From: Armatimonadota bacterium
GTDB lineage: Bacteria; Armatimonadota; Fimbriimonadia; Fimbriimonadales; Fimbriimonadaceae
Direction: 5' to 3'
Length of the DNA: 64,000 bases
NCBI GenBank assembly: GCA_016223145.1
Contig: JACRPN010000014.1
Location: 248,001 to 312,000 of the forward strand
Position 1 is the stretch's first letter; every line of letters begins with the position of its first letter. The notes under the pieces are model-generated. The model saw only the letters and a list, made by a program, of their open reading frames with translations. It was not told where the DNA came from and ran no database searches. The position numbers and the translations under genes are program-made. Below, piece after piece: positions 1-64,000 of the stretch.

Positions 1-1
1 C

Positions 2-286
2 TACCCCCTCAAGGAGCTCGTAGACTATGGCGAGACGATCCCCCTTGGATTGGAGCGAATTCGGCACACGGTTTCGTATTTCGATACGTTGAACCAGGCG
101 ACCCGCTGCAAAGCGCCGACACTCGTGGGGCTCGGTCTCAAGGACCCAGCCGCCAAGCCGAGAGGTGTAGAATCAGCCTTTGACGCTTTGGCGGGGCCGA
201 AGACGCTGATCAAGTACGAAATCGGCCACGACTGGCACCCAGACATGGTTGCGAACAACAGAAATTGGATGCTCGGGAATCTTTGA
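2..286 (+). CDS. Acetyl xylan esterase / cephalosporin-C deacetylase family (AXE1), 3' end only
   Basis: This is the C-terminal part of a gene that enters from the left edge, open from base 2 to the TGA at 284-286. The frame reads RHTVSYFDTLNQATRCKAPT, then VGLGLKDPAAKP and later EIGHDWHP. This matches the end of AXE1-family alpha/beta hydrolases, where the Asp after the GL(K)D turn and the last His complete the Ser-Asp-His triad. Family enzymes remove acetyl groups from sugars or antibiotics. The serine nucleophile and any signal peptide lie outside the window, so substrate and location cannot be judged. A TTG at 50 can be read as a start but lies inside the domain, so I treat the gene as truncated by the window edge. 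Confidence 0.7.
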   Translation, partial: YPLKELVDYGETIPLGLERIRHTVSYFDTLNQATRCKAPTLVGLGLKDPAAKPRGVESAFDALAGPKTLIKYEIGHDWHPDMVANNRNWMLGNL

Positions 287-311
287 GAGGGAAGCGACAT
301 TTTAGGCTATA

Positions 312-400
312 GGCGTTGAGGCGTTGAGGCATTAGGTGCAGGGTGCAGGGTGCAGGGTGGAAGGAACGGAGGGACGGTAGCCGCAGGTTCCGTGCCTGCG
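312..400. repeat. Short tandem repeats followed by a GTAGCCGC-type palindrome
   Basis: GGCGTTGA occurs twice at 312-327. GGGTGCA-type heptamers repeat three times at about 335-357. Bases 377-400 read GTAGCCGCAGG, TTCCGTG, CCTGCG, a hairpin with a CGCAGG/CCTGCG stem. The same element, with CGCCGG/CCGGCG stems, recurs several times around 22.35-22.68 kb in the opposite orientation. It is a dispersed REP-like repeat sitting between two unrelated genes. Confidence 0.6.
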
Positions 401-488
401 ACCGAAGGCAGAAAGGGACACAGGGACAGTGGGACGGTGCGCGGGCTTGGCCATTGCGGCTGGGATCACCGCAGGACAGCTACTTAGG

Positions 489-2384
489 ATGATAAGAAAA
501 GCTCTTTGGATCGGGATATGGCTACTGGCCTTGCTTGCGAGCGCCATCGCGGGCCCGTCGCTCCACGTCAAGTGGTCCGCGAAGATCGAGCCATCGGACC
601 TTCGCGCCGGCGAGAAGGGCCAGGTATTGGTCACCGCCGAGGTAGCACCCGGCTATCACATCTATGCCACCGACGTCAAAGACGCCATCCCCACCAAACT
701 CGCTCTGCAGCCTGGCGGCAACATCGAGGCGGCCGGCGACCCCATCTACCCGCCCAGCAAGAAGTACTTCGACGAGGGCTTTGAAAAGGAGCTCGGCAAG
801 TACGAGGGCAAGGTTCTCTTTGCGGTTCCATTCCGACTCAAGACTGGAGTTACCGGACCGCAGAAGGTCACCGTCACGGTTCGATCCCAAGCCTGCAACG
901 AGAGGGGCTGCGATATGGCTGGGGATGATCCCCAGACCCTCGAATTCACGGTCTCACCCGGCGAGCCAAGGCCCGAGGGCTCGTATGCTCTGACTTCTAT
1001 AGCCTCGACGGGCACGGAAGAGAGCAACACAAATGAAGGCGAACAGGTTACCGACGAATTCGCCAAGCGCGCGGCCGAGGCCAAGAACTCAGGGCTCCTG
1101 CCTTTCATGGCTTTCTCCTTCCTTATGGGCCTTCTGGCGCTGCTGACCCCTTGCGTCTTCCCTATGATCCCCATCACGGTCAGCTTCTTTTCTAAGAAGA
1201 CCGCGGACAGCGAGCGAAAGACCAACTTCGGGGGTGCGCTGGCCTACTGCTTGGGGATCATCAGCACCTTTACCGCCCTCGGCTTGATCATCACCATCGC
1301 GGTCGGTCCCACCGGCATTCAGGGGCTTGCCAACAACGTCTGGGTGAACGCGGCAATCTTCATCGTGTTCGTCGCCCTTGGCCTGAGCCTGTTCGGGATG
1401 TTCGAGATCGCCGTGCCGAGCGGCGTGCTCAACGCGCTCGGGTCAAAAGGAAAGGCAGTCGGCTTTGTGGGCCCGGTGCTGATGGGCCTCACGTTTTCTC
1501 TGACCAGCTTCACGTGTACCGTACCGATCGTCGGCACCATTCTCGCCGGCGCGGCCACGGGCGAGCGGCTGTATCCGATCGTGGGCATGATCGCGTTCAG
1601 CATCGCCTTTGCGCTGCCGTTCTTCTTCTTGGCCCTTTTCCCTTCGCTGATTACGAAGCTGCCCCGCTCCGGCGCGTGGCTCGGGCAGGTCAAGATATTC
1701 ATGGGCTTCTTGGAACTGGCGGCGGCGCTCAAGTTCCTCAGCAACATTGAGCTCGTCTTCGGCCTTGGGTGGCTTACCGAGCCCGTCTTCCTTACGATCT
1801 GGTTCGGGATCGCGCTGGTCGCCGGTCTACAGCTTCTGGGCGTGATTCGACTTGGCCATGAACCAGGCGGAGAGCCGATCGGCTGGATTCGGCGCGGCTT
1901 TGGGGTAGCGATGCTGGCGGCCGCTGTCTGGATGCTCTCAGGCTTGCGTGGTGGCAACCTCGGCGACCTTGCCGCGTTCCTCCCGCCCAACCCCTATCCC
2001 GGCCACAAGTCGTCAAGCATGTCGGACATAGGCTGGAAGTACGACTACAGTTCAGGCCTTGCCGAAGCCAAGAAGCAGGGCAAACCGATGTTCATCGACT
2101 TCACCGGCGTGAACTGCACGAATTGCCGATGGATGGAGAAGAACATGTTCACGCGCAAAGAGGTGCGCGACCTGATCACCTCCTATGTGCCGGTGGAGCT
2201 CTATACCGATCGCGGCACGCCGGAGGACCTTGCCAACCAGAAGCTCATGCAGAAGCTCTCGGGGACGGTCACGCTCCCGGTCTACGTTCTGATGGGCCCA
2301 AACGAGAAGATCATCAAGGTATTCCAGGGTTCGACACGAGATGTGGATGAGTATGTGGCGTTTCTGAAGTCGGCTCAGAAGTAG
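489..2384 (+). CDS. dsbD: Thiol:disulfide interchange protein DsbD
   Basis: Inner-membrane protein that carries reducing power from cytoplasmic thioredoxin to exported proteins. I chose ATG 489 over the upstream GTG 429 because it gives a signal peptide (MIRKALWIGIWLLALLASA) and has AGGA upstream. All three DsbD modules are present in 631 residues. The exported alpha domain (about 25-160) has the Cys pair C136/C141 in CNERGC. The central membrane domain (about 215-490) has C222 in LTPCVFPM and C343 in FTCTVP. The C-terminal thioredoxin fold has C543-x-x-C546 (CTNC). All six relay cysteines are therefore visible. The gene stands alone between a repeat and a convergent peptidase gene. The presence of DsbD implies exported disulfide reduction, for example for the c-type cytochromes encoded in this window. 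Confidence 0.93.
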   Translation: MIRKALWIGIWLLALLASAIAGPSLHVKWSAKIEPSDLRAGEKGQVLVTAEVAPGYHIYATDVKDAIPTKLALQPGGNIEAAGDPIYPPSKKYFDEGFEKELGKYEGKVLFAVPFRLKTGVTGPQKVTVTVRSQACNERGCDMAGDDPQTLEFTVSPGEPRPEGSYALTSIASTGTEESNTNEGEQVTDEFAKRAAEAKNSGLLPFMAFSFLMGLLALLTPCVFPMIPITVSFFSKKTADSERKTNFGGALAYCLGIISTFTALGLIITIAVGPTGIQGLANNVWVNAAIFIVFVALGLSLFGMFEIAVPSGVLNALGSKGKAVGFVGPVLMGLTFSLTSFTCTVPIVGTILAGAATGERLYPIVGMIAFSIAFALPFFFLALFPSLITKLPRSGAWLGQVKIFMGFLELAAALKFLSNIELVFGLGWLTEPVFLTIWFGIALVAGLQLLGVIRLGHEPGGEPIGWIRRGFGVAMLAAAVWMLSGLRGGNLGDLAAFLPPNPYPGHKSSSMSDIGWKYDYSSGLAEAKKQGKPMFIDFTGVNCTNCRWMEKNMFTRKEVRDLITSYVPVELYTDRGTPEDLANQKLMQKLSGTVTLPVYVLMGPNEKIIKVFQGSTRDVDEYVAFLKSAQK

Positions 2385-2484
2385 GCTCTGATTACCTTCA
2401 AAACGGACCAACGTAAGCAAGCCAAGCCTCCACCTCTGAAGAGGCGGAGGCATCAAGCCTGGCGGCATTTAAGGGGTCCGTATT

Positions 2485-4833
2485 TCACTTCCACTCAGGC
2501 GTCGGGACGCCCAATAGCCACCTTACAAAAAAGTCCCTTCGCTTGCGTTCGCCGTAGGCGCCGCCGGAGGTGTGGTCCAGCCCGGGCAGCACCACGAACT
2601 CAAAGTCCTTGTTGGCCTTGATGAGCGCGTCGACCAGGCGGTACGTGCTCTCGGGCGGCACGTTCGTGTCGAGTTCACCCACCATCAGCATCAGCCTGCC
2701 CTGGAGCTTCGCGGCGTTCGTGATGTTCGACTGCTCTTCGTAATGCGGGCCCATCACGCCCATCCACTGCTCATTCCACCATTGCTTGTCCATGCGGTTG
2801 TCGTGGCATCCGCAGCTTGAAACGGCCACCTTGTAGAACTCGGGATGAAAGAGCATGGCCCCGGTGGCGCTTTGCCCCCCAGCGCTCGTGCCGTAGACGC
2901 CCACGCGGCTGATGTCGGCCTGCGGGTACTTCTTCGCGAGCGCCTTCATCCAGAGGATCCGGTCGGCGAATCCCGCGTCGGCGAGGTTCTTGTAGCAGAC
3001 GTCGCGGAACGCCTTGCCCCGGTTGCGCGTTCCCATGCCGTCCATCTGGACCACGATGAAGCCGAGCTCTGCCATGCGCTGCATGCCGTTGACCATGCTG
3101 AACGACTTTGGCGCAAAGCTGTCCTGCGGGCCTGCATAGAGGTTCTCGATGACCGGGTATCGGCGGCTGCGGTTGAACTTGCTTGGGCGATAGACCACGC
3201 CCCAGATGTCCGTCTTGCCGTCCCGTCCCTTGGCGACGAACACTTCGGGCAAAGGCAGCTTGGCTTTGGCCATTTCGCTTGCGTCGGCGCTTTCCAGCTT
3301 GAGAATGAGTTGGCCCGAAGCCCCGCTGCGCAGCTCGTGAACGGGCGCCAGATCCACCCGGGAATAGGTGTCAACGATGTACTTGCGGTTTGGCGACCAC
3401 CTGATGCTGTGGTTGCCGTCCCCTTCGGTCAGGCGCACCAAGCCGGAGCCATCCAGCCCTGCTGTGAACCAGTGGATGAAATAGGGATCCTCACCCACCT
3501 CGCCCGTTGAGGGAGAGGTCGGTGAGGGAACCGAACCGGGCGCGGTGGCCTGCCGCGTGCAGTTCGCCGAGAAGCAGAACCTCCCGCTCGCATCATCAAT
3601 CCAGTCCAAACTGCGTGTGACCCAGCCTGAAGGGGTCAACACGCCTTTGACGGCTCCGCTCGTGCCGTCGAGCCGATAAAGGCGCCCCCAACCGTCGCGC
3701 TCTGAACGGACCAGAAACTCGTTCTGATCGGGTCTGACACGCGAGATCAGCGCGGTGCTGTCCACAAAGGTCTTTTCGCGTTCGTCGAGCAGCGTCTTGT
3801 GCTTGCCGGTGGCCAGGGTGATCTCCTCGATGCGATAGGCCCCGTAGCCCCGCTCATAGAAGTCCACCAGGAAGGACTTTCCGCCATGCCACCAATCGAT
3901 GCTGGGGGGAGAAGCCCAAGGCAGGCCATAGACGAAGAACGGCTCGAGGTCGCTCTTTAGCTCCTTGCCCGTGGACACGTCAAACACGAACGTCTCAAAA
4001 GTGTCGAGCTTGTCGCCGGGAAGATCGTACTGGCGGGTCTTGAGGACCGCTCTGCCCCCGCCGGAAGGTGAGGATTGGATCAGTGCAACCTCCCGATGGT
4101 CGCCAGGAAGCAGCCTGAACGCCGCCAAGTGTGTGGAGTCCGACGCCCAGTTGGCGTAAGCGATCTGATCGGTCTTCGACTCGAAGACAACGCCGCCTCC
4201 GTCGATCTTGGTGACCTTGAGCTTTCCGGCTGCGATCTCGTACTGCAGTTTGCCGTCTGGCGAACGTCTGCCCCTGCCTTGGCCCTGAGGTTGTCCACCA
4301 CCCTGGCCCCGTCCCTGACCTCTTCCTGGTCCTCCCTGCGCAGCCTCGGGCACCTCCGCTTCGGCGAGCGTGTAATCGGCAAAAGTCAGCTTGTATCCCT
4401 TGCCGGAGAACCTGAAGCTGGCCGTGCTTAGGTCGTCGGCCACGGCCAGGCTCTGGAGTTCGAGAGTGTCTGGATCGAGCTTTTTGCCTACCGGCGCCGG
4501 CAACACGCCTGACAGCCGCTTGAGGTCGAAGAGCGGCGACTTCTTGCCTCCGGCGCAATCGACGAGAACGTAGTCGAACCGGCCACCGGCGAGGCGGTTG
4601 ACGTACCACATCTTCTCGCCTTCGTGAAGCCAGTTGGGGGTCAGGGCTTGCTTGTAGACCGTAACGCCACGGCCAATGTCGTTGGCGCGCTGGTAATTTG
4701 CGGCGAGTTCCTTGGCTGAAGGGGCATAGGGGCTAAGTTGTGCCAGGGCAACGGCGCCCTGCGAGGCGATGAGAAGACTGGCCCACACTCCAAGGCCCGC
4801 TGAAGACCGGATTCGATACCGCGTGAGTGACAT
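2485..4833 (-). CDS. S9-family (DPP-IV/prolyl oligopeptidase-like) secreted peptidase
   Basis: 782-residue exported serine peptidase with an N-terminal signal (SLLIASQGAVALA). It has a long beta-propeller part and a C-terminal alpha/beta-hydrolase domain. The catalytic triad is readable: Ser about 650 in VGVYGTSAGGQS, Asp about 722 in GELDTNVPPES, His about 754 in LPGLDHTSGG. These match dipeptidyl-peptidase IV relatives, which cut dipeptides from peptide N-termini. Two oddities are seen. Residues about 170-190 are almost only Gly, Arg and Gln. Residues about 435-448 (PSPTSPSTGEVGE) are encoded by a near-perfect DNA palindrome that looks inserted into a propeller loop. It is convergent with dsbD and followed upstream by another gene on the same strand. 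Exact specificity is not readable. Confidence 0.9.
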   Translation of the reverse strand: MSLTRYRIRSSAGLGVWASLLIASQGAVALAQLSPYAPSAKELAANYQRANDIGRGVTVYKQALTPNWLHEGEKMWYVNRLAGGRFDYVLVDCAGGKKSPLFDLKRLSGVLPAPVGKKLDPDTLELQSLAVADDLSTASFRFSGKGYKLTFADYTLAEAEVPEAAQGGPGRGQGRGQGGGQPQGQGRGRRSPDGKLQYEIAAGKLKVTKIDGGGVVFESKTDQIAYANWASDSTHLAAFRLLPGDHREVALIQSSPSGGGRAVLKTRQYDLPGDKLDTFETFVFDVSTGKELKSDLEPFFVYGLPWASPPSIDWWHGGKSFLVDFYERGYGAYRIEEITLATGKHKTLLDEREKTFVDSTALISRVRPDQNEFLVRSERDGWGRLYRLDGTSGAVKGVLTPSGWVTRSLDWIDDASGRFCFSANCTRQATAPGSVPSPTSPSTGEVGEDPYFIHWFTAGLDGSGLVRLTEGDGNHSIRWSPNRKYIVDTYSRVDLAPVHELRSGASGQLILKLESADASEMAKAKLPLPEVFVAKGRDGKTDIWGVVYRPSKFNRSRRYPVIENLYAGPQDSFAPKSFSMVNGMQRMAELGFIVVQMDGMGTRNRGKAFRDVCYKNLADAGFADRILWMKALAKKYPQADISRVGVYGTSAGGQSATGAMLFHPEFYKVAVSSCGCHDNRMDKQWWNEQWMGVMGPHYEEQSNITNAAKLQGRLMLMVGELDTNVPPESTYRLVDALIKANKDFEFVVLPGLDHTSGGAYGERKRRDFFVRWLLGVPTPEWK
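3489..3527. repeat. Palindromic element inside the S9 peptidase gene
   Basis: CCTCACCCACCTC at 3489-3501 is complementary at 12 of 13 positions to GAGGTCGGTGAGG at 3515-3527, with a 13-base loop. It lies in frame inside the coding sequence and encodes a Pro/Ser/Thr/Gly stretch. Confidence 0.6.
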
Positions 4834-4878
4834 GGATGCAGGATAGCTTCGAGCCGGGTGTTCGATGGTCCTGCACGG

Positions 4879-7059
4879 CTACTTGGGCGGCGGTGGTTTG
4901 GCCTTGCCCCACGGAGAATCACCGAGAGCTTTCTTGGCCTCGTCGTAGGCTCGCCTGATATTCTGCGGCAGGTTTTCTTGGGTTGTTTCGTGGGCGTTCC
5001 GGACGAGCGATGTCTCGGTCGAATGCAGGGCGGCATCAATGTCTTCAATCAAATGAAGCTTCAGTACGAGGCTTCGCTGGCTGGCGGGTGTGTAGCCGAC
5101 GATCACGCGCCTTGGGCGGGGTTCGCCGCCGCCAATGCCCTCGGGGAACTGCTCCAGGAACGCCATCGAATAGGCACTCATGATGAGGCGATAGCCGCTT
5201 TCGGTTCGCGCAACCACCGCGGGGGTGCGCTTCACTTCTAGGCTCACGGTTGCCCCGGCGGGCAGACCCGTTGGGAAGAGCTCGGTGGGCTCGGTTTCGA
5301 GGGGAGGAAAGCCCGGGAGCCCGCCGGGCCGTTCCGAGCGCATCGGCTTGCCGATAGACGCCTGCTCGCGAAGGCGGTTGATGTCGAACTCGCCGAAGGT
5401 CCATCGTTGGACGCGCGCTCGAAGCTCTGGTGGAAGGGCCGATACCTTCACCGGGCCGCTTTCCAGAGCGCTCCAGAGGCTAGGGTTGAGCTTGACGAGG
5501 AAGGGAAGCGCAGGGTTGTACATCAAGCTCGCCGCCGACTTGTCGCTGGCTGGATCAGCGTTCTCGATGATCATCGTGTCGAGCGAGCCGAAGGTCGGTT
5601 GGCGGGTACAGGTGGCGATGTAGGCGGCTGCATCCTCCAGCGAGAGAGCCCCTGTGCGACGGATAGCCTGCACTAGGGTCCTCAGGGCGGCCCGGCTGAA
5701 GCGGTCCTTGCGGGCGATCGCCGGGAGGAACGGTTTGACAACAAGCCACTCGCCGTCGGAGACCTGCGCGCTGGGCATCCGGGAGCCCACAGGCAGCATG
5801 CTCTGCTGCAAGTACTCGATCAGGTCGCTGTCGGTGTTGATCGTCTTTCGGCGTAGGGCTTCCAGAATCCACGGGACGGCAGCGTCCGAGAGCGTGGCGA
5901 TCAGGGGCTTGCCCTTGTTAGAGGCCACTTGCCGGAGCAGGGAGCCGGCGATGACCCCGACAGGGTCATCCTTCACCGGGTCTGCGAGGACGGTGAGGAC
6001 GTCTTGACTGGGGCCCTTGCCAGAGGCCTCCGCATGGGACATGCCGGCGGACACCGGTACCAAGGATCCATCTGCTAGCTTGATCGTCGTGCCACTGGCC
6101 CAGGCATAGCCCAAGTTGCCCCGAAGCTCGACGTACGTCTTGACGGCGTGGCTCAGGGCAAGGGGTTTGCCCTCGCCGCTCGTCTTGGCGGAGAACCGAA
6201 GGCCGTAGGCAGGGAAGAAGCCGCTCCCCTGAAGAACGCTCCTGCCCTTGGCATCAACCGTCGTGACGTCGTAGGAAAGCTGAAGGACGCCAAAGCGCTT
6301 GATACCGACGATGGTCTTGCCATAGCCGGCTGCCAGCGAACCTGGGCCCGTCAAGGGAAGGCCACCGTAGTTGACGGACTGCTTTTTGGGGTTTCCAAGA
6401 GCTCTCTTGGCGGCTTCCATAAGGCCGATGCTCTGCTTCAGCTCGGCCACCAGCCCTCCGCTCCCCTTCGGATATGGGCGCTGCATGGGGGTCTGGGAGT
6501 CGGCAAACACGATGCGCTCGCCCACCTCCAGCTTGGCGATGGAAGCGGGCCCTGCCTTCTCAAGGAGTCCGATCGCGAATCGATAGGCGGGGTTGTCGAT
6601 GGTGACCCGAGCCAACTCCTTGGTGGTGTCTTCGTCGGACATGTCCACCCAGCGGTACCGATCTACGGCCAATGCGGCGCGCTTGGCGTCGAGGCCCGAG
6701 AACTTGTCCGATTCCGCCTTTAGGGCGGTGAAGAGTTCTACGAAGAAGGCGGTGACCTTGGCGGCATCTTCGGCTTCCTGAGTCCTCTTGAGGCTCGGGG
6801 GTTGACTGAGGACGCGCTCTCCCTTGGGGTTGGTGGTCCACTGGCCTCCGGCGACGTCGGCGATCTTCTGGAGGACGGTTTCCAGCGGTTGGTTCGTGAA
6901 CTGGACGATGATCGGTTCCTGGGCGATCGCTCCGTCACAGATCAATTTAGCGCCTGACTGCTGCGAGAGGTTGGAGAGCAGGGCATCGACGCGAATGGAG
7001 TCGGCCTGGACGCTGACCGTTGGCGCTGTGAGCAAAAAGAGAAGGGATGCGAGCACCAT
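4879..7059 (-). CDS. Secreted protein with N-terminal secretin/TonB short-domain-like region
   Basis: 726 residues with a signal peptide (MVLASLLFLLTAPTVSVQA). After it, about residues 20-90 read like an STN-type domain (IRVDALLSNLSQQSGAKLIC, then PLETVLQKIADVAGGQW). This is the small fold found before secretins and TonB receptors and in other exported proteins. The remaining 600 residues contain no motif I recognise and no membrane segment. There is no secretin-type beta domain at the C-terminus, which ends WGKAKPPPPK. It is transcribed in the same direction as the S9 peptidase, with 45 nt between them, so co-transcription is possible. I would call it a hypothetical exported protein; the STN assignment is tentative. 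Confidence 0.6.
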   Translation of the reverse strand: MVLASLLFLLTAPTVSVQADSIRVDALLSNLSQQSGAKLICDGAIAQEPIIVQFTNQPLETVLQKIADVAGGQWTTNPKGERVLSQPPSLKRTQEAEDAAKVTAFFVELFTALKAESDKFSGLDAKRAALAVDRYRWVDMSDEDTTKELARVTIDNPAYRFAIGLLEKAGPASIAKLEVGERIVFADSQTPMQRPYPKGSGGLVAELKQSIGLMEAAKRALGNPKKQSVNYGGLPLTGPGSLAAGYGKTIVGIKRFGVLQLSYDVTTVDAKGRSVLQGSGFFPAYGLRFSAKTSGEGKPLALSHAVKTYVELRGNLGYAWASGTTIKLADGSLVPVSAGMSHAEASGKGPSQDVLTVLADPVKDDPVGVIAGSLLRQVASNKGKPLIATLSDAAVPWILEALRRKTINTDSDLIEYLQQSMLPVGSRMPSAQVSDGEWLVVKPFLPAIARKDRFSRAALRTLVQAIRRTGALSLEDAAAYIATCTRQPTFGSLDTMIIENADPASDKSAASLMYNPALPFLVKLNPSLWSALESGPVKVSALPPELRARVQRWTFGEFDINRLREQASIGKPMRSERPGGLPGFPPLETEPTELFPTGLPAGATVSLEVKRTPAVVARTESGYRLIMSAYSMAFLEQFPEGIGGGEPRPRRVIVGYTPASQRSLVLKLHLIEDIDAALHSTETSLVRNAHETTQENLPQNIRRAYDEAKKALGDSPWGKAKPPPPK

Positions 7060-7253
7060 AGCCTGATCTTAACCCAGTGTTCGGCCCTGAACCTTGCCAT
7101 TTTCAGAAGGAATGATGGGAGGGGGAAATGTGGGTCGGATTTGGGCCATTAGGACCCGGGAGGCGCCGCTCCAAGCTGCTTGTGCATGAATGCCCTGCGC
7201 TATGGGCGGGGTGAACCCCGCCCTCTGTCCTCGGCCCTTCTCCCTTCGCCTCC

Positions 7254-9437
7254 CTAATTCCTCAGCGGCTTGCTTGTCTCCAGCATGTGCTTGATGCGGG
7301 CGTGGGTCAGCCCCGACTTGCAGAGCTCGACAAACACCTTGCGCTCCATCGCCAATGCGTCCTCAAAGGACCCAGGCTTGGAGAACACCTGCCGGACCTT
7401 GTCGCCGATCAGGCCGTCGTGGTCGGTAAGGAGGCCCTTGGATTTAAGCTCGTCCAGCTTGGAGTCGACTATGCCCGAAAGGGGCGCCAGACCTTCCCGC
7501 CAGGCGCTCGCGCCGCCCGCCTCGATCTGAAGCGCGGCATGTTTGGCCTCGGCGAGCAATCGGTCGCCGAGGTAGCAGGTATGGTCAGTGGGACTCAGAT
7601 AGCCCAGCTTCCGAGCTTGGTCCGCGTTTTCGGCGACCGTTCCGAGCGCCAGCGCGCCGGCCATATCGGCAAGCGCCTTTGCGCCACCTGTCTGCGCGCT
7701 CACCCGCATCCGGCAAGTCCCCGCCCCGCCCGGGATCAATCCCACCTTGGCCTCTGGGAAGCCCACCTTGGCCTCAGCGTCGGCGACGATCGCGCAGCAC
7801 CCCAAAGCGAGCTCGAACCCGCCGCCCAAGCCAAATCCAGACACCGCGGCCACGCTGGGGACTTCGCCAAGCCGCACGGAGAGCTTCTGCAAACTGGCAA
7901 GCGCCGTGTCGATGCCTTCCCAGTCCTGATCCTCGATGCGCTTATCGAAGAACGTGAGGTCAAACCCGACCGAGAAGTTCCTCGATTCGCTAGTCAGCAC
8001 GAAGCGCCTGAGCGAGTCGGTTTCCAGCAGCGCGAGGAGTTCGCCAACGAGTTGCGGCGTGACCACACCTTGCTTCGTGGTGGTCGCCACGCACTGCACG
8101 CCGTCGCCAAGGTCGCGGACGTTGAAGGTCTCGTTTTTCGAGGTGATCGGGAAGTCCTTGACGGTCCGGTATTGAGGCTCGCTCGGCAGCGAAATGTAGG
8201 CGCCGCCAAACTCCCGCTGCTTGCCGGCGTCAAAGTAGGGTTTGGGGTCTACGCCGATGGCCTCATGCCCGATCGCGTCCATCATCTGGAATGGGCCGAT
8301 CTCCCACCCAAAGCCCCATTGCATGACCCGGTCAAAGTCGAGACAGGAGTGGCTTATCTCTTCTTTCAGCTTGTCGGCGTATTGCAGAGCCGGCACCAGG
8401 TACTCGCGGAGGAAGTCTCCGACCTCGTCGCCAAGCTTGAGGGCTTTTGAGACACGCTCCCCAATGGGCAGCCTCTCCAACTCTCTTAGGGAGGGAAGGG
8501 AAGCGTCGAGCAACTGGCGGTAGGCGTGAGTCTGCAGGTCAAAGGCGAGCAGCTCTTTGCCCTCCTTGCGATAATAGCCCTGGCCCGATTTCGATCCGAT
8601 CCAACCTTTATCCAGGAGAAACTGCGTGCTCGCGGGCAACCGGAGTTGCTCGCGGCCGGGATCGTTCGGGCATCGGTCGAGGAGGTTCTGCGCGATGTCG
8701 CGCATGATGTCAAGCCCGACCAGGTCGTTCAGCCGGAAGCTGGCGCTGCGGGGCCGCCCGAGGAACGGCCCGGTGATCGCGTCCACCTTCTCGATCGATA
8801 GTTGCAGCTTCTCGGCCACGTGGACGGTGTGGATCATGTTCCACATACCGTAGCGGTTGGAAATGAACCCTGGCGTGTCCTTGGCGACCACCACCCGCCG
8901 GGCAACCCGATCCTCGAGGAACTGGCTCATCACCTTGACGGCTTCGGGGTCGGTATCGGGAGTCGGAATGAGTTCCAAGAGCTTCAAGTAGCGAGGCGGA
9001 TTGAAGAAGTGCGTGCCCATGAACCGCTTTCGAAAGCTCTCCGAGCGTCCTTCGGCAAGGAGCCCGATTTGAAGGCCGCTGGTGTTGGTGGTCAGCATCG
9101 CACCGGGCTTGACGATCGGATCGAGCTTCTCAAAAAGCGCCTTCTTGATGTCCATCTTCTCGACGATGGCTTCACAAACCCAATCGGCTTCGGCGATCAG
9201 CTGGAAGTCGTTCTCCATCGAAAGGAGCTTGACTTTGCTCGCCGTCTCAGGCACGAAGAAGTGGGGGGGGCGTGCCGATCTGGCGGCGTCAAACTGGCTT
9301 GAGACGGTTTGAGGGGTCAGGTCGAAAAGGGAAACGTCGAATCCGAGGTTGGCAAGGTGGGCGGCGATCCCGCTTCCCATGGTGCCCGCGCCGAGAACGC
9401 ACACCTTCTCCGCGCTGAGCCAGTGGCTGGTAGACAT
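7254..9437 (-). CDS. fadN: 3-hydroxyacyl-CoA dehydrogenase / enoyl-CoA hydratase fusion (FadN domain order)
   Basis: 727-residue fused beta-oxidation enzyme that hydrates trans-2-enoyl-CoA and oxidises the 3-hydroxyacyl-CoA with NAD. The NAD-binding dehydrogenase comes first (VCVLGAGTMGSGIAAHLANL, a GxGxxG fold at residues 10-30). The dehydrogenase C-terminal domains follow, with TPGFISNRYG and LNDLVGLD. The crotonase-type hydratase lies at about 450-650, with an oxyanion-hole segment GFGLGGGFELALG and the catalytic-side motif FPEAKVGLIPGGAGT. This order is the reverse of E. coli FadB and matches Bacillus FadN. An acyl-CoA dehydrogenase lies 2.2 kb away at 11676-12791. The thiolase is not in the window. 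The protein should be cytoplasmic. Confidence 0.88.
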   Translation of the reverse strand: MSTSHWLSAEKVCVLGAGTMGSGIAAHLANLGFDVSLFDLTPQTVSSQFDAARSARPPHFFVPETASKVKLLSMENDFQLIAEADWVCEAIVEKMDIKKALFEKLDPIVKPGAMLTTNTSGLQIGLLAEGRSESFRKRFMGTHFFNPPRYLKLLELIPTPDTDPEAVKVMSQFLEDRVARRVVVAKDTPGFISNRYGMWNMIHTVHVAEKLQLSIEKVDAITGPFLGRPRSASFRLNDLVGLDIMRDIAQNLLDRCPNDPGREQLRLPASTQFLLDKGWIGSKSGQGYYRKEGKELLAFDLQTHAYRQLLDASLPSLRELERLPIGERVSKALKLGDEVGDFLREYLVPALQYADKLKEEISHSCLDFDRVMQWGFGWEIGPFQMMDAIGHEAIGVDPKPYFDAGKQREFGGAYISLPSEPQYRTVKDFPITSKNETFNVRDLGDGVQCVATTTKQGVVTPQLVGELLALLETDSLRRFVLTSESRNFSVGFDLTFFDKRIEDQDWEGIDTALASLQKLSVRLGEVPSVAAVSGFGLGGGFELALGCCAIVADAEAKVGFPEAKVGLIPGGAGTCRMRVSAQTGGAKALADMAGALALGTVAENADQARKLGYLSPTDHTCYLGDRLLAEAKHAALQIEAGGASAWREGLAPLSGIVDSKLDELKSKGLLTDHDGLIGDKVRQVFSKPGSFEDALAMERKVFVELCKSGLTHARIKHMLETSKPLRN

Positions 9438-9576
9438 TGGATCATGTGTACCCTAGGCAAACCTTGGCGGGCTTGAGCATCGGCGACGGGCGATTGCCCG
9501 GAATTTGGTGCGAGTCGGATGAAACCTCAGGGGCGCAGGCTTCGTCAGAATCGTCGGAGCGTGGCGACCCTTGAGT

Positions 9577-9605
9577 TTGGGATAACCGCGCCGACTAGAT
9601 ATACT
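9577..9605 (+). promoter_or_regulatory. Candidate sigma-70-type promoter of the infC operon
   Basis: TTGGGA at 9577-9582 and TATACT at 9600-9605 are separated by 17 bp. They lie about 60 nt before the infC leader. No other promoter-like pair was seen in the 200-bp gap between the divergent fadN-like gene and infC. Confidence 0.45.
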
Positions 9606-9665
9606 GTAGAGCGTATGCAGAAAAAGAACGAATACAACCGGGGTGAGCAGCGATAGGGAGGCCAC

Positions 9666-9704
9666 ATTTCAGGCGCGAGCGAGGGCCTGGCCCCGCGCCG
9701 ATGA
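9666..9704 (+). CDS. Candidate AUU-initiated 12-codon leader peptide of infC
   Basis: A strong ribosome-binding site, AGGGAGG (9655-9661), lies 4 nt before an ATT at 9666. Reading from it gives [12 protein letters not shown] and a TGA at 9702-9704. That stop overlaps the infC ATG (9701-9703) as ATGA. The infC ATG itself has no well-placed ribosome-binding site. AUU is the classic start codon of infC in other bacteria and lets IF3 repress its own translation. Here the AUU frame is one base off the infC frame. Either it is a short leader that couples its own translation to infC, or there is an indel and the AUU is the true infC start. Confidence 0.4.
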   Translation: MSGASEGLAPRR

Positions 9705-10342
9705 TCAATCAACGAGTCCTGCGGTTCCGCGAAGTTCGCCTCATCGCGTCCGACGGCAAACAAGTTGGCATCGTGGGTTCCCGGGAGGCGCTCGGCATGG
9801 CCGAGCAAGAGGGTCTCGACCTGGTTTTGGTCACCGCCACTGCCAATCCGCCGGTCTGCCGGATCATCGATTACGGCAAATTCAAGTACGACCAAGACCG
9901 AAAAGAGAAGGAACACAAGCGCAAACAGCAGGAAGTTAAGGGTATAAAGATCAGTCCGCGAATCGCGGAAAACGATGTTGCGCATCTCTTGAAGAACACG
10001 CGTCGTTTTCTCGAGGAAGGGCACAAGGTCAAGGTCACGTGCCAGTTCAAGGCTCGCGAGGTGACCCACCCCGAAATCGGGCAGCGGAAGCTGCAGGCGA
10101 TGGCAGATGTGGTGGCGGATCTCGCAGTGATCGAGCGACAACCGACGCTCGACGGAAAGCTGATGATCATGGTTCTGGTTCCCAAGCCTCGATCGGGTAA
10201 ATCACATGGCAGCAAAGCTGAAAACCAACAAGACGGCCGCCAAGCGGTTCAAGATCACGGGCTCGGGCAAGATAACCCGCCGGAAGGCCTACAACAACCA
10301 CCAGTTCCTGCACAAGAAAGCGTCGCGGAAGCGACGGCTTGA
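9701..10342 (+). CDS. infC: Translation initiation factor IF-3
   Basis: IF-3 binds the 30S subunit, checks the start codon and initiator tRNA, and prevents premature 50S joining. The sequence shows the N-domain ([20 protein letters not shown]), the [20 protein letters not shown] segment before the linker, and the C-domain ending [11 protein letters not shown]. The start at ATG 9701 (MINQRV) fits the usual beginning of the N-domain, and no in-frame start lies farther upstream. After LVPK the frame continues for about 50 low-complexity residues through rpmI, overlapping it by 137 nt. IF-3 usually ends near the LVPK motif, so the tail is either an unusual extension or the result of a frame error. 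It is the first gene of the conserved infC-rpmI-rplT operon. Confidence 0.92.
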
Positions 10343-10406
10343 GGAGGAGCCCACCCTGTTCAAGGGTGAGAACAAGCGCGTGAAGCGCATGTTGGGACTG
10401 GCGTAG
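10206..10406 (+). CDS. rpmI: 50S ribosomal protein L35
   Basis: 66-residue basic protein of the large ribosomal subunit. It starts [20 protein letters not shown] and ends [14 protein letters not shown], the normal L35 length and pattern ([20 protein letters not shown] and the HxxxKKxxKRKR-like middle, here [10 protein letters not shown]). The whole first two thirds lie inside the extended infC frame. No clear ribosome-binding site precedes ATG 10206, so it probably depends on ribosomes translating infC, as is known for rpmI in other bacteria. Confidence 0.95.
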
Positions 10407-10410
10407 CTCA

Positions 10411-10447
10411 ATCGTCCGAAAACTCGGACAAGTCGGACGAGTCCGAC
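10411..10447. repeat. Structured rpmI-rplT spacer with two hairpins
   Basis: The 117-nt gap between rpmI and rplT contains TCCGA/TCGGA (10415-10428) and a perfect GTCGGAC-GA-GTCCGAC hairpin (10432-10447). L20 represses its own operon through RNA structure in some bacteria, so a regulatory role is possible. The GTCGGAC words also look like the dispersed repeats seen elsewhere in the window. Confidence 0.4.
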
Positions 10448-10523
10448 CTGTCCTCCACTTAGGACCCAAAACTCTACCGCTACCCCCTGGTAAGGGCGGA
10501 AACCGGTTCAAAACGAGGAAACC

Positions 10524-10871
10524 ATGGCAAGAATCAAGCGCGGCCTCATGCGCCATAAGAGGCACAAAAAAGTAATCAAGGCGGCCACGGGCTATTGGGG
10601 ACGTAAGAAGAACGTCTTCAAGCGCGCCCATGAGCAGGTCATGAAGTCGGGGCAATATGCCTTTCGTGACCGAAGAGCCAAAAAGCGCGACTTTCGCCGG
10701 CTCTGGATCGCCCGACTCTCCGCCGGCTGCCGGATGTGCGGCGTGAAGTACAGCGACCTCATCCACGGCATGACGGTCAAGGGTATGCAACTCGACCGCA
10801 AGGCGCTGTCCGAGCTCGCGATTCACGACTTCGAGGCCTTCAAGAAGGTTGTCGAAACCGCGACGGCTTAG
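10524..10871 (+). CDS. rplT: 50S ribosomal protein L20
   Basis: 115-residue protein that binds 23S rRNA early in 50S assembly. The sequence begins MARIKRGLMRHKRHKKVIKA and contains YAFRDRRAKKRDFRRLWIAR and FIHG-like LIHGMTVKG, all standard for L20 at normal length. A good ribosome-binding site (GAGGAAA) precedes the ATG. One unusual point is a CRMC cysteine pair at about residues 71-74 in the loop SAGCRMCGVKYS, where most L20 proteins have no cysteines. It is the last gene of the infC operon, and the next gene is convergent. Confidence 0.95.
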   Translation: MARIKRGLMRHKRHKKVIKAATGYWGRKKNVFKRAHEQVMKSGQYAFRDRRAKKRDFRRLWIARLSAGCRMCGVKYSDLIHGMTVKGMQLDRKALSELAIHDFEAFKKVVETATA

Positions 10872-10893
10872 GCCAACTCCCCCAGAGCAGAAA

Positions 10894-11628
10894 TCAAAGG
10901 TCAGGCTTGTGCAAATGCACCGGCTTGGCCTTTGTTCTCGTTCTGATGTTCAGCATCTCTACCCCCACCGAGAACGCCATCGCGAAGTAGGTGTAGCCTT
11001 TGGGGATGTGCTGCCCGAGCCCTTCGGCCACCAGGTTTGCCCCGATCAGCACCAAGAACGATAAGGCGAGCATCTGAATTGTCGGGTGGCGCTCGACAAA
11101 GGCGCTGAGCGGTCCTGAAAACCAAAGCATGAAGATGACTGCGACAATGACCGCGGCCATCATCACCGCCAAGTGATCGGCCAAGCCCACGGCCGTAATC
11201 ACTGAGTCCAGCGAGAACACGACATCGAGAATCAGGATCTGAGTGATCACAGACCGAAAGGTCAGCTTCTTAACGCTCGGATCGTGGCCCTCAACCCCTT
11301 CCAGCTTCCCATGGATCTCGGAGACGCTCTTGGCGATGAGGAACAGGCCTCCACCGAGCAGAATCAGGTCCCTGCCCGAGAACTCCTGGTTCGCGATGCC
11401 GAAGAGAGGCGCGGTCAGCTTCGCGATCCAGGCGATAGAGGCCAGCAAGAGGAGGCGCGTGATGAGGGCAAGAGCCAGTCCGAGCCGACGGGCTTTGACC
11501 CGATCGCCTTCAGGGAGTTTCCCGGCCAGGATCGAGATGAAGATGATGTTGTCTACGCCGAGGACGATTTCGAGCACCGTCAGCGTCAAAAAGCCGATCC
11601 AGACATTTGGGTCGGAAATCCAGTCCAT
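10894..11628 (-). CDS. TerC-family integral membrane protein
   Basis: 244 residues with about seven hydrophobic segments. The TerC signatures are visible: LEIVLGVDNIIFISILAGKL near the N-terminus and DVVFSLDSVITAVGLADHL in the middle. Each has the membrane-embedded acidic residues typical of the family. Family members are linked to metal ion (for example manganese) export and to tellurite resistance. The first segment starts immediately (MDWISDPNVWIGFLTLTV), so the chosen start looks right. It is convergent with rplT and 48 nt downstream of the acyl-CoA dehydrogenase gene on the same strand. Substrate cannot be read from sequence. Confidence 0.9.
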   Translation of the reverse strand: MDWISDPNVWIGFLTLTVLEIVLGVDNIIFISILAGKLPEGDRVKARRLGLALALITRLLLLASIAWIAKLTAPLFGIANQEFSGRDLILLGGGLFLIAKSVSEIHGKLEGVEGHDPSVKKLTFRSVITQILILDVVFSLDSVITAVGLADHLAVMMAAVIVAVIFMLWFSGPLSAFVERHPTIQMLALSFLVLIGANLVAEGLGQHIPKGYTYFAMAFSVGVEMLNIRTRTKAKPVHLHKPDL

Positions 11629-11675
11629 ATTGGGGCCGAGGATACTCGGAAACGTCTGGTGTGTGGGTGATGGCT

Positions 11676-12791
11676 CTACTTCAAGAGGGCCTTGGCGATC
11701 ACCAGTTTCTGAATCTCTGAGGCGCCTTCGCCGATCTCGGTCAGTTTGGCGTCGCGCCAGAGCTTCTCGATCAGATGCTCAAAGGTGAGACCTCGGCCTC
11801 CGTGAATCTGCAGCATGCGGTTGGTCACGTTGCGGGCCACCTCGCTCGCGAAAAGCTTCGCAAAGCTGGCCTCCTTCACGATGGGTAGCCCGTGATCGTG
11901 CATCCATGCGGCCTTCTGAACGAGCAGCGAAGCGGCCTCGACCTCCATAGCGCTTTCGGCGACCATGTTCTGGACCGACTGCATCTGGCTCAGCGAACGC
12001 CCAAACTGCTCGCGTTGCTTGGAGTACTCGATCCCGACCTCCAACGCCTTCTCCGCGATCCCGACGGCCATCGCTCCGATGCCCACCCTGCCCAGATAGA
12101 GCAGGCCGATCACGTCCTCGAAGCTCCCTGGCGTGTGCCAAGCCACGCAGTCTTTCATCGCGAACTGGAGCGTGTAGCTGGCGCTGACCGAAGTCGTCCG
12201 AATCCGCCCGAGGTCCTTGAAGCCAGGCTGGTCCTTTTCCATCAGAAACGCCGAGAGGTTCTTCTCGTCCAGCCTGGCGATGATGATGAACAGCTTGGCG
12301 AATCCACCGTTCGTGATGAACATCTTGTGGCCGTTCAGGTGGAAATAGCCCGGCCGACCCTCGATGGGCGTAGCCACGGTCTCCACCCGGCGGGCGTCGC
12401 TGCCCGCGCCTGGCTCCGTTAGGCCCCAGGCCAGCGGACTCTCTCCTGAAAGCACCCCGGGGAGATACTTGGCTCGCTGCTCATCGTTGGCGAAGTGCTC
12501 AAAATGGGCCACGCAGAGTGCGTTGATCGCCGCCACGTTCATGGCCAGCGCCGGGTCGGCCGCGGCGAGGATGCGTACCGTTTCGGCGTAAGTCTGTGCC
12601 GAATAGCCGCGTCCCCCAAGCCGCTTGTCAAGGATGCAGCTTGTGATCCCCAGGGCCGCCGTGCGGGTCCAGATATCGGCGGGGAAGGTGTCCTTCTCCC
12701 AGGCTCTAGTGTTGGGGAAGACCTCGTTTCTGGCGAACTGGCGCACGCCTTCGAGGTACCTGGCCTCTTCGTCATTGAAGTGGGGAACCAT
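11676..12791 (-). CDS. Acyl-CoA dehydrogenase
   Basis: 371-residue FAD enzyme catalysing the first step of acyl-CoA oxidation, with electrons passing to an ETF. The family order is complete. The N-terminal helical domain contains FARNEVFPN. The middle beta domain contains AWGLTEPGAGSDARRVETVA and MFITNGG. The C-terminal helical domain has EKLWRDAKLTEIGEGASEIQ, which includes the catalytic-position Glu (GEGAS, the family IYEGT site). Full length for the family and likely cytoplasmic. Together with the FadN-like enzyme at 7254-9437 it points to fatty-acid or branched-acid degradation. Chain-length specificity is unknown. Confidence 0.92.
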   Translation of the reverse strand: MVPHFNDEEARYLEGVRQFARNEVFPNTRAWEKDTFPADIWTRTAALGITSCILDKRLGGRGYSAQTYAETVRILAAADPALAMNVAAINALCVAHFEHFANDEQRAKYLPGVLSGESPLAWGLTEPGAGSDARRVETVATPIEGRPGYFHLNGHKMFITNGGFAKLFIIIARLDEKNLSAFLMEKDQPGFKDLGRIRTTSVSASYTLQFAMKDCVAWHTPGSFEDVIGLLYLGRVGIGAMAVGIAEKALEVGIEYSKQREQFGRSLSQMQSVQNMVAESAMEVEAASLLVQKAAWMHDHGLPIVKEASFAKLFASEVARNVTNRMLQIHGGRGLTFEHLIEKLWRDAKLTEIGEGASEIQKLVIAKALLK

Positions 12792-12877
12792 GACTCAGTA
12801 GGATACTCGGCAGGCTCGCGTGAAGGCTGGAGCCGGTCCGCGGGGCGGCCAGACCGATCAGCCCAAGAGATCCTGTC

Positions 12878-13312
12878 TCACCAGTTCTTTGGACCCGACT
12901 TCACGGTCACCTTTCCCGTGGCGGCATCCAACGCATGGCAGGCCAGACAGTTGCCCTGGAACATCGTGACGAACTTGCTTTCGGCCTTCTTCTGAAAGTG
13001 CGCCTTGTGGAGGACCGTCTTGAGCACGCCCGCCGGGCTGCCGTCCCGATGACAGCGCCCGCAGTCGGTGGGAATGGTCTTTAGGCCTGCAACCGACGGA
13101 TGGTGCTTAACCGTCTTCAGCGCCACATTCAGCCGCACGTCCTCATTGGGCAGCTTTATGTGGCAGTCCACGCAACCGTTCGGGAACTTATCCGGCGCTG
13201 TAAGGCCAGGAATTTTGGGCGACGGTGCGGGAGTCTGAAGTGAGGAGCCAAAGCCCACCGCAAGTGCGCCGATCGCGACGGGCAAGATTGAAGCGAGGAT
13301 CGATCGTCTCAT
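12878..13312 (-). CDS. Exported triheme c-type cytochrome
   Basis: 144 residues with an N-terminal signal or anchor (ILASILPVAIGALAVGFG). It has three CxxCH heme-binding motifs: CVDCH, CGRCH and CLACH. Additional His residues (VKHHPSVAG, LHKAHFQ) could be distal ligands, as in class III-type and related multiheme cytochromes. The mature part is short for three hemes, which is normal for this kind. It should act outside the cytoplasmic membrane as an electron carrier. No obvious redox partner gene is adjacent; the acyl-CoA dehydrogenase next to it is likely cytoplasmic. Confidence 0.82.
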   Translation of the reverse strand: MRRSILASILPVAIGALAVGFGSSLQTPAPSPKIPGLTAPDKFPNGCVDCHIKLPNEDVRLNVALKTVKHHPSVAGLKTIPTDCGRCHRDGSPAGVLKTVLHKAHFQKKAESKFVTMFQGNCLACHALDAATGKVTVKSGPKNW

Positions 13313-13429
13313 GGCTTCATTTTAGTGAACGCTCGGGCCCAGGAAACCGGACATCGAAGTCAGGAAATCCGTACCGGTTCCTGGATGAACCCCAAGGGCA
13401 GGGAAAGGGCACTAAAGCCTCGGCTCTCC

Positions 13430-15598
13430 CTACCCCTGCATCCGTCGAAGGCTCTCAAGCGACGTGGAGGCTTCCTCCCAGGATTCCATCGCCCCGGCAA
13501 GCTGGGCCTGCAAATCCTGGTGTGTAAGGGTCAGCTCAAAGAGGTTCGTATCGGCCATCGGCGCGGCGAGCTTGGCTTCCACGGCCTTGACCTCCAGCTC
13601 AAGGCGCGTGATGCGCTCTTCACAACCAACGACCACCTTCTCAAGCCGCTGAATCTCCTTGCTGAGCTCCCGAGGGCGGAAGGAGACCGCGGGATTGGCG
13701 ATCGACGAATGACGATTGACGGCTTCTGACGGTGGAGAGGAAGGGTCTGGGGTTTGCGGTCTAGGGTTTGGGCTCTGGGCACGCGAAGGTCCTGTTTGGA
13801 GGCGTTTCTCGACAGACCTCGGACCTCGAGCCTCGGACCTGCTTTCCCGTCCAGACCCCGGACCCCGCACCTCAGTCCATCTCCGATACTCCTCATAGCT
13901 CCCGCCAAACTGCTTTACGTCCTCGCGCCGAATGTCGAGCGTGTGGTTCGTCACCTTTGAGAGCAGCCATCGGTCGTGGGAGATCAGGATGAGTGTGCCG
14001 TTGTATCCGGCGAGCACCTGTGCCAGCGCCTCGCGCGAGGCCATGTCGAGGTGGTTGGTTGGCTCGTCCAGCACCAGCAGATTCGGGTTCTGAGCGGTCA
14101 GATGAGCCAACGAGAGCTTGTTCTTCTCGCCACCGCTGAAGGTCTTGATCGGGCGGAACACATCCTCGCCAGTAATCAAGTAGCGCCCGAGTAGGTCGCG
14201 TGCTTCGGCTGGAAGCAGCCCGACCTCGTAGACCATGTACTCCAGCGGCGATTGCTCCGGGTTCAGCTCGGAGTCGTCCTGGGCAAAATAGCCAGCTTGC
14301 ACGTTTGCACCCAACCTCGCCGACCCTTCCTGAGCCTCACGAAGGCCGAGGATGGTCTTGATGAGCGTGGACTTGCCCGATCCGTTCTCACCGATCACGC
14401 CCCACCGTTCTCCAATGCGCACGGTCCAGTCGAGGCCCTTGATAAGGGGGACATAGCTGCAGCCGGTGTAGCCCAGGCGTCCCGCCTGGGTTGCCACGTT
14501 GCCCAATCCGGTAGCGGGCAGGGTGCTCGATGGCGGAGATTCGGGCTGTGAGGCTGGGTTGCCCAGGCGGGACGCCTGGGCTACGTCGGCGGATACGTCC
14601 GGAAACCCGATCGTCAGCTTCTCGCACGCAACCACGATGTCCCCGCTACGCTTGGCCGCCTTCACGCTCGCCGCCATGCCCTTGGCCGCTTTTGGCGCCT
14701 CGGTCTTGGAGGCGATCAGCCGGTTCATGATCTTCAGCTTGCCGCGTGCCTGGGCGGTGCGCTGACTGTTCATGAACCGGCGCACGAACTCGTCCAGCTT
14801 GTCGACCTGCTCTTGCTGGCGCTTCGCGACTTCGGCCTGCCGAATCTCCTCCTCGGCCCTGAGCTTCAGGTACTTCGGGAACGGTCCGGGGTAGCTTTTG
14901 ATCGTGCCGTCTGCCATTTCGAGCACGCGATCGCCCACGTTCTCCAAGAAGGTCCGGTCGTGCGAGACCAGCAGCACAGCGCCCGGATACGAGCGCAGCC
15001 AGCCTTCCAGCCACTCGGTCGCTTGAAGGTCCAGGTGGTTGGTAGGCTCGTCCAGGATGAGCAGGTCGGGCTCTTCCAGGATCAGCCTTGCCAGCGCCAG
15101 GCGCGTGGTCTCTCCGCCCGATAGTTTGCCGGTGGGCTTGTCCAACTCGTCCTCATGGAAGCCCATTTTCATGAGCACCGTCCGGAGGTCTTGCTCGGCC
15201 TTGTAACCCTCAGCCTCGATGAAGTGCTCGTGCAGGGTCGCGTACTCCTCCAGGTCTTCGTCGGTGGGTGAGTGCTCCAGCCTGGCTTCCAACTCCTCCA
15301 GCCGCGCCTTCAGTTCCAGCGCGTGCTTCCTTGCCTCTTCGGCCTCCTCCAGAACCGTTCGTCCCGCATCGACCGGGTCTTCCTGCCTCAGATAGCCGAG
15401 CTTTGCACCCCGCGCGATGTAGACGGAGCCGCCGTCGGGCTCCTCCTGGCCGGTGAGGATCTTAAGCAGCGTCGTCTTCCCGGTGCCGTTGCGCCCGACC
15501 AGCGCCACCTTCTCTCGGCGTTCCAGCCGAAAGCTGACGCCGTCGAGTACCACGTCCGTGCCAAAGGCCTTCCGGACGCCGGAGACGTTGAGAAGCAC
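13430..15598 (-). CDS. ABC-F family ATPase (Uup/EttA-like)
   Basis: Soluble protein with two ABC domains and no membrane segments. ABC-F members act on ribosomes in translation control or antibiotic resistance. Walker A motifs are GRNGTGKTT and GENGSGKST. Signatures are LSGGETTRLALARL and FSGGEKNKLSLAHL, each followed by LLxLDEPTNHLD. The C-terminus forms a coiled coil (LSKEIQRLEKVVVGCEERIT). I put the start at GTG 15598 (MLLNVSGVRKAFG), where family homology begins; the frame stays open to 15697 but that part is repeat-like. Two segments look foreign: residues about 336-378, encoded by an inverted pair of GTAGCCCAGGCG palindromes, and residues about 573-636, a Pro/Ser/Arg stretch encoded by simple repeats. 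Both avoid catalytic motifs. Confidence 0.88.
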   Translation of the reverse strand: MLLNVSGVRKAFGTDVVLDGVSFRLERREKVALVGRNGTGKTTLLKILTGQEEPDGGSVYIARGAKLGYLRQEDPVDAGRTVLEEAEEARKHALELKARLEELEARLEHSPTDEDLEEYATLHEHFIEAEGYKAEQDLRTVLMKMGFHEDELDKPTGKLSGGETTRLALARLILEEPDLLILDEPTNHLDLQATEWLEGWLRSYPGAVLLVSHDRTFLENVGDRVLEMADGTIKSYPGPFPKYLKLRAEEEIRQAEVAKRQQEQVDKLDEFVRRFMNSQRTAQARGKLKIMNRLIASKTEAPKAAKGMAASVKAAKRSGDIVVACEKLTIGFPDVSADVAQASRLGNPASQPESPPSSTLPATGLGNVATQAGRLGYTGCSYVPLIKGLDWTVRIGERWGVIGENGSGKSTLIKTILGLREAQEGSARLGANVQAGYFAQDDSELNPEQSPLEYMVYEVGLLPAEARDLLGRYLITGEDVFRPIKTFSGGEKNKLSLAHLTAQNPNLLVLDEPTNHLDMASREALAQVLAGYNGTLILISHDRWLLSKVTNHTLDIRREDVKQFGGSYEEYRRWTEVRGPGSGRESRSEARGPRSVEKRLQTGPSRAQSPNPRPQTPDPSSPPSEAVNRHSSIANPAVSFRPRELSKEIQRLEKVVVGCEERITRLELEVKAVEAKLAAPMADTNLFELTLTHQDLQAQLAGAMESWEEASTSLESLRRMQG
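14469..14583. repeat. Inverted pair of palindromes within the ABC-F gene
   Basis: CCCAGGCG-TCC-CGCCTGGG (14472-14490) and CCCAGGCG-GGA-CGCCTGGG (14562-14580) are each hairpins. With their flanks (GTAG on one side, a GGTTGCC/GGCAACC side on the other) they are reverse complements of each other. They encode AQASRLGN and TQAGRLGY in the reading frame of the ATPase. Confidence 0.65.
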
Positions 15599-15805
15599 GA
15601 GGGAGATTGTACTTGGGGGGAGGGTTGAAGGGCGAAGGTCGAGGGTATGGGCGGTTATGGAGTGCGCGGAGCGCTTTGGACTGCGGTGACCTGTCACCGC
15701 TTTCGATCAGCGGACTTGTCCGCGCGCCTGAGGTAGCCCACGTAACTCCTTCCGCGGGACGGCCCGTGCGACTCGATTGTCACGAACAGTGGACAGGGGT
15801 AGATT

Positions 15806-16864
15806 GTGAATCAAGGCGCTCATCCCCTCATGGACGACGAAGCGGAACCCAAAGCCACAGCGCTGTCGAAAGCTGAAGGCGGTCCCAGGAAACGGCGAAA
15901 GGGCTGGCCGATTCCGGTGCTTTGGCTTGCGTTCGTATTAATGTACGGGTTCAAGCCCGATTGGGCGACGGCGATTTGGTACTGGCCGGCGTGGATTTGG
16001 GCATCGCTCATTGTGATGCTGGCCCTGCCGTCCCTGGCGTTTCGACGGCTGAAGTGGTTCGGCGCCATGCTGGTGCTCAGCCTGGTGTTCGCCCTCTGCT
16101 TCGACGACATGCCGCGCGGCGTCATCCGGAGCTGGTGGCGCGCCATCGTGAGCGGTCCCCCCCTGGCCGCTCGCCCGTTCGAGGTCGTCTCCGTGAACTG
16201 CGCGGGCGGCAGCATCGACGCCGCCAGGGAAGCGCTCGATTCGGGCGCGGACCTGGCCTTACTCCAGGAGTCGCCGGGAAGAGCCGAGCTTGAGAAGCTC
16301 GTCAACGAACGTTGGGGAAGCGAGGGAAGCGTGATTGCCGGACCCGACTGCTCCATCGTCGCCAAAGGCCAACTTTGGACCGTCGGGTTCACGAATCGGC
16401 CCAACTTCGCTTGGGCGCAATGGACGACGAGCAAGGGGCAACAGTGGATCGTGCTCAGCCTACGGCTTCAGCCGCCGACGTTTCGGCTGGACTACTGGAA
16501 TCCGGGCTGTTGGCGCGCCTATGCCGATGACCGCGCTCGGAGGAAGAAGGAACTCGACGAGATCATCGGCGTGCTGAGAGATTTGGCCCTGTCTCCCGAT
16601 GCCAATCCGATCATCGGCGGCGACTTCAACGGCCCGCCATCGGAGTGCTTCCAAGACTCGCTTCAAGCCCTTTGCACCGACTCTTACGCCTATGAAGGCC
16701 GAGGTTGGGGCGGGACCGGAACGAACGATTACCCGTTCGTCCGGTTCGACCAGATCTGGGTCCGCCCGGAGCGGAATATCGTGAATGCTGGAGTCGAGAA
16801 GACCGGTCACTCCGACCACAGGATGGCGGTGGCGTGGGTGGAAGGTCGAAGCGCCCCCGACTGA
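15806..16864 (+). CDS. Membrane-anchored endonuclease/exonuclease/phosphatase-family protein
   Basis: 352 residues. The first 100 include three hydrophobic segments (PVLWLAFVLMYGF, YWPAWIWASLIVMLALPSLA, FGAMLVLSLVFALCF). The rest is an EEP-type domain, with the N-terminal strand VSVNCAGG and LALLQESPG, the PIIGGDFNGPPSE motif and the final TGHSDHRMAV. These correspond to the metal-binding Glu, the DxN pair and the catalytic SDH of the fold. Such membrane-anchored EEP proteins act outside the cytoplasm on phosphoesters; the substrate is unknown. The start is GTG 15806, preceded by AGGGG; an in-frame ATG at 15830 is the alternative. A second run of genes on the plus strand begins here. Confidence 0.75.
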   Translation: MNQGAHPLMDDEAEPKATALSKAEGGPRKRRKGWPIPVLWLAFVLMYGFKPDWATAIWYWPAWIWASLIVMLALPSLAFRRLKWFGAMLVLSLVFALCFDDMPRGVIRSWWRAIVSGPPLAARPFEVVSVNCAGGSIDAAREALDSGADLALLQESPGRAELEKLVNERWGSEGSVIAGPDCSIVAKGQLWTVGFTNRPNFAWAQWTTSKGQQWIVLSLRLQPPTFRLDYWNPGCWRAYADDRARRKKELDEIIGVLRDLALSPDANPIIGGDFNGPPSECFQDSLQALCTDSYAYEGRGWGGTGTNDYPFVRFDQIWVRPERNIVNAGVEKTGHSDHRMAVAWVEGRSAPD

Positions 16865-16888
16865 GAAGGCGCGTGCCAAACTCACACC

Positions 16889-18529
16889 ATGATCGCCCTC
16901 TTAGCCGCTATAAGCCTCCTTTCCGGCAACAGCCCCGCTGCCGCCCCCAATCCGCAATCCGCAATCCGTCCCGACAAGCCGGGATCTGCGCTTCGCTCCG
17001 ACAATCCGAAATCCTACGCCCTCGGCGTCGGCCTCGAAGGCGTCGGCGGGCGGGGGCTCGAGTTCGTCGACGCCATGAAGACCTCGCGCCACTTCGAAGG
17101 GCCTAACGGCGGCTCGGTCAAGGTGGACGCGCACGGTTGGCCGCTGGAGGACGCCCGAACCGTCGTCTTCGACCTTCGTCCCGCCTTCGCTTGGGCGCCG
17201 CCGATGGACGATCCCGACGCCTACCTGATCGACGTCAGTGGCACCTACCATTTGAGCTTCGAGGGGCGGGCCGACCTGTCCAGTGGGGAAGACCCTCGCT
17301 CGTTCCAGATCCAGAACAATCGCTATGACGCCGCCAAGAACCTGACCACCGCCGAGCTGGTGCTGCCCAAGGGCCACGGGCTCATGATCCTAAAATTCAC
17401 CCGTACACAGGGAGGTGTGAGGAACGTGCGAGTCATCCGCCCCGGCTACCCGGCGGATACCAAAGAGGTCTTCCATCGCCCGTTCGTAAAGGCCGCGGGC
17501 CTCTTCCCGGTGCTGCGGTTCATGGACTGGCTGGACAGCAACTCCACGAACCCCTTCTACGGCGACGCCAAGAACACCACCGAATGGGCGAACCGAAAGC
17601 TCCCCGAGGACGCCAGCCAATCCGACATGCCGACCCGGCACGGCGTGGCTTGGGAGTACGTCGTTCAGCTTGCAAACCTGACCGGCAAGGACGCCTGGAT
17701 CAACGTGCCGATCGCAGCCTCGGACGATTACGTGAAGCAGCTTGCGACGATGCTCAAGCGCGACCTGAAGCCGGGCATCAAGATCTATCTGGAACTGAAC
17801 AACGAGGTCTGGAACTGGGGATTTCTGCAGGCGACCTACAACCGCATGGCTGCAGAGGCCGAGGTCGCCAAGGGCACCAGCAACCTGAACAACGACGGCG
17901 CGAAGGACAAAGACCTTTGGCGTCGCCGTAGGTACGCCAAACGCACCATCGAGATCGGCCAGATATTTGCGTCGGTGTTCGGTCTGGGATCGCTCAACGC
18001 GCGCGTTCGGCCGGTGCTTTGCTGGCAGATCGTGATCCCGTCGCAGTACGTCGAACAGCTCGAGTGGATCAAGGCCACCTACGGCGCGCCGAGCAAGTTC
18101 CTCTACGGCATTGCCGGCGCGCCGTACTTCAACACCGAAGGCACGGGCCCGAACGCCTCGGTGGACCAACTCATTGAGACAATGCGCCGCCACAGCGACG
18201 AAAGCGCCCAACGATTCCGCAAGCCGCTCATCGAGACCGCTCGCAGATACGGCCTTAAGGCTATGTGCTACGAAGGCGGTCCGGATTCCGGCGGCGGCAG
18301 CACAGCGAACATCGCCAACCGCATCCGAGCCATGCGCGACCCGAGAATGAAGGAACTGGTCACGCGCGACCTGGCGGACAACTGGTACGCGCTGGGCGGC
18401 GACCTGTTCATGTACTTCACGCTTTCAAGTGGCGTCTCACGGTACGGCATGTGGGGCGCGACGGAGGACATCACCAGGCTCGACAGCCCGAAGATGCAGG
18501 CGCTGAAGGGGATATTGGGGGTGAAATGA
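16889..18529 (+). CDS. Secreted glycoside-hydrolase-like protein
   Basis: 546 residues with a short signal-like N-terminus (MIALLAAISLLSGNSPA). A beta-rich domain (about 45-180) comes first. It is followed by a long alpha/beta part with the motif IKIYLELNNEVWNWGFLQA at about residue 300. NEVW resembles the acid/base Asn-Glu of clan GH-A TIM-barrel glycosidases. A second conserved-looking acidic stretch, MCYEGGPDSGGG, could hold the nucleophile. No named GH family was recognised. Residues about 20-43 are encoded by a repetitive run (AATCCGC three times) that is unlike the rest. The TGA stop overlaps the start of the next gene as ATGA, so the two are translationally coupled. Confidence 0.6.
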   Translation: MIALLAAISLLSGNSPAAAPNPQSAIRPDKPGSALRSDNPKSYALGVGLEGVGGRGLEFVDAMKTSRHFEGPNGGSVKVDAHGWPLEDARTVVFDLRPAFAWAPPMDDPDAYLIDVSGTYHLSFEGRADLSSGEDPRSFQIQNNRYDAAKNLTTAELVLPKGHGLMILKFTRTQGGVRNVRVIRPGYPADTKEVFHRPFVKAAGLFPVLRFMDWLDSNSTNPFYGDAKNTTEWANRKLPEDASQSDMPTRHGVAWEYVVQLANLTGKDAWINVPIAASDDYVKQLATMLKRDLKPGIKIYLELNNEVWNWGFLQATYNRMAAEAEVAKGTSNLNNDGAKDKDLWRRRRYAKRTIEIGQIFASVFGLGSLNARVRPVLCWQIVIPSQYVEQLEWIKATYGAPSKFLYGIAGAPYFNTEGTGPNASVDQLIETMRRHSDESAQRFRKPLIETARRYGLKAMCYEGGPDSGGGSTANIANRIRAMRDPRMKELVTRDLADNWYALGGDLFMYFTLSSGVSRYGMWGATEDITRLDSPKMQALKGILGVK

Positions 18530-19158
18530 TGATGATGGTAGCCGTCGTATGCTCGGTTGCCTTGCGCACACAGACGGCGGCCCTGCCGCCGTTGTCGCGC
18601 TACGACGTCTACCACAAGTCCAAGTGGACCACCAAAGGGCACAAGTGGACGTTCCGCACCTATTGGCTCAAGAGCGAATTCACACAGAACAACACAAGCG
18701 CGGAGCTCGACAAGCTCAACCTGTTGTTCTGTGACGGCAAAGTCGTCAAGCGCCTCCGAAACGAGGGCGACAGACCAGAGTGGGAGCCGTGGGGCCCGTA
18801 TCTTGCCGCCCAACCCATATCGGTTCGTTCTCCTTACGAGCGCGTGATCGCCATTCGCGGTGCGGGCGGTCTCGGCAAGCACTGGGACACTTGCTTCTAT
18901 GGACTGAACAGAACGACGATCACCTTCATCGGCCGTTCGCCAGGGCTGAACGCCAACGGTCCCGTGGCTTGGAAGGGAAGCCCGAACCTCTGGCTCTTCG
19001 ACGACTGCGACTTCTACAGGGACATGCACGAGAACAAAGGCGTTACCAGGCACCTGCTGTTCCGGATCGAGAAGGGGAAGACGATGACGAAGGTCGAGGA
19101 ATGGCCGTCGACGAAAGGGGTCAAGCGCGTTGTCAGGCTGAAGGAGCTGGAGGAGTAG
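18526..19158 (+). CDS. Hypothetical exported protein coupled to the GH-like gene
   Basis: 210 residues. The start ATG 18526 overlaps the previous stop (ATGA). The N-terminus MMMMVAVVCSVALRTQTAA looks like a weak signal peptide. The rest is rich in aromatic residues and Lys/Arg (KSKWTTKGHKWTFRTYW, WDTCFYGLNRTTITFIGRSP, PNLWLFDDCDFYRDMHEN). I recognise no domain. Its overlap with the GH-like gene suggests that it acts with it, perhaps on the same carbohydrate, but that is inference from position only. Confidence 0.65.
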   Translation: MMMMVAVVCSVALRTQTAALPPLSRYDVYHKSKWTTKGHKWTFRTYWLKSEFTQNNTSAELDKLNLLFCDGKVVKRLRNEGDRPEWEPWGPYLAAQPISVRSPYERVIAIRGAGGLGKHWDTCFYGLNRTTITFIGRSPGLNANGPVAWKGSPNLWLFDDCDFYRDMHENKGVTRHLLFRIEKGKTMTKVEEWPSTKGVKRVVRLKELEE

Positions 19159-19159
19159 C

Positions 19160-19927
19160 TTGACCGTCCTTAACCGGTTCGACGGACCCACGAACATGGC
19201 CCTGGACCGGGCGCTGCTTGACGCCGCCGAAAAGGACGGCAAGATCGGCTGGCGAGTCTATGGTTGGGACGGGCCATGGCTCACCATGGGCATGAACCAG
19301 GACCCTGCGGCGGACTTGCTCCCGACCAACCCCGTCCCATGGGTCATGCGCCCGACCGGAGGAAAGGCCGTGCTTCACGGCCACGACGTGACGGTGGGAT
19401 TGGCTGCACCACTAGTGGCTATTTGGACCTTGGATGACTCTGGGGACGGCGTAGCGCACAACCGCTCAGTGCGAGCGGCTTACCGTTGGGTCACGCGTCC
19501 GATCATCGAAGCGCTGAACGCCTGTGGGCTTCCGTGCGATCTTGCAGAGAACGTTGCTGGAGTGGTTAAGGCGGTTTCCGGAACCTCCATCCCCCGGCCC
19601 CTTCCCCCTATCGCGGCGCGACAAGGGGAAGGGGAGGCTCCCAATCGCTCAGACCTCGGACCTCGGACCTCGGGCCTCCTCAATCCGCAATCCTCCGACT
19701 GCTTCGCAGGAGTTTCCCGGAACGACATCGTGGACCTTAGAAGCGGTCTCAAGTGTTGTGGATGTGCCTTTCGAATGACGAAGAGCGCCGTGCTTTTGCA
19801 GGCCAGCATCCCGGCGGGCGAGCCTCTTGTGGATCCTGCTTTGGTGTTTGCAGAGCCGTCGATGATTGCGACCCCTATGTGGGAGGCCGAGAGGTTCGTG
19901 GAGGCTTTTGGGCTCGCCCTGAGCTAG
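19160..19927 (+). CDS. Lipoate-protein ligase A / BPL-LplA-LipB family protein
   Basis: 255 residues. The start is TTG 19160, one nt after the previous stop, with AGGAG at 19151-19155. LplA-family landmarks are present: NMALDRALLDAA, the WVMRPTGGKAVLHGHDVTVG loop with the RxTGG ligand-binding motif, and the lysine-bearing segment RSGLKCCGCAFRMTKSAVLL, where family members have DxKIxGxA. Family enzymes attach lipoate or octanoate to carrier lysines. At about residues 144-180, between these motifs, lies a stretch encoded by a palindrome and GACCTCG repeats that looks inserted. Whether the enzyme is active is uncertain. Nothing in its neighbourhood uses lipoate. Confidence 0.72.
   Translation: MTVLNRFDGPTNMALDRALLDAAEKDGKIGWRVYGWDGPWLTMGMNQDPAADLLPTNPVPWVMRPTGGKAVLHGHDVTVGLAAPLVAIWTLDDSGDGVAHNRSVRAAYRWVTRPIIEALNACGLPCDLAENVAGVVKAVSGTSIPRPLPPIAARQGEGEAPNRSDLGPRTSGLLNPQSSDCFAGVSRNDIVDLRSGLKCCGCAFRMTKSAVLLQASIPAGEPLVDPALVFAEPSMIATPMWEAERFVEAFGLALS
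19598..19675. repeat. Palindrome plus GACCTCG tandem repeats inside the LplA-like gene
   Basis: CCCCTTCCCC (19598-19607) pairs with GGGGAAGGGG (19625-19634). It is followed by GACCTCG-type units near 19650-19675. The same GACCTCG units occur inside the ABC-F gene at about 13813-13840. Confidence 0.6.
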
Positions 19928-19953
19928 CCAATCCCGAAAAACGCCGGCTGACT

Positions 19954-19980
19954 AGTCTGACTTGGCTGACGGGTCAGACT
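19954..19980. repeat. Hairpin between the LplA-like gene and murI
   Basis: AGTCTGAC (19954-19961) and GTCAGACT (19973-19980) are perfect inverted copies with an 11-nt loop. There is no T-run on the plus strand, so it is not a typical intrinsic terminator; it may be another dispersed palindrome. Confidence 0.5.
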
Positions 19981-20027
19981 GAGGGAAGGCACCCCTTCAC
20001 CCTCAAACTTCCCGCATAATCTCCCCC

Positions 20028-20813
20028 ATGCGCATCGGGGTGTTCGATTCGGGCCTCGGGGGACTGGGGATCGCGCGCGCCATCATGGAGCGCCTCCCCG
20101 AATACGACTACCTCTACCTGGGCGACACCAAACGCGTGCCCTACGGCAACCGGTCCCAGCAGACGATCCACGAGTTCACGGCCCAAGCGCTCAACTTCCT
20201 CTTTGGGAACGAGTGCCAGATCATCATCCTGGCCTGCAACACGGCCTCAGCTGAGTCGCTGCGAAAGAGCCAGCAGGAGTACCTTCCGCAGAACTACCCG
20301 GACCGGCGCGTGCTCGGCGTGATCATTCCGGCAGTGGAGGCTGCGGCTGAAGCCGCCGAGCGAAAAGTGGGGGTCATCGCAACCGCCAGTACGATCGAGT
20401 CGGGCGCCTACCTGCGTGAGCTGAACCGGCAGTGCCCGAGATTCGAAGTGGTCCAAAATCCCGCGCCGCTGCTCGTCCCGGTCATCGAAAACGATGGGCT
20501 CAAGTACCTCGAGCCGATCCTCGCCGACTATCTTGAGCCTCTCCAGACTTGCAAGAGCCTCATCCTCGGCTGCACACACTACTGCCTTATCAAGGAGCAG
20601 GTGCGAAAGCTGTTTCGCGGCACAGTGATCTCTCAAGACGAAGTCGTGCCCGAAAAGCTGGCGGATTACTTGGCGCGGCATCCCGAGCATGATGGAAAAC
20701 TGGCGAAGCGGGGCCAAAGACGCTATTGCGTGACCGACCTTACGGGCTCCTACCGCCGATTCGCCCACAGACTTATGGATCAGGAAATCGAACTGGAGCT
20801 GGTAGCGCTTTGA
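20028..20813 (+). CDS. murI: Glutamate racemase
   Basis: 261 residues, normal length. It converts L- to D-glutamate for peptidoglycan. It begins MRIGVFDSGLGGLGIARAIM and has GDTKRVPYGNRS. The two catalytic cysteines are in LACNTASAES and LGCTHYCLI. The protein is cytoplasmic. Its TGA stop overlaps the TTG start of alr as TTGA. The two D-amino-acid enzymes are thus made together, a sensible cell-wall pair. Confidence 0.95.
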   Translation: MRIGVFDSGLGGLGIARAIMERLPEYDYLYLGDTKRVPYGNRSQQTIHEFTAQALNFLFGNECQIIILACNTASAESLRKSQQEYLPQNYPDRRVLGVIIPAVEAAAEAAERKVGVIATASTIESGAYLRELNRQCPRFEVVQNPAPLLVPVIENDGLKYLEPILADYLEPLQTCKSLILGCTHYCLIKEQVRKLFRGTVISQDEVVPEKLADYLARHPEHDGKLAKRGQRRYCVTDLTGSYRRFAHRLMDQEIELELVAL

Positions 20814-21931
20814 AAAGCGCCGCCGAAATCCGCATCTCGGCCGCCGCCCTTCGCTACAACGTCGCGGCCCTAGGGCGGCTGCTCCCGCCCGACGTCCAGG
20901 TGGCGCTGGTGGTCAAGGCCAACGCCTATGGGCACGGTCTCCCCCAAGTCGTCCCGATCCTTGAACCCATGGCCGACGCCTTTCAGGTGGACGATCTCGA
21001 CGAGCTTGCCCGGTTGCGCGAACTGACCCAGGCAAGGGTCTTGGTGTTCGGCTTTGTGCCGCCGGAAGACGTGGGCGAAGCGATCGCGCTTGACGGGGAG
21101 CTGTGCGTTTACTCCCGTGAGCAGATCGAAGCGATTCAGCAAGCCGCAAAGAAAGCCAAGAGGCCGGCGCGGGTCCACCTCAAGGTCGATTGCCTCCTCG
21201 GGAGGTTAGGGGTCTTGCCATCCGAGCTATCCGACTTGCTTCCTGTGCTGGAGGGCGCACCACAGCTTGAGCTCCAATCGGTCTACGGGCACTACGCCAA
21301 CATCGAGGACACGGACGACCCGAGCCACGCACTGAAGCAGGAGGCCGTTTTTGAGCACTGCTTCACGCAGGTCCGGCGCGCTTTCCCGAGGGTCCAGCGG
21401 CACCTCTCAGCGACGTCGGGTCTCATGGCTCGGGAGCGCACGGGCATCATCAACGACATGGTGCGCCTGGGGATTGGGGTCTACGGGCTCTACCCGTCCG
21501 GGCCGCTGGCGGCATCCTATGCGAGCGTGGGCTTGAAGCCGGTCATGAGCTGGGTCTCGCGGCTGGCCCAGGTGAAGACGATTCCGGCGGGGCATCCGGT
21601 CGGCTACGGCTTGGCGTTCATCGCCGGCCGGCCCATGCCCATCGGCATCGTGCCGCAGGGATATTCGGACGGCTATAGCAGGAGCCTATCCGGGGTTGGC
21701 GAGGTGCTGGTGGCGGGGAAGCGGTGCAAGGTGTTGGGCAGAGTGGCGATGAACATGTTTGCGGTCGATCTGTCCTCGACGCCCTACGCGAAGCAGGGTG
21801 ACGAGGTGGTGCTTCTCGGCAGCCAGCGCGACGAAACGGTGACTGCCGAAGAGCTGGCCGAATGGAGTGGGACGATCAACTATGAGGTGGTGGCAAGGAT
21901 CAGCCCGCTTCTGCCACGGAGGGTGGTTTAG
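20810..21931 (+). CDS. alr: Alanine racemase
   Basis: 373-residue PLP enzyme that makes D-alanine for peptidoglycan. The PLP lysine sits in VALVVKANAYGHGLPQV. The second-domain motif with the catalytic-base tyrosine appears as HPVGYGLAFIA followed by IVPQGYSDGYSRSLSG. GRVAMNMFAVDLS is the family region near the active site. I place the start at TTG 20810, which overlaps the murI stop by 4 nt; the open frame upstream lies inside murI in another frame. Cytoplasmic, acting as a dimer in known relatives. Confidence 0.94.
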   Translation: MKSAAEIRISAAALRYNVAALGRLLPPDVQVALVVKANAYGHGLPQVVPILEPMADAFQVDDLDELARLRELTQARVLVFGFVPPEDVGEAIALDGELCVYSREQIEAIQQAAKKAKRPARVHLKVDCLLGRLGVLPSELSDLLPVLEGAPQLELQSVYGHYANIEDTDDPSHALKQEAVFEHCFTQVRRAFPRVQRHLSATSGLMARERTGIINDMVRLGIGVYGLYPSGPLAASYASVGLKPVMSWVSRLAQVKTIPAGHPVGYGLAFIAGRPMPIGIVPQGYSDGYSRSLSGVGEVLVAGKRCKVLGRVAMNMFAVDLSSTPYAKQGDEVVLLGSQRDETVTAEELAEWSGTINYEVVARISPLLPRRVV

Positions 21932-22344
21932 GTTGCCGGCATCTTGTCATTGCACAGATCGCCGATTTCTGGGTTCGACGATCGGGTGGCTCGGTTTCCG
22001 GACTGATCTGGGAAGAAATCAGTCTTGGGCCAATTGAGGCGGTCTTCTTGGGACACTGCCGGGGAAAGCTTTTCTTGGCTTGAAATGGCCGCTGTTCGCG
22101 CCAAACCCCAGGATCTTTCCCTTCGCCTAAGGATCCCCTTTCAATCTCCTTCCGACAATTCACCGATTGGGCCGCAGATCGAATGAGGAACCAGGATGCG
22201 GGGGCCGAGGCCTCGGAAGGCCCTTTGCCTTCCGTCGGTTCTTCATCCGGGCCGAATTGGCGGCAGAGACCCGGAAAGCCAACGGCCCTCGGGAGAAGTG
22301 TTGTCAAAGCGAGCGGCGATGGGAGTGGGAGAACCTCCTTCAAT
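21932..22344. other. Non-coding stretch downstream of alr
   Basis: About 410 bp follow alr before the first repeat unit at 22345. I found no convincing gene, RNA or terminator here. The open frames that cross it belong to no family I recognise and run on into the tandem repeats. Confidence 0.5.
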
Positions 22345-22726
22345 GCGCCGGCACGGAACCGGCGGCTACGCGGACACCCGTGTGCGATCTTTGTGCTTCT
22401 TTGTGCCCTTTGTGTGAAATGCCCAGAAAGCGCCGGCACGGAACCGGCGGCTACCCGAATTCCGCGTGTCGCTGGATCTCTCCACGGCGTCGAGGTTCAG
22501 AATGCGCCGGCACGGAACCGGCGGTTACCCGATTTCCGCGTGTCGCTGGATTTCTCCACAGCGTCGAGGTTCAGAAAGCGCCGGCACGGAACCGGCGGCT
22601 ACGCGAATTCCGCGTGTCGCTGGATTTCACCACGGCGTCGAGGTTCAGAAAGCGCCGGCACGGAACCGCCGGTGCTACCAGCTCACCCAACTCCGCGTGT
22701 CGCTGGATTTCTCCACGGCGTCGAGC
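22345..22726. repeat. Three 74-bp tandem repeats built from a REP-like palindrome and the 3' end of the Gfo/Idh gene
   Basis: Units start at 22430, 22504 and 22578, each exactly 74 bp. A fourth, partial unit begins at 22652 and merges with the 3' end of the oxidoreductase gene (to about 22726). Each unit has GCGCCGGCACGGAACCGGCG, a hairpin, followed by a copy of the gene-terminal sequence (CGCGTGTCGCTGGATTTCTC and CACGGCGTCGAG). A solitary hairpin copy without the gene tail lies at 22345-22369. The oxidoreductase stop codon (22675-22677) is formed by the GGTAGC edge of the palindrome. Confidence 0.8.
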
Positions 22727-23829
22727 ACCCTTTGGTTTTCATAGCCGTCCACGAAGTTCGGCGAAGGCATGTCGCCGCGGTCGATGGCCACGAGCGCATC
22801 GGCGACCAGGTTCGTAAACGTGTGCTCGTAGCCGATGATGTGCCCGGCGGGCCAGTAGTTGCCCGTATAGGGATGGCCGCCCTCGGTGACCTGGATGAGC
22901 CTGAAACCCTGCTCGCCCGCTGGGTCCTCGTTGTTGTAGTACTCCAGTTCATTCATTCGTTCGAGGTTAAAAACAACGGAGCCCTTGGAACCGTTGATCT
23001 CGAAACGGTTGAAGTTCTTCCTTCCGACGGCGAACCTTGAGGCCTCAAAGGTCCCAAGCGCGCCGTTCTTGAACTTGGCGAGGAACATCGCGGCGTCGTC
23101 CACCGTGACGTCCCCCATCTCCTCAGAGGCCTTGCCACCCAAGCGGTCGTCGATCGCGGCAAGTTTGGGTCGCTGTTTGACAAAGGTGTGGAGGTATCCC
23201 GAGACCTCTGAGAATTCGCCCACGAGATGCCGCCCCAAGTCAATGATGTGGGCGTTGATGTCGCCGTGCGTTCCGCTCCCGGCGCGCTCCTTCTGCAGCC
23301 GCCAAACGAGCGGGAACTTGGGGTCGGCGATCCAATCTTGCAGGTATGTCGCGCGCATGTGGTAGATCGTCCCAAGCTGGCCCTTGCTGATCATCTGCTT
23401 GGCGAGGGCGACCGCTGGGCACTTGCGATAGTTGTGGAAGATGGCGTGATAGACCTGGTGCCTCTGGGCGGTTTCCAGCATCGTGTGAGCCTCTTCCAGC
23501 GTGTTCCCAAGCGGCTTTTCGCAGAACACGATCTTGCCGGCCTCCGCTGCGGCGCAGGCGATCTCGCAGTGGCTGTCTCCGGGGGTCGCGACGTCGATGA
23601 TGTCGATCCCCGGGTCCTCGATCACCTTGCGCCAGTCGGTCTCATAGTGGTCCCAGCCGAACTTGTCCTTTGCCGCGCGCACACCCTCCTGGTTGCGCCC
23701 GCAAATCGTCTTCATCCCGATCTCGATGGGAAGGTCGAAGAAACGATTGACTTGGCGATACGCGTTGCTGTGGGCTTTGCCCATGAACTGATAACCGATC
23801 AAACCGACGTTGAGCTTCTTGCTGGCCAT
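22675..23829 (-). CDS. Gfo/Idh/MocA-family NAD(P)-dependent oxidoreductase
   Basis: 384 residues. The start ATG 23829 ([20 protein letters not shown]) has GGAG upstream; the frame is open farther up but without family similarity. The nucleotide-binding fold carries [11 protein letters not shown] in place of the usual GxGxx[18 protein letters not shown] is the family EKP motif whose Lys takes part in catalysis. [20 protein letters not shown] is the substrate-side motif with the His and Asp typical of sugar dehydrogenases. It probably oxidises a sugar or cyclitol in the cytoplasm. The last 16 or so codons are the sequence copied in the adjacent tandem repeat. Confidence 0.9.
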
Positions 23830-23884
23830 AGGGTGCTCCGAGCCGCGCAAAGCGCGGGGAATCACCCCAATATATCCGAACCGG

Positions 23885-25153
23885 CTACCGGACGATGACC
23901 TTGACCAGGTCAAAGGCGGGCCGAATGAGCGTATAGTCGCCATCCGCGGCAATCACACGAAACCTGAGGTCGACCTTCCCGGTGGGACTGACCCGGTTGG
24001 CTGCGGGCACGTTCGTCAGGGTAATGGTCTCATCGGTGTTGTGCATGAATCCGGCATGGATCGGCTCATAGGCGTTCGTGTTCCAGTTCTTGAGCGCGAC
24101 CTGGATGGCGCCGGCCCCGGCGTTGAGCTTGCCCTCGATCGTGATGTCCATGTTGGTGGCGGGCACCGCGGTCGTTGTGCCGGTGAACGCCACCCCGAAA
24201 AGCACCACGAAGTCCCCCGATCCGAGCGGAGGAGACTGAAGCTCGTACCGAACGTTGTCTGAGGCCTCCATGTCGATCATTGCGCCGGAGCGCTCGCGGC
24301 CACCAAACTCGATGCGCCGCGACTCCCAGATGGTCCGCCCGATGTCGGGGACGGTTGACGTGATCCAGTTCTTGTAGGAGTTCAGGGCGACCGAAAGACC
24401 CACGGCGCCGAAGTCAAACTCTCCTTCCACAGGGGTTCCATCGAGGACCCCCACGTAGGCGTTGATGCCGACCAGGCGATTCTGGCCATTGTCCAGGACA
24501 AAGCAGCCGCCGCCAGAGTCGCGCGGGGCTAACCCGCCCTCGCCGGTGACCGCCGTGCCGCCGAGAACGTTGATGGTGTTCACGCCCAAGGGATCATCGA
24601 GATCGAAGACCAGGCAATCGGAGGTCTTGAGGCTGGTCTGGGAGATTTGGACCTGGACTTGCGGAAAGTACTCGTCGAGCGCGTTCTTGGCCGACCTTCT
24701 GGTGCCGTCGGTGCCCCACTGGATCGACCACCCGACATTGCCGTTGCGCTGGCCGGTGATGCCGAGTCCGGCGATTGTGGAGGTCAGGCCTTGCAGTGCG
24801 TTTGCACCGGTGAACGGTCGAAACGCCAGAGGCGAAGCGAACTTCATGGGCCCCTGGACGCGCACCGCAGCCAGGTCCGCATTCGCTCCCCCCGATCCGG
24901 TGTGGCCGATTCTTTGGAGGATGCTATAGCGAATGCCGTCTTGTTCGATGGTGTTGCCGCCGACGTGCGCCGCGGTGAGCACCCAATAGGGCGAGATCGC
25001 CACGCAGGACCCCTGGCCGGAAAAGGTCGTCCCGTTCCAGTTCCCCATACGGCCCACCGACTTAAAGTTGGGGTCGGCCACGTTTGGAAAGATCGTGTAG
25101 CCCGCAGACAGCAGGACCGCAACGCCGACGATGGACGTCAATAACCGCTTCAT
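23885..25153 (-). CDS. Secreted trypsin-like serine protease
   Basis: 422 residues. The start ATG 25153 ([18 protein letters not shown]) gives a clear signal peptide; the upstream open part does not. The chymotrypsin-fold triad is visible: His in [11 protein letters not shown], Asp in [12 protein letters not shown] and Ser in [14 protein letters not shown]. Residues 1-260 form the protease. The rest (about 270-420) is a beta-rich domain that resembles a jelly-roll or carbohydrate-binding-like appendage, but I cannot name it. It lies 55 nt upstream of the oxidoreductase gene on the same strand, with no evident functional link. Confidence 0.8.
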
Positions 25154-25670
25154 CGAACTCCTCGCAAGGCTCCTCAGCCAATTTGGCGAACCGGCGCAAT
25201 CGCCGGTCCCGCGCAATGCTTCATTGTAAGGCACCTTTTGTACATTGGCGGCAGGTGAATTTGCCGGTTCCCGGGTGAGAGGACCTCATCGTTGCAGACA
25301 TGAGCGCAAGGAGAGCTTCCTTCCGTTAGGCCCAACGGGCTGACCTGTTGAAGCCAAAGGTGAAGCCCTGGAACCCGATTGTGGTGATGACGCAAGGCCT
25401 GAAGGGTCACCCTGCGGGCTCTCTTGATGGTGACGAAGGGCGCGTCTCAAAGGTCCGAGCGTCGCCCTTTCACGGCTTCTTCCAAGCAGGGTGCCCGACT
25501 CCGAAGCGTTGCCCCTCGGGCAGGCTCAGAGCAGGTGCTTCGCTGAGTGAAGTCGGGCACTTGAGCCTGCTGAGCGACTCTCGCGTTGCGCTCTGGTTCA
25601 TCGGACCATTGAAACAGAAAAACGGAGGACTCATCGAACCGACCCTCAACCGCAGGTACCTTACGGCTTC
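25154..25670. repeat. Gene-free stretch with a long inverted repeat
   Basis: Between the protease and the dus gene there is no convincing coding region. GTGCCCGACT near 25488 and AGTCGGGCAC near 25561 are inverted copies that enclose further complementary words (GAAGC/GCTTC and GCAGGCTCA/TGAGCCTGC). The structure is a complex palindrome of the dispersed-repeat type. Confidence 0.55.
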
Positions 25671-26765
25671 ATGGCCGGAGCCCGACGCAGCAGATACCCG
25701 GGATTCAGGGTCGGCCCGATCGCGGTCGATCCCCCGCTGCTGCTCGCGCCGATGGAGGACGTGACGAGCCTGCCGTTTCGGGTGATTGCCAAGCGTATCG
25801 CCCGTCCTGGATTGATGTTCACCGAGTTCGTGAGCGCAATGGCGATCCACCATGGAGCCGCCAAGACCCTCCTGAAGATGAAGGTTCACCCTGAAGAGCG
25901 GCCGCTCGGCATCCAGATTTTCGGCGGCGAACCCGAGATCATGGCTGAGACCGCGCGTCTCTGCGAGGAAATGGGTGCCGACCTGGTGGATATCAACATG
26001 GGCTGCTGGGTGCCAAAGGTCTGTCGGACCGGCGCCGGAGCGGCGCTCCTCAAGGACCCGGTACAGGCTGAGAAGATCGTGAAATCCGTTGTGAGCGCGG
26101 TGCGGGTTCCCGTGACCGTGAAGGTTCGGGCAGGATGGGACTGGTCGCTCTTTGCCGCCCCGGACCTGGCGAAGCGATTTCAAGATGCAGGCGCACAGAT
26201 GCTCACCCTCCATGCCAGGTTTGCCAAGCAGGGTTTTGAGGGTGAAGCTGACTGGAGCCTGATCGCCTCGCTTCGCAAGGCGCTCCAAATCCCCCTGGTC
26301 GGAAACGGCGACGTCAAGACCGGCGAGGACGCTCGGCGCATGATGGACCAGACCGGTTGCGACGGCGTGATGGTGGGGAGGGCCGCGATCTCCAACCCAT
26401 GGGCGCTGTCACGCATCCGAAGCGCTTTGGACGGCTCCGAACCTGTTCCCGAACCAAGTCTTGCAGAACGGTCGCGGACGGCCCTTGAGCACCTGCGTCA
26501 CACGGTTGCTCTTGAAGCGGGGAAGGAAACATGGGAAGAACTCGAGAACGACCACAGTCCATCCACTTTGGCCGCCGAAGACCGCGCTTGCCGCAAGCTG
26601 CGGGGTCAGCTGCCGCTCTATTTCAAGGGCTTTGATGGGGCGGCGCGGCTTCGAAGCGAAATGTCTGGGTGCAGTACTGTTGCCGAGTATCAGGAACTGA
26701 TGGAACAGTTTCTCCAAGGTTCCGATGGCATGGCCGCCGAACCGGTCTCAACGGTCAGATTGTGA
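25671..26765 (+). CDS. dusB: tRNA-dihydrouridine synthase (DusB type)
   Basis: 364-residue FMN enzyme that reduces uridines in the tRNA D-loop. It has LLAPMEDVTSLPFRVIAKR, GIQIFGGEPEIMAETARLC, DINMGCWVPKVCRTGAGAAL and the phosphate-binding end NGDVKTGEDARRMM followed by GVMVGRAAISNPW. The catalytic Cys is in NMGC. The residue after it is Trp (GCW) instead of the nearly universal Pro (GCP), which is odd. Length and the rest of the pattern are normal. The gene stands alone and is followed 68 nt later by the amidase gene. Confidence 0.9.
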   Translation: MAGARRSRYPGFRVGPIAVDPPLLLAPMEDVTSLPFRVIAKRIARPGLMFTEFVSAMAIHHGAAKTLLKMKVHPEERPLGIQIFGGEPEIMAETARLCEEMGADLVDINMGCWVPKVCRTGAGAALLKDPVQAEKIVKSVVSAVRVPVTVKVRAGWDWSLFAAPDLAKRFQDAGAQMLTLHARFAKQGFEGEADWSLIASLRKALQIPLVGNGDVKTGEDARRMMDQTGCDGVMVGRAAISNPWALSRIRSALDGSEPVPEPSLAERSRTALEHLRHTVALEAGKETWEELENDHSPSTLAAEDRACRKLRGQLPLYFKGFDGAARLRSEMSGCSTVAEYQELMEQFLQGSDGMAAEPVSTVRL

Positions 26766-26833
26766 AAAAAATAGCTCAAAGCAACACGTTTTCCACCTTG
26801 CGGGGGCTAAACTTCAGCTTCACGCAGAGGATC

Positions 26834-28585
26834 ATGCGTTTGTTGCTCAGCCTGGTTCCATGGATGGCGGTCGGCACGGCAGCAGCGTTTCAGGCGGGCG
26901 GACCTCGTCCGGCGGAAGCGGTGCTCGAATTTGCAGCCGGCAAGAGGCTCGCCGCGTCAAGAGTCGCCGACGAGTGCTACGTTACGGCGAGCGCGCTTGA
27001 AAGCGCCGGCGTCACCTGCACGTTCGACTCCCTGCAGGCGACAGTATTCGCCTTTGGCCGCAGCGCCCGGGTCACCTATCGCCTGCAAGCCAAGAACAAG
27101 GTTGTGCCCTTGGGCGAGGTGGCGAAGCAGCTCGGAGGAAGGGGCCTATGGTTCTCGGACGGGGCGTTCCACGTCATCGCCAGCGTCAAACGGGTCACGT
27201 TCATTGACGGCGTGCTTTCCGTCTATGCCGGGCTACCCTATTCCACGCGGCTCCGGGTGGAGCAGGACCCGCCGAGGTTGGTTGTGAGCCTGGAGGGTTG
27301 CGAGCTCGATGCCCAGGCTTCCAGGGCTGCCGACGCGCCTTGGCAGGTCAAGTCGACCGGCGCCTCGACGATGGAGGTGTCCCTGCCGATAGCGCCAGGG
27401 TTCACCATTGCAGTCGTCGACATCCCTGCAAGGCCCACCCTCACTCTCAAGCTCTCGGACGTCCTGGCCCAAGCGCGCCAGACGACCTCTCGGCAAAACC
27501 CCAAGCCACGCACCCCTGAGGCCCCCGCAAAAGGAACAAGCCAGACCGGCCCAACCCAACCGCCAAAAACCGTGGGTGAGGGAAGCGGCGCTCAGGCCGA
27601 AACCCAAATGCCTCCGCCGATACCTGAAGCCCAAGCTGAATCGGAGCCCTGGGATCTTCAGCCGACCCGTTGGAATGGCCCCTCAATCGTTCGGCTGGGA
27701 CGAATTGAGCTGGCCTCCAAAACCGCCAACGGGGCTGTCCTCGTGATTAAGGGCGACCGTGATTTTGCGGCGAATCCTTCCATTCGCAGGCTTTCCGACC
27801 TGGAACTTGAGGTCGTTCTGCCAAACGCCACCCTTGCAGGAGAGCCGCGAAACCCTGCGCCAGGTTTCGTGCAGACCGTCGATTCGAGGGTCACCGAGGA
27901 AGGGCTGATCCTCAAGCTCAAGCTTCTGAGTCCGTGTGGGGTTCAGTTCGGCGTTCCGCCGGGCGAGGTCCACCTGGCGTTGGTTGTTCGTCGGGGCGGC
28001 GATGTCGGTCTGGCTGGGAAGACCATCGTCGTTGACGCAGGACACGGCGGCCACGACACAGGCGCGCGCAGCCCGGACAAGAAGGTGAACGAGAAGGACT
28101 TGACCCTCTCGGTGGCCAAGAAGGTCGCGGACCGGCTGGTGCAAGAAGGCGCGATGGTCATCATGACCCGCAAAACCGACGACTTCGAGACCCTGCGCGA
28201 GCGGCCGGAGATTGCCAACCGCTGCAGCGCCGAGGCGTTTGTCAGCGTCCATATCAACTCTTCGCCGCGCCCCAACAGCCGCTCGGGTGGGATCACGTTC
28301 TATCATGCCAAGGACCCGGCCGGAATCCTCCTTGCAGAATGCGTCCAATCCGAAATCGCTCTGGTCTCAGGTATCCCGAATCTTGGGACTTGGAGTGACT
28401 TAAGGCTCTTTGAGACGGGCCTGGCGGTGCTACGCTATGCAAAGGTGCCCGCGGTGCTGATCGAGCTGGGATTCATCAACCATGCGAAGGACCGGGCGAA
28501 ACTGGTGACGAAGGAGTTTCAGGATGCTGCCGCAGGCGCCATCGTGAGAGGACTCAAGGTGTATCTGGGCCATGGCCAAGACTAA
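26834..28585 (+). CDS. N-acetylmuramoyl-L-alanine amidase with AMIN-like N-terminus
   Basis: 583-residue exported cell-wall hydrolase. The start ATG 26834 (MRLLLSLVPWMAVGTAAAFQ) follows AGAGG and gives a signal peptide. Residues about 30-160 and 270-390 are beta-rich, AMIN/copper-amine-oxidase-like regions, separated by a Pro/Gln-rich linker. The C-terminal Amidase_3 domain starts at IVVDAGHGGHDTGARS. It carries the zinc and catalytic residues: His in DAGHGG, Glu in NEKDLT, His in FVSVHINSS and Glu in LIELGFINH. It cuts the bond between muramic acid and the stem peptide and is likely periplasmic. The stop overlaps the next gene by 14 nt. Confidence 0.92.
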   Translation: MRLLLSLVPWMAVGTAAAFQAGGPRPAEAVLEFAAGKRLAASRVADECYVTASALESAGVTCTFDSLQATVFAFGRSARVTYRLQAKNKVVPLGEVAKQLGGRGLWFSDGAFHVIASVKRVTFIDGVLSVYAGLPYSTRLRVEQDPPRLVVSLEGCELDAQASRAADAPWQVKSTGASTMEVSLPIAPGFTIAVVDIPARPTLTLKLSDVLAQARQTTSRQNPKPRTPEAPAKGTSQTGPTQPPKTVGEGSGAQAETQMPPPIPEAQAESEPWDLQPTRWNGPSIVRLGRIELASKTANGAVLVIKGDRDFAANPSIRRLSDLELEVVLPNATLAGEPRNPAPGFVQTVDSRVTEEGLILKLKLLSPCGVQFGVPPGEVHLALVVRRGGDVGLAGKTIVVDAGHGGHDTGARSPDKKVNEKDLTLSVAKKVADRLVQEGAMVIMTRKTDDFETLRERPEIANRCSAEAFVSVHINSSPRPNSRSGGITFYHAKDPAGILLAECVQSEIALVSGIPNLGTWSDLRLFETGLAVLRYAKVPAVLIELGFINHAKDRAKLVTKEFQDAAAGAIVRGLKVYLGHGQD

Positions 28586-29198
28586 GAAGCTGAAGCGAAA
28601 GACGGCTCGCACGCCGGGAGTGCTCGTACTGATGCTTGTAGCCGCCGCAGTGGTGGCGGGCTTGGCTGCTTACGTGAAACTAACACCGGCGGACCGGGTT
28701 CCTGAAGCTTTGAAGCGAGTGAGGCCAAGCGAAAAGGTTCGGCCGAAACAGCCGTCAACGGAAGCTCCCGCACCGCAAATCGTGGTCGCCAGTCCGCTGA
28801 CCCAAGATCCCGATACCGGCTGGGAAGCAGTGGCGATCACGGTCCAGCCCGGGGAAGACCCCAAAGTCGCGGCCATCAATGCCTACTTCAGGCTTATCGT
28901 CAACCTCGATCCTGAAGCCAAGGCGTTGGCCGTGGACGTTCGTGATGGCACCGCCCACGTCGACCTCAATGAGGCCTTTCGTGCCGGCTTGGGCTCACTC
29001 GAAGAGGCGCTTTTTGTCAAGGGTCTCCGCGCAACCCTGGGCCAGTTTGAGGACGTGTTTCAGATCGAGCTCTTCGTTTCAGGCGAGCGGCTTCAGGACC
29101 TGGGACATATCGACATCAGCGAGCCTCAGGGGGTGATTCGCCGGCCCGATTGGAACCCCAAGCCGCCCGAAGCCCCACCCACAGAGCCAGGCCACTGA
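28572..29198 (+). CDS. GerMN-domain membrane-anchored protein
   Basis: 208 residues. A Lys-rich start (MAKTKKLKRKTARTPG) and one membrane segment (VLVLMLVAAAVVAGLAAYV) are followed by a GerMN-type domain (about 85-195). The readable core is AINAYFRLIVNLDPE, HVDLNEAFRAGLGSLEEAL and LRATLGQFEDVFQIELFV. GerMN domains occur in spore proteins but also in non-sporulating bacteria near cell-wall genes. It overlaps the amidase gene by 14 nt, so they are likely one unit acting in envelope remodelling. Its 3' end overlaps the convergent M50 gene by 83 nt. Confidence 0.82.
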   Translation: MAKTKKLKRKTARTPGVLVLMLVAAAVVAGLAAYVKLTPADRVPEALKRVRPSEKVRPKQPSTEAPAPQIVVASPLTQDPDTGWEAVAITVQPGEDPKVAAINAYFRLIVNLDPEAKALAVDVRDGTAHVDLNEAFRAGLGSLEEALFVKGLRATLGQFEDVFQIELFVSGERLQDLGHIDISEPQGVIRRPDWNPKPPEAPPTEPGH

Positions 29199-29832
29199 GA
29201 GCGATCCAGCCCAGAGCCCAGAGGATAGCAGGGACTCCGGTCAGCATTTCGGCGTTTGCCGCATCGTTCTCGATGCCAGGCTGCACGTTGATCCGAAACA
29301 GCACATACAGCGCAAGCACCGAGGTCATGGCCTGCTGAATTGCCAAGAACTGAACCGATAGGCGGAGCGCGTCGTTGCCCATGCGCAGGGCGCCCAAAGC
29401 CAGAAGGATGGTCCAGCCGATCGCCGTCATCACCCCGACGGCGCTTCCACGAACCCACAACAGCAGCCCCAGACCGACGCCAACCGATAGCGTGAGGAGA
29501 GCCGATTTGCAGAGCTTGGGCTTTCGAGAAGCCGCGAGTAGGAGGCCGGCGACCACTGCAGCCCCGACGTAACCCGCCGACGAGATCAGGAGCTCCGAGC
29601 CGCCCTGACTAAGCGTGATCCCGTTGCCCGACGCTTCAAGACGCACTTCCAACACGTCGCCTCCTGTGGCAAGAGCCACAAGGGCATGGCAGTACTCGTG
29701 GATGACCGTGTTCAAATAGACGAGCGGAAGCGCCAAAAACGCCAGGCCTGGGGTCAGCCAGAGGATGGCTGAAGCGGCCCCGGCAAGGAGGAGGAGCTTC
29801 TGGGGTCTGCGGAGTGAAATGTCGTTGCTCAT
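29116..29832 (-). CDS. M50-like membrane metalloprotease
   Basis: 238 residues with about six hydrophobic segments. The zinc motif HEYCH lies in a membrane-edge helix (NTVIHEYCHALVALATGG), as in the M50B-like family. The second zinc ligand, expected in a later helix as a D(or N)xxPG-type motif, is not obvious to me, so activity is uncertain. Family members cleave substrates in or near the membrane, often in signalling. Convergent overlap with the GerMN gene is the only context. Confidence 0.72.
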   Translation of the reverse strand: MSNDISLRRPQKLLLLAGAASAILWLTPGLAFLALPLVYLNTVIHEYCHALVALATGGDVLEVRLEASGNGITLSQGGSELLISSAGYVGAAVVAGLLLAASRKPKLCKSALLTLSVGVGLGLLLWVRGSAVGVMTAIGWTILLALGALRMGNDALRLSVQFLAIQQAMTSVLALYVLFRINVQPGIENDAANAEMLTGVPAILWALGWIALSGLALWVGLRAAWGSNRAGESPPEAR

Positions 29833-30003
29833 GAGTTCAAACGAGCGCTTCGAAAGCAGTACTAAGGCCGCTCCAGTACCTTACTTCGATACTGGAAAGG
29901 GCACGATGCAGAAGAACCGGGTTTTCGGAACTGAACGGGTCCCTGGCAGGGTCCGTCCCTGCCCATAAGAACGCGAATTTCAGCCGCCTTAAGGTAGCCC
30001 AAC

Positions 30004-30243
30004 ATGAACCTCTCAAGATTTTCCTCGTTGCTCTTGGCCTGTGCCACATTCCTATCGGTCTCCGGTTCCGCAGCCGCTTATATTGATGCGGGAACCGGGT
30101 CTCTGGCGTTGCAGGCCCTGATTTCCGGATTGCTCGGAGCTGTGTTTGTCTTGCGTTCATTTGTGGGCAACTACTTCAAAGGCAAGAAGGGCATGGCTCC
30201 TGGAAAGAGCCGCGCCGGTGAATTCGAGCCGCCAATCGAATAA
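30004..30243 (+). CDS. Small exported membrane protein (YID-GTGS type)
   Basis: 79 residues with a signal peptide (MNLSRFSSLLLACATFLSVSGSAAA). This is followed immediately by YIDAGTGSLALQALISGLLG and a second hydrophobic helix ending in a short basic and acidic tail. The YIDxGTGS start after the signal is a pattern seen in small membrane proteins next to larger envelope genes. Its 18-nt spacing to the next gene suggests an operon and a joint role with it. No enzymatic motif. Confidence 0.7.
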   Translation: MNLSRFSSLLLACATFLSVSGSAAAYIDAGTGSLALQALISGLLGAVFVLRSFVGNYFKGKKGMAPGKSRAGEFEPPIE

Positions 30244-30261
30244 GGCCCCCTACGGCACCTC

Positions 30262-31839
30262 ATGCCTGAAGAGACGCTCGAAGGGGCCACAAAGCGCGGC
30301 CCCGTGCCGTTCCACCCCTTCCTCTTTGCGCTCCACCCGGTCCTCTCGCTCTACGCGGCCAACGTCTCGCTGGTGCCGTTTCAGGACACGTTGCTCCCCG
30401 TCGCTTGGACGGTTGGCGCTGTGGCCTGTCTCTGGGGGCTATGCTGGGGGCTCCTTCGAGACATTCGCCGCGCGGCGATCGTGGCCTCGGTTCTGGCTTA
30501 TTTCTTCTTCCTTTACGACGGGTTCTATCGTCTCGCCCGCAACCTCGATCTGGTGTGGTACGACGCGGAGCGGCCGTGGATGGGCCAAGCGGTGTGGTGC
30601 GTGGCAGCGCTCATGGCCGCGTTCCTGGTATCCAGGCCGAGAAGGGCGGTCCCAATGATCACGCTGTTCATGAACGTGACCGGATGCGCTATGGTGGGCC
30701 TTGCGGGCTATTCTGCAATCAGCTCACAGCTGTCGATCGCCCAGCAACTCCAAGCCGCACAAGCTCAACTGGCGAGAAAAGCCACGGCTGTTGCGGGAGA
30801 GGAGCTACCGGACATCTACTACATTGTCCTCGATGGCTACGGCCGGTCGGACGTGCTCAAAGAGCTTTATGGCCTCGACAACGAGCCGTTCCTATCGGCG
30901 CTGCGGGCGAGGGGGTTCTTCGTAGCCGACCGGGCGCAGACCAACTATGTCCAGACGGAGCTCTCGATCGCCTCGTCGACGAACTTCGACTACCTTCAGG
31001 ACCTGCCAAAGCCTTCCGGATCGGGTGAGGACATGCGAGGCATCCTCGACGGGATGATCGACGATTCGCGCTTTTCAAGGCTGGTAAAGCAGTTCGGCTA
31101 TCAGTACGTGGGGGTTGCGACGGGTTTTCCAGCCCTGAGGTTCTCTTCTGCAGATGTAACCTATAGCGGGGACTCTGGGCAGAGCCTTTATTTGAGCGCG
31201 CTACTCGAAAAGACCCCAATTCAGACTCCAGGCCAGTTTCGGAACAGCATGTTCCAGGTGCGCTACGACCTGCTGAAGGACAGCTTTGTGAATCTGAAGA
31301 GGCTTGGCGAGCAGACCGGCCCTCCCCGGTTTGTCATGGCCCATGTGCTCGCACCGCACCCGCCGTTCGTATTCAAGGAGGACGGAACATTCACCGCCCC
31401 AAAGAGGGCCTTTGCGTATTACGACGGGTCCGATTTCATGATCTCCGGCGGGACACAGGAGGAATATGCATCCGGCTATGCTGCCCAAGTGAAGGCCCTC
31501 AACCGGATGCTGCTGCAGACGATCGACGCCATCTTGGCCAACGGGGACAGGGAAGCCGTGATTCTCCTGCAAGGCGACCATGGCCCAAAGCTTGGCCTCG
31601 ACCAGAACCTGATTGAGAAGACAGACCTGGGCGAAGTGCTTCCTATCCTCCTTGCAGCGCGCGGTCCTGATCCGCTGAAGTCAGAGCTTCTCCCCGACAT
31701 GACTCCGGTGAACCTCACGCGCACGGTCGCTCGGACTATCTTCGGCCAGAGCATGGAGCCGCTGCCCAACAGGTCTTACTACTCGCCTTGGCTCTATCCC
31801 TATCGGTTTGAGGAAGTCAAGGGCGAGGTGAAGCCATAG
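30262..31839 (+). CDS. Membrane alkaline-phosphatase-superfamily (sulfatase-like) protein
   Basis: 525 residues. Four to five N-terminal membrane segments span about residues 20-165. The rest is an extracytoplasmic AlkP/sulfatase-fold domain, with the metal-binding start LPDIYYIVLDGYGRSD, then FVMAHVLAPHPPFVF and ILLQGDHGPKLG. The usual nucleophile position appears as Thr or Ser in QTELSIASSTNFDY. Relatives transfer phosphoglycerol or phosphoethanolamine to envelope polymers, or hydrolyse such esters. The exact reaction is not readable. It is the last backbone gene before tRNA-Lys. Confidence 0.78.
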   Translation: MPEETLEGATKRGPVPFHPFLFALHPVLSLYAANVSLVPFQDTLLPVAWTVGAVACLWGLCWGLLRDIRRAAIVASVLAYFFFLYDGFYRLARNLDLVWYDAERPWMGQAVWCVAALMAAFLVSRPRRAVPMITLFMNVTGCAMVGLAGYSAISSQLSIAQQLQAAQAQLARKATAVAGEELPDIYYIVLDGYGRSDVLKELYGLDNEPFLSALRARGFFVADRAQTNYVQTELSIASSTNFDYLQDLPKPSGSGEDMRGILDGMIDDSRFSRLVKQFGYQYVGVATGFPALRFSSADVTYSGDSGQSLYLSALLEKTPIQTPGQFRNSMFQVRYDLLKDSFVNLKRLGEQTGPPRFVMAHVLAPHPPFVFKEDGTFTAPKRAFAYYDGSDFMISGGTQEEYASGYAAQVKALNRMLLQTIDAILANGDREAVILLQGDHGPKLGLDQNLIEKTDLGEVLPILLAARGPDPLKSELLPDMTPVNLTRTVARTIFGQSMEPLPNRSYYSPWLYPYRFEEVKGEVKP

Positions 31840-31978
31840 GCGGATGGCCACAAGTCAAAGCCTCTCGTTCGCTCTAAGTGAGCGGCCCTTTGGATGCCAA
31901 ACACTGGAGGAATGGGGTATCTTCCAGGACTCCAAAGGCGGCCTGCCCTTGAGAACGGCGCAGACCGCGCCAAATCGT

Positions 31979-32054
<76 letters not shown>

Positions 32055-32884
32055 ACGTTTCTTCTTGAAAACCTGCTCATAGTGAGCGGGTTGTGTTGCG
32101 TTTGCGAGCAATAGAAACCAATGTTGAAACCAAGCCAGGCGGAATGCGGGGTCGGTCTGTAGCAATTGATCTACCTTGTGGATGAGCGCCTCGACGTTCG
32201 GGTCGATGACCGGATGAGCCGGGTCCTGGCTGAACTTGACGCGGTTGAACCAGCCTAAGCGCCCGCCATACCCTCGCAAAACGGGGATGATCACCCAGGT
32301 GGGAGGGGATCGAAGCGCTGGGGTCTTCTTGGTAGAACGACCGCGCGGAGAGTTTCCTTCCAAGGCTTCGGGCCGAGCAGCTGGACGTCGAAGTGTTTCA
32401 GATCGCGGCAGAAGCTCAAGTGACGCCGGCGGCCCTTCGCCGTTTCTAGTAGATTGGCAAAGCTTCGGTGACCGGATTGCGACTGCACGTCGCTTTCACT
32501 GGAAGATCCAGAAAGCCCAATCAGTAGAGGGGCGAACATACCCTCTCACCAAACGTCATCAAACCCTTCACTGCGCCCTCCTCGTAGACGCGAGTCAAAA
32601 ACGAAAGGGCACCGAGGCTCCAAACCTGTTTCATCTCTGGGGCGTCGCTAGCACCGCGATGGAACAGGGCCCTAACGAAGACGAGGACACCGGAACTCTT
32701 CCCCGAATTCCTCGCCAAGTATCTGCCAACCGTTTCTGAGCGGGTCCAAGCGCGACGTCTCCAACACCCCACGAACATCCCCAGGCATAACAGGTCTAAC
32801 GGTTGTAGGAGAACGGGAAGAAAGGATGTGGTTTGGCCAGAGACTTGGGTGCAACGGGCCAGAACCAAGCAGTCAGGAAACTCT
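32055..32884 (-). pseudogene. Probable degenerate protein gene next to tRNA-Lys
   Basis: No intact gene lies here, but three minus-strand frames join into one plausible protein with two frame changes. The first piece (about 32760-32540) contains GRYLARNSGKSSGVLVFVRA. The second (about 32540-32290) contains RRHLSFCRDLKHFDVQLLG and RRPQRFDPLPPG. The third (about 32300-32065) continues WVIIPVLRGYGGRLGWFNRV and ends FRLAWFQHWFLLLANATQ. The joins fall near 32540 and 32300. I do not recognise the family, and it does not look like an integrase. Confidence 0.35.
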
Positions 32885-33085
32885 ATGGACCTCAACAGTC
32901 TCTTTATCACCGCAGCCATCGCCGCGGCAACCATTGGAATCTTCGCATGGGCCTATTGGTACTTCAACAAGGTTCTTTGGCCAATTCAGCGCAGAAAGGC
33001 CGTCTCTCGCAAAGTGCAATTGCCAACCAAAGATGTCCCCATCATCCCGGTTCACACGAAGCCGAAACCGCCGGGAGTGCTGTAG
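32885..33085 (+). CDS. Small single-pass membrane protein
   Basis: 66 residues. The start ATG 32885 has AGGA upstream. One membrane helix (LFITAAIAAATIGIFAWAYW) is followed by a basic tail ending PVHTKPKPPGVL. No known family was recognised. It is convergent with the DUF1003 gene 6 nt away. Confidence 0.5.
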   Translation: MDLNSLFITAAIAAATIGIFAWAYWYFNKVLWPIQRRKAVSRKVQLPTKDVPIIPVHTKPKPPGVL

Positions 33086-33091
33086 CGTAGC

Positions 33092-33673
33092 TCACTTGGG
33101 CGCTTGGCGCTTGAGCTCAATGGCTTTGAGCACGACTTCGGGGGCGACCGGCATACAAAGCTGGTCGATCTCCGCATCGTAAGGATCCTCAACACCCATC
33201 TTCGCGGCGATCTTGTCTACCAGTCGAAGCATCCGTGTGATTTCGTACTCGGCAAGGAGGTTGATTTGAAGGTCCAGGCCCTCGTGCTGGGCGTTCAGCA
33301 TCGCCTCCTTGTTCTGTGAAACCAGCACGAACGTAGAGAGGAAGATCGCCTCGAGCGACACGACCATAGTGAGCAGCCCGAAGGGGTACTGATCGAATGG
33401 CTCGAACGCGGGAATCCATCGAAGGTTGATCGAGATCCAAAGGAAGAACCAAACGAGGTGGAAATAGAAGAACGCCATACTGCCCGTCCAGGCCGTTATG
33501 ACGTCGGCAAACCTCTCTTGACGCGTTCGGCCTGAGAACTCCTTTCGCCGCCGCAGCTCAATGAGGTCGATGTTTCTTTCGATGATGTCGGCGAGGTTGG
33601 TGTTGCTCGCTCTTAACAGTTCCTCGTGAAGTTCCTTCGCGCGCTGTTCAGTAAGTGTTCTGTACTTTGGCAT
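33092..33673 (-). CDS. DUF1003-family membrane protein
   Basis: 193 residues. A charged N-terminal part (ERNIDLIELRRRKEFSGRTR) precedes a two-helix membrane unit. The hallmark DUF1003 pattern is present: RFADVITAWTGSMAFFYFH, WISINLRWIPAFEPFDQYPF and VSLEAIFLSTFVLVSQNKEA. Length is normal for the family. Its function is unknown; the membrane position and small size suggest a channel-like or stress-related role. The ATG start at 33673 lies upstream of the divergent region with no partner. Confidence 0.85.
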   Translation of the reverse strand: MPKYRTLTEQRAKELHEELLRASNTNLADIIERNIDLIELRRRKEFSGRTRQERFADVITAWTGSMAFFYFHLVWFFLWISINLRWIPAFEPFDQYPFGLLTMVVSLEAIFLSTFVLVSQNKEAMLNAQHEGLDLQINLLAEYEITRMLRLVDKIAAKMGVEDPYDAEIDQLCMPVAPEVVLKAIELKRQAPK

Positions 33674-33733
33674 GGGTCCACAATTCGGGCTCCAATCTCG
33701 TCCTGGGCATTTCGATCTCGCCGATGGAAGAGC

Positions 33734-33765
33734 AAAAACGGAGAAGCGGCGTATTTACCCGCCGC
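33734..33765 (-). terminator. Intrinsic terminator after the 33778-34449 gene
   Basis: On the minus strand GGCGGCG...CGCCGC (stem GCGGCG 33746-33751 with CGCCGC 33760-33765) is followed shortly by a run of five T (33734-33738 on the plus strand as A). It lies just after the stop of the neighbouring minus-strand gene. Confidence 0.6.
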
Positions 33766-33777
33766 CTCATCCAGGGG

Positions 33778-34449
33778 TTAGTTCGTTGAGGCCGATGGAA
33801 GGGCCCAGTTGTGGTAGGCGTTTCCAAGCGCGATCTGCATCGCACGCTGCTCTTGCGGCGTGGCAGGGCCCCCACTCACGGCCGTCACCAGCGGTGTCAA
33901 CAGAACGGCCCCTGCGATCTTGTAGCCGTTCGATTTCTCGTCGCTTCGGCCTTTGACCCCGGTCTTCTTGAAGACGACCTTTCCGGAAGCTACGTCAAAG
34001 ACGTAGACGTTTACGGTCGCGGTCGAGATGGTCTTTGGCCCGAGGTTAACCCAAATGCTCCGCGTATGCCATGACACCGAGCCATAGATCACTTTGCTGG
34101 CCTTCAGCGACCTGCCGAAGGTCCTTAACGAGGCGGCTGTAGGCTGTCGCCCAAATCTCGGTGTCGCCAGTTTCTTGGATTTCCACGCCTCGGCAGCCTT
34201 GGAGGCAGAGACCGTTGTGTAGTTAGCCTTCTGCAGAATGCCGTCTGCTGTGGCCTGCACTGAAGCCTTGGCCGTCTTCGTTCCATGCGAGAAGACCCAG
34301 GGATAGGCCACGGCCACGCCTTTGCCTCCGGCCAATCGGCTGGCGGATTTTGCCACCGCGACCCGTTGAGCCATGATCGGGGCCGCAGCCAGGGCCAATG
34401 CCAGACATGCCGTCAGACATGTTGAGTTTCTAAGTGTAAATCGAACCAT
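33778..34449 (-). CDS. Hypothetical exported protein
   Basis: 223 residues with a signal peptide (LTACLALALAAAPIMAQRVA). The mature part is small-residue and Lys/Ala-rich (AVAKSASRLAGGKGVAVAYP, QKANYTTVSASKAAEAWKSK) with the repeated word VxVxxxASGKVVFKKTG near the C-terminus. The arrangement (a short motif with VIYGSVSWHTRSIW, then STATVNVYVFDVASGKVVF) is typical of small envelope proteins that sense or report stress, but I cannot name a family. A terminator follows. Gene and frame are convincing; the role is unknown. Confidence 0.65.
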   Translation of the reverse strand: MVRFTLRNSTCLTACLALALAAAPIMAQRVAVAKSASRLAGGKGVAVAYPWVFSHGTKTAKASVQATADGILQKANYTTVSASKAAEAWKSKKLATPRFGRQPTAASLRTFGRSLKASKVIYGSVSWHTRSIWVNLGPKTISTATVNVYVFDVASGKVVFKKTGVKGRSDEKSNGYKIAGAVLLTPLVTAVSGGPATPQEQRAMQIALGNAYHNWALPSASTN

Positions 34450-34589
34450 CGGTGTTTTCCTAAAGGTCAGAGGGGGTTCTGTGGCCGAGGCGGCTGAAGA
34501 AGGCTCTGACGTATCCCACGTTCAGGGACGTCGTGTTGAGAAAGTCCTCTGCTGGCCCCTTGGACAGCGAGGAATTGGGTTGACGCAGG

Positions 34590-34838
34590 CTACCGATTCA
34601 GAGCGTTGCGCTCAATACACTGGCAAAGGCCAACCAGACGGTTGACTTGATCCTGCTGCTTTTCATCCAATCGAATCCAGTAAGTCGCCACCATGGACTC
34701 GAAACCCAAATTGAACAGCCGCGCCATGCCGGCTGAATGTGCCAGGGAGTCTTTTACCGACAGGTCTGAACAGTGCTCCGACCAGAGGGCCGAGAATTGC
34801 GCTGCAAACGCCGCCGTGTCGAGATGAGTCTGTTTCAT
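34590..34838 (-). CDS. Hypothetical small protein
   Basis: 82 residues. I start at ATG 34838 (MKQTHLDTAAFAAQFSALWS), which has GGAAGG upstream. The farther start at 34919 lies inside a strong hairpin and is unlikely. The protein is helical, without signal or membrane segment, and has Cys residues in GLCQCIERN. Unknown function. Confidence 0.5.
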   Translation of the reverse strand: MKQTHLDTAAFAAQFSALWSEHCSDLSVKDSLAHSAGMARLFNLGFESMVATYWIRLDEKQQDQVNRLVGLCQCIERNALNR

Positions 34839-34901
34839 CGAGTGACACCTTCCTTCAAGTGTTAGGTCGTAATCGCTCTCAAGTTGGCTGCGGGCCGCTG
34901 T

Positions 34902-34937
34902 TGTCTCCCGGCGCCCCATGCAGGGTGCCGGGAGACA
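34902..34937 (-). terminator. Hairpin after the 34948-36228 gene
   Basis: TGTCTCCCGGCGCCC (34902-34916) pairs with GGGTGCCGGGAGACA (34923-34937), 15 bp with one G-T. It lies 10 nt after the stop of the minus-strand gene. No T-run follows. A very similar hairpin with the same ATGC loop follows the paralogous gene at 36402. Confidence 0.5.
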
Positions 34938-34947
34938 GGGGTTTCCG

Positions 34948-36228
34948 TCAGCGGTTTTCGACGGCGATACCTCGGTACGAGAGTTCCCGCGTGAGCCTCA
35001 CACCGAACCTCGTGCCGATCTCAGAAGTCACGTTGCGAGATTTGGCCGGGCTCTTTTGGATTTCGCCGTAGAGATAGCCGAGGGCCCCGCAGATCAGGGA
35101 GTTGGTGATCACGTTGCCCTTGGTCAGCACGGCAAGCAGGGCGCCACCGCCGGCGCCGTAACCCACGTACTTCAGGTTGTCGTTCTTGGCTGCCGACTTG
35201 GCAACGAGGCGGCCGTTATCGTTGGTGACGCTCTTCGAGTCCAGGCCGATGAGCGAGCCATAGATCGCATAGGTTCTGCCGTCAGGCATTCGGAGTCGGT
35301 CGAAGGCGAGTCCGAGCACGCCTGGCGTTTTGCCCGACTTCGCCCGGGCCACATCGACATGGCCTTCGAGCACCGCGCCGCTCGTCATGCCCTGGTAGCC
35401 CATCGAGTCACCGGTATCGACGTTCGCGGTGAAGCGATCGCCCACCGAGGATCCGTTTGAGCTGAGCTGCTGATTGAGCCTAAACGGGATCACCGTTCCG
35501 GCGTCCATGCGCAGAAGGGTGTTTCCCGCCAAAACCGTTTGCCCGGCATAGGGATTCGAGGAGAACCTGTTTGGGAATTGGTTGGTGATTCCCAGGCTCA
35601 TCATGTCCGCCATCTTGAGAATCTGGATACGGACCTGATCGTACTTCCGGACGCTGGTCACGTAATCGCCACTGAGCTCTGCCTGAGCTTCTTCGAATGT
35701 CGTTTCGATGTGCTCTCGCATCATAGAACGCATTTCGATTCGTCCCCAGTTGCTGGGGTTTGATTCGCTGAGGAGGTCGGCGATCTGGTTTCCGTTCTCG
35801 AACCACCGGTCTTTCTGATACGAGACGGTGTCCGAATCGCGCAGCTTCGCGGCTGTGATCACCTCGGCAGCGGTCAGGATGTGCTCCTTGAGCAGGGCGG
35901 ATAGCCTGTTGCCGGCGGTTTCGCCGTAGATCGGCTTGATGGCATTGCCAAGATCGACCTGGTTCTTCAGCAGCCTCGCCTTTGTGGCTGGGCTGTTGGA
36001 TAGGTCATTCGCGGTACTAACGATGAACAGTCGGGTCCAGGTGACGTGGTCTTCCCATAGCTTGCGCATTGCGCCGTGCAGGTTCGGCTCATCCAGATTC
36101 ACTTGGGTTGCGGAGCGGATGCGGCTGCCAGCGTTGTTGGCAAAAGGTCCGATCTGGGCTGTGCTGGGGCCGGCGAGCAGGCTCGCTCCAATCCCAAGCG
36201 TCAGGAGTGCTTTCATGCGGGTGTTCAT
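34948..36228 (-). CDS. Exported two-domain protein, paralogue of 36402-37466
   Basis: 426 residues. The start ATG 36228 (MNTRMKALLTLGIGASLLAG) has GAGGAG upstream and gives a signal peptide. Residues about 45-245 form a helical domain (LWEDHVTWTRLFIVSTANDL, ALLKEHILTAAEVITAAKLR). Residues about 250-426 are a beta-rich domain: RMDAGTVIPFRLNQQLSSNG, then GVLGLAFDRLRMPDGRTYAI and YVGYGAGGGALLAVLTKGN. The beta-rich domain is shared almost unchanged with the next gene. It recalls VirB10/TrbI-like C-terminal domains, but no conjugation genes are near. Function unknown. Confidence 0.65.
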   Translation of the reverse strand: MNTRMKALLTLGIGASLLAGPSTAQIGPFANNAGSRIRSATQVNLDEPNLHGAMRKLWEDHVTWTRLFIVSTANDLSNSPATKARLLKNQVDLGNAIKPIYGETAGNRLSALLKEHILTAAEVITAAKLRDSDTVSYQKDRWFENGNQIADLLSESNPSNWGRIEMRSMMREHIETTFEEAQAELSGDYVTSVRKYDQVRIQILKMADMMSLGITNQFPNRFSSNPYAGQTVLAGNTLLRMDAGTVIPFRLNQQLSSNGSSVGDRFTANVDTGDSMGYQGMTSGAVLEGHVDVARAKSGKTPGVLGLAFDRLRMPDGRTYAIYGSLIGLDSKSVTNDNGRLVAKSAAKNDNLKYVGYGAGGGALLAVLTKGNVITNSLICGALGYLYGEIQKSPAKSRNVTSEIGTRFGVRLTRELSYRGIAVENR

Positions 36229-36350
36229 TTTCTTGCTCCTCAATTCAATGGATCCTGGGCTTCGAGTTCCTAGAAGCCCTCTGGCCGAGGATCTAGCCTG
36301 GGCGGCGCGTGTGCCGACGGAGGCTGGTTCGGGGCGTACTGCCCGAGGGT

Positions 36351-36378
36351 TCTCTCGGGCCCATGCGGGCCCGAGAGA
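36351..36378 (-). terminator. Perfect hairpin after the 36402-37466 gene
   Basis: TCTCTCGGGCCC (36351-36362) and GGGCCCGAGAGA (36367-36378) form a 12-bp perfect stem with an ATGC loop, 24 nt after the stop of the minus-strand gene. No T-run is present. Confidence 0.5.
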
Positions 36379-36401
36379 CACAGGTCACGAGCTGGTTTGG
36401 C

Positions 36402-37466
36402 TCAGTGCTTTTCGGGGATTGTGGCCATGACTCGGAACGAGAGGTCCCGCGTGAGTCTCACGCCGAACTTCGTGCCTGCGGCCGAGGTCACGTTCTGTGA
36501 CTTGGAAGGGTTCTTCTGGATCTCACCGTAGAGGAATCCAAGGGCGGCGCCGATCAGGGAATTGTTGATTACGTTGCCCTTGGTCAGCACGGCAAGCAAA
36601 GCGCCACCGCCGGCTCCATAGCCCACATACTTCAAGTTGTCGTCTCTGGCTCCCGGCTTCGCGGTCAGACGTCCGTTCTCGTTTTCGACGCTCTTAGAGT
36701 CGAGGCCGATCAGAGATCCGTAGATCGGGTAAGTGCGGCCGTCGGCCATACGGATCCTGTCAAAGGCGAGCCCGAGCACACCCGGCATGTCACCGGTCTT
36801 AGCGCGTGCTACCTCGACGTGGCCTTCGAGAGTCGACCCTCTGGCCATGCCTTGGTAGTTCGAAGCGCCATCCGTATCCAAGCTGGCGGTGAACCTGTCT
36901 CCAACGGAGGAACCGTTCGAGCTAAGCTGCTGGTTCAGTCCGAACGGGATCACCGTGCCCGCATCCATGCGCATCACGCTGTAACCGTTGTCGTTGTTGT
37001 TATTGTTCGATCCGGCCGTGAGGATCTCCACGGTGCGGGATTGGGCGATCCAGTCCACGCTTCCACCCAACGCTTCACTGAGGAAGCGCAGCGGAACCAT
37101 CGTGCGGCCCCGATAGATGGTCGCAGGCGAATCCAAATCGACCTGTCGGCCGTTGACCGTGGCCTTGTAGGAGTCGATCGGCAACCGAATGGAGGTGGAA
37201 CCGTGTTGGGCATTGACGCTACGGGCATCGTTGTCCCAGTCGACGGTCGCGTTCATGTGTTCGAACACGCCTCGCACGGGGACCATCACGCGTCCGTTCA
37301 TCATCACAGGCTTAACGTCGGGAAAGTTGACAAGATTGCCATCGACGGTGGCTCGGATATCTTGTGCGCTCGCCACGCTTGCGAGCGAGAGGGCTGCAAA
37401 GGCTAACGCCATGGTCAGTTTCTGCGTCAGCGGCCCTTGATTGTTCAGGAATCTAGCGGTAATCAT
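36402..37466 (-). CDS. Copper-amine-oxidase N-domain protein with the shared C-terminal domain
   Basis: 354 residues with a signal peptide (LTMALAFAALSLASVASAQ). Residues about 35-155 are a typical copper-amine-oxidase N-terminal (stalk) domain with two repeats: VMMNGRVMVPVRGVFEHMNA and ATIYRGRTMVPLRFLSEALG. These domains are common in Gram-positive and Armatimonadota secreted proteins and have no copper role of their own. After a poly-Asn linker come residues about 170-354, the same beta-rich domain as in the gene downstream (RMDAGTVIPFGLNQQLSSNG, YVGYGAGGGALLAVLTKGN). The two genes look like a duplication with different N-termini. Confidence 0.75.
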   Translation of the reverse strand: MITARFLNNQGPLTQKLTMALAFAALSLASVASAQDIRATVDGNLVNFPDVKPVMMNGRVMVPVRGVFEHMNATVDWDNDARSVNAQHGSTSIRLPIDSYKATVNGRQVDLDSPATIYRGRTMVPLRFLSEALGGSVDWIAQSRTVEILTAGSNNNNNDNGYSVMRMDAGTVIPFGLNQQLSSNGSSVGDRFTASLDTDGASNYQGMARGSTLEGHVEVARAKTGDMPGVLGLAFDRIRMADGRTYPIYGSLIGLDSKSVENENGRLTAKPGARDDNLKYVGYGAGGGALLAVLTKGNVINNSLIGAALGFLYGEIQKNPSKSQNVTSAAGTKFGVRLTRDLSFRVMATIPEKH

Positions 37467-37537
37467 CAGATATCAGCCTACTGCTTTGCCGCAGCCACTG
37501 CAAGTCTGCCCTAACAACGTCAGTCATTCTATTGACA

Positions 37538-37569
37538 AAGAAAAGCCCTCCCCCGGAGGCGAGGAGGGC
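37538..37569 (-). terminator. Intrinsic terminator of the PEP-CTERM gene
   Basis: On the minus strand GCCCTCC...GGAGGGC (37545-37551 with 37563-37569) is followed by TTTTCTTT. It lies 50 nt after the stop of the 37619-38311 gene. Confidence 0.7.
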
Positions 37570-37618
37570 GACTACGGCTGGAGTGCGGCGCCGCAGCCTC
37601 TTGGTGTCTTTTGGAGGG

Positions 37619-38311
37619 TTAAGACCTACGTCGACGTCGAGCAATCACGCCCGCCATACCGACTCCGATGGCCAAGAGGCCGGCAGGCTCGGGTACAGCA
37701 GTAATGCTCTCCATCGCAAAGTCGCCACTCGGCAGCGAATCAAACGAGACTTCGATCTGGTCCACATCCGATAGGTCTGTGGTTCCGACCAAGTCGGCAA
37801 GCATGAAGTCTTGCGTAAACGGAACGTACTGGTCGCCAGCGACCAAGTGCGACACGGCAGAAGTGTTTGCTGGTCCGTTGGTGACGAGAGTCACCGTAGT
37901 CCAGAGGTTTCGGTCGTTGCTGAGGAACCTGATCCGAAGACGATCCTGGTTTGAAAGATCGAGATTCAGATTATCCGTCACCAATCCCCCAAAGCCGTCC
38001 GACTGGTATCCGTAGCTCACGGACAGCCTTCCATCAACATTGGTCCCGCTGTTCGAGACAGCGAATCCGCTTCCGATGCTGAGCTCGTATCTCTGGCCAA
38101 ACGGATTTGCCTCGACAGTCATGAGCGTGGTTCGGGATAGCCCAACCATCGTCCCGGTTTGAACGTTTAGGTCGGTTCCCGCGGTCAGGGACTTAAAGTA
38201 GGGTCCAGTGCTGAAGTTGTCAATCAAGACATCAGCCTGAGCTACGCCAACGCAAAGAGCTGCAGCCAAAACAGCAGCCAACTTTTCAGGTTTCAAAGTG
38301 AAAGTATCCAT
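37619..38311 (-). CDS. PEP-CTERM exported protein
   Basis: 230 residues. The start ATG 38311 gives a signal peptide (KLAAVLAAALCVGVAQA). The C-terminus is a PEP-CTERM sorting signal: VPEPAGLLAIGVGMAGVIA, then RRRRRS. Such proteins are cut and anchored or released by an exosortase, which is not in this window. The mature part is beta-rich (NFSTGPYFKSLTAGTDLNVQ, SYGYQSDGFGGLVTDNLNLD), like many surface adhesin-type or matrix proteins with this tail. An intrinsic terminator follows. It is the first of two such proteins here. Confidence 0.85.
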   Translation of the reverse strand: MDTFTLKPEKLAAVLAAALCVGVAQADVLIDNFSTGPYFKSLTAGTDLNVQTGTMVGLSRTTLMTVEANPFGQRYELSIGSGFAVSNSGTNVDGRLSVSYGYQSDGFGGLVTDNLNLDLSNQDRLRIRFLSNDRNLWTTVTLVTNGPANTSAVSHLVAGDQYVPFTQDFMLADLVGTTDLSDVDQIEVSFDSLPSGDFAMESITAVPEPAGLLAIGVGMAGVIARRRRRS

Positions 38312-38558
38312 CGACAGCAACTTACATGGGTAGCCAGAACTGTCACAAGTCGCCCGTTTAGCGTCCTTCAAAGGCTATACACATTTCCGCTTGCTGTTCA
38401 ATTAGGCCTTGGGAGCACCATCGGGGGTGTGACATGGGCTTCGTTGTGCCTTTGTTTCGGACTCCTTACTTACGGCTTCTGCAAGGTTTCTCGGCTCAGC
38501 GACGTCATTGCTCTTGGGTGCTGCAGCACGCTCATGCGGATACCCACATCACGACCAT

Positions 38559-38591
38559 AAAAAAACGGCCCCCCCAAAGGTAGAGGGGCCG
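38559..38591 (-). terminator. Intrinsic terminator on the minus strand with no annotated gene before it
   Basis: CGGCCCC (38566-38572) and GGGGCCG (38585-38591) form a stem with a 12-nt loop. On the minus strand the stem is followed by seven T (A at 38559-38565). A transcript coming from about 38600-38860 must end here. Confidence 0.65.
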
Positions 38592-38634
38592 GCGCGGCCG
38601 AGGGGAGGATTGGCCGCAGTTGATTCAGTTATAT

Positions 38635-38706
38635 TCAGTTGTTGTCAGTGCGACGGCTCGCTTCCACTGAATGTTGCGGCGCCACGTTCTCCGAGAACAC
38701 CAGCAT
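38635..38706 (-). CDS. Candidate 23-residue small protein
   Basis: ATG 38706 is preceded by AGGAAAGGAAG, a strong purine-rich ribosome-binding region. It reads MLVFSENVAPQHSVEASRRT, then DNN and a stop. The intrinsic terminator at 38559-38591 lies 43 nt downstream. It could be a leader peptide, a small protein or part of a small RNA. There is no homology evidence. Confidence 0.3.
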   Translation of the reverse strand: MLVFSENVAPQHSVEASRRTDNN

Positions 38707-38858
38707 GTGCTTCCTTTCCTAGAGAGACGGCAGCCATCGAAAGCAAGGTACATTGGATTGATCCCCCAGTGCCAGTCATAGATTCCATGTCATGGATCCC
38801 CATACAAGAAACAGCGGACTTGTGAAGTGATTTTCAAACCACGTACTCTGGCCGCACT

Positions 38859-39014
38859 ATGGTTTGGACAATCGTTTTGATCCTCGGCGTTCTCTGGCTT
38901 CTGGGAGTGCTTACCTCTACGACAATGGGTGGCCTATTGCACATCCTGCTCATCATTGCTGTTGTGGCGGTGGTGCTGGAGTTGATCCGCGGCCGTCGCT
39001 CATCGAGCCTCTAG
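38859..39014 (+). CDS. lmo0937-family small membrane protein
   Basis: 51 residues starting MVWTIVLILGVLWLLGVLTS and ending LELIRGRRSSSL. It has two hydrophobic helices around the TTMGGLLHILLIIAV turn. This matches the widespread lmo0937 (DUF5670) family of tiny membrane proteins, whose function is unknown and which often appear near stress-response genes. It precedes the first HTH-PAS regulator by 15 nt, so they may be co-transcribed. Confidence 0.8.
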   Translation: MVWTIVLILGVLWLLGVLTSTTMGGLLHILLIIAVVAVVLELIRGRRSSSL

Positions 39015-39029
39015 CGGCTACCCACAACC

Positions 39030-39650
39030 ATGACCGACAAAAACCTCTCCCCGCGCGAAGCCGAGATCGTCGAACTGGCGATCCAGGGCCTTACCAACGA
39101 AGCGATCGCTGAGAATCTCGGCCTCAGCATCGGATCGGTGAACGCCTACTGGCTGCGAATTCGCATGAAAGTAGGTGGGGTCGGGCCTACGGTCTCGGTG
39201 GCACACCTCATCAAAGAGCGCGCGGAAAGGGCGCTCCGTGCGGCAAACGTGGATATGGCCAACCTTAGCGACCACGTTGCGAGAAGCGAGCGCTCGCTCT
39301 TGGAGTTGCGAGCATCGGTCGCGCTTCTGCACCTTGCCATGGAGCAAATCCTCTCGGCCGTGTGGGCCACCGACAAGGAGTTGACGCTCTGCATCATCGC
39401 CAACGGCGCCATGCCAAAAAGCCACCTTGGCGTCGTGTGGGAGGTGGGCAAGACGGTCTACCAGATCTTCAAGACCGACGACCCCAAATCTCCGGCCATC
39501 GCCGCTCACTTGGACGCCTTGAAGGGTATCGAATCCATGATCAGGCTAGAAGGCGAGTTCCACAAGATGGTGCTGCGGGCGCTCCCCCTGCGCGATGAGA
39601 CCCAGATGATCATGGGCTGCATCGGCATCATGAATTACGTCGGAGAGTAG
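39030..39650 (+). CDS. LuxR-type HTH regulator with C-terminal PAS-like sensor, copy 1
   Basis: 206 residues, soluble. The HTH comes first (about 6-60): LSPREAEIVELAIQGLTNEA, then LGLSIGSVNAYWLRIRMKVG. The usual LuxR order has the HTH last. After a helical linker (about 75-110) comes a PAS-like domain (about 110-205): VWATDKELTLCIIANGAMP, EVGKTVYQIFKTDDP and PLRDETQMIMGCIGIMNYV. It probably binds DNA and senses a small ligand or redox signal. A copy about two-thirds identical over the full length lies at 41005-41625. DNA targets are unknown. Confidence 0.8.
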   Translation: MTDKNLSPREAEIVELAIQGLTNEAIAENLGLSIGSVNAYWLRIRMKVGGVGPTVSVAHLIKERAERALRAANVDMANLSDHVARSERSLLELRASVALLHLAMEQILSAVWATDKELTLCIIANGAMPKSHLGVVWEVGKTVYQIFKTDDPKSPAIAAHLDALKGIESMIRLEGEFHKMVLRALPLRDETQMIMGCIGIMNYVGE

Positions 39651-39661
39651 GCCGGGGCAGG

Positions 39662-39704
39662 AGATATCCGTCAACCCCCGCAGGGTTGAGGAATACTAGA
39701 TATC
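39662..39704. repeat. Nested palindrome before the DoxX gene
   Basis: GATATC occurs at 39662-39667 and 39699-39704. Between them CAACCC (39672-39677) pairs with GGGTTG (39683-39688). The inner part recurs as AACCCT-CCG-AGGGTT at 40256-40270, followed by the similar word GAGGGATA. It overlaps the DoxX ribosome-binding region (GAGGA), so it might be an operator or an RNA switch. Confidence 0.4.
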
Positions 39705-40169
39705 GTGCCAACAGACCTCGACCGGTTCGATAAGTGGCTGTCTCATCTGCTTTGGCGGACCGGGGTTCCGTTCCTTCGCATTGGGCTCGGCGTTGTGTTT
39801 GTCTGGTTCGGCTTGCTGAAAGTGCTTGGCATCAGTCCGGCCACGGACTTGGTTGTCAAGACCGTGTATTGGTTCGATCCGGATATTTTCGTGCCGATTC
39901 TGGGTTGGTGGGAAGCGGCTATCGGCGTATGCCTCGCGGTCCCGGTCCTGAATCGCGCGGGTCTACTGCTGCTGACATTGCAGCTGCCTGGGACCTTTCT
40001 TCCTCTGATCTTGCAGCCCGCTCGGTGCTTCAACGGTGCGCTTTGGAATCTGACGCTTGAGGGCCAGTACATCGTGAAGAACTTGGTGATTATCGGCGCC
40101 GCACTGGTTTTGGGGGGCCTTGTTCGTGAGAGAGGAGCCGCCCTATCCGCTGAGTCTGGTCTCGAATGA
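39705..40169 (+). CDS. DoxX-like membrane protein
   Basis: 154 residues. The start is GTG 39705, with GAGGA 12 nt upstream. Four hydrophobic helices are seen: FLRIGLGVVFVWFGLLKVLG, ILGWWEAAIGVCLAVPVLN, AGLLLLTLQLPGTFLPLIL and the last helix (VKNLVIIGAALVLGGLV). The first-helix motif and the tandem of charged loops fit DoxX/DoxD-like proteins, often linked to redox or sulfur chemistry. It lies between the two HTH-PAS paralogues. The role here is unknown. Confidence 0.75.
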   Translation: MPTDLDRFDKWLSHLLWRTGVPFLRIGLGVVFVWFGLLKVLGISPATDLVVKTVYWFDPDIFVPILGWWEAAIGVCLAVPVLNRAGLLLLTLQLPGTFLPLILQPARCFNGALWNLTLEGQYIVKNLVIIGAALVLGGLVRERGAALSAESGLE

Positions 40170-40255
40170 GTATCGCACGAACTTCGATGGCATTCAAGGG
40201 CGGGAGAAGTGATCCCGCGTTGTGAGTTGGACTTGGCTTGAAGCAGGAGACCCTT

Positions 40256-40289
40256 AACCCTCCGAGGGTTGAGGGATAAGACTATCCCT
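40256..40289. repeat. Double hairpin between the DoxX gene and the convergent HTH gene
   Basis: AACCCT-CCG-AGGGTT (40256-40270) is followed by AGGGAT-AAGACT-ATCCCT (40272-40289). It lies about 85 nt past the DoxX stop and 53 nt past the stop of the convergent HTH gene, so it may end both transcripts. Confidence 0.4.
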
Positions 40290-40341
40290 GTGTATTCCCA
40301 CAATCCCAATGGGGTTGAAAGAGAACACGCCCGTTTCGGGG

Positions 40342-40761
40342 CTATTCAAGCTCCCCTTGCCCCGCATGGCCGGGCATAGCGCCGTCGGCCTCACGCATCG
40401 ACTGGTCCGAACTACGCCGAATATCGCCCACGCGTTTGCGCTGGCCGTCCGTGCCGCCCTTCAGAAGCCGGTCGACGGAGGACCGCTCGTCGGCAAGAAG
40501 CCTCTTGAACTCCTGGAGTTGGTGATGGGTCTGGTCTCGATGCGCCTGCGCAACTCGGTCGCCTTCCACGCTCGACCTCTCCAAAAGCCACCTCGCAACG
40601 AGTTCGGTGCGGGTCTTGCCTCCCAGCTTGCCGCGAACACGAAGCCAATAGCCTCGAACCGTCGCGACCGAGATATCAAGTTCGGCGGCGATCCTGTCAT
40701 CGGTATAGCCCTTCGCAGCCATGGAGAGCACCTGGCCCTCTCGATCTGATAAGTTGCTCAT
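40342..40761 (-). CDS. Small LuxR-type HTH protein
   Basis: 139 residues from ATG 40761 (MSNLSDREGQVLSMAAKGYT); a GTG at 40779 is also possible. The N-terminal HTH is clear: LDISVATVRGYWLRVRGKLG. It shares the TVxxYWLRxRxKxGG recognition segment with the HTH-PAS pair. The rest is a charged helical tail (LLERSSVEGDRVAQAHRDQ) with no PAS domain. It lies, in opposite orientation, between the two paralogues. It may be a truncated relative that competes for the same DNA, but that is inference. Confidence 0.7.
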   Translation of the reverse strand: MSNLSDREGQVLSMAAKGYTDDRIAAELDISVATVRGYWLRVRGKLGGKTRTELVARWLLERSSVEGDRVAQAHRDQTHHQLQEFKRLLADERSSVDRLLKGGTDGQRKRVGDIRRSSDQSMREADGAMPGHAGQGELE

Positions 40762-41004
40762 CCCACCAACATTATGCACTCATTTCTGAGGACATGGTAG
40801 AGCGCGCAACATTTCATGTCGAAACTTCTGAGCGCAGACATCAGGGTACAGCCGGGTGTGCCGTCAAGACGACGTACCTACGATTGCTTCCTTGGATTTG
40901 AAGATTGTAAACTCGTCTGCGATTACAGCAACATGTAGACAAGCCCTCTCTCGGCTCGGGCCCTTCGGCAGGGGCCCATCAGGATATCGGAGGAGGCCGA
41001 CAAT

Positions 41005-41625
41005 ATGAGCACGCATGAACTATCGCCGCGTGAATCCCAGATCGTCGAACTCGCGATCCAAGGGCTCACCAACGAGGGAATCGCCCACAAGCTCGATCTG
41101 AGCGTGGGCACAGTGAACACGTATTGGCTTCGCATCCGCATGAAGGTGGGCGGGGTTGGCCGCACGGATTCGGTGGCCAAAGTCATCAAGGACCGTGCAG
41201 ACGTGGCGTTGCGCGCCGCAAACGTCGACCGGGACAATCTCACCGACCACGTAGCGGAAAGGGAGCACACGCTCCTGGAGCTGCGGGCCTCGCACTCGCT
41301 GCTCGAGCTCGCGATGGAGCAGATCAAGTCCGCCTGCTGGGCGACCGACAAGAGCCTGACGCTTTCCATCATCGCGAACGGCGAGATGCCGACCAGCCAC
41401 TGTGGTGTGGTTTGGCAGACAGGCAAGACGGTTTACGAGAAATTCAAATCGACGGACCCCGCCTTTCCGCCCGTCGCCGCGCATTTAGAAGCCTTGAAAG
41501 GCTTGGAAACCACCCTCAGGCTGAAAGGCGAGTTCAGCAAGATGGTATTGCGGGCCATGCCGCTTCTGGACGAGGCCCATGAGATCATGGGCACGATCGG
41601 CATCATGAACTACGTGGAGGAGTGA
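41005..41625 (+). CDS. LuxR-type HTH regulator with C-terminal PAS-like sensor, copy 2
   Basis: 206 residues, the same length and layout as the protein at 39030-39650 and about two-thirds identical by eye: LSPRESQIVELAIQGLTNEG, then LDLSVGTVNTYWLRIRMKVG, then CWATDKSLTLSIIANGEMP and GTIGIMNYVEE. It has GGAGGAGG upstream of ATG 41005. The recognition helix differs at only a few positions, so the two probably bind related sites. The PAS parts differ more, which suggests different signals. It is followed by a DUF5661 gene. Confidence 0.8.
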   Translation: MSTHELSPRESQIVELAIQGLTNEGIAHKLDLSVGTVNTYWLRIRMKVGGVGRTDSVAKVIKDRADVALRAANVDRDNLTDHVAEREHTLLELRASHSLLELAMEQIKSACWATDKSLTLSIIANGEMPTSHCGVVWQTGKTVYEKFKSTDPAFPPVAAHLEALKGLETTLRLKGEFSKMVLRAMPLLDEAHEIMGTIGIMNYVEE

Positions 41626-41716
41626 GACGTGCCGAATGGCCGCGCCGTCCACAGACGTCCGTGGCGCGTGCACTTTGGCCGGAATTGCGCCCGCTAAGGG
41701 CGATAGGAGTCGAATT

Positions 41717-41971
41717 ATGGCAAAGCAAACTTTTACCGATGTGCAGGCTAAGGCAATCGGCGACAAGATAGGCGTGGACTGGTCTGCGACAGATCTCGAA
41801 CAGTTCAAAATGGGTCTGGGTGTGGAGTTAGAGCACGGCAACGCCGACCCCCGGACAAACGTGACGGGTGACGACCCTCTATTGACAGGCAAGATCGCCT
41901 GGGCGCACCTGAACGAGATCCCAGACTACTACACGCGGCTGCTGGACATGGAGCGCCAGGCGAAGTCGTAG
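41717..41971 (+). CDS. DUF5661-family small protein
   Basis: 84 residues. The start ATG 41717 has GGAG upstream. The sequence MAKQTFTDVQAKAIGDKIGV, DLEQFKMGLGVELEHGNAD and NEIPDYYTRLLDMERQA matches the DUF5661 pattern over its full length. The family is of unknown function and common in short accessory genes. A strong hairpin follows. Confidence 0.85.
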   Translation: MAKQTFTDVQAKAIGDKIGVDWSATDLEQFKMGLGVELEHGNADPRTNVTGDDPLLTGKIAWAHLNEIPDYYTRLLDMERQAKS

Positions 41972-41976
41972 GTCAA

Positions 41977-42009
41977 GACTCCCCTGGCCGTGCTACGGCC
42001 AGGGGAGTC
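41977..42009. terminator. Strong hairpin between convergent genes
   Basis: GACTCCCCTGGCCGT (41977-41991) pairs perfectly with ACGGCCAGGGGAGTC (41995-42009), 15 bp with loop GCT. It lies just after the DUF5661 stop and 26 nt from the stop of the convergent gene, so it can end both. No T-run. Confidence 0.6.
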
Positions 42010-42034
42010 GGTTGGGTTCAGTCGAGATCTTGGC

Positions 42035-42415
42035 CTATGCCTTTGCGAAGTAGTAGTACTTCTTCCCGTTCTTGGTGGTCGTGTGGCGTACGTACCGGAC
42101 GCCGTTTCGGGTGAAGCTCTTCCTGCTGAACAGGGTTGCGCGTGCTCGCTTCATCTTGCTTTGGCTCTTGCGGTCGTGCTCATATCGCGATGCCGAATAC
42201 AGCGCTCCCGCAGTGCCCACGAACACCAGGGTTTTGTCACCCTTTAGCAAGCCAAACAGTCCGGCGGCCCCTGACAGGTACCCGAGATCGCGCCAGTCGT
42301 TCTTCGTCTTCTGGCGGTGCTTGATCTGTGCGTCCGTCTGGGCCTGGACGAGCATGGGCGCCCCCACCAGGCCGAATAGAGCAGCCGACACTAGAATTCC
42401 GTTGAATAGCTTCAT
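42035..42415 (-). CDS. Hypothetical exported basic protein
   Basis: 126 residues with a signal peptide (LVSAALFGLVGAPMLVQAQ). A hydrophobic stretch (LSGAAGLFGLLKGDKTLVFV) and a basic, Tyr-rich tail (RYVRHTTTKNGKKYYYFAKA) follow. No known domain. The mix of one possible membrane segment and a cationic tail suggests binding to envelope or nucleic acid, but that is a guess from composition. Confidence 0.55.
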   Translation of the reverse strand: MKLFNGILVSAALFGLVGAPMLVQAQTDAQIKHRQKTKNDWRDLGYLSGAAGLFGLLKGDKTLVFVGTAGALYSASRYEHDRKSQSKMKRARATLFSRKSFTRNGVRYVRHTTTKNGKKYYYFAKA

Positions 42416-42536
42416 TGTTTTCTTCTCCTGAAACCGTGGTTCGCACGAGCCCGAGCCGTAGAAAGCTCAGGAGGCAGCCCAGAAGCACCTGTCTCGGCGC
42501 TTTCGGCGTCGCACGCAGGCACTGAGCGCTCTATGA

Positions 42537-43145
42537 TCACAGCATGCTGACGACTCTTGCGTCGCTCAGCACATGCTCGGGAAGCGACTCTGCCGGCCAT
42601 GCGTTTGCGGGGGCCTCAAGCTTGGGATAGTGCGACCAAGACACGATGTGGGCCGTGTTCCAGATACTGAAACCTCCCTCCAGGCGTCGGCACCACAGGG
42701 ATGGCCCCGCAAACAGGTGGCTCAATGCGCTTCTCTCGCTCATTCCGCTGGCAGCGATGGCTGTGCCTTCGAGAAAGAGCCGTTCGCCGCTGGCAAACTC
42801 CAGCTCGGAAAGGATGACCCCCATGCGGCCCTCGACCTTTGAAATGATCTGCAGCCTTCGGTATTGGAAGGTCTCCTGGCTAATCTGCGTGATGATCGTC
42901 TTGGCACTCCTTTCCCTTTCGAAGAAGAACTCTGGAAGCGGATCGGTCATGATCGTGATGCCGATGAGCGCCTGGCCCGGAAAGGCGGTCACATCGTCTG
43001 CGCTATCCAGGATCAAGCTCGATCTTGCGAATATCTGGCCATCCAGGTCGTTGCAGATGGCCGCAACAAGCTCTGGCTTGTCCTGATAGAACATATGCTT
43101 ACGACCCGTGATGAGGTGGAGCTGAATTCCTGTAGGTTGAAACAT
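42537..43145 (-). CDS. Hypothetical protein, last of a three-gene set
   Basis: 202 residues from ATG 43145 (MFQPTGIQLHLITGRKHMFY); the frame is open to 43193 without clear support. It is soluble, with no signal or membrane segment. Readable stretches include LVAAICNDLDGQIFARSSLI and GITIMTDPLPEFFFERERSA. It lies 24 nt after the gene at 43169-43567. I do not recognise the family. Its base composition looks poorer in G+C than the backbone genes. Confidence 0.5.
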   Translation of the reverse strand: MFQPTGIQLHLITGRKHMFYQDKPELVAAICNDLDGQIFARSSLILDSADDVTAFPGQALIGITIMTDPLPEFFFERERSAKTIITQISQETFQYRRLQIISKVEGRMGVILSELEFASGERLFLEGTAIAASGMSERSALSHLFAGPSLWCRRLEGGFSIWNTAHIVSWSHYPKLEAPANAWPAESLPEHVLSDARVVSML

Positions 43146-43168
43146 CTTTGTATAAGCCTTGATGGCCC

Positions 43169-43567
43169 TTAGAACCCAACAGTGGCCAGGCACTCCTGGT
43201 CGGAAACGCTGGGGTCTCGAGTTGCGAAGAGCATGTGGTCGAAGCCTTCGGCGGCAGGCATGTAGAGAGTTCTAATACAACAATGCGCCTCTTCGGCGAT
43301 CTTCAGGTAGAGGAACATGTTTGCAAAGGAGAAGGGCACGCCGGGAACGTGCCACTCGCGATCAAGAAGGATGGCATTTTGATCTGGAGAGGCCATCATG
43401 AAGTGGATAGCGCTTTCTGCGACCTGGCGCCCTTCGTTGGGCCCGCGGCTATGATGAGGAGCCACATAGCTGGACCCGAACGCTGATGCTACGTAATCAG
43501 ACTCCTCGCCGCCGAATCGAACGCCGTCATTGTTGAGAAGTTCGTGCTTTGTTTGGTTTAGATCCAC
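43169..43567 (-). CDS. Hypothetical protein, middle of a three-gene set
   Basis: 132 residues from GTG 43567, with GGAG upstream. The start overlaps the stop of the 43-residue gene by 10 nt. It is soluble, with Gly-rich and His-rich parts (SSYVAPHHSRGPNEGRQVAE, FMMASPDQNAILLDREW, EEAHCCIRTLYMPAAEGFDH). Unknown family. The overlap argues that these three genes are made together. Confidence 0.5.
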   Translation of the reverse strand: MDLNQTKHELLNNDGVRFGGEESDYVASAFGSSYVAPHHSRGPNEGRQVAESAIHFMMASPDQNAILLDREWHVPGVPFSFANMFLYLKIAEEAHCCIRTLYMPAAEGFDHMLFATRDPSVSDQECLATVGF

Positions 43568-43689
43568 TTTGGTTGCTCCATGATCTCGCGCTTGTAGCGG
43601 GGACCCTCGGCAAAGAACTTGTTCTGTAGCGGCATCTTCTTCTTTGCAGCGGCCTTCTTCCGGTTCGACAGCACTTGATCCAAACCCAT
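43558..43689 (-). CDS. Hypothetical 43-residue basic protein, first of a three-gene set
   Basis: The start ATG 43689 gives MGLDQVLSNRKKAAAKKKMP and ends YKREIMEQPKWI. It is strongly basic at the centre, with no signal peptide. Its stop lies inside the next gene. The small size and the KKAAAKKK core could make it a nucleic-acid or membrane-surface binder. It may instead be a leader peptide for the next gene. Confidence 0.4.
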   Translation of the reverse strand: MGLDQVLSNRKKAAAKKKMPLQNKFFAEGPRYKREIMEQPKWI

Positions 43690-43931
43690 TGTTGACCAAT
43701 GCCTCGAGTGTCTACCAGTCCGGAAATGCGCTGTCAGTAAAGTGGGGGACACGCGCTTGTCCAATGAATTGTAGACAGAGATTCCGTGACTATCTTCAGC
43801 CGGGAGAAGTGGATATTGTATGGCAGGGCCAACGTAGCTAAGAGCCGAGTTGAACAGTTCAACTCTCTTGAGCTCTCGCAATTGGCCTTGATAGTCAGAG
43901 CCCAGCCTCTAGCCCATAAGTGAAGTGGAAA

Positions 43932-44504
43932 ATGAATCAATCTGCAATTAATCAGGACATTTTGATTGACCGGGCACGGAATGGAGACCAGGATGCGCTA
44001 GACATTCTCTTAAGGGATCATAGACAGCTTGCCTTCAAGTATGCTCTGCACTGGACGCACGATCTTGACGATGCAGCGGACATCGTCTCGGAAACGTTGA
44101 TCCGCGTTCAAAGGGGAATCACAAGCTACAGCGGCCAAGGGTCTTTCTCGACATGGCTGCACCGTATCACCTCCAACTGCTTCCTTACCATGAAACGGAA
44201 GGAGAGGATGAGAAAAGAGACAAGCCTAAACGTGCTCAAGGTGGAAGACGACGGTGAGTCAGAACTCCGGATCGAGGATAAGGGCCTTTCCCCGTTCGAC
44301 GTGGCCGCCACGAATGACGAGCTTCAAACCCTCCTAAGGGCATTCCGGCGATTGCCGCGCCACCAGGAGGAGCTGCTTCGCACCCATTTCTTAGAGATGC
44401 GGTCCTATAGGGAGACGGCACGGCTTCTGGGAATACCCATTGGGACAGTAAAGAGCAGCATCTTTCGAGCGCGCTGCAAGCTAGCCAGACTCACTCTTCA
44501 CTGA
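43932..44504 (+). CDS. ECF-type sigma factor, orphan
   Basis: 190 residues from ATG 43932; the GTG at 43920 is an alternative. Region 2 is clear: LAFKYALHWTHDLDDAADIV and SETLIRVQRGITSYSGQGSF, then STWLHRITSNCF. Region 4 ends the protein: LPRHQEELLRTHFLEMRSYR and GIPIGTVKSSIFRARCKLAR. ECF sigma factors direct RNA polymerase to stress or envelope promoters and normally have an anti-sigma next to them. None is seen here. The 3' end overlaps the convergent adaptor gene by 14 nt. Confidence 0.85.
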   Translation: MNQSAINQDILIDRARNGDQDALDILLRDHRQLAFKYALHWTHDLDDAADIVSETLIRVQRGITSYSGQGSFSTWLHRITSNCFLTMKRKERMRKETSLNVLKVEDDGESELRIEDKGLSPFDVAATNDELQTLLRAFRRLPRHQEELLRTHFLEMRSYRETARLLGIPIGTVKSSIFRARCKLARLTLH

Positions 44505-45645
44505 TCACTCTTACAACCGCGCCCTCAGCGAGCCCGGACTTTATTTCCACGAGCGCGCCATCGGTCATGCCGGTTTGGACCTCCGTTACCACCCACGTTT
44601 CCCCGCTTTGAACGTTTACGGTGGACTTCCCATCCTTCGTGGTCAAGGCTCCCACGGGCACGACGAGGACTCCTTTGAGGGAGCCTGTTCTGACGCCGAT
44701 GCGCTTGACCGACAAAACGGGCTGGGCGATCGCGCGCGGAGCGAGGAACCGGATCGATGCCAGATATCCGGGCCCCGTCTTTCCCTCGACTGGCGGTACG
44801 ACAGTGACGTCGAGGACGACACCGTCGAAGGGATCCGAATTGGGACCACTCATGGCAATGATCACGCGAGAGTTCTTGGCGACGAGGTCCTTGAGCTCGG
44901 CCGGCACCAAGCCTTGCACGCGTACAACGTCGAAGTTGATGACCGTTGCCAGAAGCTGCTTACCTGTTACGGCCATTCCGGGCTGAGCTTCGAGCCACAC
45001 AACGGTCCCTGAAATGGGTGCGCGAACGACTCCCTTAGCGGCGTCGGCTCTCGCAGAAACGAGGGTTTCAGAGGCTCGGCGCAAGGCGTCCTTCGAAGGT
45101 TGCAGCGTGTCGCGAAGCTCTTGCTGAACCTGTTTGAGCACAGCTTGGGCATCCATTCTAACTTGGGCAGCGTATTCGATGTCGGCTTGGCCGCCATTGG
45201 CAACGGTGTCGCGGGCTGCCTTTTCTGATGCTTGCGCCTCGGCCAATGCGCGCTGAGCCTCGTGAAGCGGATCTGAACTTGAGCCCTTCTGCGCCGAGTA
45301 GTCGGCGCGCGCGGCATCGACATTCGACTTGGCGGCAGTCGTAGCGGCGTCTGCGCCAGGGACTTCGAGCCTGATAATGGGATCGCCCCTGCGAACAAGC
45401 TTTCCAATGCCTGTAACGAGGGAGGCAACCTTCGTGTCGTAAGGAGCGTAGGCCGTCGCGCGAGCGCCCTCAGGAACAAGGAGCCTGCCATCAAAGAAGC
45501 TGTAGCCGACGAGGTCCTGGCGTTTCACAACGTCTGTTGTAACTACTGGCTTCTTCCCGATCGTGTTGGGGCTCACCGCGGTCGGTGAAGCGCATCCAGC
45601 GATCAGAAGGGCTAGAACGAGGTAGGGTATCTGTGAAATAGTCAT
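44491..45645 (-). CDS. Lipoprotein efflux/secretion adaptor (HlyD/RND-MFP type)
   Basis: 384 residues. A lipobox (LVLALLIAGCAS) makes it a lipoprotein. The layout is that of periplasmic adaptors: a first lipoyl half (ATAYAPYDTKVASLVTGIGK), a helical hairpin with many Ala/Gln (ALAEAQASEKAARDTVANGG), a second lipoyl half (KGVVRAPISGTVVWLEAQPG), a barrel and a C-terminal beta domain. Such adaptors bridge an inner-membrane pump and an outer-membrane channel. No pump or channel gene is adjacent, so it must use a partner elsewhere or have lost it. It is convergent with the sigma gene, overlapping by 14 nt. Confidence 0.85.
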   Translation of the reverse strand: MTISQIPYLVLALLIAGCASPTAVSPNTIGKKPVVTTDVVKRQDLVGYSFFDGRLLVPEGARATAYAPYDTKVASLVTGIGKLVRRGDPIIRLEVPGADAATTAAKSNVDAARADYSAQKGSSSDPLHEAQRALAEAQASEKAARDTVANGGQADIEYAAQVRMDAQAVLKQVQQELRDTLQPSKDALRRASETLVSARADAAKGVVRAPISGTVVWLEAQPGMAVTGKQLLATVINFDVVRVQGLVPAELKDLVAKNSRVIIAMSGPNSDPFDGVVLDVTVVPPVEGKTGPGYLASIRFLAPRAIAQPVLSVKRIGVRTGSLKGVLVVPVGALTTKDGKSTVNVQSGETWVVTEVQTGMTDGALVEIKSGLAEGAVVRVISEE

Positions 45646-45749
45646 TTGATGTGTCCGTCCTTACTGGAATCGTTTACAGACGCGAAGCTACTGAAGGCAA
45701 TCTGCCCTTTCTTCTAGTGGCGACGCTCCGGACTCCGGGGTGCGAACAG

Positions 45750-46049
45750 TTATCGTGCCTCCGCGCAGATATCGTCTACCACTTTTGCGACGTACTCGAA
45801 AGCCGGCTCATCAGGAACGAGGTTCATTCGCCCAATCGCCAGGATGGCCTGCACACGATTGCCCACTCCGAGTTTTTGGTAGGCGTTTCCGAGATGGAAG
45901 TCGACGGTTCGCTTTGATAGATATAGCGCGCTGGCTACTTCTTTGCTGGAGCTCCCGTTGGCCAGGAGGGTGAGGATCTCAACCTCACGGCTCGAGAGGC
46001 TCGTTCTTTCGTCGATTCCAGATAATTCTTCGCCAGTTGCAGGTGCCAT
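45750..46049 (-). CDS. LuxR-family HTH regulator
   Basis: 99 residues from ATG 46049, with AGGGAGAG upstream; the frame continues upstream to 46103 without support. Nearly all of it is a canonical LuxR HTH: LSSREVEILTLLANGSSSKE and LYLSKRTVDFHLGNAYQKLG, then RVQAILAIGRMNLV. No sensor domain is attached, so it is a stand-alone DNA-binding protein or a truncated one. It is 104 nt upstream of the adaptor gene on the same strand and may control it. Confidence 0.8.
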   Translation of the reverse strand: MAPATGEELSGIDERTSLSSREVEILTLLANGSSSKEVASALYLSKRTVDFHLGNAYQKLGVGNRVQAILAIGRMNLVPDEPAFEYVAKVVDDICAEAR

Positions 46050-46398
46050 GGTTACTACTCTCCCTGATTGGCGTGCTTTCGTTCGTCGGGCATCTCTGAA
46101 CATAGGGCACGCAACTTACTGCGGTTCATAGAACCGCCCGGCCAGCGGTATCAGAGCGACCGGGCGTTCATCCGTCACAAGATGAGGCATCCCTTCGCGG
46201 CGCATCTCGATCTATCCCATAGCGAATGAGCCAAGACGCCCCTCCCTGCTTCGCAGAGTTCACCGGCCAACCGCTCCACAACATTCATTCTTCACGTAGG
46301 GGCACCTGCCGGGCAAGTCGTGAATTTTCTGTCAGTGCTTCTATAGACAAGGAAGAGCGGACTTGTGCGCTCAGGGTGTGACTAGGGACACTGAGTGC
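46050..46398. other. Gap between divergent genes
   Basis: About 350 bp separate the LuxR gene (minus) from the cytochrome gene (plus). It should hold the promoters of both. I saw no convincing gene, hairpin or repeat, and no clear promoter pair that I would defend. Confidence 0.4.
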
Positions 46399-46737
46399 AT
46401 GCCTGTCTACAGAATTCTGCTCTTTGCCTTCGCCGTTGGCTTTTGGGCCGTGGCGCTGGCTGTGCCTGCGTTTATCAAGGACTTTCGCAGCACATACGGG
46501 ATTAAGCCCGAAAGCAGGATCGCCAAGGCTGGGTGTGGATTCTGCCATACGACAAAGGCGGCGAAGCTCAATCCCTATGGCGCCGACCTGAAGAAAGCCA
46601 TGACGCAGGAGAACACCAAGGTCCTTACCGGCAGCGTTCTCAAGAAGATCGAAGGTCTGGACTCCGACAAGGACGGGGCCAAAAACAGCGTCGAAATCTC
46701 GAGCGACACGCTCCCCGGAGACCCGAAGAGCAAGTAG
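46399..46737 (+). CDS. Monoheme c-type cytochrome-like exported protein with a calcium-type loop
   Basis: 112 residues from ATG 46399 (MPVYRILLFAFAVGFWAVAL), which gives a signal or anchor. One heme motif, CGFCH, lies in KAGCGFCHTTKAAKLNPYG. A possible Met ligand follows in LKKAMTQ. Near the end LDSDKDGAKNSVEISSDTLP has the DxDxDG spacing of EF-hand or thrombospondin-3 loops and could bind calcium. This heme-plus-DxDxDG layout occurs in exported proteins of other soil bacteria. Twenty nt separate it from the collagen-like gene, so the two are probably one unit. Confidence 0.65.
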   Translation: MPVYRILLFAFAVGFWAVALAVPAFIKDFRSTYGIKPESRIAKAGCGFCHTTKAAKLNPYGADLKKAMTQENTKVLTGSVLKKIEGLDSDKDGAKNSVEISSDTLPGDPKSK

Positions 46738-46757
46738 CTCACCTAAAGGAGCAAACA

Positions 46758-47096
46758 ATGTCTTACACAGAAGATCGAGCCGACTCACGTTCGCTCACAT
46801 CCGTCGTTCTCGTCTTGCTGGGCGTCGCCGTGATCGCCGCCGTCCTCTATTTTGCCTGGTGGTCGCCATCGCGCTCGAACCCGGACACGATAATCGTGAC
46901 ACCTCCTACACAAGGCGCGGCCGGTGCACCCGGAGCCGCCGGCGCAACTGGTGCTCCCGGAGCCGCTGGCGCCCAAGGAGCGCAAGGCGCTGCCGGTGCC
47001 GCAGGAGCAGCGGGCGCAGCCGGATCGACTGGGCAGACAACGGGCGGCGGAACAACTGGTGGCAACACAACGGGAGGCAGCTCGGGCGGAGGATAG
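46758..47096 (+). CDS. Membrane-anchored collagen-like protein
   Basis: 112 residues. The start ATG 46758 has AAAGGAG upstream. A short cytoplasmic start, one membrane helix (TSVVLVLLGVAVIAAVLYFA) and a spacer are followed by about 15 Gly-X-Y triplets: GAAGAPGAAGATGAPGAAGA, then GAQGAAGAAGAAGAAGSTG. The end is a Gly/Thr-rich tail (GGGTTGGNTTGGSSGGG). Gly-X-Y runs form collagen triple helices in bacterial surface proteins. The number of triplets is low, so the stalk is short. No sortase or PEP-CTERM signal is seen. Confidence 0.75.
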   Translation: MSYTEDRADSRSLTSVVLVLLGVAVIAAVLYFAWWSPSRSNPDTIIVTPPTQGAAGAPGAAGATGAPGAAGAQGAQGAAGAAGAAGAAGSTGQTTGGGTTGGNTTGGSSGGG

Positions 47097-47255
47097 CAGA
47101 CCTCCTCATCTAGTGCTTCACAAGACCAATGCACCGAGTGGCGCCAAGCTGATACGCCCCACTCAACGACAAACAAAGGTTTGTCCGGAATCGGATTGGC
47201 TTTCCGATCGGAAACGGTTCAGCGAATGTCTTCGCCAGACCCAGGAAAACAGGAA

Positions 47256-48011
47256 ATGAACAGACAGCGATTTCTTCGTTACGGAGCCGCACTTGGACTC
47301 CTATTCTCGTGCCTTGTCGGACCCGCAAGGGCGCAATCGGCGCTGTACAAAATCGCCGCTGAGATTTTAGCGGCGAAGTTCGGAGCCCAGCTTCCGGATG
47401 TCCTCAACCTCGGCGCGTCGAGCGGCCTTTCCATGGCCAATCTCGCACCCATCTACTCCATGAGCGCGAAAGGCAATACGAAGGCTGAGACCGTATGGAG
47501 GTTAAGGCAAGAGGGTCTTGGCTGGGGCCAGGTCGCCCACCGGATTGGAATGCAGCCAGGCCGCTTCAACAAGCTTCGCCGGGCCGGTGCATTTGACTCA
47601 GGGAGAATCTGGAGCAGCGCGCTTGGAAGCCGATTCGGGGTGCCCACATACCGCGTATTAAGAATCTATCGGCGCGGGGCGAGCCCTGAAGATGCCATTG
47701 GATCGATCTTGGTCGCGAGGAGATCCAATCGAACCCCGGAACGGGTCTTCTCGGAATACAGGCGTTCCCACAATTGGGAGCCTATGCTGAGAAGGCACAA
47801 CGTAGATTTCGACGAATGGAAGACGATCGGAAAGGTCGCCGTCAAAGCCAAGAGCTTGCCCTATCCCGCCCACATGAACAACAAGCATAAGTCAAGCAAG
47901 TCATCTGGAAGGGCCTTTGGACATGACAACGCCTCCTCCAAGAAAGGGGCTGGCAACGGCAAGTCCAAAGGCAATGGTAAGGGAAAGGCGAAGGGCCATG
48001 GGGGCTGGTGA
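47256..48011 (+). CDS. Hypothetical exported basic protein
   Basis: 251 residues. The start ATG 47256 (MNRQRFLRYGAALGLLFSCL) has AGGAAA upstream and gives a signal peptide. The middle holds two copies of a similar unit, one ending WGQVAHRIGMQPGRFNKLRR and one with GASPEDAIGSILVARRSNRT, like short helix-turn repeats. The last 50 residues are Gly/Lys/Ser-rich (KGAGNGKSKGNGKGKAKGHG). The family is unknown. It is the last gene before the tRNA-derived repeat at the island edge. Confidence 0.6.
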   Translation: MNRQRFLRYGAALGLLFSCLVGPARAQSALYKIAAEILAAKFGAQLPDVLNLGASSGLSMANLAPIYSMSAKGNTKAETVWRLRQEGLGWGQVAHRIGMQPGRFNKLRRAGAFDSGRIWSSALGSRFGVPTYRVLRIYRRGASPEDAIGSILVARRSNRTPERVFSEYRRSHNWEPMLRRHNVDFDEWKTIGKVAVKAKSLPYPAHMNNKHKSSKSSGRAFGHDNASSKKGAGNGKSKGNGKGKAKGHGGW

Positions 48012-48304
48012 GGCTGCCCGCCAGGTCTGCGGAGCCTATGTAGTGAGCGAGCGCATGTTCGCTTTGAAACTAGAACGCCCTTCAAAACGGCGCGGAATGG
48101 TTTTCACACCGCGGGCGTGATGGCCCCAATCTCGGCGAAGCCTTGAGACATTTCTGATAGCTCTCAATCCCGGAAGCCCTCCGGAATGAGGGCATTGTTT
48201 CCAGCACGGCGAGGCGCGTCTTTGGCCTCGAACCCGCGCAGCGGCATGAAATGGACCGTCTTGGGGCTTGGCGGAAAGAGGGCGCATCGGTTGCCAGGCC
48301 GATT
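48012..48304. other. Gap at the right edge of the island
   Basis: About 290 bp with no gene that I can support. It leads into the tRNA-Lys 3'-end copy. A GGACCGT at 48253 matches the tRNA acceptor 5' strand, but the sequence between it and the copy does not fold as a tRNA. Confidence 0.4.
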
Positions 48305-48349
48305 CTCTCAATCAGCGGGTCGAAGGTTCGAGTCCTTCGCGGTCCACCA
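48305..48349 (+). repeat. Partial copy of the tRNA-Lys 3' end (candidate attachment site)
   Basis: CTCTCAATCAGCGGGTCGAA and the following T-arm, acceptor strand and CCA match tRNA-Lys 32010-32054 at 43 of 45 positions. The 5' half of the tRNA is missing, and the anticodon stem cannot form with the bases in front. I therefore read it as an attL/attR-type direct repeat and not as a working tRNA. Confidence 0.7.
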
Positions 48350-48455
48350 GGGTTTTCCCCGAACGGTTGCTCCTTTGTGCCGAGGGAGTCTCGCGCGGGG
48401 TTGCGGCAGGAAGTCCTTATCAAGAAAGCGATCGGCCCGCCCATTTTCACTCGGC

Positions 48456-49406
48456 TCAGGCCTTGCCAGGCTTGCTCCGAGTTTTGAGGCGGTCCAGCAT
48501 GACGGCTGCCAGCAGAATCGCCCCTGAGATCAAGTACTGATAGAAGGTCGGCACGCTCTTCAGGTCCATCACGTTCTGAACGGTGCCCATGATGAGCACC
48601 CCGACCACGACGTGAAAGATCGACCCGAGCCCACCCGTCAAAGACACACCGCCAAGCACACAGGCACTAATGACCCTGAGCTCTAGGCCCATCATGCTTT
48701 TTGGGTCGCCGAGCTGCTGCTGCGCCGAGCTCACTACCCCCGCGAGCCCCGCCAGCAGGGCCTGGAGGGCGAAGATCGTAATCTTGACCCTCGATAGCGG
48801 CACGCCGGCGTAGAACGTCGCTTCCTTGTTGCCCCCGATGGCGAGCGTGTGCCTTCCGAAAACCGTGCGATGAAGAAGCAGGCCAAACACCACCAAACAG
48901 AGCACGAGGATCCAGATGGGCATTGGGATGCCGGCGAGGTTGCCCGTTCCAATCTTGGCCACCGTTTCGTCCCCAATTCCGAGCGAGTTGCCATCGTTCA
49001 AAAGGTAGGCGGTCCCGCGCACGATCTGCATGGTCGCCAGGGTGGTGATCAGGGCGTTGATGCCCACCACCGCGATAATTGCCCCGTTCACAGCGCCTAT
49101 CGCCATGCTCGCCAACAAGGCAATGAAGAGGGATGGAACGGCTCCCAGGCCCTTGGCGAGAAGCACCGCCGTCAGAGTGCCCGCAAACGCTGCCACAGAG
49201 CCCACGGAAAGGTCGAAATCGCCCGATGCCAGGCAGAACAGCATCCCGCAAGCCACGATGCCCGTGGTGGTGAGGCTGAGCCCGAGCGAGTAGACAAGGT
49301 TGGTGGCGGTGGCGAAGTTGGGGACGGTTGCCGCGTAGATGAGCAAGCCCACAAGCACAAGGCCAATTCCGGCCCGGTCCCAGAGGATGCGCAGGTTCTT
49401 GCCCAT
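48456..49406 (-). CDS. araH: L-arabinose ABC transporter permease
   Basis: 316 residues, with eight or more membrane helices. It aligns closely with E. coli AraH along its length, including GIVACGMLFCLASGDFDLSV, INALITTLATMQIVRG, FGRHTLAIGGNKEA and RVISACVLGGVSLTGGLGS. AraH forms the membrane channel of the high-affinity arabinose importer. It starts 25 nt after the end of araF. The ATPase gene araG, which lies between them in E. coli (araFGH), is absent here, so the ATPase must be encoded elsewhere. Confidence 0.85.
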   Translation of the reverse strand: MGKNLRILWDRAGIGLVLVGLLIYAATVPNFATATNLVYSLGLSLTTTGIVACGMLFCLASGDFDLSVGSVAAFAGTLTAVLLAKGLGAVPSLFIALLASMAIGAVNGAIIAVVGINALITTLATMQIVRGTAYLLNDGNSLGIGDETVAKIGTGNLAGIPMPIWILVLCLVVFGLLLHRTVFGRHTLAIGGNKEATFYAGVPLSRVKITIFALQALLAGLAGVVSSAQQQLGDPKSMMGLELRVISACVLGGVSLTGGLGSIFHVVVGVLIMGTVQNVMDLKSVPTFYQYLISGAILLAAVMLDRLKTRSKPGKA

Positions 49407-49431
49407 GGGGAATAGCCGTCCTCGGGCTGAT

Positions 49432-50454
49432 TTAGGGGATCAGGCCCTGCTCTTCAAGGACCTTTTTGTAGTTGTCCCGGGTGATCAGGATCCCGTCGGT
49501 GTAAGTGATTCTGGGGGGCTCGACCCCCTCTTTGAGCCACTTGAACATCATCTCGCAGGTGTCGTGGCCGTGCCGTTTCGCTTGTAGGAGGATCGACCCA
49601 AAAAGGCCCGTTGGCTTCTCCTTCTTCAGGTCCTCCAGCGCCGAGTCGCCGTTGATCCCAATTCCTATTACGCGTTCCGCCGGGATGTTGAAGGCCTCCG
49701 TGGCCCGAACCGCACCCATCGAGGCAGAGTCGTTCATGCCTGCGATGAGCCAGTACTTGACGTTAGGGTGCTGGGTCAAAACGACGGTTGCCGCATCGCG
49801 CCCGCCAGGTACGTCGGTCGTTTTCTGGGGGGTCTCGTAGATCTGTCCGGCCGGGAAGCCCTTGGCCTTGGCGCCCTCGATGGCGCCGTCCGTCCTTTCC
49901 CGCGCCGTGTCAAGTTCTTTGCGAGTGACCACGAGCATCCCGGTTTCCTCAGGCTTCCAGCCGCGTGCGCCCATCTCGGCAATCAGGGACTCGCCCAGCG
50001 AGATGCCTATCTTCTTCGCGCTGATCCCGAGGTGGTGGACGTCGAGGAACTTGCCGTCCGCTCCCAAAAGCTGATCGTCAACCGTCAGGAGCTTGAGGTT
50101 CCTTTGTTGGCATTTTGAGACGATTGCCGGTCCCAGGCGGACGTCGGGGGTGCAGATGATCAGCCCTTGAGCGCCTTGAGCGGCCGCATTCTCGATCTTG
50201 CTTAGGACCTGCTCACTATCGGTCGCCGCGATTTTGATCAGCTCGAAGCCCAGTTCCTTGGCCGCCTCATCCGCGAACCGCCATTCAAGCTGAAACCAGG
50301 GTTCTTCCGGCTGCTTGACGATGAATGCGATCTTGATCTTCGATCCTTCGGCGGGCTGGTCCGACGCTTGTTTCTCCGCCGGAGCCCCTCCGCTGCAGCC
50401 GAACAAGAGCATGGACAAGAAGGCGAGAAGCAGGAGCTTGTACCAGCGAACCAT
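49432..50454 (-). CDS. araF: L-arabinose-binding lipoprotein
   Basis: 340 residues. The start ATG 50454 has GGAGG upstream and gives a lipobox (LLLLAFLSMLLFGC); the frame upstream is unrelated. The mature part is very like E. coli AraF: IAFIVKQPEEPWFQLEWRFA, KELGFELIKIA, RKELDTARERTDGAIEGAK and YWLIAGMNDSASMGAVRATE, ending ITRDNYKKVLEEQGL. It captures arabinose or a related pentose outside the membrane and passes it to AraH. The E. coli protein is soluble; here it is a lipoprotein. Confidence 0.88.
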   Translation of the reverse strand: MVRWYKLLLLAFLSMLLFGCSGGAPAEKQASDQPAEGSKIKIAFIVKQPEEPWFQLEWRFADEAAKELGFELIKIAATDSEQVLSKIENAAAQGAQGLIICTPDVRLGPAIVSKCQQRNLKLLTVDDQLLGADGKFLDVHHLGISAKKIGISLGESLIAEMGARGWKPEETGMLVVTRKELDTARERTDGAIEGAKAKGFPAGQIYETPQKTTDVPGGRDAATVVLTQHPNVKYWLIAGMNDSASMGAVRATEAFNIPAERVIGIGINGDSALEDLKKEKPTGLFGSILLQAKRHGHDTCEMMFKWLKEGVEPPRITYTDGILITRDNYKKVLEEQGLIP

Positions 50455-50544
50455 TTGGAACCTCCAAGGCGGACCGTTCAAGCGTACCGCAGTCTGCCGG
50501 GCCCGCACAGCCGGGCTCGTGGAGGGGCCGGTTGTCACACGGAA

Positions 50545-51387
50545 ATGGTCCACAATGCAGCAACCATGCGCATCGGCCCCTACATGCTCTCGGTCCACAA
50601 TCACGGTTTCTTTCGGCTCGACGGCGGCGCGATGTTTGGCTCAATACCAAAGAACCTCTGGGATCTGTCTGCGCCCGCCGACGAGAGCAACCGCATCCTC
50701 TTGGCGACGCGTTCATTGATCCTGGAGGGAGAGGGCCGCAAGGTGATGATCGACGCGGGATGCGGCGACCGATGGAGCGAAAAGCAACGAGCGATCTTCG
50801 CCCTGGCCGATGAGGCCTATTCTCCCATCCCCGGCGTGACCGACGTTCTCCTCACCCATCTGCATTTCGATCACGCCAGTGGGATCACACAGATCGAGAA
50901 TGGCGTTGCAACCCCCAACTATCCCGGCGCGCGGCATTGGGTGAGCGCTGAGAACGTGCGAAACGCCCGAAGCCCCCACCCGCGCGAGCGGGCGAGCTAC
51001 CTGATAGAGGACCTGCAGGTGCTGGAGCAGGTTGAGACGATCCATACCGAGGATGGCCAAGAGGTTCTGCCGGGCGTGAGCGTTCATCAAGTCCACGGGC
51101 ACACCCGGGGGCTGCAATGGATCAAGGTTACGGATGGAACGAACACGGCGGTTTATCCGGCGGACCTGATGCCCACCTCGGCGCACGCGCCCATGATGTA
51201 CGTGATGGGCTACGACATGTGCGCGCAGACCTGCATGGCGGAAAAGGATGCCTTCATCAGGCAAGCCGTCGGGGAGCGCTGGACCGTGGTCTTTGAACAC
51301 GATCCCAAACTCGCCGCTGGGAAGCTGGGCTTCGACGAGCGGGGAAGGGCGTTCATTTCCGAGCCTTTCGAAATGCCCGAGGCGTAA
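50545..51387 (+). CDS. Metallo-beta-lactamase-fold hydrolase
   Basis: 280 residues from ATG 50545; ATG 50566 (MRIGPYMLSVHNHGFFRLDG) is an equally good start. The zinc-binding motif is LLTHLHFDHASG (HxHxDH). Further ligands are His in HQVHGHTRGL, Asp in VYPADLMPT and His in VVFEHDPKL. It resembles cytoplasmic MBL-fold enzymes of the lactonase or glyoxalase-like group (IDAGCGDRWSEKQR), which open small esters or lactones. Location between two sugar-uptake pairs would suit a sugar lactonase, but that is inference. It is divergent from araF. Confidence 0.82.
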   Translation: MVHNAATMRIGPYMLSVHNHGFFRLDGGAMFGSIPKNLWDLSAPADESNRILLATRSLILEGEGRKVMIDAGCGDRWSEKQRAIFALADEAYSPIPGVTDVLLTHLHFDHASGITQIENGVATPNYPGARHWVSAENVRNARSPHPRERASYLIEDLQVLEQVETIHTEDGQEVLPGVSVHQVHGHTRGLQWIKVTDGTNTAVYPADLMPTSAHAPMMYVMGYDMCAQTCMAEKDAFIRQAVGERWTVVFEHDPKLAAGKLGFDERGRAFISEPFEMPEA

Positions 51388-51468
51388 AGCGATGGGACCC
51401 AAGCAGGAAGCCCGCCTCGCCGTCCACTTGGAACGACCAAACGGGCTCCGTTTCCCTAAATGAAGCGC

Positions 51469-52152
51469 CTATCGCGTTCTGCGTCGGAGCAGTATGCCGA
51501 AGCCCAGTGCGATTCCGGCCAGCGATGCCGGTTCGGGCACAAGGGTGGTTCGCCATCGCCCGTTGGGCAGGTCGAGCTCGAAGCGGATCACGTCGCCGTC
51601 ATTCACATGGAGCGTGTTGTTTCCGGCGCCGTTGCCGAAGTCTCCGCCGATGCTTACAGCCCAGTCGCCCGACTTGCGGAACTTCCACTCGTAGTCTCCC
51701 GCCGCGAAAGCGAAGTCGCCCGAGTAGAGGCCGCCGCCCATATTGGCCAGGTCAAAGCCGCCGGATCCCCAGCCGCTCATACTGCCCACCACTTCCCAAC
51801 CGAACTGGCCAGGATCGTCGTAGCCGAGCCGCCACCAGCCGTCCGGGTTCCAACCATCGGCAAACGGATAGCTCTTGAACATGTGGACGGTTAAGTTGCC
51901 GGCGGCATCGGCCGCTGTACGGCAGTCCGTTCCAGGAGCGTTTTCCGACCAGTCGCCATTGGCGACTTTGAAGTTGTAGAGAGAGCCCGGAGTCAGGCCG
52001 CCCATGGTGAGCATGTAATGCCCGCCGCCCATGCCATTCAGGGGATCGGACGTTCCCCAACCGTTGAACTCGCCTCGAAGATAGTAGGTTTGGCCCAGCG
52101 CCAATGAGGCGCCAGTTACCAAGAACACCGTGGTCCATAGACCCTTTTTCAT
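51469..52152 (-). CDS. PEP-CTERM protein with two carbohydrate-binding-like modules
   Basis: 227 residues. The start ATG 52152 has GAGGAGGAA upstream and gives a signal (KKGLWTTVFLVTGASLALG). Two similar beta modules follow: YYLRGEFNGWGTSDPL with FKVANGDWSENAPG, and WEVVGSMSGWGSGGFDL with WKFRKSGDWAVSIGGDF. The shared FNGWG/MSGWG and xWKF...DW pattern is that of starch-binding or SusE-like E-set domains. The end, VPEPASLAGIALGFGILLRR, is a PEP-CTERM signal. It may hold polysaccharide at the surface next to the sugar ABC genes. Confidence 0.82.
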   Translation of the reverse strand: MKKGLWTTVFLVTGASLALGQTYYLRGEFNGWGTSDPLNGMGGGHYMLTMGGLTPGSLYNFKVANGDWSENAPGTDCRTAADAAGNLTVHMFKSYPFADGWNPDGWWRLGYDDPGQFGWEVVGSMSGWGSGGFDLANMGGGLYSGDFAFAAGDYEWKFRKSGDWAVSIGGDFGNGAGNNTLHVNDGDVIRFELDLPNGRWRTTLVPEPASLAGIALGFGILLRRRTR

Positions 52153-52325
52153 ACAGATTCCTCCTCGAATCACGCCCGTGTGGGCGCCAAATAGACAGAC
52201 GTCACATTCAGGATACAACGAGAATACGTATTCACTATCAGATTGCCCCTAGAAGAATTGCCGGTTTTGCAGGGGAAAGTACGGGTGGTGCAGAATGCTA
52301 ACCAATCCGGAGGGTTCTTGATCCC

Positions 52326-53363
52326 ATGAAGTACTCATTCACCAGTTTCGTCGCTGCCTGTGCCTTGCTGCTGTTGGCGGGGTGCTCGGGGTCTGGAGGA
52401 TCGGGCAGTGCAGATGGCTCGGGCGCGGGCAACACGTCCGGGAGCCAGGCCGGCGCAGCAGACAAGCTGAGGATCGCCGTCATCCCCAAGGGCACCACCC
52501 ACGAGTTCTGGAAGGCCATTCACGCAGGGGCCGAGGACGCAGCGAAGGAGCTTGGGGTCGAGATCATCTGGAAGGGCCCGGTCAAGGAAGACGACAAGGA
52601 CGGCCAGATCAAGGTCGTGGAGTCGTTCATCGACGAGAAGGTGAGCGGGATCGTGCTGGCCCCGCTGGACGACACCGCGCTGCGCGCGCCGGTGGACGCC
52701 GCGGCCGATGCCGGCATCCCGGTGGTGATCATCGACTCCGATGTGAAGACCGACAAGTACGCGAGCTTTGTGGCGACCGACAACAAGAAGGGCGGGCAGA
52801 TGGGCGGCGAGCACTTGGCCCAGCTCCTCGGCGGCAAGGGGAAGGTGGTCATGCTTCGCTACCAGACAGGTTCTGCCAGTACCATGAACCGTGAGGCGGG
52901 CTTCTTGGAGGCGATGAAAGCCAGCCCGGGCATCACCGTTGCCAGCGAAGAACAGCAGGGCGGCGCCACGACGGAGAGCGCCATGGCCGCCAGCGAAAAC
53001 CTCATCGGCAGGTTCAAAAAGCCGGACGGCTCGCTCTCCATCGACGGCATCTTCTGCCCTAATGAATCCACAACTTTCGGGATGCTGCGCGCGCTTCAGG
53101 ATGCTGGGCTCGCAGGCAAGGTGAAGTTCGTCGGGTTCGACAGCTCCGCAAAACTGGTGGACGGCATGAAGGGAGGGCAGGTCATGGGTTTGGTGCTTCA
53201 AAACCCTTACAAGATGGGCTATGAGGGGGTTAAGACCATCGTGGCTGCCATCAAGGGCGAGAAGGTGGAGAAGCGTGTCGACACCGGCGTTTCGGTTATC
53301 ACGCCCGAAAACATGGCCAGCCCTGAGAGCCAAAAGCTGCTGTTCCCGCCCCAGCCAAAGTAA
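52326..53363 (+). CDS. Sugar ABC transporter substrate-binding lipoprotein (RbsB-like)
   Basis: 345 residues with a lipobox (ACALLLLAGCSGSG) and a Gly/Ser-rich tether. The type-I periplasmic binding fold is clear: LRIAVIPKGTTHEFWKAIHA, VSGIVLAPLDDTALRAPVDA, GIPVVIIDSDV and KVKFVGFDSS, then GLVLQNPYKMGYEGVKTI. It resembles ribose/galactose-type binding proteins; the sugar is not readable. It lies 28 nt before a permease gene on the same strand, so they form one uptake unit. There is no ATPase gene with them. Confidence 0.87.
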   Translation: MKYSFTSFVAACALLLLAGCSGSGGSGSADGSGAGNTSGSQAGAADKLRIAVIPKGTTHEFWKAIHAGAEDAAKELGVEIIWKGPVKEDDKDGQIKVVESFIDEKVSGIVLAPLDDTALRAPVDAAADAGIPVVIIDSDVKTDKYASFVATDNKKGGQMGGEHLAQLLGGKGKVVMLRYQTGSASTMNREAGFLEAMKASPGITVASEEQQGGATTESAMAASENLIGRFKKPDGSLSIDGIFCPNESTTFGMLRALQDAGLAGKVKFVGFDSSAKLVDGMKGGQVMGLVLQNPYKMGYEGVKTIVAAIKGEKVEKRVDTGVSVITPENMASPESQKLLFPPQPK

Positions 53364-53391
53364 TCAGCCAGACTGAGCAGACTCGACGACG

Positions 53392-54432
53392 ATGGCCATG
53401 CTCGACGCTTCCAAAGGGAAGTCCACGCTTCGGCGCTACGCCGAAGTGCTCAGCCTCGCCCTTTCGTGGCTGGCGATCATCGTTCTGTTCCGGTTCCTGA
53501 TCGGCGAAGGCTTCTGGACCCAGGGCACCTTTGAGACCATCGCACGGCAGACGACGATCGTTGCGCTCGCCGCTCTAGGGATGACGTTCGTGATCATCAG
53601 CGGCGGGATCGACCTCTCGGTCGGGTCGATGGTGGCGTTCGTTACCGTCGTGATCGGCTACATGCTGCACCCCGCGTACCGGGCCTTTCACGGGGTACCT
53701 GGCGATGCGGCGGCCATGGATGTCGCCAACCTGCAGCCGGCGTTTTCACCCTTGCTCGCGATCTTGGCGGGCATCCTGGCGGCGGTGGCCTGTGGCTTCC
53801 TCAACGGTCTGCTGATCACCAAGCTCAAGGTGGGGGCGTTCATCGTCACCCTCGGCACTATGGGCATCATTCGCGGGCTCGCGACGGGATTCGCCGCCGA
53901 ACAGAAGATCGATGCACCCTCGACCTGGGTCAGCTCTCTGCTCGCGAAGCTCCCGCCGGACCGTCAGTGGATGCGGTTTCCGCCCGGGGTTTGGCTGATG
54001 CTGCTCATGGCGGTGGCGGCCAGCCTTCTGCTTCGAAATAGCCGTTTTGGCAGGCAGGTGGTCGCTTTGGGGGGCAATGAGCAGGCCGCGCACTACTCGG
54101 GTATCCAGGTGGACCGAACCCGCATCTGGGTCTTCGCGCTCATGGGGCTGTTTGCGGGGTTGGCCGGCGTCATGCAATTTTCGCGCCTAACGGTTGGCGA
54201 TCCCACCGTGGCGGTCGGTCTGGAGTTGGACGTGATCGCCGCCGTCGTCATCGGAGGGGCCAGCCTCTCTGGAGGGCTCGGCTCCATTCCCGGGACCCTC
54301 TTGGGCGCGCTCATCATGGGCACGATCGGCGTTGGGTGCGACCGCTACGGGCTCCCGAACTGGGTGCAGGGCATCGTCACCGGCGCGATCATCGTGATCG
54401 CCGTGGGACTCGACCGGCTGCGCAAGAAGTAG
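53392..54432 (+). CDS. Sugar ABC transporter permease (RbsC-like)
   Basis: 346 residues with eight to ten membrane helices. Family motifs: GMTFVIISGGIDLSVGSMVA, GAFIVTLGTMGIIRGLATGF, FGRQVVALGGNEQAAHYSGI and LDVIAAVVIGGASLSGGLGS. It pairs with the binding protein upstream. The ATG at 53392 and the one at 53398 are both possible. As with araH, no ATPase follows. The two permeases probably share one ATPase from elsewhere in the genome. A hairpin lies about 50 nt after the stop. Confidence 0.88.
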   Translation: MAMLDASKGKSTLRRYAEVLSLALSWLAIIVLFRFLIGEGFWTQGTFETIARQTTIVALAALGMTFVIISGGIDLSVGSMVAFVTVVIGYMLHPAYRAFHGVPGDAAAMDVANLQPAFSPLLAILAGILAAVACGFLNGLLITKLKVGAFIVTLGTMGIIRGLATGFAAEQKIDAPSTWVSSLLAKLPPDRQWMRFPPGVWLMLLMAVAASLLLRNSRFGRQVVALGGNEQAAHYSGIQVDRTRIWVFALMGLFAGLAGVMQFSRLTVGDPTVAVGLELDVIAAVVIGGASLSGGLGSIPGTLLGALIMGTIGVGCDRYGLPNWVQGIVTGAIIVIAVGLDRLRKK

Positions 54433-54483
54433 AGAGGCGGGGCCGAATGGAGCGCAGTTGGGGAAGGTAGCGCTAGGTTTGTG

Positions 54484-54558
54484 GCACCCCTTTCGGGGTG
54501 CGGGAGCATTGGATGGCATTCTTCCAGGGGTGTCGGCCCGGAGGCCTCAACCCCCTGG
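54484..54558. repeat. Composite hairpin repeat after the permease gene
   Basis: GCACCCCTTTCGGGGTGC (54484-54501) is a near-perfect hairpin. CCAGGGG (54523-54529) pairs with CCCCTGG (54552-54558) around a GGCCCGGAGGCC core. There is no T-run. It is probably a dispersed palindromic repeat that may also act in termination. Confidence 0.5.
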
Positions 54559-54642
54559 CTACTCTCTGCTGACCCCGTTTGGGCCATAGCTCGATCATCA
54601 CTATTGGGAGGGAGTTGGCTAGCCGCCAAGTACACTTGACGG

Positions 54643-55245
54643 GTGCAGCGAATCTGGGGTCTGGACCAAGAGCTCTTTCGGGCCATCCACATCGGGTGGC
54701 ATCGCGAATGGCTCGATCCCTTCTTCTGGGTCATCAGCACCTCGGGTTTGGGATGGGTGCAGCTGCTCGTTGTGGGGATCGCCTATGGCGGCGCACTCGT
54801 CCACAAAAAAGGGGGGGATGCGGTCCAGGGGAAAGCAGGCGTGCTGTTCACGCGGATCGCTTTGCCCTATGTCGCGGCTTGGGCGGTGTCGGGGATTCTC
54901 TCAAGCCTGTACCTTAAGCAGTGGGTAAGCCGGGACCGGCCGAGCCAGCTAGCGATTGCTAACCCGCAAGAGACTTTCTTTCACAGCGCCTTTCCCAGTG
55001 GGCACACGGCGAGCGCATTCGCCGTGGCAATGGTCGTCTGGCTTACTTGCAGAACCGAAAAACCCCTCTTTGGATGGGTTGCGTTGCTCTGGGCCTGTCT
55101 TGTCGGGTTCAGCCGTGTCTATCGTGGCGTCCACTGGCCCACCGACGTCTTGGCAGGGGCGGCGGTTGGAGTTTTTTCGGGATGTCTTGTGATGTGGGTC
55201 TTGAGCGACCGAAAGAGGGCTCCCGATCCCTCAGAGCCGTCTTGA
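54643..55245 (+). CDS. PAP2-family membrane phosphatase
   Basis: 200 residues from GTG 54643, with five to six membrane helices. The three phosphatase motifs are present: KQWVSRDRPS (KxxxxxxRP), FPSGHTASA (PSGH) and SRVYRGVHWPTDVLAG (SRxxxxxHxxxD). Such enzymes remove phosphate from lipid phosphates such as undecaprenyl pyrophosphate or phosphatidate at the outer face of the membrane. The substrate is not readable. It is convergent with hrcA. Confidence 0.88.
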   Translation: MQRIWGLDQELFRAIHIGWHREWLDPFFWVISTSGLGWVQLLVVGIAYGGALVHKKGGDAVQGKAGVLFTRIALPYVAAWAVSGILSSLYLKQWVSRDRPSQLAIANPQETFFHSAFPSGHTASAFAVAMVVWLTCRTEKPLFGWVALLWACLVGFSRVYRGVHWPTDVLAGAAVGVFSGCLVMWVLSDRKRAPDPSEPS

Positions 55246-55263
55246 GCCGAAATTGGGAGCGGG

Positions 55264-56292
55264 CTAGCCGAAGTACTTCGTCAAGGCGTCGGTCAGCGCC
55301 GTTGCGGTGAAGTTGACCAGGGGGATGTGCTCCTCATACGGGAGGCGTGTCGGGCCGATGATGGCGATGCTGCCCACTTCATGGCCGCCGACCGAGAAGG
55401 TCTGTCGCACTACAGCCAACTCGCGCATCTGTTCGGCACGGTTTTCTTTGCCGATGGTCACCGTTCCGGTGGCGTCGGGGGAGTGGACCGCGTCGTACAG
55501 AGCCTCCGACCGCTTGAGGTCGTCCAGCAGCGAGCTCAGGCGCTGGGCGTCCCTCGTGAATTCAGGCTGCCCGAACAGGAACTCCTCTCCGTGAGTGACC
55601 ACTGCGCCCTTCGAGCGCTCCTTGGCGACCGACCGTACATGTCCCGCGACCAACGCCATCAGCTTGTCATACGGCTGCTGCGGCCCCTTCTGGGATGACC
55701 GATACTTGGAGCCCTCCCGCATAGTCTTGCCAACCACCATGCTTGCAAGCTCGGCGTTCGCCTCGCCGATTTGCTCAAGGGTGAGCTGAGCCGGGCACTC
55801 CACCATCTTGCTCTCGACAGAGCCGTTCGAAAGCACCAAGACCAGAAGCGCTTGATGCGGGCCAATAGCGCTCAGAATGGCCGACCGGAACCTGAGCGAA
55901 GCGTCCTTGGTAATCGCTGCCGCGCTGAGGAGGTGGGTCAAGCGGCTCAAGGCGGCCGTGGTTTCGCTGACCAGGCTCTGCAAGAACCCGCCATCGGCGG
56001 TTACCGTGCGAAGGGCCTGCTTGTTCTCCGCAGACGGCGCAGAGGACTGAATCAGCCGGTCCACGAAATAGCGGTAGCCAAGGTCGCTTGGGATCCTTCC
56101 GGCACTGGTATGCGGCTGCTCAAGAAACCCGCGATGGGCCATTTCGGCCATCTCGTTGCGCACCGTGGCTGAGCTCACGCCGAGGTCGAACCGGTGAACG
56201 AGTTGTTCCGAGGCGATTGGCTCGGCGGTATCGATGTACTCGAGAATGACGGCGCGGAGGAGGATTCTCTGTCGCGGCTGAAGGTCTTCCAT
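55264..56292 (-). CDS. hrcA: Heat-inducible transcription repressor HrcA
   Basis: 342 residues, normal length. It starts MEDLQPRQRILLRAVILEYI, with a winged-helix DNA-binding part (SSATVRNEMAEMAHRGFLEQ, then PHTSAGRIPSDLGYRYFVD) and the GAF-like HrcA domain that follows. HrcA represses groES/groEL and dnaK operons through CIRCE. No grpE, dnaK or dnaJ gene follows here, and I see no CIRCE inverted repeat in the 84-bp gap before the divergent gene. It therefore stands apart from its usual operon. Confidence 0.93.
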   Translation of the reverse strand: MEDLQPRQRILLRAVILEYIDTAEPIASEQLVHRFDLGVSSATVRNEMAEMAHRGFLEQPHTSAGRIPSDLGYRYFVDRLIQSSAPSAENKQALRTVTADGGFLQSLVSETTAALSRLTHLLSAAAITKDASLRFRSAILSAIGPHQALLVLVLSNGSVESKMVECPAQLTLEQIGEANAELASMVVGKTMREGSKYRSSQKGPQQPYDKLMALVAGHVRSVAKERSKGAVVTHGEEFLFGQPEFTRDAQRLSSLLDDLKRSEALYDAVHSPDATGTVTIGKENRAEQMRELAVVRQTFSVGGHEVGSIAIIGPTRLPYEEHIPLVNFTATALTDALTKYFG

Positions 56293-56376
56293 GGTGCGAG
56301 GGCCAAGTTGGAGTTTACTTGGAGACGGGGATGCTACGGGATGGAGACTCGGAGCGTCTCAATATCAAGTGACGCA

Positions 56377-58221
56377 ATGAATGCACCTCTGCTTTGCTGG
56401 ATTTTGCTTACGTTTCAAGGAGGAGCCCCTCAAGCGCTCCTTGACGACCTTAGGCTCTCGATCGACAGCGGGCAGCCGGAGAAGCTGCAGAAGCTCTTCG
56501 TGCGGCAGGCGGACGCTGAGTCGGTGCTCGAAATGGCGGGCAGATCGGGCCCGAAGTCACTTAAGGTGAAGCTGATCCCCACTCCTCCGGGTTGGGGCGC
56601 TCCGGGCTCCTATTGGGCGATCTTTCACAAGCGCCAAGGGATTGAATCCTTCCACGACATGGTTTTCAACGTCGCAGTGACCCCCGAACGGCTGCTCGTC
56701 GGCAGGGAAGTGCCCGAAACGCAGACCGGCGGCTGGACCGTGGAAACCGGCCGCTTTGACGTTAAAGTGCTGCCGAGCCAATCGGCGGCAGAGGTCGAGA
56801 CGACGCTGAGGCTCACGCACAAAGGCGAGCCAAGGGCTCTCATGATGCGGCTTGGAGACCCGTTCACCGTCTCTTCCGCCTCTTCCGCAAGCAGGGCGAT
56901 CAAGGTCGTCGAAGCCTACGACCGCGCCGTTCCGACCCCGGCCCAAGGCGACCTAGTGCGCGCGGGAGGCATTCTCGTTTATTGGGGGACATCCGCACCA
57001 AACACGCTGACCCTGCGCTACAGAGGCAACCCGGGGGAAGCGGGGAACCAGGGCGGAGACCGCGTCACCAACAGGCTCTGCTATCTGACGGCGTGGTGGA
57101 CTCCCACCATCGCCAGGCAGCCCTACACCACGGCAACGCGAATCGAAGCGCCAGAGCCTTGGGTCATCGTTTCAGAAGGTGTGGAGGCGCAGCCGGAAGC
57201 AGTCGGATTTGCAGCGATGACGGCATCCCCTGGCAACTCGGTACGCACTTTCAAGTGCGACATCAAGATCACCTTCCCGAAGGTCATTGGCGGGGAATAC
57301 AAGCTTGCCGCCGAGGGCAAGGACGGGAAGGGAAGGGTGTTCCGGTCATACCAGCTTGAGCCGATTAACCGGGCCCGCGCCGACAAGGACGTGGACCTAA
57401 TGAAGAGGGCCACCGCGTTCTATGAGGACACCCTCGGGCCCTGGCCGTTCCCCGGGTATGCCTGCTTCGATGGGGAGGGGTACTACGGCATCGAGAGCTA
57501 TAGCTACACGATTCTGCTCACCCAGAACACCACGCGTTTCGTCGCGCACGAAATGGGACACACCTACTTTGGCGGCATCGTGCCCAACAGCTACACGCGA
57601 GACTGCTGGAACGAAAGCCTCACGCAATATGTCGAGAGCGTGCTGTTCTCAAAGAACGCGGACAAATCGCTGGAGAAGGGGTACGAGACCAACAAGATCC
57701 CGGTACCCATGACGGCGATGAGCCGCCCCGGGCTCTTTGGCTCGGCGTCGTACTTCAGGGGCGCCTACGTGATGACGATGCTCGGCCACGAGATTGGCTT
57801 GGACCGCGTCATCGCGGGTATGAAGGCGATCGTCAAGGAGCGGGCAGGCGTCGACACCACCTGGCCCGAACTGAGGCCGTATTTCGAGAAAGCCTCTGGC
57901 CAGGACCTTGGCTGGTTCTGGGATCAGTGGGTCGAGAACGCGGTATATCCGAAAGTGGACATCGCGGACGCTCAGCTCATTCAGGGAAATCCGACGACGA
58001 CATGGGTAACTCTGGTTCAGTCGGGAACGAAGAAGCCCTACCGCTTGAGGCTCAAGATCAAGGCATCGGCTCAGGGGGCGGAGAAGGTCACGGAGGTGGT
58101 GCTGAGCGAGGTCAAAGGTACGTTCCGCGTCGACACCCCGTTCGTTCCCACGAAGGTCGAGCTGGACCCGTTTGAGTTTACGATGGCCACCGTGGGCCCG
58201 GCCGTCGAGCCGAAAAAGTAA
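56377..58221 (+). CDS. M1-family zinc aminopeptidase, exported
   Basis: 614 residues from ATG 56377 (MNAPLLCWILLTFQGGAPQA), which gives a signal-like start; ATG 56341 and the long upstream frame are less likely. The zinc site is RFVAHEMGHTYFGGIV followed by the second Glu in CWNESLTQYVESVLF, that is HExxH-x18-E, the M1 pattern. The family exopeptidase motif (GxMEN) is not clear; the segment CFDGEGYYGIESYSY lies in its place. It probably trims peptides or acts like a leukotriene-hydrolase-type protease outside the cytoplasm. Confidence 0.82.
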   Translation: MNAPLLCWILLTFQGGAPQALLDDLRLSIDSGQPEKLQKLFVRQADAESVLEMAGRSGPKSLKVKLIPTPPGWGAPGSYWAIFHKRQGIESFHDMVFNVAVTPERLLVGREVPETQTGGWTVETGRFDVKVLPSQSAAEVETTLRLTHKGEPRALMMRLGDPFTVSSASSASRAIKVVEAYDRAVPTPAQGDLVRAGGILVYWGTSAPNTLTLRYRGNPGEAGNQGGDRVTNRLCYLTAWWTPTIARQPYTTATRIEAPEPWVIVSEGVEAQPEAVGFAAMTASPGNSVRTFKCDIKITFPKVIGGEYKLAAEGKDGKGRVFRSYQLEPINRARADKDVDLMKRATAFYEDTLGPWPFPGYACFDGEGYYGIESYSYTILLTQNTTRFVAHEMGHTYFGGIVPNSYTRDCWNESLTQYVESVLFSKNADKSLEKGYETNKIPVPMTAMSRPGLFGSASYFRGAYVMTMLGHEIGLDRVIAGMKAIVKERAGVDTTWPELRPYFEKASGQDLGWFWDQWVENAVYPKVDIADAQLIQGNPTTTWVTLVQSGTKKPYRLRLKIKASAQGAEKVTEVVLSEVKGTFRVDTPFVPTKVELDPFEFTMATVGPAVEPKK

Positions 58222-58234
58222 GTTGTGGCCTGAT

Positions 58235-60616
58235 TCAGGTGCGGCTGCTCTGCATCGCTTGCGCCACCTCGGCGGGGTCGAGAGCCTCGCCCTGGGGTCC
58301 AGTGACGTAAAAGGCGGCTGTACCTTGCCCCGCCCATTGGCCGATCCGGGCGGAACAGACGTCCCAACCTTGTTCGGCGATGAACCTGGCTAGCCGAAAC
58401 GCCATGCCCCTACCCCTTGGTGCTTGGACTTCGAGGATTCCCGGAGTCCCGGCCACATAGGCGGACCTGAAATGGGATTGTCGCCGGCTCGGATCTTTGC
58501 CGTGCCGAATCAGAATATCCTCGACGGTGGCACGCTCCTCGATAACCTTCAATAGATCACTCGTCGCGTGCTGGCAAGTTGCGCTCGGCAGAGGCTGGCC
58601 GTGAAAGCTGACGACAAAGCTGTCAAGCGCGATGTTCTGAGCGCCGAGGGACGTGCTGACCCGGATGGACTCCACGGTAAGGTCCCAGGCATAAAGCACA
58701 CCTAACAGGCGGCTCAGGAGGCCGGGCCGGTCTGGGCAGCACACGGTGATCTCAGTGTTGCCGGCGCCTGGCTGATGCGCGACCTCGATCGTGGGTTTGC
58801 CGTTTCGCGCCCGCGCGCAGAAACCAAAATGCAGTTTGACCACCTGCGGTGGCGTGCTGAGGACGTAGTGCGCCGGAAGGCTGTCCAAGAAGGCTTGAAG
58901 TGCCTCTTCGGACACCTCTTGGTCCTTGGCAAGGGCGCGGTGCAGTCGGCGACGGTAGATCGCGGGATCGTGCTCGGGTGGGATATCGGCCTCCAGAATG
59001 GCCGCCGTTCGCTCCCAGAGCTCACGAAGGAGGCTCTCTTGGGATTGGGTCCACGCGGCCGAGGAAACCGCCATGATGTCGGCCGCCGTCAGCACGGTGA
59101 GCATGTCCAGCCGCTCGCGGTCTTTCACCATCTTGGCGAACTCATCCGCCGTGCCTGGATTCTGGATGTCCCGCATGCGGATGAAGCGGGCCATGGAGAG
59201 GTGCTCCGCCACGAGCCAGCGGACCGGTTCGCGAACGCTGTCGGAGAGGCCCCATCGCCGGCAAACAGCGTCGGCAATCTCCGCCCCGACCTCGCTGTGC
59301 GGTCTGCCATCGACTCCCTTGCCCGAGTCGTGCAGCAGGATGGCGAGGACCAACACGTCGGGACTTGAAATGCCGCTTCGCAAGTCCCCGAGGAATGAGC
59401 CTTCGGCGAAGCTCTCGACGTTGCGCAGGGCCCGCATGGTGTGCTCGAATACCGTGTAGGTATGGGTCGCATCCTCGGGCATGAGGGTTCGGCATCGGGA
59501 AAGCTCCGGCAGGATGGTAGCCAGCAAGCCGCACCGGTCCAAGCTTCGAAGCGTGGTTTCGCCGGAAGAAAGCGCATGAAGCACTTCTCCGCCATCGAGC
59601 TCATCGGACAGGTCCAGCGGTTCCCGCTCGATAACCAGACCCAAGCCCGAGGCCAATGAGATGCCGATGGCCGCGTCGCTTGGAGTGGCGCCAGCCTCAA
59701 AGTGAACGGTCCCGTCCTTGGTAACGACTCCGCGTGAGATCGGGTAGCTTGCCTGGAGAATCAGCCTCTCAGCGTCCTCATAGGCTTCTGTCAGGATCAC
59801 CAAGTGCTCAGCAACGCCTGAGAGCCAGGGGGCAAGCTCCACGCCAAGCACCTCGGCGATCTGCGCCTGCCTGGACCGGCTGAGGAGGTCGACCTGCTTC
59901 TCCGAGACGTAGTGGAGCAGGTTGCGCGTCCGCAGGATTTGGGAATACGCCTCCAGGCCGGTTGGCTGCTCAGCCTTCAAGACCTTACGAATCCACAGCG
60001 CTGTGTGGTAGCTGCGCAACCCGCCCGCGCCCTCTTTGAGGTGAGGCTCAACGACCAGCGGCGTGTCATGCGTCCGGCGCATTCGTTCTCGGCGCTCCGT
60101 CACCTTGTCCAGCAGAAAGTCGCCCACAGGAAACGTCTCCTGAAAAACCTGGTTGAACGCTTCGAGCGGCGCCATAGAGCCCGCGACCAGCCGCGCGTCG
60201 AGCAGCCCCGACCTGGACTTTCCGTCGAGGGACGGGGCATCCCCGATGAGCCGGTAGGAATAGCCGACTTCGGCCCCGAACACACGGTCGAGAGCCAGGT
60301 GGAGCAAGCGGTAAGTCTCTCGAACGAGGGCGTCCAGGCCCGGCGACTGCTCATGGAGAGGGATGACCGCGAGGTCAAGGTCCGAATGTGGCGAGAGCTC
60401 CTGGCGCCCATAGCCTCCCGTCGCTACGATCGCTAGCGCTGGCTGTGCTTCGGTCCGGGTTGTGGCCTGGCTGTAGACCCACCTCACGAGGTCGTCCGCC
60501 AACTGGGAATACTTGCGGCTCCAATCGAGGCCGCCCAGAGCCTCGGGCAGTGCGGCGATCAGTTGTGTCCGCCGGCTGGAAAACTCGTGCAGGTGCTGTT
60601 CTTGGGCTTCCGTCAT
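58235..60616 (-). CDS. glnD: [Protein-PII] uridylyltransferase / uridylyl-removing enzyme
   Basis: 793 residues. It adds or removes UMP on PII in response to glutamine. The nucleotidyltransferase domain has ATGGYGRQELSPHSDLDLAV. The HD hydrolase domain has LAILLHDSGKGVDGRPHSE. Two ACT domains end the protein (EITVCCPDRPGLLSRLLGVL and ILEVQAPRGRGMAFRLARFI). It is shorter than the 850-900 residues common in Proteobacteria but has all four parts. Its start overlaps the stop of the membrane-protein gene before it by 4 nt, so it belongs to the ECF sigma operon. PII and glutamine synthetase are not in the window. Confidence 0.9.
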   Translation of the reverse strand: MTEAQEQHLHEFSSRRTQLIAALPEALGGLDWSRKYSQLADDLVRWVYSQATTRTEAQPALAIVATGGYGRQELSPHSDLDLAVIPLHEQSPGLDALVRETYRLLHLALDRVFGAEVGYSYRLIGDAPSLDGKSRSGLLDARLVAGSMAPLEAFNQVFQETFPVGDFLLDKVTERRERMRRTHDTPLVVEPHLKEGAGGLRSYHTALWIRKVLKAEQPTGLEAYSQILRTRNLLHYVSEKQVDLLSRSRQAQIAEVLGVELAPWLSGVAEHLVILTEAYEDAERLILQASYPISRGVVTKDGTVHFEAGATPSDAAIGISLASGLGLVIEREPLDLSDELDGGEVLHALSSGETTLRSLDRCGLLATILPELSRCRTLMPEDATHTYTVFEHTMRALRNVESFAEGSFLGDLRSGISSPDVLVLAILLHDSGKGVDGRPHSEVGAEIADAVCRRWGLSDSVREPVRWLVAEHLSMARFIRMRDIQNPGTADEFAKMVKDRERLDMLTVLTAADIMAVSSAAWTQSQESLLRELWERTAAILEADIPPEHDPAIYRRRLHRALAKDQEVSEEALQAFLDSLPAHYVLSTPPQVVKLHFGFCARARNGKPTIEVAHQPGAGNTEITVCCPDRPGLLSRLLGVLYAWDLTVESIRVSTSLGAQNIALDSFVVSFHGQPLPSATCQHATSDLLKVIEERATVEDILIRHGKDPSRRQSHFRSAYVAGTPGILEVQAPRGRGMAFRLARFIAEQGWDVCSARIGQWAGQGTAAFYVTGPQGEALDPAEVAQAMQSSRT

Positions 60617-62166
60617 TTCAGCAGATAGTAGTTCGGCTCATTGAGGACGATCTTTCGCAGGGCCCGTTCCGAGTCCCTATCGACGCTCACGGCCACGGGT
60701 GCGAGCACCACGCCGAAGAGCGCACCCACGCAGAGTACCGTCGCGCCGAACTCGAACACCGAGGTTCCAAGGACCACGTGGGTGGGAATTCGCATCACGA
60801 TCGCCCAGGTGGCCGCCACTAAGAGGAGCACCGAAGCCGTCAGCGCCGCCAGCCAAAGGGGAAGGGTCTGCCCGCGGAGCACCTCGAACGCGAACGTCCC
60901 AGAACCCAAGGCGTCGTAGGCAGGGGCGGTCATTCCACCCACGAAGAGCCCTGTCAGGAGCGAAGCTGCCACGCCTAGCATCATGACGGTGAATCGGAAG
61001 AAGGGCCCCAGGTACTTGGGAGGCTTGCTGCGAACGCGTTTGGGGCGCAGGCCCGAGAACGCGAAGCAAAGGGTCAGAGCCAGGCTCAGCAACCAGTAGC
61101 CGGTCGCTAACTGCGCGCTCAGGCCCACGACAAGCCCGATGGCCTCGGGGACTGGCCTGCGGTAGTTCTGCGCTACCCACTCGGAGCGCGCAAACACCCT
61201 TCCCAGAAGGGCGATCGCCAAGCCCAGAATGGCCAGCAGCACCCCGGCGCCCGGCGCCGTCGCGGCAAGAACGGACTTGGCGACCAGGGACTCCTCTTCC
61301 AGCCTGGGATCGTCCTGCTGAATGATCGCCGACCAGGCCTCGTTTTTCAGGAACTCCGAGTTGGCCAAGTTGGCTTCGTCCGGGAGCCCGGCGTCCCGCA
61401 GGCGATTGATGAGATCGAACCTTGCCAAAGCGAGCCGCTTGGGCGAGTAGGTTGTGAGCACGGGCGCCGACATCGATGCGTATTCGATCATCCGCACGCC
61501 TGAATTTGCCGATTCCAGGCTCGTCGCGCCGTCCCGAATGAGCACCCCGTTTCGAAGGGTCGCCATCCTGAGGCCCAGGTTTGCCTTTTCAGGAAGACTG
61601 CTGCGGGTAAGCAGGTACTTCGCCAGCCATTCCGAGGCAAACGCCGGTCTTGTGGGCCTTAGGGTCAAGAGGCTTGCGTAGTGCCACGCAAACGGACCCC
61701 GGTACTCCTGCTGCAGCTCGCGTGCGATGGAAAGGAGCTTGACGCTCTGGTAGTCCTGCCAACGGACCTTGTTCGAGGCCCGAATCCAGGAGTTCTGCGC
61801 CCCTGTGCCGTCACCCATCAGCACTTGAAAATAGGCCGCTGATTGAAGCCAGAACGCATTGTCCGGGTCCTCCTCGGCAAAGTGCTGCGCAACGAGGCTC
61901 ATGCTTCTGAGCGAGGCCCTTTGCTCCGACTTTCCGGTCCACCTTGAGGAAACGCCCACCAAGACCCATGTCGCAGCGTCACTCAGGGTCTTTGGAACCG
62001 GAAGCGTGGAGAGGTTGCGCGGAAGCTCAGCGGTCGTGTCGAGCGCGCGGCTCGGCCCTCCACCCGCCAGGTAGACCGCGTAATAGGGCCGGGAAACGGG
62101 GTGGACGAGAAGCGCGATCAGGCCGAAGAACAGCGCGCTGGCCAGGATTCTGCCATAAAGGCTCAT
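60613..62166 (-). CDS. Hypothetical multi-pass membrane protein in the sigma/glnD operon
   Basis: 517 residues. One N-terminal membrane helix (ILASALFFGLIALLVHPVS) is followed by a helical, TPR-like soluble region (about 60-280: WLQSAAYFQVLMGDGTGAQN, FAWHYASLLTLRPTRPAFAS). Five membrane helices follow, the last near VLCVGALFGVVLAPVAVSVD. It overlaps the anti-sigma gene before it and glnD after it by 4 nt each (ATGA). Position suggests that it links envelope state or secretion stress to the sigma factor, but no known domain is named. Confidence 0.7.
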   Translation of the reverse strand: MSLYGRILASALFFGLIALLVHPVSRPYYAVYLAGGGPSRALDTTAELPRNLSTLPVPKTLSDAATWVLVGVSSRWTGKSEQRASLRSMSLVAQHFAEEDPDNAFWLQSAAYFQVLMGDGTGAQNSWIRASNKVRWQDYQSVKLLSIARELQQEYRGPFAWHYASLLTLRPTRPAFASEWLAKYLLTRSSLPEKANLGLRMATLRNGVLIRDGATSLESANSGVRMIEYASMSAPVLTTYSPKRLALARFDLINRLRDAGLPDEANLANSEFLKNEAWSAIIQQDDPRLEEESLVAKSVLAATAPGAGVLLAILGLAIALLGRVFARSEWVAQNYRRPVPEAIGLVVGLSAQLATGYWLLSLALTLCFAFSGLRPKRVRSKPPKYLGPFFRFTVMMLGVAASLLTGLFVGGMTAPAYDALGSGTFAFEVLRGQTLPLWLAALTASVLLLVAATWAIVMRIPTHVVLGTSVFEFGATVLCVGALFGVVLAPVAVSVDRDSERALRKIVLNEPNYYLLK

Positions 62167-62612
62167 TCGGCATTCGCGCGATTAAGGTCGGACCTGTCAA
62201 GGTTCGGAATGGCCGGCGCCTCAAGCCTTGCTCGGTGGGACTCTGCGCCCACCGAGCGAAAGGTTGGCAGGTTGCTGGGGCTTGCGATCAATTGGAGCGC
62301 CGCAAGCATGGCCACGAAGGCGATGGCGCCGCCCACCAGTGCAGGCGACCAGTACGTGAGCCCTGCGCGGACGCTCTCGACACGGTGCCGCCTCAACACC
62401 CTTTCATTGAAGCGAGTCGGCACGTCGACCGAAAAGGCAGCGTTGCGCAGCATGTTTAGCGCCATCACGCGCTGGTCCTCTTTCTTCGCGCAGTCGCGAC
62501 AAACCCGCTTGTGCCTTTCGAGGAAGCTGACCTCGTGCTCCGATAGCTCGCGGTCTTCCGACTCGGAGCTGAGCCACTGGAACTTGCCGCAGCCGAACAG
62601 GCGAAACTTCAT
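62163..62612 (-). CDS. Zinc-type anti-sigma factor
   Basis: 149 residues. The N-terminal part has the zinc-binding HxxxCxxC motif in LERHKRVCRDCAKKE. One membrane helix (LVGGAIAFVAMLAALQLIAS) divides it, and a short outer part follows. This is the layout of ZAS-type anti-sigma factors, which hold an ECF sigma inactive at the membrane. It overlaps the sigma gene by 4 nt and the membrane-protein gene by 4 nt. The first residues (MKFRLFGCGKFQW) hold an extra Cys. Confidence 0.78.
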   Translation of the reverse strand: MKFRLFGCGKFQWLSSESEDRELSEHEVSFLERHKRVCRDCAKKEDQRVMALNMLRNAAFSVDVPTRFNERVLRRHRVESVRAGLTYWSPALVGGAIAFVAMLAALQLIASPSNLPTFRSVGAESHRARLEAPAIPNLDRSDLNRANAE

Positions 62613-63169
62613 TCGCCGACAGCCTCCATCCAGAGCTTACGGAAGCGCTCGCGAGCCGTGTGAAGCCGTGACCGGACCGTTCCAATCGGGACGTGCATGG
62701 CCTCGGCGACCTCTTCATAGCTGAGCTGCTCGATCTCGCGCAGGACGAGCGTCGTTCGGAGGTCGGCCGGCATCAGCGTGAGCAGCTTTTCGATGACCAC
62801 TCGGTTCTCGATCGCCGCGCCGTCGGAGGGCTGCACGGTGTCGAACTCGGTCGGCTCGGCGCGCTTGAGCCGCAGCCGGTCCATGCAAAGCCGCACGCAG
62901 ATGCGATAGAGAAAGCCCGCGAATGCGCGATCTTCGCGCAGCCGGTGAATCTCGCGAAACGCCTTGAGAAACGCCTCTTGCGCCACGTCTTCGGCCTCGT
63001 GGCGGTCGCGCAGGAGGTTGGAGGCCGTCCGAATGAGCCTGTTCCGATGGCGGTCGATCAGCATCGCCAACGCAATTTCGTCTCCCGCACGGCAACGCGC
63101 GACGCACTGGGCTTCTTCCAGGATCGCTTCCGATCTGCCAAGCGGTACCGCAAATTCCATCATCGCCAT
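62609..63169 (-). CDS. ECF-type RNA polymerase sigma factor
   Basis: 186 residues from ATG 63169, with GGAGG 11 nt upstream; two further ATGs lie a few codons in, and the frame beyond 63169 is not supported. Region 2: LIRTASNLLRDRHEAEDVAQ, then EAFLKAFREIHRLREDRAFA. Region 4: LTLMPADLRTTLVLREIEQL and VPIGTVRSRLHTARERFRKL. It heads an operon with its anti-sigma, a membrane protein and glnD, each joined by 4-nt overlaps. This would put nitrogen signalling under the same control as an envelope-type response. Confidence 0.9.
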   Translation of the reverse strand: MAMMEFAVPLGRSEAILEEAQCVARCRAGDEIALAMLIDRHRNRLIRTASNLLRDRHEAEDVAQEAFLKAFREIHRLREDRAFAGFLYRICVRLCMDRLRLKRAEPTEFDTVQPSDGAAIENRVVIEKLLTLMPADLRTTLVLREIEQLSYEEVAEAMHVPIGTVRSRLHTARERFRKLWMEAVGE

Positions 63170-63285
63170 GCCACGAGCACCTCCTACTATACAAGACAAC
63201 GGTGGGCTAGCCCAAGGTTCGCGGATTGTTTGCCGGCATTTTGGCGGAGGGCGCATTCTGGCAGAACGGTAAACTCCTCGCCTTG

Positions 63286-64000
63286 ATGCTTCCAGTCTGG
63301 TCGCCCAACTTCTCGACCCCCGAAATGGGATGGGCTCCTGCATTGAAGCCCGAGAAGTGGCGCTCCAGGTTGGTTCGGACGGCGCCCGTCCCGAAATCCC
63401 CGCCCAGCTGGCCGCAGCAAGACGTCTTCGAGGGTGGCCTTACGGTGCTCTGGAAGCACAAAGAAGCTTGGATCGAAACCCGAATGGCCGTGTTCCCAGA
63501 CGGCAAGACGCAAGAGGTCGAGGTTCGCGTTCTGCGGTTTACCGGAGGGACGGAAGCCAGGTTCGGGACCAGCATTCTGCGGTGCGCCGCGCTGGAGATC
63601 CGAGAGGACGCTCTTGCGGGAGTGGCGATCGCCGAGGGTGAGGTCGTGTTGGCCGATCCCGACGGGGAACTCCGGTGCGCGTCGTTTCGCTTCGACTGGA
63701 AGGCACGCACAGGCGAATGCGAGCGCGCGGGCATCCGCATTGGCGCCATGCGCGCCGTGTGCGACCAAGTTCGGCTCTATCCGGACCGCTGGCTGCTTAT
63801 CGGAGTGAGAATCGACCCGGATGCCGATGGTCCGAAGGTCTATGGTCTGTCTGCCAAGCAGGTTGAGCTTTGGCCAGGCTCCAACGGAATCGCCAAAAGG
63901 CTCGGCGTTTCGCTTTTCGGCAAGCGTGTCCTCATCCTGCCGCGCTATGGCTTCTCTCTTCGAGGTGGGTCCGAGGGCGTGAGGCTTCCCGGAATCTCCA
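63286..64000 (+). CDS. Unrecognised protein, 5' part only (runs off the right edge)
   Basis: The frame from ATG 63286 (MLPVWSPNFSTPEMGWAPAL) stays open to the window end, 238 codons. It also continues upstream (a TTG at 63226 gives MFAGILAEGAFWQNGKLLAL), so the start is uncertain. The sequence is beta-rich with repeated short units, such as EVVLADPDGELRCASFRFDW and GIRIGAMRAVCDQVRLYP. That is the style of OstA/LptA-like or LptD N-terminal domains of envelope-lipid transport, but no decisive motif is in view. It is divergent from the sigma operon and may share its control region. Confidence 0.45.
   Translation, partial: MLPVWSPNFSTPEMGWAPALKPEKWRSRLVRTAPVPKSPPSWPQQDVFEGGLTVLWKHKEAWIETRMAVFPDGKTQEVEVRVLRFTGGTEARFGTSILRCAALEIREDALAGVAIAEGEVVLADPDGELRCASFRFDWKARTGECERAGIRIGAMRAVCDQVRLYPDRWLLIGVRIDPDADGPKVYGLSAKQVELWPGSNGIAKRLGVSLFGKRVLILPRYGFSLRGGSEGVRLPGIS

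Follow-up and report, generated by a model that had tools for sequence, protein, structure and literature searches.

HTH-first, PAS-last proteins of Fimbriimonadaceae: a candidate sister branch of FG214

FG214 and other regulators combining HTH and PAS domains

The vast majority of proteins that combine a LuxR-type HTH with a PAS domain have the PAS domain first (PMC13060918). The only characterised reversed GerE HTH-PAS protein that we found in the literature is FG214 from Fimbriimonas ginsengisoli, a heme one-component switch of the HTH-PAS type with an N-terminal LuxR-type HTH (PMC13060918, bioRxiv 2026; PDB 10JX). Its PAS domain holds heme b through His156 and His175, with Met172 as an alternative; upon reduction or with imidazole the linker helix is released, so that the protein can dimerise and bind inverted repeats with a GGGGCGGGG-like half-site (PMC13060918).

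The window analysed here (the whole stretch of 64,000 nt from a bacterium of the Fimbriimonadaceae) encodes two proteins of this layout, HP1 and HP2, together with a shorter HTH protein, H3. The features of the region are as follows.

31979-32054, plus strand: tRNA-Lys(CTT), left end of the putative island
34948-36228, minus strand: C1a, paralogous to C1b in the C-terminal part, without the Cu_amine_oxidN1 domain
36402-37466, minus strand: C1b, Cu_amine_oxidN1 domain and glycine-rich C-terminal part
38859-39014, plus strand: small membrane protein of the lmo0937 family (NF033488), 15 nt before HP1
39030-39650, plus strand: HP1, HTH(GerE)-linker-PAS protein, 206 aa
39665-39695: imperfect dyad TATCCGTCAACCC-n5-GGGTTGAGGAATA, with 11 of 13 positions paired across a 5-nt centre, in the HP1/DoxX-like intergenic region
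39705-40169, plus strand: membrane protein with a weak DoxX/MauE match, a neighbour at this locus only
40250-40276: related second dyad ACCCTTAACCCTC-c-GAGGGTTGAGGGA, 3' of the DoxX-like gene
40342-40779, minus strand: H3, GerE HTH and helical tail, no PAS, 145 aa
41005-41625, plus strand: HP2, 206 aa, with the HTH(GerE)-linker-PAS layout of HP1 (70% identity)
41720-41971, plus strand: DUF5661 protein, 3' of HP2
48305-48355, plus strand: 51-nt repeat (92%) of the tRNA-Lys 3' half up to and including CCA, marking the right border of the putative island

FG214 and the window proteins share the order of domains (GerE HTH first, a helical linker, PAS last), the length of about 206-214 aa and the bacterial family, but differ in the PAS subtype. 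In genome G128 FG214 was found as a 214-residue frame (L076/L101; L101:1501-2142, minus strand), with H156, H159, M172 and H175 exactly at the published numbers. In 28 FG214-type proteins of Fimbriimonadaceae H156, M172 and H175 are invariant, while H159 varies, which lends independent support to the heme-ligand assignment of the preprint. The corresponding motif H-x15-M-x2-H is present in all 28 FG214-type proteins and in none of the 29 window-type ones, and the assignment of the latter to the FG214 type was rejected, as the ligand triad is missing in each of them. Only the HTH domains align (43% identity over 65 aa), and profile alignment of the two types of PAS domains yielded no useful match. 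In the tree of HTH domains the window-type clade (support 0.93) joins the HTHs of H3 type (0.996), apart from most HTHs of FG214 type.

Judging by these comparisons, the HP1/HP2 family is a previously undescribed sister branch of the FG214 kind with another PAS sensor. Since the layout and the HTH stock are the same, while the PAS domain is of a different subtype and lacks the FG214 ligands, the signal likely differs from that of FG214. The initial annotation had pointed out that the order of domains in HP1 and HP2 is the reverse of the usual one, which is right, and the order is rare according to PMC13060918; as a novelty it is not unprecedented, since FG214 has the same one. Moreover, proteins with this order, FG214-like or other, are common in Fimbriimonadaceae, and F. 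ginsengisoli encodes no fewer than six HTH-first proteins besides FG214, several of which end in a PAS-like part (as judged by eye). The window family indicates that the layout goes beyond one heme protein, with several branches that share the HTH and differ in the PAS sensor; combining the same HTH with another sensor, it offers a comparison with FG214 for PAS control exerted from behind the HTH.

Other described regulators are more distant. EL222 and other LuxR-type regulators with PAS or LOV domains also have a GerE HTH and a PAS domain, and the effector-release logic proposed below is similar, but their PAS domain is N-terminal and the HTH is C-terminal, the reverse of HP1 and HP2, for which there is no flavin evidence. 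The MltR/MmyB-like family does have the HTH first and a PAS-like ligand domain last, but the former is of the XRE type, the latter binds a fatty acid, and the family is found mainly in actinomycetes (PMC3406030); HP1 and HP2 gave no XRE match in the Pfam scan, their HTH being GerE. NarL/FixJ response regulators share the HTH superfamily but carry an N-terminal receiver and a C-terminal HTH, and no receiver domain (PF00072) was matched in HP1 or HP2 in the same scan.

Domains of HP1 and HP2 and the PAS subtype

The description of two 206-residue proteins with an N-terminal LuxR-type HTH and a C-terminal PAS-like part was borne out by the open reading frames, Pfam and AlphaFold2. The GerE domain (PF00196) matches residues 5-48 of HP1, 5-57 of HP2 and 9-61 of H3, always above the Pfam cut-off. 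HP1 and HP2 had been taken to share about two-thirds of their residues; they are indeed related, the measured identity being slightly higher, 145/206 (70.4%), with 47/65 identical positions in the HTH and 69/100 in the PAS part. Their codons differ at 44, 31 and 97 first, second and third positions, respectively, and this excess at the third position indicates that both genes are real and under purifying selection. A third full-length paralog, 68-72% identical to HP1 and HP2, lies outside the window (G000:C15:27427-28044), and the nearest relative of HP2 (75% identity) is found in genome G035.

By sequence profile all PAS matches of the C-terminal part are sub-threshold, the best E-value being 0.003. 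The structure was predicted with AlphaFold2 from an alignment of the 29 family members. In the full-length model (pLDDT 74) the HTH helices span residues 8-71, followed by a long helix (78-106) and the PAS topology (109-203); for the PAS part modelled alone pLDDT is 79 and pTM 0.73. Among the solved structures matching the model, PAS and PAS-like sensor domains predominate (VIA Z 8-12 across about 90-118 residues), while the best Foldseek E-value is modest (2e-4) and the loops of the pocket are of low confidence (means of 10-residue blocks 47-66). Hence the PAS fold of the C-terminal domain, as modelled, is well supported, in agreement with the initial annotation, and the ligand is not.

Positions W112, H160 (28 of 29 proteins) and P186 of the PAS domain are conserved in the family. 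Its nearest sequence kin outside the family are proteins in another family of the same order; one of them was scanned and has the PAS_4, HisKA, HATPase_c and receiver domains of a hybrid histidine kinase. H160 belongs to the F-helix segment H..AL.G, which is kept in these relatives, and by this sequence likeness the window-type PAS domain is a subtype occurring in histidine kinases too.

These observations bear on the possibility that the window proteins are heme sensors after all, like FG214 but with other ligands, e.g. H160 in the F helix together with M180 or H132. Such residues are frequent in the family (H160 in 28, M180 in 21 and H132 in 25 of 29 proteins), the heme PAS domains of Aer2 and DosP are among the fold matches, and the lineage and the HTH are common with FG214. 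However, the FG214 triad is absent from all 29 proteins, the two PAS types have no useful profile match, and His in the position of H160 is also found in PAS domains of hybrid histidine kinases from another family, so that it marks the PAS subtype rather than heme. We consider heme sensing by these proteins improbable, though not negligibly so.

Neighbouring genes, H3 and the proposed regulation

The gene immediately upstream of HP1 encodes a protein of the lmo0937 family (NF033488, 50.7 bits with the cut-off of 30) and is probably transcribed together with HP1. Genes of this family are usually single-copy in genomes bearing HTH-PAS family members, and in 8 of the 14 genomes having both the two are within 7 kb of each other, compared to 0.12 expected under random placement, a null that ignores shared ancestry, although all eight genomes represent different genera. 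The lmo0937 gene is located directly 5' of the HTH-PAS gene in the window and in L031. In Listeria lmo0937 strongly depends on SigB (54-fold, PMC2813243; see also PMC7690807), which makes a stress context for the HTH-PAS family reasonable, and the linkage hints at possible targets of such switches, in a phylum whose regulatory genetics is little developed.

A C1b-type gene is divergent from lmo0937 near an HTH-PAS gene in seven genomes (G000, G013, G014, G028, G035, G036, G157) and is found near an HTH-PAS gene with no lmo0937 nearby in two others (G147, G133); the closest homologs of C1b adjoin HTH-PAS genes in several genera. In the window C1a and C1b form a tandem, and their common C-terminal part has 79% nucleotide identity over 300 nt. 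Stress-type genes by annotation (YflT/DUF1269, DUF892) recur at other loci of the family, as do two-component genes; as response regulators and histidine kinases are the neighbours at some loci, the targets need not be lmo0937. The DoxX-like gene was rejected as a conserved module member: its label is weak (19.2 bits with the cut-off of 23.6, and about the same score for MauE), DoxX occurs in 4 of 24 genomes, and it adjoins a family member in the window only. Thus, the idea of a small self-contained module holds for the co-location with lmo0937 and for the divergent HTH-only partner described below, and fails for DoxX. Absent from the initial annotation were the third copy outside the window, FG214 as a precedent, the link to C1b and the probable tRNA-Lys island. 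A link to defence systems was also discarded, the matches being at the level of the HTH only.

The shorter HTH protein, noted initially between HP1 and HP2 on the opposite strand, is exactly there, and the helix common to the three proteins, YWLRIRMKVGG, reappears in H3 as YWLRVRGKLGG. The true start of H3 is likely ATG at 40761 (MSNLSDREG). Orthologs of H3 are found in G035 (51% identity over 134 aa, divergent from a family member) and G033 (42%, unlinked), and shorter relatives divergent from an HTH-PAS gene in G139 and G144, so that such a divergent HTH-only gene is seen in four genomes only (G000, G035, G139, G144). The sequence CAGAAATGAGTGCAT at 40774-40788 (minus strand) is identical before the H3 ortholog of another genus (L027 in G035), while the rest of the stretch between H3 and HP2 is poorly conserved between these genomes; CAGAAATGAGTGCAT is a candidate promoter or operator of H3. 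A PAS-less HTH from the same stock facing an HTH-PAS gene is the best hint of the cross-regulation suggested initially, which may work by competition or mixed dimers.

No other operator common to the upstream regions of HTH-PAS genes was seen by eye, CAGAAATGAGTGCAT being confined to H3 in two genera. The two dyads flanking the DoxX-like gene are purine-rich and may act as operators or as RNA hairpins; the lack of a T run sets them apart from classical terminators. They contain the AACCC palindromes mentioned in the initial annotation (39673-39687 and 40256-40270; two in the window against an expectation of 0.06). AACCC-N5-GGGTT was rejected as a regulon signal across the genome, since its 9 occurrences show no enrichment over the 11 of the reversed-pattern control. 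After the DUF5661 gene there is a perfect 15-bp inverted repeat with a 3-nt loop (41977-42009), terminator-like but also with no T run.

The reading that we favour, and consider fairly probable, is that HP1 and HP2 are cytoplasmic HTH-PAS one-component regulators of a branch distinct from FG214, with probable targets in their own neighbourhood. The regulation, effector release, targets and role of H3 we infer as follows. The N-terminal GerE HTH would dimerise on DNA, being connected by a long helix (about residues 53-106) to the C-terminal PAS domain, which would sense a small signal or the state of a cofactor. On the model of FG214, the resting protein may have its linker helix packed on the PAS sheet, with the dimer surfaces hidden, and the signal would release the helix, allowing the dimer to form on an inverted repeat. 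The likely targets are the co-directional lmo0937 gene, the divergent Cu_amine_oxidN1 gene and divergent H3, whose product could compete for the HP sites or form mixed dimers.

A broader and more tentative version, on the doubtful side in our view, is that Fimbriimonadaceae possess modular HTH-first switches with one GerE stock and several PAS domains, and that the window class, non-heme or differently liganded, controls a portable general-stress cassette (lmo0937 and the Cu_amine_oxidN1/glycine-rich protein), tuned by the divergent PAS-less HTH.

Alternatively, the PAS domain might relay a partner, the proteins docking on a two-component system encoded next door with no sensing of small molecules. 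Genes of receivers or hybrid kinases adjoin an HTH-PAS gene at six loci (L028, L033, L036, L064, L066, L067; a raw count), and in L067 and L066 the HTH-PAS start lies behind or inside a receiver gene. On the other hand, there is no such gene near the window copies, and HP1 and HP2 themselves lack a receiver domain, leaving this explanation a small chance of being right.

A probable tRNA-Lys island and the range of the family

The whole cluster, with its HTH-PAS regulators, is within a segment of about 16.3 kb (31979-48355) that extends from tRNA-Lys to a partial copy of this tRNA, the repeat of its 3' half (45 of 51 nt fall within the tRNA; alignment score 84, compared to at most 31 in shuffles). 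The GC content is 57.6% inside the segment and 61.4% and 62.2% outside, and in 4-kb windows it is at most 58.9% inside and at least 59.0% outside, with no overlap. The repeat of the tRNA 3' end and the GC contrast are what insertion of an element at a tRNA gene typically leaves, and the segment is probably a genomic island. No integrase was recognised among those reading frames that were scanned. The HP, H3 and DoxX-like genes are absent from the two congeners sampled, and in the first 1.6 Mb of one of them (G001) the empty site was not found, the flanking genes there being not syntenic.

That HP1, HP2 and H3 are neutral passengers of this horizontally acquired low-GC island, as the two congeners without the family might suggest, with no joint function, is very improbable given the bias of substitutions to the third codon position, the intact members in a dozen genera and the recurrent linkage to lmo0937 and C1.

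With the membership threshold of E below 1e-20, full or partial members of the family are found in 22 of 291 Armatimonadota genomes from 12 genera, all of them Fimbriimonadales, and several copies per genome are frequent (six matches in G035). The HTH-PAS pair thus recurs in other genomes, but not jointly with DoxX. Plasmid, phage and viral collections contained no family member at the sensitivity used, and short exact peptide patterns, which distant homologs could escape, gave only Fimbriimonadaceae matches when applied to the genome_contigs collection, other phyla included.

Several loci have features of their own. The HTH-PAS gene at L037:9448-10289 (minus strand) is split into two frames, probably by a frameshift or decay, and adjoins a tRNA-Ser gene, while the copy in L070 is about 190 nt from tRNA-Arg. 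In L028 (1758-6631, minus strand) the HTH-PAS gene is the first in an apparent operon that continues with genes of a hybrid histidine kinase, of a receiver and of another kinase; of two further HTH-PAS copies located around it, one is truncated at the end of the contig. L067:2540-4108 and L066:948-2472, from two genomes, share one arrangement, in which a receiver gene immediately precedes the HTH-PAS gene and is divergent from genes of an HTH-only coiled-coil protein and a FecR/DUF6600 protein. Finally, the probable island also carries genes for an ECF sigma factor, an HlyD-type adaptor, PEP-CTERM and collagen-like proteins, and another HTH-only GerE protein, 99 aa long (45750-46049, minus strand, 72.8 bits), missed by the genome searches with HP1 and H3.
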